DNA of 21,529 nucleotides from a virus: IMG/VR virus record IMGVR_UViG_3300009183_003363, positions 1 to 21,529 of that record. One strand, written 5' to 3'. Positions 1 to 21,529 of this stretch are shown piece by piece. How positions within the stretch are numbered: the first letter of the stretch is position 1; each line of letters opens with the position of its first letter. The notes below the pieces were generated by a model. That model was not told where the DNA came from. It was given only the letters and a program-made list of their open reading frames with translations, and searched no databases. Made by a program: the position numbers and the translations under genes.

Positions 1-31
1 ATTATATGACTACTAGTTAATTTAACAATAT

Positions 32-955
32 TTATGTTAGTTCTCCTTTTAAATGCTTAATTAAATCCTGCACATATATTCCATCTAATGATGATTCTAA
101 TCGCGGAACACAACACCCTCGTAGTGTATTGTACACCTCTTGATTAAATCCTAATAATCGTTCAAACCCGTGTGTTTTTTTCCTAACTTTAATTTCCGGA
201 TATAATTTTTTTAATATTGCATTTTTACTACTAACAGATGTTAGTTTATAATTAAATTTGTTATTTACCAGCTGTTGAATGTCATTATTAGTTAAATAAT
301 ATAGCATCATTTCAGGGGTATAGCTAAACCATTCATTAACTAATAATATATTATATTTTTCGCTGAACCTAATTGCACTCGCATCTTCATTTTCTCTAAA
401 ACAATGAAACCAGACCGAATCATTATTTGGAAATACTTGTCTTTTTAAAAATTGTTCTCCTCCCATTACTGCAGGAAATCCTAATTTTTTAATATGGTAG
501 TACACCAATAAATAGGTAATTTGTGTACACCCAATTTCTATTGCAAATTCTTCTGCCTCACCTGAGTTATAAAAATTTTTTACATCAAATTCAATAATAT
601 CTAACTTAACATCTAGTAACGTGGTAAGTTCAATTGCCTCACTAACATCATCTATATTGTAATCATCTTTGAATTTTACAATAACACATCTAGGTTTAAA
701 TCCAATCTCTAAAAAATTTCGTAATACAATTTCACTATCTGTTCCACCACTTAGCAAAAGTATCAATTCTCGTCCTGCTTCTCTTAATACTATATCTGCC
801 GTTTTACAAAGTTCTTCACGCCAACTGCTGGTGCGATATACATCCATGTCTGCTTTTCCGGTATATACTTTAAATTTTTCATAAGGTGTGTTTCTATGCC
901 CAAATTTGCGTGAACCTATAGTATAATACAAATGGTTGTCTTTAGTATAATTCAT
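32..955 (-). CDS. PP-loop ATP pyrophosphatase (asparagine-synthase-like domain)
   Basis: The 307-residue protein carries the P-loop signature SGGTDS at residues 69-74, after a hydrophobic beta strand (LILLL). This is the ATP-binding loop of N-type ATP pyrophosphatases, which adenylate a carboxylate or carbonyl and then pass it to an amine or thiol; asparagine synthase C-domains, QueC and related enzymes belong here. No N-terminal glutaminase domain is present, so ammonia or an amine would come from elsewhere. The start is fixed by a 4-base ATGA overlap with the acyl carrier protein gene upstream, so the two are translationally coupled and probably act in one pathway. The substrate cannot be read from the sequence. 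A tRNA-modifying PP-loop enzyme is the main alternative, but the carrier-protein partner argues for small-molecule amide or thioester chemistry. Confidence 0.8.
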   Translation of the reverse strand: MNYTKDNHLYYTIGSRKFGHRNTPYEKFKVYTGKADMDVYRTSSWREELCKTADIVLREAGRELILLLSGGTDSEIVLRNFLEIGFKPRCVIVKFKDDYNIDDVSEAIELTTLLDVKLDIIEFDVKNFYNSGEAEEFAIEIGCTQITYLLVYYHIKKLGFPAVMGGEQFLKRQVFPNNDSVWFHCFRENEDASAIRFSEKYNILLVNEWFSYTPEMMLYYLTNNDIQQLVNNKFNYKLTSVSSKNAILKKLYPEIKVRKKTHGFERLLGFNQEVYNTLRGCCVPRLESSLDGIYVQDLIKHLKGELT

Positions 956-1188
956 TCTATTAAATTAATTAAATCTCGAATGGTAATAATAGCACTACGT
1001 GGCTCGTTTAACACTGTATTTGAATATTCTTCATACATTATTTGCAATTCAATAATATCTAAACTATCTAGATCAATACTCTGTAATATAGTATCTTCGG
1101 TTAGTATTATATTAGATAAGTGGGGATTATCTTTATAAATAAACTGTGATAATATATTTAATTTCTCTTGTCTACTGCTAATTTCCAT
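952..1188 (-). CDS. Acyl carrier protein
   Basis: A 78-residue acidic helical protein with the phosphopantetheine-attachment motif DLDSLDIIEL; the Ser after the second Asp is the modified residue. Length and four-helix pattern match free-standing acyl or peptidyl carrier proteins. The reading frame stays open to an ATG at 1200, but I prefer the ATG at 1188 because a GGAG Shine-Dalgarno lies 6 bases upstream of it. It would hold an acyl or aminoacyl group as a thioester for enzymes encoded nearby. The stop overlaps the start of the PP-loop gene (ATGA). No phosphopantetheinyl transferase is seen, so a host enzyme would have to activate it. It is too small and isolated to be part of an NRPS or PKS module. 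Confidence 0.85.
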   Translation of the reverse strand: MEISSRQEKLNILSQFIYKDNPHLSNIILTEDTILQSIDLDSLDIIELQIMYEEYSNTVLNEPRSAIITIRDLINLIE

Positions 1189-1194
1189 TTTTAA

Positions 1195-1198
1195 CTCC
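1195..1198 (-). promoter_or_regulatory. Shine-Dalgarno deciding the carrier-protein start
   Basis: GGAG followed by 6 bases and ATG at 1188. It overlaps the upstream in-frame ATG at 1200, which has no comparable site, so the shorter 78-residue product is favoured. Confidence 0.5.
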
Positions 1199-1268
1199 AT
1201 ATTAAATATTGGAAGACTTTGGAATTCTTCAATATTAAAACTTTCGGGACATATAAAAGCATTGGCTA

Positions 1269-1277
1269 ATTATACCA
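1269..1277 (-). promoter_or_regulatory. Probable extended -10 promoter for the carrier-protein/PP-loop pair
   Basis: On the minus strand the sequence reads TGGTATAAT, a perfect TGN-TATAAT extended -10 element. It lies in the 83-base spacer between the GNAT-like gene and the carrier-protein gene, the longest gene-free stretch in the window. No good -35 is present, as expected for extended -10 promoters. Transcription would start near 1262 and leave a leader of about 70 bases. The AT-rich background lowers confidence. Confidence 0.4.
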
Positions 1278-1283
1278 AATCTG

Positions 1284-1817
1284 TTATTTTTTTTCTCTTT
1301 GGTATTCTAATACATATTGTAATGTATTATTTATAATTTTTTGACCAATAGGTTTAAAATTCTTATAAATATCTGGCCAGTTTCCGATCTCGTTTTGTGT
1401 TTCATTTCTAACCAGCCACTTGTACATTATCTTGTTATGTTCGTTGCAAGTACCCCAAACTTTCTCAAAAGACATGGTTTCTTGAATCATTATGGGTAAT
1501 ATTGAATTACCAACGATATATTTTGCTCGCATTTCAGGGGCAATAAACATACGAGAAAGAACTAAAGCAACATCGGGAATAGGTTTATAAGGATGCCACC
1601 CGGCACTGCATACATACTTTTCGTTATCGTCTACTACATAGTATGCTCCATCTTTATATCTACCATTCTTCAGCAGGTAAAATATATTAGCCGGATTGTC
1701 GCTCAAGTCCGGATGATAATTTGCAATTATATTTGTATCTGTGATTTTATTAAATCCCTTTTGTAAAATATTAATAACATAGGCGTTAGATAAATCATGT
1801 ATGGTGTGAATCTTCAT
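1284..1817 (-). CDS. GNAT-like acetyltransferase (tentative)
   Basis: 177 residues. The central stretch LSRMFIAPEMRAKYIVGNSILP resembles GNAT motif A, where a beta strand with a conserved pattern precedes the acetyl-CoA pyrophosphate loop, and the later KVWGTCNEHNKIMYKWL resembles the motif B helix (N..M..WL). The glycine-rich Q/RxxGxG/A loop is degenerate, so enzymatic activity is uncertain. The ATG at 1817 has no clear Shine-Dalgarno; a TATAAT at 1846-1851 lies about 29 bases upstream. It may belong to the same pathway as the methyltransferase gene that precedes it in transcription order. A non-catalytic GNAT fold or an unrelated phage protein remains possible. Confidence 0.45.
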   Translation of the reverse strand: MKIHTIHDLSNAYVINILQKGFNKITDTNIIANYHPDLSDNPANIFYLLKNGRYKDGAYYVVDDNEKYVCSAGWHPYKPIPDVALVLSRMFIAPEMRAKYIVGNSILPIMIQETMSFEKVWGTCNEHNKIMYKWLVRNETQNEIGNWPDIYKNFKPIGQKIINNTLQYVLEYQREKK

Positions 1818-1860
1818 AATATATTTATTGTGTTTTTATCTTGATATTATAACCAAGTAG

Positions 1861-2400
1861 TTAACTAATTCTAGACCACTCTGCATATAATCGTCTACCA
1901 TCTTGTTCCCAACAACATTCAACTAATTTAAATTTAAACTTAGTACTTAGACGAATATGCTCCTCAATGCTCCAGGGATAAAATTCAATTTGGTCACAGC
2001 CTGAATCAGGATGATCATTTTTTCCTGGATTACAACGCCAATAAATCCTGCATTGCAGGTTTAACAAATCAACAACTTTTTTTATTTGCCTTTCAATGTC
2101 TACTACATTACCAAAATTAATACTACCTAGACATAGTGCCACATCAAATTTTTTGTCAGTGACAAAATCATCTATGGTACATTTGTGATCCGCTTGATCA
2201 AAGGCTGGATCTATCCCGGTTAAATTTGGAATAACGCCCTTAAAGGGATTTGTACCGCACCCCACATCTATAACTGTTTCATGGATGCCTATCTTGTCAA
2301 TAAGTTGTAATCCTGATTTAGTATTCTTCTTGCAAGGGTCGCTATTTGTGTGCCAAATGTTTCCAAAGTATTGATTGAGATAATTTTGATCGACTGGCAT
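1861..2400 (-). CDS. Class I SAM-dependent methyltransferase
   Basis: 179 residues. Motif I is VIDVGCGTNPF at about residues 43-53, the Asp at the end of beta 2 is in GID (64), and the motif IV region FDVALCLGSINF lies at 85-96. These define the SAM-binding Rossmann fold of class I methyltransferases. The late stretch FYPWSIEEHIRL and a C-terminal beta hairpin complete the fold. The substrate is unknown. It is transcribed divergently from the sulfotransferase-like gene, 30 bases away, and lies in the same direction as the GNAT-like and carrier-protein genes. Phages use such enzymes for DNA, capsid or small-molecule methylation; no DNA-methylase NPPY motif is present, so DNA methylation is unlikely. 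Confidence 0.8.
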   Translation of the reverse strand: MPVDQNYLNQYFGNIWHTNSDPCKKNTKSGLQLIDKIGIHETVIDVGCGTNPFKGVIPNLTGIDPAFDQADHKCTIDDFVTDKKFDVALCLGSINFGNVVDIERQIKKVVDLLNLQCRIYWRCNPGKNDHPDSGCDQIEFYPWSIEEHIRLSTKFKFKLVECCWEQDGRRLYAEWSRIS

Positions 2401-2430
2401 AGTATTTGTTAAATATATATTTAATGCATT
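2401..2430. promoter_or_regulatory. Divergent spacer with AT palindrome
   Basis: Thirty bases separate the methyltransferase start from the sulfotransferase-like start on the other strand. The perfect 16-base palindrome TTAAATATATATTTAA occupies 2409-2424. Being only A and T it could arise by chance, but this is the only divergent gene junction in the window, so both start signals must lie here or inside the neighbouring genes. Confidence 0.3.
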
Positions 2431-3027
2431 ATGCTACCTAATAGAATATTTTTTACAGGAGTTCCGGGAAGTCGCTGGAGTGGTATTGCTCAAATCATAG
2501 AGTCTCTAGACAATGTTAATATTAGCGACCGAACTCCCGAGCGTACATATAATCACGGACAATACAGTGGTCATTGTGGCGCCTATTTTGGACTAGGCAT
2601 GGAACTAGAAGCCTATCTAGATGGGCCGTATATTGACAAGGCCTGGACTAACTTAAGTGGTACTAGAATAATCAAAAGCCATGACTGGGCTTATATGTTA
2701 GATTTAGTTAAAGAAAAATTTCCCGACGATTGGATTATGTTAGTATACAGACCTGATATGGCTAGTTATGCCTGGTGGCATGAGGCCGGAGGATTTAAAA
2801 TTAAGTATCCAAACTATATAGCTTACAAAGATAGTACAACAATGTTAGGTGAGATAGCAAAGCAGAATACTGCTATTCTACAATTTGCCCACGATAATAA
2901 TCTAACATGGAATTATTTTACACAAGAATGGATTGCCAAACACTTTGAACAGGATATTGACATGAAAAAAACTTATCCTGATATTTTAGTTACAATATTA
3001 AATAGGAGAAACAATGAAAGTAGTTAA
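2431..3027 (+). CDS. Sulfotransferase-like P-loop protein
   Basis: 198 residues. The N-terminus FFTGVPGSRWSGIAQII (7-23) matches the 5'-phosphosulfate loop of sulfotransferases, where a beta strand leads into a PxSGTTW-like P-loop. RIIKSHDW (79-86) resembles the strand carrying the catalytic K-x-H region, and VYRPDMASYAWWH (105-117) resembles the 3'-phosphate-binding R...S motif. Such enzymes move a sulfuryl group from PAPS to a hydroxyl or amine. It is shorter than the usual 250-300 residues, so it may be a minimal member. No good Shine-Dalgarno is visible. Its 3' end overlaps the TctC gene by 14 bases, so the two plus-strand genes form one unit. Confidence 0.65.
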   Translation: MLPNRIFFTGVPGSRWSGIAQIIESLDNVNISDRTPERTYNHGQYSGHCGAYFGLGMELEAYLDGPYIDKAWTNLSGTRIIKSHDWAYMLDLVKEKFPDDWIMLVYRPDMASYAWWHEAGGFKIKYPNYIAYKDSTTMLGEIAKQNTAILQFAHDNNLTWNYFTQEWIAKHFEQDIDMKKTYPDILVTILNRRNNESS

Positions 3028-3976
3028 ATTTTTAGCAGTAGTATTATTGTCATTTTCGGCTCATGCTTGGGAGCCAACAAAGCCGATAACCGCAGTAATC
3101 GGCTTTGCCCCGGGATCTGGTAATGAATTAAGTTTTAGAGGATTTAGCAGTTTAATTGAAAAAGTTAATCCTAAAATTAATTTCATCGTAGAGAATAAAC
3201 CCGGAGGGGATGGCACAATTGGAATGAACCATTTTATAAAACTACCCAATGATGGGTATCATATATACATTGCTAGTCACCAAGGTACATGGGTAACTTC
3301 TGACTATGTTAATCCTGAAATTAAAAAATATACATTAGCTGACTTTGAATATGGATTAACGTTGGCAAAAAGTCCGTTGGCTATTATTGCACACGAAAGT
3401 AGTCCAACTAATACTCCCAAAGAATTTATAGATCGTATGAAAAATTCTACCACTCCTATTAGCATTGCTGCTGGTAGCGGGGCACATAAACTTGCATATG
3501 AATATATGATGTATCATATCAAAGGAAACAAATCTTTAATTAAAACAATTCCTTATAAGGGACCTGCACAAGCAGGGCAAGATGTTGCAGGTAATCATTT
3601 AGAATTTGGTATTATTCCGGTAACTGTTGCTAATGTATTAGTTAAATCCGACAAAGTTAAAATTATTGCACTGACTAGTGAATATAAACTAGAGGGTCTT
3701 AAAGATGTGCCTTTGATGAAAGACTATGTTCCCGGCATGAATGTATATGCTGCCTGGGGAATTGTATTTCCTAAAGGAACACCCAAGGAAATTATTGATT
3801 GGTATGTTGTGCAGTTTAGAAACGCTATTAACAGTCCGTTCGGTAAACAATTTATCAAAGACAATTTAATGTTCGCAGAACCCAAAGAGCAAGATCCTAA
3901 AGGATTTGAAGCAAGTATGATGGAATTGAGAACTAAATGGATTCCTATTATCAAAGAAGTTGGGTGGAGTAATTAA
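3014..3976 (+). CDS. TctC/Bug family periplasmic solute-binding protein
   Basis: 320 residues. A Sec signal peptide is visible (positively charged start, hydrophobic core, AHA cleavage site near residue 18). The mature protein shows Bug hallmarks: ENKPGGDGTIG, then PNDGYHIYIAS, a central SIAAGSGAHKLAYEY ligand loop, YKGPAQAGQDVAGNHLEFG, and the C-terminal GIVFPKGTPKEIIDWY block. Bug proteins bind carboxylated metabolites in the periplasm for tripartite tricarboxylate transporters (TctABC) or as sensors. No TctA or TctB membrane subunit is encoded here, so it would have to load host transporters. The start is supported by AGGAG seven bases upstream of ATG. Full length with no frameshift, so it is likely functional. 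It is an unusual phage cargo gene and points to a proteobacterial, probably Burkholderiales, origin. Confidence 0.9.
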   Translation: MKVVKFLAVVLLSFSAHAWEPTKPITAVIGFAPGSGNELSFRGFSSLIEKVNPKINFIVENKPGGDGTIGMNHFIKLPNDGYHIYIASHQGTWVTSDYVNPEIKKYTLADFEYGLTLAKSPLAIIAHESSPTNTPKEFIDRMKNSTTPISIAAGSGAHKLAYEYMMYHIKGNKSLIKTIPYKGPAQAGQDVAGNHLEFGIIPVTVANVLVKSDKVKIIALTSEYKLEGLKDVPLMKDYVPGMNVYAAWGIVFPKGTPKEIIDWYVVQFRNAINSPFGKQFIKDNLMFAEPKEQDPKGFEASMMELRTKWIPIIKEVGWSN

Positions 3977-4001
3977 AAACGCAACAGTGTAACTTTTGCA
4001 G

Positions 4002-4607
4002 TCAGCTTTTAGGTAATGTAAAGTACCAAATAGATGTTTTTGGAATAATTGTTACCTTTTGTTTAAGAAAATCTTCCATATATTCCACATTTAAATTTAC
4101 ATCAGGAAAACTCCCATCAGAGTGAACATCTTCACACCAATCGTGACCTAAGAACATACCACCGGGTTTAATTTTAGGTAACCAAAAATCAATGTTGTCC
4201 TTATCATTTGGATTTGTATGTGATGCATCTAAAAATATAAAATCTATAGGGGTTGACCAATCTTGAACTATTTGCGGGCTATATCCACAAATAGGTATGA
4301 TATTTTTTTGTGATTCTGTATTTTTTACAAAAGTTTCTAATGTGTTAACATTATCAGGTCCTGGTCTTTTATGTTTAGCTATGAACTCATCACTATAGGC
4401 ACTTTCATAAGTTACACTACCGTCCCATTTATCTATGCAATATAAAGTACCTTTATTAATTGCAATAGATATAGCAATACTACTACGTCCGTGCAAACAC
4501 CCTACTTCTACTCCCACACATTCAGAATAGTTATATTTGTATAATAATTTCATTATTTCTAGTTGTTGTCGTCCGGAGAAATAACCAGGTACATCATTTA
4601 TGTTCAT
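4002..4607 (-). CDS. Class I SAM methyltransferase (Methyltransf_24/TylF-like)
   Basis: 201 residues. Motif I is CVGVEVGCLHGRSSIAI (30-46), the acidic residue after beta 2 is in YCIDKWDG (56-63), and the segment IDFIFLDASH (121-130) followed by WLPKIKPGGMFLGHDW (142-157) is typical of the Methyltransf_24 group, which acts on small molecules or sugars; some members bind a metal through the D and H residues of these motifs. It is the last gene of the nine-gene operon, 17 bases after the kinase-like gene. It converges with the TctC gene, leaving 25 bases with no obvious terminator. Substrate unknown. Confidence 0.8.
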   Translation of the reverse strand: MNINDVPGYFSGRQQLEIMKLLYKYNYSECVGVEVGCLHGRSSIAISIAINKGTLYCIDKWDGSVTYESAYSDEFIAKHKRPGPDNVNTLETFVKNTESQKNIIPICGYSPQIVQDWSTPIDFIFLDASHTNPNDKDNIDFWLPKIKPGGMFLGHDWCEDVHSDGSFPDVNLNVEYMEDFLKQKVTIIPKTSIWYFTLPKS

Positions 4608-4624
4608 TTAAATTATCCGAATTT

Positions 4625-5185
4625 TTATAATAGTGATTCTAGTTTACAAATTAACTCAGGGTCAATCTTACTGATCCATTCTTTTATACTATGCCGTTCT
4701 AAGTCAATATTTTGTGTATTCCTAGTAACTGCATATTTAAAATCAAAACACATAAGTTGACCGTTTTTTCCAGTCAAATTACACATGGCATTATTTAATT
4801 TATACATATTATGTTGTTTAAAAAATTTAAACATATGTTCTATTTGTTCTGTTATATTAGGAAAGACAATATTTAAATCCTCGCGAGGATATTGTAATAA
4901 ATCCGGGCCCGGCCATTCTTGTAAAATATAATATCCAAATTGATCGTCTAATTTACCATGTTCATATGTTTTTACTAATAGCTCTGATTTTAATTTTGTA
5001 GACCAATATATTTCATTTTTAAAAAGTTTGTCAATTTCTTCTATGGTATTATGCACCGGAGGTCGATTTTGAATAGTATTGCCGTTAATTTTATAGTATT
5101 TTTTTACTAATTTTGCGTTTTTGTCTATCCATACTTCGGCTAAACTTCCCCTAGATCCATGAACTGAATGATATCGTTCAAACAT
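4625..5185 (-). CDS. Protein-kinase-fold protein, probable pseudokinase
   Basis: 186 residues from the ATG at 5185; a TTG at 5197 is in frame but the ATG gives a tight 8-base overlap with the gene upstream. The small lobe shows a Gly/Ser-rich loop (HGSRGSLAEVW), a Lys pair in LVKKYY (28-29) at the VAIK position, and a Glu in NEIYWSTKL (58) at the helix C position. A hinge follows (YYILQEWPGPDLL). In the catalytic loop KLNNAMCN the Asp of the HxDxxxxN pattern is replaced by Asn (131) while the second Asn (136) is kept; FDFK stands where DFG is expected. A phosphotransferase fold is likely, but classic kinase catalysis is doubtful. Alternatives are a divergent LPS or aminoglycoside kinase relative. 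Confidence 0.6.
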   Translation of the reverse strand: MFERYHSVHGSRGSLAEVWIDKNAKLVKKYYKINGNTIQNRPPVHNTIEEIDKLFKNEIYWSTKLKSELLVKTYEHGKLDDQFGYYILQEWPGPDLLQYPREDLNIVFPNITEQIEHMFKFFKQHNMYKLNNAMCNLTGKNGQLMCFDFKYAVTRNTQNIDLERHSIKEWISKIDPELICKLESLL

Positions 5186-5915
5186 ATAAATTATCAATAA
5201 TCTCTGTGTAATACGCTTCTAAAATATCTGTCACGTATGAGATTTTATCTGCATTAAAATCTGCTTTGAGTTGATTAGCTAGCCAAGACAATATCGCTGC
5301 TGTGTCTTTGTTTGATAATAATGTATAAAAATCAAAATATTCTGTTACAGGTTTATTGTTGAATTTCTTCAATGATGAGTTCCAAAATATATCAGGCAAT
5401 GGATAACATATTTTACACCTAGTACTTTGATATAAATTCGCTATCTCTGTTTTTGGAATTAATGAAATACATCTAATTTTATATCCAAGAGCTTGCATTT
5501 CTTTAAAAGGAATAGTTTTATCCCAAGAATGGATTCCGTATAATATTCTATAATTTTTCATTTGATAATTAGAATTTTCGTAAAATTTTAATTTAGTATT
5601 TCCCCAATTCCACTGTTGTTGACCAGCCAACAAGTGTGTTCCTAAAAATTCAAAAAATTGAATATAGTCATTTATATCAGTTGGTTCACACCGGTCTAAA
5701 AACCAATTAGTAATTCTTTTTGGTACAATTATGTCATATGCTATCTCTCTGGAAGATTTATGAGAATTGATAGGAATATCAGATAAAATTTTAGTATTAG
5801 TATAATCTAATTTAATATCTAACTCTGACCAAATACGCATAAGAAGTTGACCGGATCCGCCGGGCAAATAGTCGACCAATATTAATTCATTATTTGTTAA
5901 AAATGGATATTTCAT
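5178..5915 (-). CDS. Unrecognised operon protein, possible P-loop/sulfotransferase-like
   Basis: 245 residues, not confidently recognised. The N-terminus LILVDYLPGGSGQLLMRIW (11-29) has a beta strand followed by a Gly/Ser loop and helix, which resembles the start of sulfotransferase-like or other P-loop phage proteins. A later strand YKIRCISLIPKTEIANLY could hold the 3'-phosphate-binding element, but the key Arg and Ser pattern is not clear. Two Cys occur in CKICYP. The start ATG overlaps the stop of the radical SAM gene (ATGA), and its stop overlaps the kinase-like gene, so it is an integral member of the operon. No membrane segment or signal peptide is visible. Confidence 0.65.
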   Translation of the reverse strand: MKYPFLTNNELILVDYLPGGSGQLLMRIWSELDIKLDYTNTKILSDIPINSHKSSREIAYDIIVPKRITNWFLDRCEPTDINDYIQFFEFLGTHLLAGQQQWNWGNTKLKFYENSNYQMKNYRILYGIHSWDKTIPFKEMQALGYKIRCISLIPKTEIANLYQSTRCKICYPLPDIFWNSSLKKFNNKPVTEYFDFYTLLSNKDTAAILSWLANQLKADFNADKISYVTDILEAYYTEIIDNLYV

Positions 5916-6886
5916 TGTTTTGTTTTAGTAGTTAAAAGATCATGAAAGCACTCGCAGGTAACTTTATTACAAATAACTGCATTATTAGAAAAATTATACT
6001 TAAGATCGTCAACATGACCAATCGGGCCAGTGACTCCGCATACCGATCTGTTAATAGTCTGGAAGTTAATGTCTAAGAAATCTTTTCCTACCTGACATTC
6101 CCATCCTAAAAATTTATTCCATTCATTTTTCATAAGGTGTTGAACGTTAATATTTTTTGTAATTCCTAAATTATTAGTTACTAATAATTCAGCACCTAAC
6201 CGTAACTTATTTGGGATAGGGGATTTTTTTTTAATATTTGTTAGTATTCCAGGTTTATAACTAGCGTGTTTAATAATAGATAGTTCTTCCTCTGAGTATA
6301 AATCATATATATCATATTCGTTAATATTCATTCCTTTAATATCAATTATTCCACCAGTGTTGTTTATTAAATAATTAAATGCGTTAATTGCTTGAGGAAT
6401 ATTATCTTTAGTATGTGTAACTTCACATACTGTTTCAGTTTCAAAATTAAGAAATAAATTCATTATATCAGCAATATTATTATAATCAACCGTTTGTTCA
6501 GCATGATATGTCAATGCTAGACGAGTTAGTATATTATCAATTTTGGCCAATTCTTTCCACCAGCGCATTGTTCTAGAACCATTACTTGCTAATATATTCC
6601 AAGCACCTTTATTTTTTGAATACTGTAATAACTCTATTAAATCAGGATATAATGTAGGTTCACCTCCAGTATAAACAATATAAAAAGGAGTTCCTGCGCA
6701 GGCTTCAACAATTTTATCAACTATCAATTTATACTTTTCTAAGGAAAGCCACCGTTCATTCCCGCTATTATTTCCTTTACTACAAAAACTGCACGAGTAA
6801 TTGCATACATCATGTAGTTTCCAGTTAATTACTTTAAATGGTTGGGGGACTGCTCTTTTAACGTGAATTGGATATACATTATTCAT
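5912..6886 (-). CDS. Radical SAM enzyme with C-terminal Cys cluster
   Basis: 324 residues from the ATG at 6886, chosen over an in-frame ATG at 6910 because it gives the ATGA overlap used repeatedly in this operon. The 4Fe-4S motif CNYSCSFC (Cys 28, 32, 35) coordinates the cluster that cleaves SAM to a 5'-deoxyadenosyl radical. GGEPT (74-78) is the SAM-amino-group motif. The C-terminal third holds five more cysteines (264, 283, 306, 311, 313), suggesting an auxiliary Fe-S cluster as in SPASM or Twitch enzymes that modify peptides or small molecules. It lies between a PLP enzyme and an unknown protein. Substrate unknown; a QueE-like role is less likely because of the length and the C-terminal cysteines. 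Confidence 0.88.
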   Translation of the reverse strand: MNNVYPIHVKRAVPQPFKVINWKLHDVCNYSCSFCSKGNNSGNERWLSLEKYKLIVDKIVEACAGTPFYIVYTGGEPTLYPDLIELLQYSKNKGAWNILASNGSRTMRWWKELAKIDNILTRLALTYHAEQTVDYNNIADIMNLFLNFETETVCEVTHTKDNIPQAINAFNYLINNTGGIIDIKGMNINEYDIYDLYSEEELSIIKHASYKPGILTNIKKKSPIPNKLRLGAELLVTNNLGITKNINVQHLMKNEWNKFLGWECQVGKDFLDINFQTINRSVCGVTGPIGHVDDLKYNFSNNAVICNKVTCECFHDLLTTKTKQ

Positions 6887-7653
6887 AGTTTTAATAGATG
6901 ACTTATGCATAACCGATTGACTGGACCTCGTTTAAAATTTACATATTTCGTAGAGTAATCTAATCCAAATATTATGGTGTTAGACGGGGTAATATTAAAT
7001 TCTTGACAAATCTCTAATTGAGAATCTTTATATTTTTGTATCATTGAGTCCGGAGACATTGTATCTAATAACGTATAATGGTGCTCGGCACAGGCTACTA
7101 GTGGATAATGCCATTGCGAATATACGGTTACTGGATACGGGTCTATGGTATACAATAATCCAACTCTATGTAACCCTGTGCCAAAAGATTTAGATAATGA
7201 AAAGCAAACACTGTGTATATTTTTATACCTAGCAAAATCAAAATCTATATCGTGACATACTCCAAAAAAAGCACAGTCAATAAATATGGGTTTATTATGA
7301 GAATCTGCAATTTTAATTTTTTCATGTGAACTCATCCCGTCAGCACTAAATGGATGACTTACTACTATTGCATCTGCTTCGTCTAAATTAAAAGTAACAC
7401 GATTTTTAATAACCAACGAATGATAGCCATATTCACCTTCAAATATTCCTATCTTATTATACATTCCATACATTTGATTAAATGCATCAGTAACACCTGA
7501 TACAATATAATATGATTTGGGCAATCCTTTTACTAGTTGATTGGATGAGTGAACCCATTTATTAAATTTTTCTTTAAATTTAATAAATTGAGATATATCT
7601 ACTGATTCTGGCTCTATTGCAATTGCTGCATTTGTTATTTTATCAAATCTCAT
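6883..7653 (-). CDS. Compact fold-type-I PLP enzyme (aminotransferase-like)
   Basis: 256 residues. The Schiff-base region FSLSKSFGTGLHRVG (151-165) holds the PLP-binding Lys155 and the following Arg, exactly as in class I/II aminotransferases (SxSKxxGxxGxRxG). FIDCAFFG (124-131) carries the Asp (126) that contacts the pyridine nitrogen; VSGVTDAF (51-58) corresponds to the phosphate-cup helix start; EYGYH matches the aromatic stacking segment. The enzyme is about 100-150 residues shorter than typical relatives: the N-terminal arm and much of the C-terminal small domain are reduced, although RLCIS near the end may preserve the carboxylate-binding Arg. It is likely to transaminate or otherwise transform an amino-acid-like intermediate in this pathway. 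Overlaps both neighbours by ATGA. Confidence 0.82.
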   Translation of the reverse strand: MRFDKITNAAIAIEPESVDISQFIKFKEKFNKWVHSSNQLVKGLPKSYYIVSGVTDAFNQMYGMYNKIGIFEGEYGYHSLVIKNRVTFNLDEADAIVVSHPFSADGMSSHEKIKIADSHNKPIFIDCAFFGVCHDIDFDFARYKNIHSVCFSLSKSFGTGLHRVGLLYTIDPYPVTVYSQWHYPLVACAEHHYTLLDTMSPDSMIQKYKDSQLEICQEFNITPSNTIIFGLDYSTKYVNFKRGPVNRLCISHLLKL

Positions 7654-8129
7654 ACTACTATACCAATTAAATGTAATCTAGGTTTATTAGAACAATTCAT
7701 AAACGTATGTAAGTTAACTGTGTTAGTCCAATATACTAAGCCTGCATGCATATGTTGAATAATTCCCTGTTTAAAAACAAAATAACATTCTGGATTAGTA
7801 ATCATAGGAATATGGATCCGAGGGGTAGAATCTTTGTGCATACTATAACAGGACCAGGGACTTAGCCACATAAGTCTAGTTCTAAATAAATTATACTTAT
7901 TAATTACTTCTTCAAATACAGTATCTTTAAAAATTGGGTTTAGATTAGTATATATTAGTTCATCACCCTTGCTCGTTCCAACAGCACTAGCCCACGGATC
8001 TTCTAGATCCTTAAATTGTAGCCCGACTTGTTTCTTGCTGCCGTAATCTGTCCATATAAGATTTTTTTCAATCTTAAAATAGCAGTCTAATATCTCAGTA
8101 ATAGGACATGTTTCAATAATCTTTATCAT
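7650..8129 (-). CDS. 2-oxoglutarate/Fe(II) dioxygenase, Asp/Asn beta-hydroxylase-like
   Basis: 159 residues. The double-stranded beta-helix signature is visible: HKD (98-100) as the HxD iron ligands, a distal His141 (NLHTF) and Arg151 (KPRLHL) ten residues later for the 2-oxoglutarate carboxylate. The segment RIHIPMITNPECYFVF and WTNTVNLHTFMN matches aspartyl/asparaginyl beta-hydroxylase-like oxygenases. It would hydroxylate an amino-acid side chain or small molecule using oxygen and 2-oxoglutarate. ATGA overlaps with the radical SAM gene upstream and the PLP enzyme gene downstream tie it to the operon. Family assignment is strong, substrate unknown. Confidence 0.82.
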   Translation of the reverse strand: MIKIIETCPITEILDCYFKIEKNLIWTDYGSKKQVGLQFKDLEDPWASAVGTSKGDELIYTNLNPIFKDTVFEEVINKYNLFRTRLMWLSPWSCYSMHKDSTPRIHIPMITNPECYFVFKQGIIQHMHAGLVYWTNTVNLHTFMNCSNKPRLHLIGIVV

Positions 8130-9670
8130 ACAGTATTTACTTTGACAATTTCAGCATCACGTTTTAACATAGTTAACAAATTTGGAAAATATTCAGTAGT
8201 TGGATCTTTGATAATATTTGTTTCTGAATAGTGTCTACGAAAATTATTTACAGTGGATAATTTTATTTTATTTTGTATATTAGTATTTAATGCTTTCGCT
8301 ATTGCATTTGATTGAATAAAACTTGTTATGTCAGAATCATCATTTTTAGTCCACTGTCCAATATGCATATTTTCTTTTGTAATTACATATCCGTATTTTT
8401 CATATGATCTTTCTAGTTCACTTGTAGGTTTATTTGGGTAAAGTTCCGGTGGGGTTATAATTAACGGGAAATAAAATATATCATGAACCGGGCAGTCTGG
8501 TTGCATAAACCAAGCATGACTCTTACATATATCTGCATAGGCTTCATGCGGGAGTCCAATAATATATCCTCCCTGAACACGTACCTGATCTCCCCATATT
8601 TTTTGTACATGATATAAAGCCTGTTTACGTTTTTCTGAATCCATACCTTTACCAATTACCTTAGCACTTTTGGGATGAAAAGTTTCAATACCAACGAATA
8701 CTGTGTTTACACCAATATCTAATAACAATTGCGCTTGTTCTGGATGCGTTACTATTAGATCAATACGTATATAACATCTAAATTTTGGTTTAAACGGTAA
8801 TAGCTTTACAACTTCAGCTACGCATTTTAATTTTTCAGTTGAATCATTAAAAGTGTCATCTGCTATCCAATAATCCGTAATTCCCCATTTTGTGTAATTA
8901 TCTAATAGTTCTGTATAAAGCGACTTTGATTCTTTGACATATTTTGCTATATCTTTTTTTCCTATTAACGGCCATGCACAAAATAAACAGGAAAACCGAC
9001 AGCCCCGCGCAATTTCTATAGTCATTAGTTCATCACTACGAATTTGATCATATTTAGTATAACTTGTAAAACTTTCTACCCATCCCCAGTTTTTACTCTC
9101 AGCAGAGCTATCATGATTAATTAAAGTATTCCAAATACGCTTTGGTTGTTGTAAAAAATCTAATATCTGCACCTCGCCATATCCTGCCATGAAATGATCC
9201 GCTGGAAAATCTGCATACCAATCTATTTTAACACCTCCTAGAAGTATTTTAGTTTTTGAATTGTATTTTTTTACAAGATCAACCCAAGGCTTTGCTTTGC
9301 CTAAGAATGCAGATTCGGTGAGTGTGTTCTGACCATTGTTCCCAAACATTGCTCTAACCCGACGCACCTCTTCAGGGTCATGCGATCCATTAGAGGGAAT
9401 AGGAAGTTGATTGCCTGTTTTATTTCTATAAGGCCACCAGCTAGAGCTAAAACCCACAAATCTAGTATCGGGACCTATTGAGACCTTAAGAATTTCTTCC
9501 CAGATATGGATATTAAGTGCCGAAGAAAAATCAATTACTAATACCGAATATCCGTTTTCTCTAAGATGTGTAGCTATTCTGTGTGCGCCGTGTCCTCTGA
9601 CCCATTCTGGATAGTCTGAGGTATCGTTGACAATTATTGCATTAAAGTTATTAGTAGGTACGTTTATCAT
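8126..9670 (-). CDS. B12-binding-domain radical SAM protein
   Basis: 514 residues. The first about 190 residues look like a cobalamin-binding Rossmann domain of the BATS group (WVRGHGAHRIATHLRENGY, then VLVIDF, FVGFSSSW, ILLGGVKID); the DxHxxG cobalt-ligand motif is not seen, which is common in this group. The radical SAM core begins with EIARGCRFSCLFC (Cys 224, 228, 231), followed by WIADDTFN and VFVGIETF, typical of MiaB/Elp3-like BATS enzymes. Such proteins perform methylations, methylthiolations or ring rearrangements. It starts one base after the preceding stop and ends in an ATGA overlap with the oxygenase gene. Largest enzyme of the operon. Substrate unknown. Confidence 0.88.
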   Translation of the reverse strand: MINVPTNNFNAIIVNDTSDYPEWVRGHGAHRIATHLRENGYSVLVIDFSSALNIHIWEEILKVSIGPDTRFVGFSSSWWPYRNKTGNQLPIPSNGSHDPEEVRRVRAMFGNNGQNTLTESAFLGKAKPWVDLVKKYNSKTKILLGGVKIDWYADFPADHFMAGYGEVQILDFLQQPKRIWNTLINHDSSAESKNWGWVESFTSYTKYDQIRSDELMTIEIARGCRFSCLFCAWPLIGKKDIAKYVKESKSLYTELLDNYTKWGITDYWIADDTFNDSTEKLKCVAEVVKLLPFKPKFRCYIRIDLIVTHPEQAQLLLDIGVNTVFVGIETFHPKSAKVIGKGMDSEKRKQALYHVQKIWGDQVRVQGGYIIGLPHEAYADICKSHAWFMQPDCPVHDIFYFPLIITPPELYPNKPTSELERSYEKYGYVITKENMHIGQWTKNDDSDITSFIQSNAIAKALNTNIQNKIKLSTVNNFRRHYSETNIIKDPTTEYFPNLLTMLKRDAEIVKVNTV

Positions 9671-9671
9671 A

Positions 9672-10517
9672 TTAATATATTTTCCAACCTATTATTGTAG
9701 TGTCCGGCATTAATAATTCTTGATACATTGTGTTATTTTCAACTTCAACATCGTTTATTTTTATTAATGTTCCTATTGGAATATATCCTATGGCCAGTCT
9801 AGGGTCTTCTATTTTGTATGGCCAAGCGAGTTTACTATCATAATAAAAATTAGTAAATTTTTTCCAGTCTAATGTAAATTTAGAAAATCGCAAGGTATGA
9901 TATGGTGATATTCTATATTGTGGTACAATTTGTTCAACAGGACAATTGACATCGTTATTTAAATATAATTCAAGTGGATGCCTTCCTACATGACAATAAT
10001 GTAGCATTAAATCTCCAATATTTCTGTTTGGAGTAAAATATTTAAAATCTTCAATAGATATTAACTCATTCAATTCATTATAAATGTCAGGGCATATCAA
10101 AATGTAACTAAAATTTTTATTAAATTTTTTTGCAACATTTAACGTTTCTAATTCATGTATCAAATCATTGTATGTTGATAGTTGTTCTAACCTACTAGTG
10201 TCCGTTTCTGATTTTTCAAGTTCTGGAAAATGAATATGTAAACGGTTTAAATTGTTTGCTATTGTATCATCATTGCTGAACGTAATTATTTTAGTTGGTA
10301 TCCACATGTTCATTTTTTCAATTAACTGTATTAGTTCATTAATTTTATCTTCTATATTATTAATAGCACGAATTGGATTTAAACTTTTTCGTAGTTGATT
10401 TACATTGCAATTGTTTATTAACTTAGCCCAAGTTTGCGCAGGTTTATGCGTGTATACTTTATACGTTAGTTTTTTAATATCCGGAGTGCATAATGTAATT
10501 TCATAAAAAGAATACAT
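9672..10517 (-). CDS. Unrecognised protein of the biosynthetic-like operon
   Basis: 281 residues, no family recognised. It is soluble-looking, with no signal peptide or membrane segment. Distinct features are a predicted helical first half (ELIQLIEKMN...), a conserved-looking segment SNDDTIANNLNRLHIHFPELE at about 91-111, and an aromatic-rich second half (HTLRFSKFTLDWKKFTNFYYDSKLAWPY). The C-terminal part has short beta-rich stretches with GYIPIGTLIKINDVEV. It is separated by one base from the methyltransferase gene upstream and one base from the radical SAM gene downstream, so co-translation with pathway enzymes is very likely. Function not assigned. Confidence 0.75.
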   Translation of the reverse strand: MYSFYEITLCTPDIKKLTYKVYTHKPAQTWAKLINNCNVNQLRKSLNPIRAINNIEDKINELIQLIEKMNMWIPTKIITFSNDDTIANNLNRLHIHFPELEKSETDTSRLEQLSTYNDLIHELETLNVAKKFNKNFSYILICPDIYNELNELISIEDFKYFTPNRNIGDLMLHYCHVGRHPLELYLNNDVNCPVEQIVPQYRISPYHTLRFSKFTLDWKKFTNFYYDSKLAWPYKIEDPRLAIGYIPIGTLIKINDVEVENNTMYQELLMPDTTIIGWKIY

Positions 10518-10518
10518 A

Positions 10519-11064
10519 CTATTTAATTCCTATTACCATGTACCGCGTAAAGCTCCATGTGTTATAGTTGAACTCAATTTCTCCGGTGTATTCATACCCC
10601 GATAACGGAAACCGTTGTTTAAAATTATCTAGCGATGTAGAAATAGTGACTTCTTCCCCTTCATGAACTAGGTTATTACCTTGCAGTATGACACGTTTTC
10701 CGGATGGAATATTATTCCACCAGTCCATTGACGGGAAATGTTCAGTTGCAGTGTTGATGATTAAATCTGGTTCGTCTGGAATTAACAAATTACAATCCAA
10801 TGTATGCGCTCTGAACACCTCTGATTGACAAATCCAATTGTCATTAATCATCTCTGCTATATCCTTGCATGACGGATCAACATCATAAGAGTGAATGCGC
10901 TTAACATTAAATTTATCCCTACTTAGCAGTAGAAATGCTGCTAGACCATACCAGCCACCATATATCCATGTTAAGTTAGATGCCCAATTAAGTTTTTCTA
11001 ATTCCTGACATAACCATAGCTTACTGCGTATTTGACCATGAGTGAATGCATAGGTTTTGTTCAT
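10519..11064 (-). CDS. Class I SAM methyltransferase-like protein
   Basis: 181 residues. The strand-loop-helix LTWIYGGWYGLAAFLLLSR (31-49) is a SAM-binding motif I with a GxxxG pattern, followed by RIHSYDVDPSCKDIA (57-71), where the Asp pair marks the ribose-binding acidic residue. DLIINTATEHFPSMDWW (80-96) fits the motif IV region with an ATEH in place of more usual residues. It is the first gene of the nine-gene operon, 16 bases after rubredoxin, with no strong Shine-Dalgarno. It might be read through from the rubrerythrin-rubredoxin genes. Substrate unknown. Confidence 0.68.
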   Translation of the reverse strand: MNKTYAFTHGQIRSKLWLCQELEKLNWASNLTWIYGGWYGLAAFLLLSRDKFNVKRIHSYDVDPSCKDIAEMINDNWICQSEVFRAHTLDCNLLIPDEPDLIINTATEHFPSMDWWNNIPSGKRVILQGNNLVHEGEEVTISTSLDNFKQRFPLSGYEYTGEIEFNYNTWSFTRYMVIGIK

Positions 11065-11080
11065 TTTGTACGTACCGTGA

Positions 11081-11212
11081 TTAACTTACCAATTCATAAT
11101 CTTCTTTACCACATCCGCATTCAGGACAAACATGATCGTCGGGAAGTTGTTCCCATTTACCTTCTACTGTTTCATCGTGGATATGACCACATACTACACA
11201 TACATGTTCCAT
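11081..11212 (-). CDS. Miniature rubredoxin
   Basis: A 43-residue reading frame. It has two rubredoxin knuckles, CVVCGHIHDE (5-14) and CPECGCGKEDYE (29-40), and the LPDDHVCP stretch typical of rubredoxins (LPDDWVCP). Four Cys (5, 8, 29, 32) would bind one iron. The spacing between the knuckles is 20 residues against about 29 in classic rubredoxin, so the middle loop is shortened. It starts one base after the rubrerythrin stop, with GAGGAG as Shine-Dalgarno inside that gene. It is probably the electron donor to rubrerythrin, whose usual fused rubredoxin domain is absent here. Confidence 0.88.
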   Translation of the reverse strand: MEHVCVVCGHIHDETVEGKWEQLPDDHVCPECGCGKEDYELVS

Positions 11213-11213
11213 T

Positions 11214-11663
11214 TTACATCTCCTCTAATTTTTGTTGGTACGCTTGTGCGTGGCGTTTTTCAATTTTAGCTAATGCACTAAAACGTTTTTCTGCTTTAGT
11301 CAATAATTCTTTGAATTCTTCGGCATGTTCTTTGCTTTCGGCAATTTGCATATTAGCTTCATTTGCAAAAACTAATTCTCCTTCAAATTCAGCCGTTTCT
11401 TTGAAGTTTGGATACATAATCTCAAACTCATATGTCTCACCGTCAATTGCCATTTGCAAGCATTCTTTGGTAGTAGGCTTCTTAATCATTAACTCCAAGT
11501 GACCCCAAGCATGTAGAATCTCTTGGGCTGCGGTGTGTTCAAAATGTTTTGCAATTTCTTCATTGCCTTCTTCTCGGGCAATCTTTGCAAAATACCGATA
11601 TTTGGTATGTGCTTGTGACTCGCCGGCAAATGCGTCGGCTAAGTTTTGCAATGTTTGTGACAT
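11214..11663 (-). CDS. Rubrerythrin (diiron domain only)
   Basis: 149 residues forming a ferritin-like four-helix bundle. Diiron ligands can be read as Glu15 (AGESQAH), E48xxH51 (QEILHAW), acidic residues in the third helix region (YEFEIMYP, EFEGE) and E135xxH138 (KIEKRHAQAY). Rubrerythrins reduce hydrogen peroxide with electrons from rubredoxin. The usual C-terminal rubredoxin domain (family length about 190) is missing; a separate rubredoxin gene follows one base later. AGGAG precedes the ATG, and a late-promoter-like element lies upstream. It is likely to protect phage or host iron enzymes such as the nearby Fe-S proteins and the RNR from oxidative damage during infection. Confidence 0.9.
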   Translation of the reverse strand: MSQTLQNLADAFAGESQAHTKYRYFAKIAREEGNEEIAKHFEHTAAQEILHAWGHLELMIKKPTTKECLQMAIDGETYEFEIMYPNFKETAEFEGELVFANEANMQIAESKEHAEEFKELLTKAEKRFSALAKIEKRHAQAYQQKLEEM

Positions 11664-11687
11664 AAATTCTCCTAGTGTGTCTAAAAG

Positions 11688-11695
11688 TATTTATC
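11688..11695 (-). promoter_or_regulatory. Possible T4-type late promoter upstream of rubrerythrin
   Basis: The minus strand reads GATAAATA, 7 of 8 matches to the T4 late-promoter element TATAAATA. It is 24 bases from the rubrerythrin ATG, leaving room for a short leader that keeps the AGGAG Shine-Dalgarno. It lies in the 45-base spacer after a hypothetical gene. No T4-type late sigma factor is in the window, so the class of promoter is inferred. Confidence 0.35.
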
Positions 11696-11708
11696 TAGTC
11701 ACAAACAC

Positions 11709-11996
11709 TCAATCTTCTTTTATATGCAATCCATTACTGCGTTTGACTCTAGAATTTTCTACATCTTGGTCAAAACGTTGTTCATGTATAGTCTTGTGTC
11801 CAAATACTTTTACACTGTGACATAACAAACATCTTGGATTACCACAATCTAATGCATGATGTTTTGCTAATCTATTTGGTTCTTTAATATACTTTTCAAT
11901 TCCAGCTGATTTAGCAATTTTTAATTGTTTATTGATGGCATTATCATCTTTAAGCAAACGTTTACTATGCTTAATCTTATCTTCTTCAGTACTCAT
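11709..11996 (-). CDS. Small Cys-rich phage protein
   Basis: 95 residues, highly basic with a helical N-terminal half. The second half holds HHALDCGNPRCLLCHS, where Cys and His could form a zinc site (C-x4-C-x2-C-H), then VFGHKTIHEQRFDQ. Small proteins with a similar CGxxxCxxC...KTxxEKRF layout are frequent in tailed phages, but I know of no function. The ATG directly follows the IscU stop (TAAATG), so translation is coupled to IscU. A nucleic-acid-binding role is a guess from charge and the probable zinc site. Confidence 0.75.
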   Translation of the reverse strand: MSTEEDKIKHSKRLLKDDNAINKQLKIAKSAGIEKYIKEPNRLAKHHALDCGNPRCLLCHSVKVFGHKTIHEQRFDQDVENSRVKRSNGLHIKED

Positions 11997-12377
11997 TTAA
12001 TGCTTTTTTCTATAATCTTCTACCGCGGCTTTGATGGCATCTTCGGCGAGGATGGAGCAGTGAATTTTAACTGGGGGGAGGGCGAGGTGTTCGGCGATGG
12101 TTGAGTTCGTGATGGTGCTAGCTTCATCCAATGTTTTACCCTTGACCCACTCTGTGACAAGACTTGAACTAGCAATTGCCGACCCACACCCATATGTCTT
12201 AAATTTGGCATCTGTGATTAACCCCGTTTCTTTATCTACTTTAATTTGCAGTTTCATCAGGTCTCCGCACGCCGGAGCACCTACTAATCCTGTACCTACA
12301 TTTTCTTCGGCTTTGGAAAAACTTCCTGCATTGCGGGGGTTTTCATAATGATCTAAAACTTGTTTACTGTAGGACAT
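11997..12377 (-). CDS. iscU: IscU iron-sulfur cluster scaffold
   Basis: 126 residues, full length. All IscU hallmarks are present: Cys37 and Asp39 in APACGD, Cys64 in YGCGSAIASSS, the HscA-binding motif LPPVK (100-104) and His106-Cys107 in KIHCSILAED. IscU builds 2Fe-2S clusters on the IscS desulfurase and hands them on with chaperones. The rest of the Isc machinery is not here, so host IscS and HscAB would be needed. It reads almost like a beta/gamma-proteobacterial host gene. A strong Shine-Dalgarno (AGGAGA) precedes the ATG. The 3' third of the gene is markedly GC-rich (56% G+C at 12021-12120 by hand count) while the 5' part and flanks are AT-rich, suggesting recent capture or recombination. 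Confidence 0.95.
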   Translation of the reverse strand: MSYSKQVLDHYENPRNAGSFSKAEENVGTGLVGAPACGDLMKLQIKVDKETGLITDAKFKTYGCGSAIASSSLVTEWVKGKTLDEASTITNSTIAEHLALPPVKIHCSILAEDAIKAAVEDYRKKH

Positions 12378-12393
12378 AAAAGTCTCCTGTATT

Positions 12394-12969
12394 TTATTTA
12401 GTCCATGAATCGTCTGCTATTACAATCCAGCCTAATTTTAACAAATCTTCACGGATTTCATCTGTAACTACACTTTCAGAAACATGGGCTTTCAATTCAA
12501 GCAGTCTTTCTCTTTCATGTTGACTTAGAGGATTAGCTGCATTGTTTAATTCAGTATCTATTTCAATATTATCAACTATACCACTACAGTACCAAGACAT
12601 ATAGTCACCTTCTTCACGCATGTCAGCAATGATTCCACCTGCATGTCTCCAACTAGAACTCCATTTTTTCTCTGTTAATATAGGCCATACATCGTTACGA
12701 GTGAAATCATTATTGCATATTGCTGCGTATAGATGTTGAGCATAGACTTTATCGCATTTGGCTTTCTCTATGATCCATTCAGTTGTACGCAAGTCATACT
12801 CTAAGTTATCTTTACACCACTCTGGGTCTACAGCATGTTCTTTATCCTGTTCCTCATAATCCAGATAATGATTTATCATGCCCTTAGCAGTGATGTCATT
12901 TGGATCTTTTGCCAAATTTTCACGATATCTTTTAATATTGAACTCATATCTAGTTGGACTTCTGTTCAT
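12394..12969 (-). CDS. Conserved phage protein of unknown function
   Basis: 191 residues, soluble, acidic. The central block HLYAAICNNDF, VWPILTEKKWSSSWRHAGGIIAD and EEGDYMSWYCSG (about 79-130) resembles a protein I have seen in tailed phages without an assigned role; this is recollection of a pattern, not a database match. Trp, Cys and His residues in this block could form a functional site. Its start overlaps the end of the SleB-like hydrolase gene by 20 bases and its end is 16 bases from iscU, so it belongs to that transcription unit. Confidence 0.7.
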   Translation of the reverse strand: MNRSPTRYEFNIKRYRENLAKDPNDITAKGMINHYLDYEEQDKEHAVDPEWCKDNLEYDLRTTEWIIEKAKCDKVYAQHLYAAICNNDFTRNDVWPILTEKKWSSSWRHAGGIIADMREEGDYMSWYCSGIVDNIEIDTELNNAANPLSQHERERLLELKAHVSESVVTDEIREDLLKLGWIVIADDSWTK

Positions 12970-13495
12970 TCTTTACCTTCTGCTTGCTATAGAAAATGTG
13001 ATTGCCAATTTTTGCTACTTGTTTATAGGGCCAAGATGGATCAATGTTAATTGAATGAAAGAACAAGGTTGTTTTTGGAACAACATCTTTGTACATACCC
13101 ATCATTGTTTGATACGCAACCATTTCTGCTTGCTTATATTTTGCACTTGTTTTATTTAGGTTTCCTTTTTCTTCACAAACCCAGCTAAATTGACATACAA
13201 CATTTTCATTGATTACTGTCTTTTGATAAATCACTTTGCATGGTGTTTCAGCAAAACCATGATTAACACGATTCATTACTACTCTTGCTACCGCGGCTTG
13301 TCCAGGCAGTGTTTCTGAACCTGCTTCATAGAAGATATTTTTTGCCATACATGCAACCTGTTTCAAATCAATCTTCTTTAGATTAGCAGTAATCTCTGGA
13401 AAAATATATAATGATTGTGTAGGCAAAGGAATAGCCATGCTAGTTAAAAACAGCATGGATATTAAGATTATCTTATTTTTTAATAATAAAAACAT
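12950..13495 (-). CDS. SleB-type cell wall hydrolase
   Basis: 181 residues. A hydrophobic N-terminal segment (LLLKNKIILISMLFLTSMAI, 3-22) looks like a signal peptide or signal anchor. The Hydrolase_2/SleB domain follows: VACMAKNIFYEAGSE (47-61) with the catalytic Glu57, GQAAVARVVMNRV, CQFSWVCE and a C-terminal KIGNHIFY. SleB-type enzymes cleave peptidoglycan glycan strands. Export would make it a periplasmic lysis enzyme, an endolysin needing no holin for transport, or a superinfection-related hydrolase. AGGAAA lies before the ATG. It follows the structural genes after a spacer carrying inverted repeats. Confidence 0.87.
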   Translation of the reverse strand: MFLLLKNKIILISMLFLTSMAIPLPTQSLYIFPEITANLKKIDLKQVACMAKNIFYEAGSETLPGQAAVARVVMNRVNHGFAETPCKVIYQKTVINENVVCQFSWVCEEKGNLNKTSAKYKQAEMVAYQTMMGMYKDVVPKTTLFFHSINIDPSWPYKQVAKIGNHIFYSKQKVKNEQKSN

Positions 13496-13506
13496 AATTT
13501 CCTTTC

Positions 13507-13522
13507 CTGTAGTATACTACAG
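13507..13522. repeat. Perfect 16-base palindrome
   Basis: CTGTAGTATACTACAG is a perfect palindrome eleven bases upstream of the hydrolase start. It includes TATACT, which could be the -10 of a promoter reading leftward, so it may be an operator or form a hairpin near the 5' end of the message. Confidence 0.6.
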
Positions 13523-13539
13523 TTTTAATAATTAACCAA
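13511..13539 (-). promoter_or_regulatory. Candidate sigma70-like promoter for the hydrolase-iscU unit
   Basis: On the minus strand TTGGTT (13539-13534) and TATACT (13516-13511) are separated by 17 bases. The -10 matches 5 of 6 and the -35 only 3 of 6. The -10 lies within the 16-base palindrome. It would start a message near 13504 that leads directly to the hydrolase Shine-Dalgarno. Confidence 0.3.
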
Positions 13540-13553
13540 ATAGTTTGGTTAAT
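13531..13553 (-). terminator. Stem-loop at the end of the virion-protein operon
   Basis: ATTAACCAAA and TTTGGTTAAT are exact inverted copies around a 3-base loop, a 10-base stem. The stop codon of the virion-protein gene sits inside the stem. The stem is AT-rich and no clean U-tract follows, so as an intrinsic terminator it would be weak; it may also protect the message 3' end. Confidence 0.4.
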
Positions 13554-14874
13554 TTACCCAGCAGTCACAATTGCATGTGATTACTTGTTCAATTGCTTGT
13601 GCAACTGAAATTGATGATGGTAACAACGATGAAATAAATGATGGATTGGCTGGATTTAGTGCCGGTGGAATTAGATTAGTATAAGGTGATCCTGCTAAAC
13701 TTCCCGGAACGATAGGCCCACCGGGCACCCCAAAATCAAAGAACGGACCAGTGATAGCTAATTGGCTTATGCCCAATGTACCAATTCCTATATCGGGTCC
13801 GGGAACCCCAGCCAATACTGCTGCAACACTGGAATTTGGCGGAGTAATGATAGTATTAACCACAGTGGTTACATCGGGAATATTATCGTCAATTGCTATT
13901 CCAACTTCTGCTAACCTAACTTGGTTTCTTTCTGCTCTCATTGCAGCAACAATACTTTGACCAGCAACAAGAGTTAAATTAGAGATAGCTTCTAAGTTTT
14001 GTGCAGCCAAATTTGGTGCAGTTAGTATAGCATAGTTAGGTAATAAATCTGTAAAACTATAAATCATCAATGGGTAGGGAAACAAATCACCATTCCTACC
14101 AGAAATTCTGGGTGAGGGTATTGCTGCCAACCCAGTGTCTCTTGCTAGTTGCTCACTAGCTAATTGTGTAGCAGTGGCACTATACAAATCATTTAGTTCA
14201 GATGCTTGTTCTGGGTTCGTTGTGCGTATTGTTGCTATTTCAGCATTAGCTAAATCTATCTGAGCTTGCACCGCAGCATCTAACCCCAACGAAGGACCCT
14301 GTGTTGCTGTATACAGATTACTATAAATTGTTGGTAGATTTCCAGTTGGCATGTTAGATATTGCATTCTGCAAATTAGCCCAATCATATGGTAATCCTGA
14401 CATACAGCCAAAAAAGTCTGAGAACGTATATAAATTGTTAGTTCCGGTGCCCAGTGCCACTAAAGATAATGCAGCCTGTGCTTCTGCTGCATCGGTGGGT
14501 ATATTAGTACCATTAGTTAATGGTAGACCTTCAGTAGTCTCTAAGCTAGCAACTACTTGTGCAAATTTTTCTATATCAATTTTTCTTATATTATTTACTT
14601 GTTGCATTGTTGCACTAAACGCGCCAGCAGCAGTAGCGATATCACTAGGTAATATACCATCTAGATATGATCCAAATCCTTCAGATAAAATTTGTAAATT
14701 AACCGGAATAATCGTATTAGCAGTAGTAGAATTATTAACAATTGTAGTTGAAGTGGTATTCGTATTGGCAGTAACATTAAATGCATCACCAGTGGTACTT
14801 GTTCCAGGATTTCCAAAAGAATAGCTACTAGTGCTTCCGTCAAGCAATGATAAGAAATTATTTACTGTTGTCAT
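13549..14874 (-). CDS. Probable virion structural protein
   Basis: 441 residues, not matched to a named family. Composition is typical of phage tail or baseplate proteins: a Thr/Asn/Ser-rich N-terminus (TSTTGDAFNVTANTNTTSTT), Ala/Leu-rich helical middle (AAVQAQIDLANAEIATI; ASELNDLYSATATQLASEQLA), and Pro/Gly-rich C-terminal third, ending in CNCDCWVN with three closely spaced Cys. It follows 12 bases after another large probable structural gene and the PAAR spike-tip gene, so a baseplate or tail-tip role is likely. No catalytic motif is visible. The start ATG is preceded by AT-rich sequence without a strong Shine-Dalgarno. Confidence 0.65.
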   Translation of the reverse strand: MTTVNNFLSLLDGSTSSYSFGNPGTSTTGDAFNVTANTNTTSTTIVNNSTTANTIIPVNLQILSEGFGSYLDGILPSDIATAAGAFSATMQQVNNIRKIDIEKFAQVVASLETTEGLPLTNGTNIPTDAAEAQAALSLVALGTGTNNLYTFSDFFGCMSGLPYDWANLQNAISNMPTGNLPTIYSNLYTATQGPSLGLDAAVQAQIDLANAEIATIRTTNPEQASELNDLYSATATQLASEQLARDTGLAAIPSPRISGRNGDLFPYPLMIYSFTDLLPNYAILTAPNLAAQNLEAISNLTLVAGQSIVAAMRAERNQVRLAEVGIAIDDNIPDVTTVVNTIITPPNSSVAAVLAGVPGPDIGIGTLGISQLAITGPFFDFGVPGGPIVPGSLAGSPYTNLIPPALNPANPSFISSLLPSSISVAQAIEQVITCNCDCWVN

Positions 14875-14886
14875 TACATTTATTTA

Positions 14887-16107
14887 TTATTGATATCCAC
14901 TACCACTACCACCACCACCGGAATCGCCGCCGGCAGAATCACCACCGCCAAAATTGCCGCCACCAGAATCACCGGATTCAGCAGCACTGCGCCAGCCAAC
15001 CTCGTTTACTGTAACTACTGGTGGCGCCGGTGGGATAATTGTTCCAACTACTGCTTTTATTGCAGGGGCAGTCAATGCAGGGGCTACCGTTGTGACAGTA
15101 TATATAGGATAATATGTTTTACTATTAGTTGGTCCCGGTACTGCATTATAGATAGGAACAGTTAATGTTAAATAACTTTCAGGGAACATCTTCTTAACAT
15201 TCAGTAAATCAGCCAATGTTACTAATCCATTGGTGTTGCAATTTAATGCTACTAATATTGTAGCTAAATCTATACCTGCAATTACTAAAAAGGCAGAATA
15301 AACTTTTTGCTGTTGATCTTTAGATACATTCGTATTATTTGCTATTTGATTTATCTCATCACTGGTCAATCCAGTAGACAATAATGCCACAGCCAATGAG
15401 GGAGTTAATGCATTATATTTTTTAAGAGTTGCTAATAGATTAGAAGGGTAGCCAAATGTCCATATCGTAGATAAGTCTAATGCTTTACCTAGATTGATTA
15501 AATCTTTACCAAATACACCAGTTGACAAACTTATCCCAGTAACATCAGCCGTGATTAAATCATTCATGTTACTGTATGTACCATCTAAGAATGTCAATGA
15601 ATTATACATTGCTGTAATTGATTGATTGGAATACTCAATAAATGATCCAGCACTAATGAATGATCCTACAAAGTCATTGTACATTCCAGAAAGTGCTAGT
15701 GTATTATTATAATTAAATTCATAATATGCTTGTAGTGGAAATAGTCTAACATATCCATAACTGGCATTTTCACCTGTATAAGCAATGTTGTAGCTTTCAC
15801 TTTGAACATAATTAGGAGGGATACTATTACCCAATGCAGGAATAGTTGAACTTCCCATAGATATAAGATTGTTATAAGTGGTTAAACTTAAATCACCTGC
15901 GTTGTATCTAACCCAACCCTGACGCATAGCGTTTGTTGCATTGTTTAATACTGTGTTTGATATTATAGTACCGTAAGTGTAATTATTAGCACCAGTACTA
16001 GAACCAACAATATTAGCTGTGGGTTGATTAATCCAAAAGCCTTTGCCTTGGAGTAAACCACTCATTACGTTAACGCCTAACGGGCTTTGTTTTCCTGTAT
16101 TGCTCAT
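14887..16107 (-). CDS. Probable tail/baseplate structural protein with Gly-rich tail
   Basis: 406 residues. The N-terminus MSNTGKQSPLGVNVMSGLLQ and the IPALGNSIPPNY segment near residue 100 are, in my recollection, features of a myophage structural protein encoded next to the PAAR tip. The middle is rich in Asn, Tyr and Thr. The last 27 or so residues are almost entirely Gly, Ser and Asp (GDSGGGNFGGGDSAGG...), a flexible low-complexity tail. The ATG overlaps the PAAR stop (TAATG), so the two are translationally coupled and likely made in comparable amounts. Baseplate hub association is inferred. Confidence 0.65.
   Translation of the reverse strand: MSNTGKQSPLGVNVMSGLLQGKGFWINQPTANIVGSSTGANNYTYGTIISNTVLNNATNAMRQGWVRYNAGDLSLTTYNNLISMGSSTIPALGNSIPPNYVQSESYNIAYTGENASYGYVRLFPLQAYYEFNYNNTLALSGMYNDFVGSFISAGSFIEYSNQSITAMYNSLTFLDGTYSNMNDLITADVTGISLSTGVFGKDLINLGKALDLSTIWTFGYPSNLLATLKKYNALTPSLAVALLSTGLTSDEINQIANNTNVSKDQQQKVYSAFLVIAGIDLATILVALNCNTNGLVTLADLLNVKKMFPESYLTLTVPIYNAVPGPTNSKTYYPIYTVTTVAPALTAPAIKAVVGTIIPPAPPVVTVNEVGWRSAAESGDSGGGNFGGGDSAGGDSGGGGSGSGYQ
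14896..14980 (-). repeat. GC-rich degenerate repeats coding the Gly/Ser/Asp tail
   Basis: Short imperfect units such as GAATCACCACCGCC and GAATCGCCGCCGGC (plus strand) recur through this stretch, coding GDSGGG-like units. It is one of the few GC-rich islands in the window and could expand or contract by slippage. Confidence 0.6.
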
Positions 16108-16388
16108 TATGGTACAAATATATCAGGACTACCTTGAATGATACTATGACCGCAAGTGTTTCCTGATCCTATTCTTAATACAGGATCACCCTCTGCGAAT
16201 ACTGTAGGGCTTCCTTGTGTAGTTGTGGGTGCAGCATGCGGTGGATGTGGTTTACCCCACGGAGCATGAGGGGTAATGCCGCTTACATGCAATCCAACGG
16301 GTATTCCATTAGCAAATACCGTAGCGGCACCGCGAATAATTGTCCCGCCTGTTTGATTTGCATCACCCATCCTACTCAATGCTGCCAT
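16107..16388 (-). CDS. PAAR-domain tail spike tip protein
   Basis: 93 residues made up of beta-turn repeats with GTIIRGAATVFANGIPV, HVSGITPHAPWG, GSPTVFAEGDPVLRIG and CGHSIIQGSPDIFV. PAAR proteins form a sharp zinc-bound cone that caps the VgrG/gp5-type spike. Metal-binding candidates are the His at 34, 41, 48 or 51, Cys79 and His81. The two PAAR-like halves each carry a G-x-P-x-V-F-x-x-G-x-P-V pattern. The gene is followed by coupled structural genes. PAAR also occurs in type VI secretion, but the surrounding nrd and phage genes point to a tail tip. Confidence 0.9.
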   Translation of the reverse strand: MAALSRMGDANQTGGTIIRGAATVFANGIPVGLHVSGITPHAPWGKPHPPHAAPTTTQGSPTVFAEGDPVLRIGSGNTCGHSIIQGSPDIFVP

Positions 16389-16389
16389 C

Positions 16390-16683
16390 TTACCCCATTA
16401 CAATTTTCTTATCTGGTAACTTAATTCCAGTTGTTGCCTCAATATACTTATCTTTGATATTATCATCAGTGTTAGCATAAAACGCAATCGCATTAGTATT
16501 TAGCGTAACATTTCCTCGTGCCTCTGCGGTAAACATGCTGGGAATCATCTGCATTCCCTGTTGACTTGGTGCAATTGATACTGGATCTGTTACTATAATA
16601 TTGTCACGAGTTATCTCAATAACTTTAGTGATTACTTCTTCACCACTGTTCAACTTGATGGTATATATTTTTCCTGCTTCCAT
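16390..16683 (-). CDS. Small Sm-like beta-barrel phage protein (tentative)
   Basis: 97 residues. IYTIKLNSGEEVITKVIEITRDNIIVTDPVSI (6-37) is a strongly bent beta-sheet pattern like the Sm1 motif of LSm/Hfq proteins (strand, SGExV.., strand, I.V..P..), followed by a short Gln/Met-rich loop and a second beta region ending in YIEATTGIKLP. I recall proteins of this layout in T4-like phages, without a firmly assigned function. Its ATG overlaps the glutaredoxin stop (TAATG) and it is one base from the PAAR gene. RNA binding is an inference from fold resemblance only. Confidence 0.6.
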   Translation of the reverse strand: MEAGKIYTIKLNSGEEVITKVIEITRDNIIVTDPVSIAPSQQGMQMIPSMFTAEARGNVTLNTNAIAFYANTDDNIKDKYIEATTGIKLPDKKIVMG

Positions 16684-16913
16684 TAGATACTTTCTGTTAA
16701 TTTTTTCTTGAGTTCTGTGAACCCACCCACAAGTTCTCCGTCTAGGAAGATTTGCGGGACTGTCCGAGCAGTTGGTACTGCTTCTAGTAATTCTTCTTTT
16801 GTATAACCGTCTCCGATTTTCTTTTCTTCAAACATTATCCCTTTGCTCTTTAACAAGGCTTTTGCCTGGTCGCAATAGGGGCAGTGGTACCTACTCCATA
16901 ATACTGCTGTCAT
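16683..16913 (-). CDS. grx: Glutaredoxin
   Basis: 76 residues, a minimal thioredoxin-fold glutaredoxin. The dithiol active site is CPYC (11-14), TVPQIF (51-56) holds the cis-Pro that contacts the substrate thiol, and GGFTEL (63-68) is the glutathione-binding GG motif. It would reduce the RNR active-site and C-terminal cysteines after each turnover, using host glutathione. It lies directly after nrdB with AAGGAAA as Shine-Dalgarno, the usual phage arrangement of RNR plus its reductant. Confidence 0.94.
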   Translation of the reverse strand: MTAVLWSRYHCPYCDQAKALLKSKGIMFEEKKIGDGYTKEELLEAVPTARTVPQIFLDGELVGGFTELKKKLTESI

Positions 16914-16924
16914 TCTATTTCCTT

Positions 16925-18025
16925 TTATAAATTTGGTAACTGATCGTAATCAAGTTGTTCACCCATTACACCTAAAACGTAATTAGTACTTTCAGTTTCT
17001 TGTAATGCTGATTGCTTCTTACTAGTATCAACGTGTTTAGTAAACCAAGGTATAGGAGTAGATTTTGGACTGTTACCTTGATACTTAATACCAATCTCTT
17101 TCAATGCCCCTACTGCTGTATAGTCTACAAAGTCTTTCAATACATTAGCATTCAATCCAATGACAGGACCTTTGTTAAACAAATAATCTGCCCAGGCTTT
17201 TTCTTCACGAATAACATCTGCATATAATGCATATACTTCACCTTCACATTGACCTTTAATATCAGCAAAACGTTGGTCATCTTTGATTACTTGATTAATA
17301 ATGTAAGCAGTCCAGCCTTTATGGAGAAGTTCATCTTGGAGAATTAAACTGATAATATTGCCATTACCAATAAAGATTTTGTTCTCAACCATTGCTAAAC
17401 TAGTAGCAAATGATACCATAAAGCGGAATGCTTCCAAAGCGTATGACGCATGTAAAGCCATCCATATGGCTCTTACATGCTCAATTTCTTCTACGGGTTG
17501 ACCTAACGCTTTTGCACAGTTGATCCTGTGTAGGTCTTCGTAATACTTGCCGACACTACTAGCCATGTCAATAATTTCTTGTGTATCATGTATAGTATTG
17601 AATACTTCTTTTGGCACATTATAAATGTTACGAATAATGTGACTATAACTCTTACTATGAATATTAGTTTCAAAGAAGGTCCAATTGTAAACTAGTGATT
17701 CTAGTTCAGGTAAACTAATAACAGGCATAAAGATTTGACTTGGTGCTCGTCCTTGTAAACTATCTAGTGCTGTTTGTCTTAACAAGTTACTAGTGAAAAT
17801 ATGTTTAACTGCATCACTAGCATCTTTGAAGTCATTTGAATCTTTGGTAAGACTAACTTCTTCTGGTTGCCAAAAGAATCCACGTGCAGTTTCTTCAAAC
17901 TTAGCAATCTTTGGATACTTAACTTCTTCAAAGCGTTGGATTGTGACAGGACCTGCTGGGTCTAGAAACATCTTACGATTAAGATAGTCTGTCTTTGTTG
18001 TTAAATTGTATTGTTGTTTTGACAT
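16925..18025 (-). CDS. nrdB: Class Ia ribonucleotide reductase small subunit NrdB
   Basis: 366 residues, about the usual length. It holds the diiron-tyrosyl radical cofactor that starts catalysis in NrdA. Aligned by eye to E. coli NrdB, ligands are Asp88 (ALDSLQGR), Glu119 and His123 (ETNIHSKSY), Glu198 (ALEAFRF), Glu232 and His235 (QDELLH); the radical Tyr is Tyr127. One residue more than in E. coli lies between Glu119 and His123 (E-x3-H against E-x2-H). The C-terminus is acidic with LDYDQLPNL, fitting the NrdA-docking tail. It starts directly after the stop of a small gene following nrdA and is followed by glutaredoxin. Confidence 0.95.
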   Translation of the reverse strand: MSKQQYNLTTKTDYLNRKMFLDPAGPVTIQRFEEVKYPKIAKFEETARGFFWQPEEVSLTKDSNDFKDASDAVKHIFTSNLLRQTALDSLQGRAPSQIFMPVISLPELESLVYNWTFFETNIHSKSYSHIIRNIYNVPKEVFNTIHDTQEIIDMASSVGKYYEDLHRINCAKALGQPVEEIEHVRAIWMALHASYALEAFRFMVSFATSLAMVENKIFIGNGNIISLILQDELLHKGWTAYIINQVIKDDQRFADIKGQCEGEVYALYADVIREEKAWADYLFNKGPVIGLNANVLKDFVDYTAVGALKEIGIKYQGNSPKSTPIPWFTKHVDTSKKQSALQETESTNYVLGVMGEQLDYDQLPNL

Positions 18026-18247
18026 TTATTGCCCTTTAATCTGTTCTCGTTTTTCACGATATTCTTGATATAGTTCAATTTCTTTCATGTTGACTAAATG
18101 TCCTTCAGCAGTAATATGATTTTTCAACATACCCTCACTGAGCCATTGCAATCTTTGTTTGAATTCTTCCAAATTTGCACATTTCATATACTCATATGTA
18201 TTCATGAGTTCTTTTCTTAGTGCTGCTAATTTTTGTTGTTTACTCAT
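18026..18247 (-). CDS. Small helical protein between nrdA and nrdB
   Basis: 73 residues from the ATG at 18247; a TTG at 18265 is in frame but the ATG forms an ATGA overlap with the nrdA stop and has GAGG upstream. The protein is helical and charged (QQKLAALRKELMNTYEYMKCANLEEFKQRLQWLSEGM, then EIELYQEYREKREQ), probably two or three helices or a short coiled coil. I recognise no family. Its place between the two RNR subunit genes, with no gap on either side, suggests co-expression, and it could be an RNR-associated or unrelated small phage protein. Confidence 0.7.
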   Translation of the reverse strand: MSKQQKLAALRKELMNTYEYMKCANLEEFKQRLQWLSEGMLKNHITAEGHLVNMKEIELYQEYREKREQIKGQ

Positions 18248-19332
18248 AATTTGCACGCCTCGCAATTTTCTTCTTCATCAAAATTAATAGGTTCAAGTGG
18301 CATATCAGGTGGAATTTCATCATCTGATTTGCTACCAGCCTTATTAATAAGTGAATAATAAAAGGTCTTGATACCAAAGTAATGTGCCTGCATCAAGTTC
18401 TTTGCTATCAATGTAGTTGGAACTTTTCTGTCAGGAAAATGTTTGGGGTTATAAAAAGTATTTACAGATATAGCCTGATCTACATAAGCTGCTAATACCG
18501 CTGCTGTTTTTAAGTATCCATCACAATCTTTTTGGTCCCACATCAATTGATATTTGTGCTTTAGTTTATGATATTCTGGCACAACTTGAGTAAAACTTCC
18601 TGCTTTAGATTCTTTTACTGATATTAAACTCATGGGAAGTTCAATACCGTTTGTGCTATTGATAACTACACTACTTGATTCTACTGGAGCGATAGCCATT
18701 TGCGTAGCGTTACGGACACCGTGTTCTTTCATCTGTGTACGTAGTGTTTCCCAATCTAATTCTGGAGTAAAGTCTGCTAGTTCATTAACACCGTTGGCAC
18801 GTAGTTCCCAAGGAAAGATACCTTGACCATATCTTGTTTTGTCACTACCTTCACACTTACCACGTTCTTTGGCAAGTTCTACACTAGCTTCAGTTAGGTA
18901 GAATGCTAGATGTTCTGCCCAAGTTTTAACTTCTTGTAGCGCATCTTTCTCTCCATACTTCAACCCACGCTTTGCATGCCAGTATGCTAAGTTAGTAATA
19001 CCAATGCCTAATGGACGAATCTCATCATTAGATAGTTTAGATTGTATGCTTAGGAAGTCTTGATAGTCAAGAATATTATTAAGACTGCGGTGTAAGATAC
19101 GACTGGCGCGGCGCATATCTTCGGGATTTCTGAATGCACCGTAATTCATACTACCTAGTGTGCATAACGCAATGCGTCCTTCTGCATCATCAAGACGTTT
19201 GAATGACTTAGTTGGTAATAGGATCTCACAGTTATGGACAAGGATATTATCTGCAAAAAAGCATTCTGTTTCTGGAACAGATATATCATACACCTCGGTT
19301 GGTTCTACATTTATTTTTTTAATTTTAATCAT
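18244..19332 (-). CDS. nrdA: C-intein plus C-terminal part of ribonucleotide reductase NrdA
   Basis: 362 residues. The first 34 form a C-intein: VYDISVPETECFFADNIL is block F and ILVHN is block G with the penultimate His and terminal Asn; the next residue is Cys, the +1 nucleophile. The extein (from residue 35) starts CEILLPTKSF, contains RIALCTLGSMNYG (the E. coli Cys462 region), KTFYY (radical-transfer tyrosines 730/731) and ends in EACKL, a C-terminal redox Cys pair spaced C-x2-C instead of E. coli C-x4-C. It must be joined to the upstream nrdA piece by protein trans-splicing to give an active large subunit. ATG overlaps the HNH stop (ATGA) with AAGGA upstream. Confidence 0.95.
   Translation of the reverse strand: MIKIKKINVEPTEVYDISVPETECFFADNILVHNCEILLPTKSFKRLDDAEGRIALCTLGSMNYGAFRNPEDMRRASRILHRSLNNILDYQDFLSIQSKLSNDEIRPLGIGITNLAYWHAKRGLKYGEKDALQEVKTWAEHLAFYLTEASVELAKERGKCEGSDKTRYGQGIFPWELRANGVNELADFTPELDWETLRTQMKEHGVRNATQMAIAPVESSSVVINSTNGIELPMSLISVKESKAGSFTQVVPEYHKLKHKYQLMWDQKDCDGYLKTAAVLAAYVDQAISVNTFYNPKHFPDRKVPTTLIAKNLMQAHYFGIKTFYYSLINKAGSKSDDEIPPDMPLEPINFDEEENCEACKL
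19231..19332 (-). other. C-intein (34 residues) of the split NrdA intein
   Basis: The first 34 residues of the downstream nrdA piece, ending ILVHN. The splice junction lies between 19231 and 19230 (Asn followed by TGT Cys). Size and sequence closely resemble known naturally split RNR inteins such as NrdJ-1, whose C-part is about 40 residues and ends NDILVHN. Confidence 0.93.
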
Positions 19333-20264
19333 AATTTAATTCTTCCTTGCACAAATTCTGTATGCTCTTTACAAAATTCTTTTTCATTTATTACTCTGAT
19401 ATTAGTTATTCCGTTGTTATACCAACGATGCTTTGCTGAATGAACCGCGGCATTCTTTCGTTGTTCATCACTTCTATGATAGGGAGAATACTTAATGTCA
19501 AGATTCATATTTATATTTGTCTCAATGATTAAATTTTCCAATGATCCAAATTTATTACCAATCCACGCTAAAGAAATTTTCTTAAATTCAGTAAATTCTG
19601 CTTTCATATTATCTTGTAATAAATTTAATTTAAGATATCCTTCTTGGCATGATTCTGAAACACATTTCCACATTCTTTTTCTTCGGTCTTGCGTCAATTC
19701 TTTGAAGTTAGTGTTTTTGGCACCACTCATGTTTCTTGCGGATTTTCCTGGAATGCCCTTACTATGATGAACCCAATCACCGGATAATACCTTAGGATGG
19801 TCAACTGGAACAGACCCGTGCTTTTCTCTAGTAATAGCATCAACTACTGGCATCATGCCTGTTCTTGCCTTACTAATACAGTTGTTGCCTAGTAGTCTCA
19901 GATGATCCATTTCTTTAAGAAATTTTTCATCAACTTCCGATAGATTAATTTGTCGTTTATGACTACCTGTTGCTTTTACAAAAAAGAATTGCAGGGCAGA
20001 ACCTGATGAGTATTCATATTTAGTTCCTTTGTAAATCTCATACAAGTAGTAATGAGCCATTAAATGTTCAGAGAAAGTCAATAAAATTAAATTCTCCTCA
20101 CTATTTGGATTACCGTCTAAATGTCCCTTTGGGCCTGTTCTTGTTCTGTTCTTATATAGGAAATCAGGAACGATATGGTGTCGCTCATAGTAGGTTCCTT
20201 GATATTTCATTCTGTTTTCTTTTCTTGCGTTGTCAATTAATTTTTTATAAAGTTCTTTATACAT
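19329..20264 (-). CDS. Free-standing HNH homing endonuclease within the split nrdA
   Basis: 311 residues. The HNH motif is YERHHIVPDF (27-35), then N58-LILLTFSEHLMAH (59-71), the spacing of HNH homing enzymes. The C-terminal half holds NUMOD-like DNA-binding segments: SARNMSGAKNTNF, RSDEQRKNAAVHSAKHRWYNNG and NIRVIN. It would cut intein-free nrdA alleles and drive copying of the insertion. It has its own ATG with AAGGAA and is not fused to intein sequence; its stop overlaps the C-intein start. The gene sits where the endonuclease domain of a contiguous intein would be, between N- and C-splicing parts. Full-length and apparently active. Confidence 0.92.
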   Translation of the reverse strand: MYKELYKKLIDNARKENRMKYQGTYYERHHIVPDFLYKNRTRTGPKGHLDGNPNSEENLILLTFSEHLMAHYYLYEIYKGTKYEYSSGSALQFFFVKATGSHKRQINLSEVDEKFLKEMDHLRLLGNNCISKARTGMMPVVDAITREKHGSVPVDHPKVLSGDWVHHSKGIPGKSARNMSGAKNTNFKELTQDRRKRMWKCVSESCQEGYLKLNLLQDNMKAEFTEFKKISLAWIGNKFGSLENLIIETNINMNLDIKYSPYHRSDEQRKNAAVHSAKHRWYNNGITNIRVINEKEFCKEHTEFVQGRIKL

Positions 20265-20296
20265 ATAATTTCCTTATATGTATTTATGCTTGGTAA

Positions 20297-20617
20297 TCAA
20301 ATTTCAACACATAACTCGTCATTTTCTACCAATTCATCTGCTCTTACATAGCCTCTATTCTTAGTGAAAACAAGATGATCTTCTGTACATCTCAACACAT
20401 TACCATTTTCATCTTCAATTTCATATAATGTAGTGACTGTCTTTGTTTTGATTGCGGCAGAAACATTTTCCCAAGAAACTTTACCATTTTTAAAACTTTT
20501 GATTTTTGATGTAGTTAACCCACCTAACTGAAATCTTTCAACTGCACTAGACATAGAAAGTTGTTCAACCGTTCCATTCTCATGCTGGAAAGTAATTTGT
20601 GTATCACCGGTTACACA
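20297..20617 (-). other. N-intein (106 residues) of the split NrdA intein
   Basis: It starts CVTGDTQI (block A, Cys1) and contains block B VLRCTEDHLVFT with the Thr-x-x-His catalytic pair, then TKNRGYVRADELVENDEL. The last stretch is nearly the same as the end of the split NrdJ-1 N-intein as I recall it. The junction is between 20618 (last base of the thiyl-radical Cys codon) and 20617. Length matches split N-inteins of 90-105 residues. Confidence 0.93.
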
Positions 20618-21529
20618 ACAAAGGTTACTCTGGTAAATTGTATGATACTCAGGATCAAATGGTCCTTGATTCATCACATTGTCAATAAACACCAAATAGA
20701 TGCGGCCTGTATCGGTGCGTTCTTTCAGTATGCCCGACTTGAATACTTCTTCGGCACTCATGGTCTTTTTACGTAGTCCTTTTTGCTTTTCATACTTGAC
20801 GTATAGTTCCTCAAACAGTTCAGTATTAGAGTAGAACGCTTGATAGAGATCGGGGACTTCGTTAGGGTCGAAAAAAGTGATATTTTCTTTGTTCTTGAAT
20901 CGTCTCCAGAAGAAAGCACTAAGTACAACTCCATAGTCCATGTGTCTGACACGGGTTTCTTCTGTTCCTTGATTGTTCTTAAGTACGATAAGATCATCAA
21001 ACTGATGATGCCATATAGGATAAAAGACAGTGGCGGATGCATTACGAATGCCACCCTGACTGCAACTACGCAAATCACCAAACCATTTCTTTAAAAATGG
21101 TATCATTCCAGTATGCATGATTTCGCCACCTCTGATAGGACTACCCAATGGGCGTAGTCGTCCAATCTCTAGTCCAATGCCAGCACGTTTGCTAGCATAC
21201 TTGGCCATCATTTCACCAGAAGCGAAAATACTATCCAGGTCATCGTCACTCCGAATAAGTACGCACGAACTGAATTGCTTAGTAGGGGTACCGAGACCAG
21301 CGAGGACAGGAGTAGCAAGGGTAAAAAGTCCGTCAGATGCTGCATTGTAGTATTCCTTTATATAGCGCATTCTAGCATTGTTCGGTTCTTCTTTATGAAA
21401 AACAGTAGCTGCTGCAATCATATAACGAACTTGTGGTGTTTCGTAGATTTCTTTTGTGCTACGATTCTTTACTAGATACTTTTCAATAAGTTGCTCAATG
21501 GCGGCATAACTATAAGTTTCATCCTTAGA
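20297..21529 (-). CDS. nrdA: N-terminal part of ribonucleotide reductase NrdA fused to N-intein, partial at window edge
   Basis: 410 residues are visible; the reading frame runs off the right edge, so the start is not seen and about 150 residues of the cone/ATP region are missing. The extein matches class Ia NrdA: TPTKQFSSCVLI (Cys225 of E. coli), KRAGIGLEIGRLR, GSPIRGGE, SCSQGGIR, RVRHMDYG and finally YQSNLC, whose Cys is the thiyl-radical residue 439. An N-intein follows directly (CVTGDTQITF...). The protein ends KNRGYVRADEL..NDELCVEI and a stop. Alone it lacks half of the catalytic barrel and needs trans-splicing to the downstream piece. Confidence 0.95.
   Translation of the reverse strand, partial: SKDETYSYAAIEQLIEKYLVKNRSTKEIYETPQVRYMIAAATVFHKEEPNNARMRYIKEYYNAASDGLFTLATPVLAGLGTPTKQFSSCVLIRSDDDLDSIFASGEMMAKYASKRAGIGLEIGRLRPLGSPIRGGEIMHTGMIPFLKKWFGDLRSCSQGGIRNASATVFYPIWHHQFDDLIVLKNNQGTEETRVRHMDYGVVLSAFFWRRFKNKENITFFDPNEVPDLYQAFYSNTELFEELYVKYEKQKGLRKKTMSAEEVFKSGILKERTDTGRIYLVFIDNVMNQGPFDPEYHTIYQSNLCCVTGDTQITFQHENGTVEQLSMSSAVERFQLGGLTTSKIKSFKNGKVSWENVSAAIKTKTVTTLYEIEDENGNVLRCTEDHLVFTKNRGYVRADELVENDELCVEI

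Follow-up and report, generated by a model that had tools for sequence, protein, structure and literature searches.

Two overlapping genes on the minus strand of a phage genome fragment, coding for a predicted stand-alone acyl carrier protein (ACP, positions 952-1200) and for a PP-loop enzyme with a predicted asparagine-synthetase fold (positions 32-955), are, as judged by comparison with their relatives, part of a larger conserved cassette, (GNAT-like-1)-(ACP)-PP-loop-GNAT-2-membrane fatty-acyl desaturase, which is cut by the window, the 21,529-base stretch analysed here. The window is a whole virus record and is itself a fragment of a phage genome. Because this record ends just past the stop of the PP-loop gene (base 32), GNAT-2 and the desaturase are missing from it; both would be expected at the cut end (positions 1-31), where the relatives continue with the two genes. 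With a confidence a little short of even, we tentatively read the pair as the left-hand portion of a biosynthetic cassette carried by the phage, in which an acyl group linked to a carrier would be activated, an amide formed and a double bond introduced. The gene identities, fold groups, conserved order and catalytic motifs on which this reading is based were observed, and from them we infer every reaction step.

The ACP is listed with 82 aa, and its start is possibly at Met5, since the N-termini of its relatives are shorter. The codon of Ser46, the expected phosphopantetheine attachment site, lies at 1063-1065 (minus strand) within a DSL motif (residues 45-47) that is kept in all 29 distinct ACPs listed, 23 of these being cassette ACPs. 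When a profile was built from eight other phage ACPs, the window being excluded, the window ACP was the sole match among the 268 ORFs of the window (E 6e-18), and a nine-member phage ACP profile reaches solved ACPs in the PDB (E 6.9e-10). The window ACP alone gave PHROG 5934 'acyl carrier protein' (E 0.0013), TIGR00517 (E 1.1e-4, below the cut-off of that model) and the PDB ACP 2qnw (E 0.0019), and no match to Pfam PF00550 was reported for it. These single-sequence matches are weak but consistent, and the assignment becomes clear with the relatives, so that the gene at 952-1200 is predicted to encode an ACP with an intact DSL serine. As the earlier note had described, it overlaps the PP-loop gene by ATGA, the stop of the one and the start of the other sharing bases 952-955 of the minus strand. 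No phosphopantetheinyl transferase (PF01648) was found in 22 phage records, mostly fragments, and a host enzyme would therefore be needed to arm the ACP. A ThiS/TtuB-like sulfur carrier was considered and rejected, the C-termini of the ACPs being LMK, LMP, LIE and the like and not GG.

To describe the neighbourhood, loci were fetched from viral contigs in three independent ways, 24 by the PP-loop gene, 28 by the ACP and 64 by GNAT-2, and five gene profiles were run on all of them. The 28 ACP loci came from a profile scan; a single-sequence ACP scan of the viral contigs gave none that was confirmed. In the PP-loop-fetched set, which includes a few near-identical contigs (e.g., L011/L012 and L013/L024), GNAT-2 came next in 22 of 22 loci with room and the desaturase was adjacent in 20 of 21, with the ACP upstream in 10 of 23 and GNAT-1 upstream in 16 of 23. 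Among the GNAT-2-fetched loci, the PP-loop gene lay just upstream in 63 of 64, the exception (L078) being without room, and it lay downstream of the ACP in 20 of the 28 ACP-fetched loci. Across 22 whole records, PF00550 had 11 matches, 7 of them over the cut-off, and each of the 11 preceded a PP-loop gene, in ten cases by no more than 8 bases and in one by 604. An example of a complete cassette is that of L008 (ACP 860-1078, PP-loop gene 1075-1992, GNAT-2 1989-2588, desaturase 2604-3395). A tblastn search with the PP-loop, ACP and GNAT-2 proteins against 50,697 phage records returned no relative.

After sub-loci L026-L036 and matches weaker than 1e-90 had been dropped and repeats removed, 56 distinct PP-loop genes were left. 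GNAT-2 follows the PP-loop gene in 54/54 of the distinct copies with room, many of these loci being GNAT-2-selected, and the desaturase is adjacent in 46/49 of those with room on both sides. ACP and PP-loop pairs, which the earlier note had proposed to seek in phages, recur: of the 54 distinct copies with upstream room, 22 have the ACP directly before the PP-loop gene, and 23 have it no further than 1.4 kb upstream. The gap in the 22 directly adjacent copies, measured from the last codon aligned, is -1 to 7 bases. The desaturase is located upstream in fourteen distinct copies, none of them with an ACP. On the PP-loop tree of 54 copies, ACP presence requires 4 changes, versus 17.3 in shuffles, and the window copy clusters with three other ACP-bearing copies (96/95). 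The copy counts together with the tree changes indicate that the ACP, though stably inherited, is optional in the cassette and that the core is made of the PP-loop gene, GNAT-2 and the desaturase. The ACP is not obligatory since it is missing in 13 of 23 PP-loop-fetched loci and was found by profile in none of the 12 bacterial regions described below.

The upstream member of the cassette in the window, GNAT-1 (1284-1817, minus strand, 177 aa), is represented by homologues ahead of the PP-loop gene in 32 of the 54 distinct copies with upstream room. Its assignment as a GNAT protein is weak, Pfam Acetyltransf_1 being matched by 4 of 14 members with a best E of 0.005. For GNAT-2 the same Pfam family was matched by 1 of 18 members (E 0.1), and the predicted structure (pLDDT 78.6) has the GNAT fold, with a Z of 14.6 over 153 residues to 3g8w and acetyltransferases in the rows listed. 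No kinship between GNAT-1 and GNAT-2 was detectable (hhalign probability 0.7). The cassette desaturase matches PF00487 above the cut-off (E 7e-13 and 1.2e-17), with a weak DesA match, and the three His boxes are present in 48 of 48 distinct adjacent desaturases.

The PP-loop enzyme (307 aa) carries the ATP-pyrophosphatase motif SGGTDS at residues 69-74 (734-751, minus strand), which is conserved. The residues S69, G70, G71, D73, S74, G165, G166, E167, E208 and K260 are invariant in the 54 distinct phage relatives. AsnB has an N-terminal glutaminase domain of the Ntn type with an N-terminal Cys. Such a domain is absent from the phage enzyme, which has about 60 residues ahead of the PP-loop, confirming the earlier description of an enzyme lacking a glutaminase domain; its relatives begin with MNF or MNY and have no Cys at position 2. 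In Pfam, QueC is matched by 14 of 23 PP-loop family members, Asn_synthase by 12 and tRNA_Me_trans by 11, with best E values of 1.6e-4 to 4.6e-4, and the NCBIfam matches are likewise mixed, MnmA being among the sequence-profile matches. In hhalign, E. coli AsnB (probability 47.6, versus 26.5 for a QueC-like phage protein, both with E <1e-3) is only slightly favoured. The sequence alone thus places the enzyme in the PP-loop superfamily and does not decide further. MGGE167 pairs with the SGE motif of AsnB in hhalign, and K260 within KKTHGF looks, by eye, like the lysine motif RQKEQF of AsnB, in which the Glu of SGE and the Lys are catalytic. QueC has conserved zinc-binding cysteines, and since no cysteine is found among the invariant or nearly invariant columns of the 23 members, membership in QueC was rejected. 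Distant matches to viral surface-protein chains (E about 0.4-1) were dismissed as chance. Second PP-loop paralogues were seen on cassette contigs L004 (11095-12045), L005 (905-1795) and L007 (3719-4633).

The AlphaFold model of the PP-loop enzyme (pLDDT 93.8, pTM 0.91) supports a closer placement. With VIA-align, ranks 1-12 are taken by human and E. coli asparagine synthetase, beta-lactam synthetase, carbapenam synthetase and TsnB9, with Z of 11.4-15.2 over 237-261 residues (9b6c, 15.2 over 261 residues; 1ct9, 14.6; 1jgt, 14.2; 1q19, 13.7; TsnB9, 11.4). Below rank 12 come LarE (10.2 over 158 residues), NAD synthetase (9.5), TtuA (9.1), TilS and Cap9 (both 8.6) and NcsA (8.4). On the predicted structure, the enzyme therefore groups with the amide- and lactam-forming synthetases, which score above LarE and the tRNA-modifying PP-loop enzymes. 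A clear grouping with tRNA-modifying enzymes, which the earlier note had held up against its own reading, was thus not what we found.

In the pathway that we tentatively propose, a host enzyme would arm the ACP with phosphopantetheine, and the resulting holo-ACP would carry an acyl chain, probably a fatty one. From its fold and motifs, the asparagine-synthetase-like enzyme would turn a carboxylate into an acyl-adenylate and couple an amine or ammonia to it, which it would take directly since it has no glutaminase domain. From their families, the GNAT-fold partners could attach or transfer an acyl group, and the desaturase in the membrane could put a double bond into the chain. These steps would yield an unsaturated acyl amide, such as an altered host lipid or a small molecule resembling a lipid. 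The idea that an ACP-bound group is amidated or otherwise activated had already been put forward from the gene pair; the amide-/lactam-synthetase fold and the recurrent adjacency agree with it, but the reaction itself is inferred only. In a bolder and unlikely form, the virus would carry an assembly line that builds an unsaturated acyl amide on a carrier protein; the glutaminase-less enzyme of asparagine-synthetase fold would act directly on or with the phage ACP, possibly loading it, and the product would remodel host lipids or serve as a diffusible lipid-amide signal or weapon in infection. To our knowledge, there is no precedent for ACP loading by a PP-loop enzyme.

Several of the observations given above could be read otherwise. 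The overlap, or near overlap, of the ACP and PP-loop genes could mean that the PP-loop enzyme is a carrier loader, adenylating a carboxylic acid and passing it to the thiol of holo-ACP as JamA does, with the desaturase then acting on the acyl-ACP. The company of an ACP, a desaturase and one ATP-using activating enzyme, as in JamABC, would suit this as well. The closest folds, however, make amides or lactams and not thioesters, and the PP-loop gene, GNAT-2 and the desaturase occur without an ACP in over half of the distinct copies, although a host ACP could serve there, so that we consider loading doubtful. Even less probable is that the enzyme modifies tRNA or another nucleic acid and that the ACP is an unrelated neighbour. 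MnmA does come second by E-value when the same model is searched with Foldseek, and it is among the sequence-profile matches, but the asparagine-synthetase-type chains at VIA-align ranks 1-12 (Z 11.4-15.2, versus 9.1 for TtuA, 8.6 for TilS and 8.4 for NcsA), the lack of cysteine in invariant or nearly invariant columns and the stable ACP adjacency all argue against it. Since asparagine-synthetase-type folds lead VIA-align, tRNA modification was set aside as the main reading, though the sequence is undecided.

A peptide- or protein-modifying system of the RiPP kind, in which the asparagine-synthetase-like enzyme acts on a peptide or an exported protein and, in phages, the ACP-like protein is the peptide carrier, is brought to mind by the distant PP-loop relative in a YcaO cluster (L040), by several bacterial copies that adjoin ORFs with Tat-like RRxFL starts, and by the lasso cyclases, which belong to the same fold class as the asparagine-synthetase-like enzymes. 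This seems to us rather unlikely, given that reading the ORF lists around the phage cassette by eye turned up no candidate precursor peptide and that the desaturase is adjacent in 46 of the 49 distinct copies with room. It is also quite unlikely that the ACP only reroutes host fatty-acid flux or membrane composition together with the desaturase, while the PP-loop and GNAT proteins do something unconnected: an acyl-CoA desaturase of Lake Baikal viruses is read by its authors as a means of lipid modulation (PMC7678222), but the strict gene order and the association of the PP-loop gene with GNAT-2 in 22 of 22 loci argue for one pathway.

The relation of the pair to the other genes of the window bears on a further possibility. 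The ACP and PP-loop genes belong to a longer run of genes on one strand, which starts at base 2400 with a methyltransferase-like gene (1861-2400, minus strand, Methyltransf_23 E 0.012), which is not among the conserved clusters of the relatives and so lies outside the conserved cassette. The earlier note had given the unit its own candidate promoter, a claim that found no support, since 5 promoter-like sites were found in 900-2500 versus 10.9 expected, and none of them in the 83-base gap upstream of the ACP (1201-1283). It had also suggested that the pair supplies the nearby nine-gene operon (radical SAM, PLP-type and hydroxylase-like genes). The part of this suggestion that stands is weak: in two phage loci an ACP is located beside relatives of operon genes. 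The constant partners of the cassette are, however, other genes, namely the GNAT-like proteins and the desaturase, and the pair belongs to a separate transcription unit, genes on the other strand (2431-3976) lying between its run and the operon. Moreover, only a minority of loci hold homologues of the operon genes, each gene that has any being represented in 2 to 14 loci. Feeding of the operon by the pair is thus improbable in our view. The two loci show another setting of an ACP in phages, beside relatives of radical SAM and PLP-type operon genes. In L060 (1452-4555), an ACP is flanked by relatives of two operon genes, 8126-9670 (28% over 411 aa) and 6883-7653 (22%), and in L058 (2045-4075), one lies beside relatives of two of the nine genes.

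Relatives outside phages were looked for in a scan of 84,980 species genomes, which gave four loci in named assemblies, two of them (L037 and L038) looking like phage contigs in an archaeal MAG. Profile searches of genome samples recovered the PP-loop family from 14 of 240 genomes of the phylum to which the Bdellovibrionota MAG belongs, with up to seven copies per genome, and from 2 of 239 genomes of the phylum of the Kaiserbacteria MAG. Twelve bacterial regions were then fetched from the places of PP-loop matches. Acetyltransferase-like neighbours of the PP-loop gene were noticed by eye in L154, L155, L157 and L158, the one in L158 scoring as an N-acetyltransferase, and desaturases in L154 and L157 match the phage desaturase profile. 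In L039 (5767-9371) and L156 (5194-8654), a PP-loop protein stands in tandem with a second, long one; the long protein of L039 has a C-terminal GNAT match (5.8e-5), and that of L156 is similar. These acetyltransferase-like neighbours, the fusion of PP-loop and GNAT parts and the two desaturases suggest that the core association extends to bacteria, with the ACP being seen only in phages here. The ACP and PP-loop pair that the earlier note had proposed to seek in bacterial clusters was not recovered, no phage-type ACP being labelled in the 12 regions by profile at E 1e-4.

Some bacterial PP-loop copies lie beside ORFs with Tat-like RRxFL or similar starts (L152, 7678-8115; L154, 7950-9305; L157, 6809-7261; L158, 7152-7499). 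In the Kaiserbacteria MAG, a distant PP-loop relative is included in a YcaO cluster (L040, 684-8389; YcaO E 1.3e-49) that also holds, by eye, a nitroreductase-like ORF, two adenylate-forming-looking ORFs and a second PP-loop-like ORF.

The closest known pairing of this kind is that of a discrete ACP with an asparagine synthetase homologue, which is proposed to amidate an ACP-bound acyl group, leading to malonamyl thioesters or starters (PMC7756379). In the glutarimide polyketide clusters (SmdFGH, ChxBCD, LtmHCD, MgsHCD and GdsBCD), an acyltransferase, a stand-alone ACP and an asparagine synthetase homologue are found, and the pair of ACP and synthetase resembles ours. Compared with these clusters, no PKS is seen in the window, GNAT-like proteins stand in place of an acyltransferase domain, the glutaminase domain is lacking and a membrane desaturase is added. 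The terminal-alkyne cassette JamABC (PMC4356899) contains a discrete ACP, a membrane-bound desaturase and the acyl-ACP synthetase JamA. Like the phage set, it is small and portable and joins the first two of these with an activating enzyme that uses ATP. The phage ATP-using enzyme differs from JamA by its predicted asparagine-synthetase fold, and GNAT-like proteins are added. AsnB-like enzymes amidate a free carboxyl in the actinonin and matlystatin pathways (PMC5719088). These enzymes and the hydroxyamidotransferase TsnB9 share the synthetase-domain fold with the phage enzyme (Z 11.4 for TsnB9), but those compared here have about 500 residues or more, whereas the phage enzyme has 307 and no glutaminase domain. 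With no PKS seen and no glutaminase domain, the phage cassette is a member neither of the glutarimide pairs nor of the AsnB-like amidators, and it is not assigned to JamABC.

A fatty-acid desaturase in a phage is reportedly described in a cyanophage paper. Desaturase genes in phages are already known from the Lake Baikal report (PMC7678222). The Pelagibacter phage Mosig also carries a desaturase, with 26.8% identity to that of the cassette; as annotated, it is not surrounded by an ACP/PP-loop/GNAT cassette. An annotated island of similar mix is found in Mosig (L133, 1005-14625), with a radical-SAM-like (MoaA-type) protein, aminotransferases, Asp/Arg hydroxylases, the desaturase, a taurine dioxygenase and an N-acetyltransferase. 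In the literature open without subscription, we found no description of an ACP/PP-loop/GNAT/desaturase cassette, and what appears to be new is carrier-protein amide chemistry in phages with an unusual set of enzymes.

Phage metabolic genes are usually single enzymes of host pathways. The cassette is carried by a group of large environmental phages and occurs in dozens of contigs. If our reading is true, these phages would bring their own small biosynthetic pathway with an amide-forming enzyme, and the PP-loop family, which bacterial neighbourhoods hold as well, would form a new group of amide-forming enzymes. With five genes or fewer, the cassette is directly testable in E. coli.

The record also codes for a ribonucleotide reductase, a glutaredoxin, a PAAR protein and a cell-wall hydrolase. 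The closest matches of NrdB are in Xanthomonas phage X1 (62.7%) and in Stenotrophomonas phages. At 18244-21529 (minus strand), the large subunit of the ribonucleotide reductase is divided between two ORFs that both bear an intein splicing half (PF14890) where the gene is broken, and a separate ORF of 311 aa without Pfam match (19329-20264) sits between them; from these matches, the arrangement resembles a fractured gene with a split intein. A gene for a TctC-type solute-binding receptor is located at 3014-3976 (plus strand, PF03401 E 3.4e-26), with homologues in L003, L023, L025 and L038, and rubrerythrin-like and NifU/IscU-like genes are found in this phage at 11214-12377 (minus strand).

Follow-up and report, generated by a model that had tools for sequence, protein, structure and literature searches.

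Nine closely packed genes on an uncultured T4-like aquatic phage raise the question of whether they serve a single pathway and, if so, which of them belong to it. The original prediction held that all nine form one head-to-tail unit. In the window (the whole 21,529-nt stretch of DNA that was analysed), we found all nine open reading frames, A to I, on the minus strand between 4002 and 11064, at the coordinates predicted. These genes, the block that seven of them form and one small upstream frame are as follows:

11081..11212, minus strand: rubredoxin-like 43-aa ORF between a rubrerythrin gene and A (translation)
10519..11064, minus strand: gene A, Rossmann-type methyltransferase-like (alignment); flanking, outside the core
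9672..10517, minus strand: gene B, 281 aa, no recognised family (family searches without a match)
8126..9670, minus strand: gene C, B12-type radical SAM enzyme (PF04055, 1.1e-13; CX3CX2C at residues 224-231)
7650..8129, minus strand: gene D, predicted Fe(II)/2-oxoglutarate beta-hydroxylase of the Cpz10 type (profile match; H98, D100, H141, R151)
6883..7653, minus strand: gene E, compact PLP enzyme of 256 aa, histidinol-phosphate-aminotransferase-like (D126, K155, R163, R247)
5912..6910, minus strand: gene F, radical SAM protein with extra C-terminal (SPASM/twitch-like) cysteines (PF04055, 2.7e-12; start at 6886 or 6910)
5178..5915, minus strand: gene G, tentatively a divergent P-loop/sulfotransferase-like protein with PGxSGQLL (manual motif reading on an alignment)
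4625..5185, minus strand: gene H, protein-kinase-like fold (alignment; weak profile match to kinases)
4002..4607, minus strand: gene I, methyltransferase (Methyltransf_24, PF13578, 3.6e-16); flanking, variable
4620..10533, minus strand: seven-gene cassette B-H, a single blastn block shared with locus L001

The computed junctions were 1-nt gaps at A/B and B/C, 4-nt overlaps at C/D (8126-8129), D/E (7650-7653) and F/G (5912-5915), an 8-nt overlap at G/H (5178-5185) and a 17-nt gap at H/I. The ATGA overlap of 4 nt claimed for E/F holds only if F starts at the internal ATG at 6886; with the upstream ATG at 6910, the overlap is 28 nt. The B-H junctions in L001 are identical to those of the window and the A-I junctions in L002 are nearly so; the coupling is conserved across both. 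We found dN/dS values of 0.12-0.23 for A-H and 0.46 for I. Hence, A-H are under purifying selection. Sigma-70-like and TATAAATA promoter sites occurred at chance frequency, and an Rfam search gave zero matches. Since the rubredoxin-like frame lies only 16 nt before A, the unit may begin further upstream.

The blastn block shared with L001 spans 5,916 bp at 92.2% identity and runs from 16 nt before the ATG of B to 5 nt past the stop of H, with unrelated flanking sequences in the two phages. What is conserved and mobile as a unit is therefore B-H rather than A-I. Gene A is missing next to B in L001, and gene I is not found next to the cassette in L001 or L003 and adjoins A and D in L166. Homologues of B were found in L001-L003, L012 (25%) and L172 (46%).

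Rearranged relatives keep much of the set: L043 conserves D-E-G-H with G inverted and a B homologue ~9 kb away, and L044 has the order E-G-H-D together with two C homologues and a class III aminotransferase. Co-occurrence was counted in 50 related records picked by a CNCDCW pattern, independently of the operon, and the cassette is patchy among them. All four E-bearing records also carry D (p = 5.5e-4; dereplicated, p = 0.0023), and B and H occur in the identical three records (p = 5e-5; dereplicated, 1e-3). These statistics rest on few events, because the full core is carried by only three or four independent lineages. Every record is a fragment. Gene A is present in 25/50 records with no association with E, B or H; C stands alone in the corresponding slot downstream of IscU in L010 and L014-L017; and C, A and D are each also found without the others. 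The scattering of single homologues that would speak for random cargo was thus mostly absent for the core, and a single functional unit carried by the phage is supported; B, D, E, G and H travel together even in lineages where their order differs. The nine-gene unit is not supported, given a variable A and I and a C that also occurs by itself.

The enzyme assignments fared unevenly. Profile matches bore out C and F as radical SAM proteins and I as a methyltransferase, the Pfam match of D lay just below its threshold and that of E was weak, and A, B, G and H had zero Pfam family matches. For D, the match to Pfam Asp_Arg_Hydrox fell just under the cut-off (1.7e-4); its profile matched PDB 7V4F/7V4M-P, which is Cpz10, at E = 1.5e-19 over 125 residues. 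H98, D100, H141 and R151 of D align with H115, D117, H160 and R170 of Cpz10, the facial triad and the conserved C-terminal Arg. Cpz10 is a small-molecule beta-hydroxylase of caprazamycin biosynthesis (PMC9814697), and D is predicted to be a beta-hydroxylase of this type. Cellular homologues of D were none in a first scan and one in a second, from Streptomyces massasporeus; this relative lies near a sulfotransferase-like ORF.

Gene E matches Pfam Aminotran_1_2 weakly (0.022) and PDB 1H1C at E = 9.7e-5, the stretch matched being only ~100 residues. K155, D126, the G53/T55 loop and R247 are invariant in 12 homologues and correspond to the PLP Lys, the pyridine-binding Asp, the phosphate loop and the substrate-carboxylate Arg. 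At 256 aa vs ~335-350 aa for a full-length two-domain aminotransferase, E is predicted to be a shortened HisC-like enzyme with a complete cofactor site.

The cysteines of the C motif (CRFSCLFC) are invariant in an alignment of 5 homologues. Its match to PF02310, the model for the N-terminal cobalamin-binding domain (E = 0.0026, 18 bits), lies below the cut-off of 32.1, as does the 21 bits of the C-related protein in L044, and its matches to NCBIfam B12-rSAM families are all far under cut-off. The N-terminal radical SAM core of F scores highest against viperin models, and in this core F resembles viperin and prokaryotic viperins. However, it reaches 51.7 bits vs the NCBIfam cut-off of 180 over ~107 residues and differs in its C-terminal cysteines, a pattern similar to that of the F homologue in L004, so F was rejected as a viperin. 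A defence function was not supported by PADLOC.

Structure prediction helped little with B and G. The AlphaFold model of B was unusable (pLDDT 38), and that of G (pLDDT 51) gave only insignificant sulfotransferase-fold matches in Foldseek. In H (KxNxAxxN, DFK), HxD is altered to KxN and DFG to DFK, and KxN and DFK are shared by all six aligned homologues; the HxD and DFG of an active kinase are absent, and by this alignment the catalytic Asp is lost in all relatives.

Beyond the operon, the window carries two further blocks:

3014..3976, plus strand: TctC-type periplasmic solute-binding protein (PF03401, 3.4e-26)
2431..3027, plus strand: g05, sulfotransferase-like P-loop protein (motif reading on an alignment)
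1861..2400, minus strand: g04, methyltransferase-like (weak PF13489)
1284..1817, minus strand: g03, which we take to be a GNAT-like protein, followed by carrier and PP-loop genes
952..1200, minus strand: g02, acyl/peptidyl carrier protein with a DSLD motif (L101 homologue vs PF00550 PP-binding, 6.8e-4, just under cut-off)
32..955, minus strand: g01, PP-loop ATPase, asparagine-synthase/QueC-like, with SGGTDSE (alignment; weak Asn_synthase/QueC match of the L101 homologue)

Genes g01 and g02 overlap by 4 nt, and the order g03, carrier protein, PP-loop recurs in L101, L108 and the L001 phage. The L001 phage carries the two blocks at separate loci, one of them with homologues of TctC (76%) and g04 (81%) adjoining g05. 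Gene g05 occurs in 4/50 clade records, all four also with D.

Taken together, B-H are co-inherited, co-directional, overlapping, transferred as a block and under purifying selection. We give even odds (about 0.5) to B-H being a phage-borne, horizontally exchanged tailoring cassette that encodes one pathway for a small amino-acid-derived compound or substituent. From family chemistry, D would hydroxylate an amino-acid moiety at its beta-carbon, E would exchange or remove the amino or carboxyl group of this moiety via PLP, C would add a methyl group or rearrange carbon with cobalamin and SAM, and F would carry out another radical reaction. G may act as a transferase for a sulfo-type group, and H would bind a nucleotide or substrate but not catalyse as a kinase normally does. 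Less certainly, the island blocks (PP-loop ligase, carrier, GNAT, methyltransferases and g05) may provide activated precursors or final steps and TctC may bring in substrate; IscU and rubrerythrin/rubredoxin, also encoded by the phage, could assist the iron-sulfur enzymes. This chemistry is read from superfamily membership and is uncertain, most of all for C and F. As predicted, no described equivalent of the cassette was found in the open-access literature searched.

The product could instead decorate surfaces, as an unusual sugar or lipid substituent of host LPS or virion glycans, comparable to the LPS-type clusters of marine T4-like phages. The L001 cassette adjoins NDP-sugar dehydratase-like and glycosyltransferase-like genes, and in Pelagibacter phage Mosig and uncultured kin the relatives of E, D and A have neighbours of the epimerase, sugar-aminotransferase-like, carbamoyltransferase, desaturase and tail-fibre kinds. 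However, neither B-H nor the rest of the window has a recognisable glycosyltransferase or sugar-nucleotide gene, and the solved protein nearest to D is a small-molecule hydroxylase; we consider decoration possible but unlikely. In Mosig EXVC030M (54-75 kb), an E homologue (27%) is next to a gene of the Asp_Arg_Hydrox family; methyltransferase, GNAT, desaturase and additional oxygenase genes accompany them, and a closer D homologue lies elsewhere in the genome. A TauD-like neighbour there best matches other dioxygenases. Unlike our cassette, the Mosig cluster adjoins tail-fibre genes, and relatives of B, C, G and H were not found in it, nor in INPHARED.

It is improbable that B-H are modular cargo kept separately in a hypervariable slot with no single pathway. 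Among relatives, the slot downstream of IscU does vary widely in gene content, with C occurring there without the rest, and half of the clade records have A. Against this stand the exact transfer of the B-H block, its conserved overlaps and the fact that B, D, E, G and H are kept together even where they have been rearranged.

The enzyme classes overlap with those of proteusin-type RiPPs, and the two radical SAM enzymes, beta-hydroxylase and methyltransferases might modify a genetically encoded peptide or virion protein. C and F show weak similarity to radical SAM families of RiPP pathways, every score being well short of the cut-off. However, the operon gaps (1-17 nt) leave no room for a precursor ORF and the small upstream ORF is rubredoxin-like, making this quite doubtful. 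The CNCDCW C-terminus of g13549 was rejected as such a substrate because it is clade-wide (at the ORF C-terminus in 77/80 loci listed) and mostly present without the operon.

Hypermodification of thymidine with amino-acid-derived groups via radical SAM and PLP enzymes, whose known pathways use similar enzyme classes, is very improbable, as the cassette has a patchy distribution in the clade and no pyrophosphorylase or 5-hmdU kinase gene was recognised in the window; no paper on it was found in the open-access literature searched.

For the tailoring cassette, a close comparison is the caprazamycin/liposidomycin-type lipo-nucleoside antibiotic clusters of Streptomyces, in which 2OG oxygenases and kinase-like proteins occur alongside further tailoring enzymes (PMC9814697). 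D shares the Fe ligands and Arg of Cpz10; for the phage set, nucleoside chemistry is only a possibility. The phage set differs in that E is HisC-like, not a transaldolase, and in adding two radical SAM proteins as well as B and G, which have no recognised family. The UMP dioxygenase and threonine transaldolase pair that forms 5'-C-glycyluridine in caprazamycin-type pathways was not recognised among the window ORFs or family matches, the contigs being fragments. We regard it as rather unlikely that a lytic phage here encodes and exchanges a whole pathway to a new natural product derived from an amino acid, possibly resembling nucleoside antibiotics, that is synthesised in the course of infection and directed against competitors or used in host control.

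Other T4-like aquatic phages also hold metabolic genes in variable islands, such as LPS-type clusters and viral alaS (PMC11480375), but a coupled radical SAM/B12/PLP/2OG set is unreported in the papers found. In phages, auxiliary metabolic genes usually come singly or in small numbers; that a cassette of seven passes intact from phage to phage implies that its product is under selection. Confirmation would widen phage metabolism to include dedicated synthesis of small molecules in several steps, and new radical enzymes would gain a natural setting in which they can be tested.

We found all nine ORFs of the operon claimed in the original prediction, A to I, on the minus strand at the predicted coordinates, from A (10519-11064), which is first, to I (4002-4607), which is last. 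The genes (A, methyltransferase-like; B; C, probable B12-type radical SAM; D, Fe(II)/2OG hydroxylase; E, PLP enzyme; F, radical SAM; G; H, kinase-like; I, methyltransferase) are linked and coupled, with junctions (nt) of +1 for A/B and B/C, -4 for C/D, D/E and F/G, -8 for G/H and +17 for H/I; the E/F junction is -28, or -4 if F starts at the internal ATG at 6886. The B-H junctions are identical in L001, a locus of another phage, and the A-I junctions are nearly the same in a further phage locus, L002. The surroundings in this 21.5-kb virus record are as follows.

Upstream of the operon: interrupted nrdA, nrdB, glutaredoxin, PAAR and a SleB-like hydrolase (names by our own reading)
11997-12377, just upstream of the operon: IscU
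11081-11663, just upstream of the operon: rubredoxin-rubrerythrin pair
After the operon, plus strand: TctC and sulfotransferase-like g05
After TctC-g05, minus strand: methyltransferase-like g04, then GNAT-like g03, carrier protein and PP-loop ATPase

A 43-aa rubredoxin-like ORF lies between the rubrerythrin gene and A. In nrdA (18244-21529), the N-terminal part has an intein-like end (SNLCCVTGDTQ). Next comes an HNH-type endonuclease in an ORF of its own (19329-20264), and the C-terminal part opens with the C-half of an intein (ILVHN, followed by CEILLPTKS). The arrangement resembles a split intein in a fractured gene; nrdA is uninterrupted in relatives such as L014 and L047.

Scanning IMG/VR with C as query returned three close loci and one distant locus. 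The window and L001 share a single 5,916-bp block with 92.2% identity (window 4620-10533), with one end 16 nt ahead of B's ATG and the other 5 nt past the stop codon of H; beyond it, the two phages have nothing in common at this place. L001 is flanked by NDP-sugar dehydratase-like and glycosyltransferase-like genes on one side and a tRNA-array-like stretch on the other (our own reading). B-H has thus been transferred as a block, and the predicted nine-gene unit narrows to these seven genes; since the flanks outside the block are unrelated, A and I are neighbours rather than members.

Relative to L002, dS is 0.30-0.40 for B, E, F, G and H, 0.67 for C, 1.08 for D and 2.2 for A, and is saturated for IscU. 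Hence, the history of the cassette differs from that of its surroundings. Within the cassette, D and part of C also differ in history. dN/dS is 0.12-0.23 for A-H, so these proteins are maintained by purifying selection; I is looser (0.46).

For co-occurrence, we used 50 whole records tagged by the C-terminal CNCDCW motif of g13549 (window ORF 13549-14874), a sample chosen to avoid the bias of operon-gene queries. E occurs in 4/50 records, each time with D, and B and H occur in the same three (3/50 each). Core D is found in nine records (10 counting one weak), A in 25 and C in 12; g05 is present in four, all with D. Absences are soft because all records are fragments. Co-occurrence, proposed in the original prediction as a check, largely holds for the core genes. 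The associations persist after merging near-identical records (E-D, p = 0.0023; B-H, p = 0.001; E-B, p = 0.003), but they come from two or three lineages.

Elsewhere, L043, from a same-clade phage, has D-E-H together with an inverted G, and no C or F in the part of the record examined; a homologue of B (46%) is located in this record roughly 9 kb away from G. A different phage (L044) has E-G-H-D' together; it also encodes PP-loop and SPASM-type proteins, a class III aminotransferase and two homologues of C. Relatives of A, B, C, D and F occur in L012, D adjoins E in L022, and A-I-D-E are adjacent in L166. T4-like phage contigs (L004 1-12347, L012 1-16623, L044 1-12561) carry several consecutive SPASM-type radical SAM genes, accompanied by PP-loop and 2OG genes. 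A similar series is present in Campylobacter phage CPt10 (L009), where it includes an amidinotransferase and a short PLP gene.

The CNCDCW motif is a clade hallmark: g13549 is fast-evolving, and its C-terminal CNCDCW is invariant, at the ORF end in 77/80 IMG/VR loci listed. This tip is possibly metal-binding. The neighbouring protein (14887-16107) has a glycine-rich C-terminal tail, GSGSGYQ, as in L002 and L003. IscU is a general feature of the clade, to which relatives such as L022 add an IscA-like gene.

Catalytic residues are conserved in D and E. D matches Pfam Asp_Arg_Hydrox just below cut-off, and its profile finds Cpz10 (PDB 7V4F, 7V4M-P; 1.5e-19), with iron ligands and arginine conserved; Cpz10 acts in caprazamycin biosynthesis, where it beta-hydroxylates a uridine that bears an amino acid (PMC9814697). 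The sole cellular relative of D in a motif scan of about 85,000 species (one genome each) is from Streptomyces massasporeus. E is a shortened HisC-like enzyme with its cofactor site intact, and a true homologue is present in Pelagibacter phage Mosig. C and F are radical SAM proteins; C shows similarity to B12-binding families, and F to viperin among others, but all matches are far below curated cut-offs, therefore no reaction is assigned. H is kinase-like, with KxN and DFK, and is unlikely to be a normal kinase. The motif PGxSGQLL and strand order suggest that G is a putative divergent P-loop sulfotransferase. No family or function was recognised for B.

Beside the operon, the phage encodes TctC (3014-3976), a periplasmic solute-binding protein whose N-terminus resembles a signal peptide. 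Its gene adjoins g05 in close relatives, and L167 also has a TctC, distantly related (21%). The phage of L001 carries g04-g05-TctC (81/74/76%) at another locus and g03-carrier-PP-loop (47/49/57%) at a further separate locus, the two blocks being accompanied by an E paralogue and by genes for a desaturase-like and a SPASM-type protein. Blocks scattered there and contiguous in the window suggest, from two phages, that the operon and both blocks serve one common system; PP-loop genes as such are widespread in the clade (16/50). The L001 phage also has a second, diverged E (33%) adjoining a second g05 (43%; L182 11918-13598).

Auxiliary metabolism in phages is already known, as are LPS-like clusters. 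PMC11480375 is one recent case; no description of this coupled gene set was found in the literature searched. Rivals to a small-molecule pathway are decoration of a glycan or lipid, modification of a peptide, hypermodification of DNA and mere cargo. In the proposed small-molecule pathway, the substrate would be a small amino-acid-derived molecule or substituent, which D would beta-hydroxylate, E would transaminate or decarboxylate, C and F would alter by radical chemistry and G may sulfate, perhaps on a carrier protein or nucleotide.
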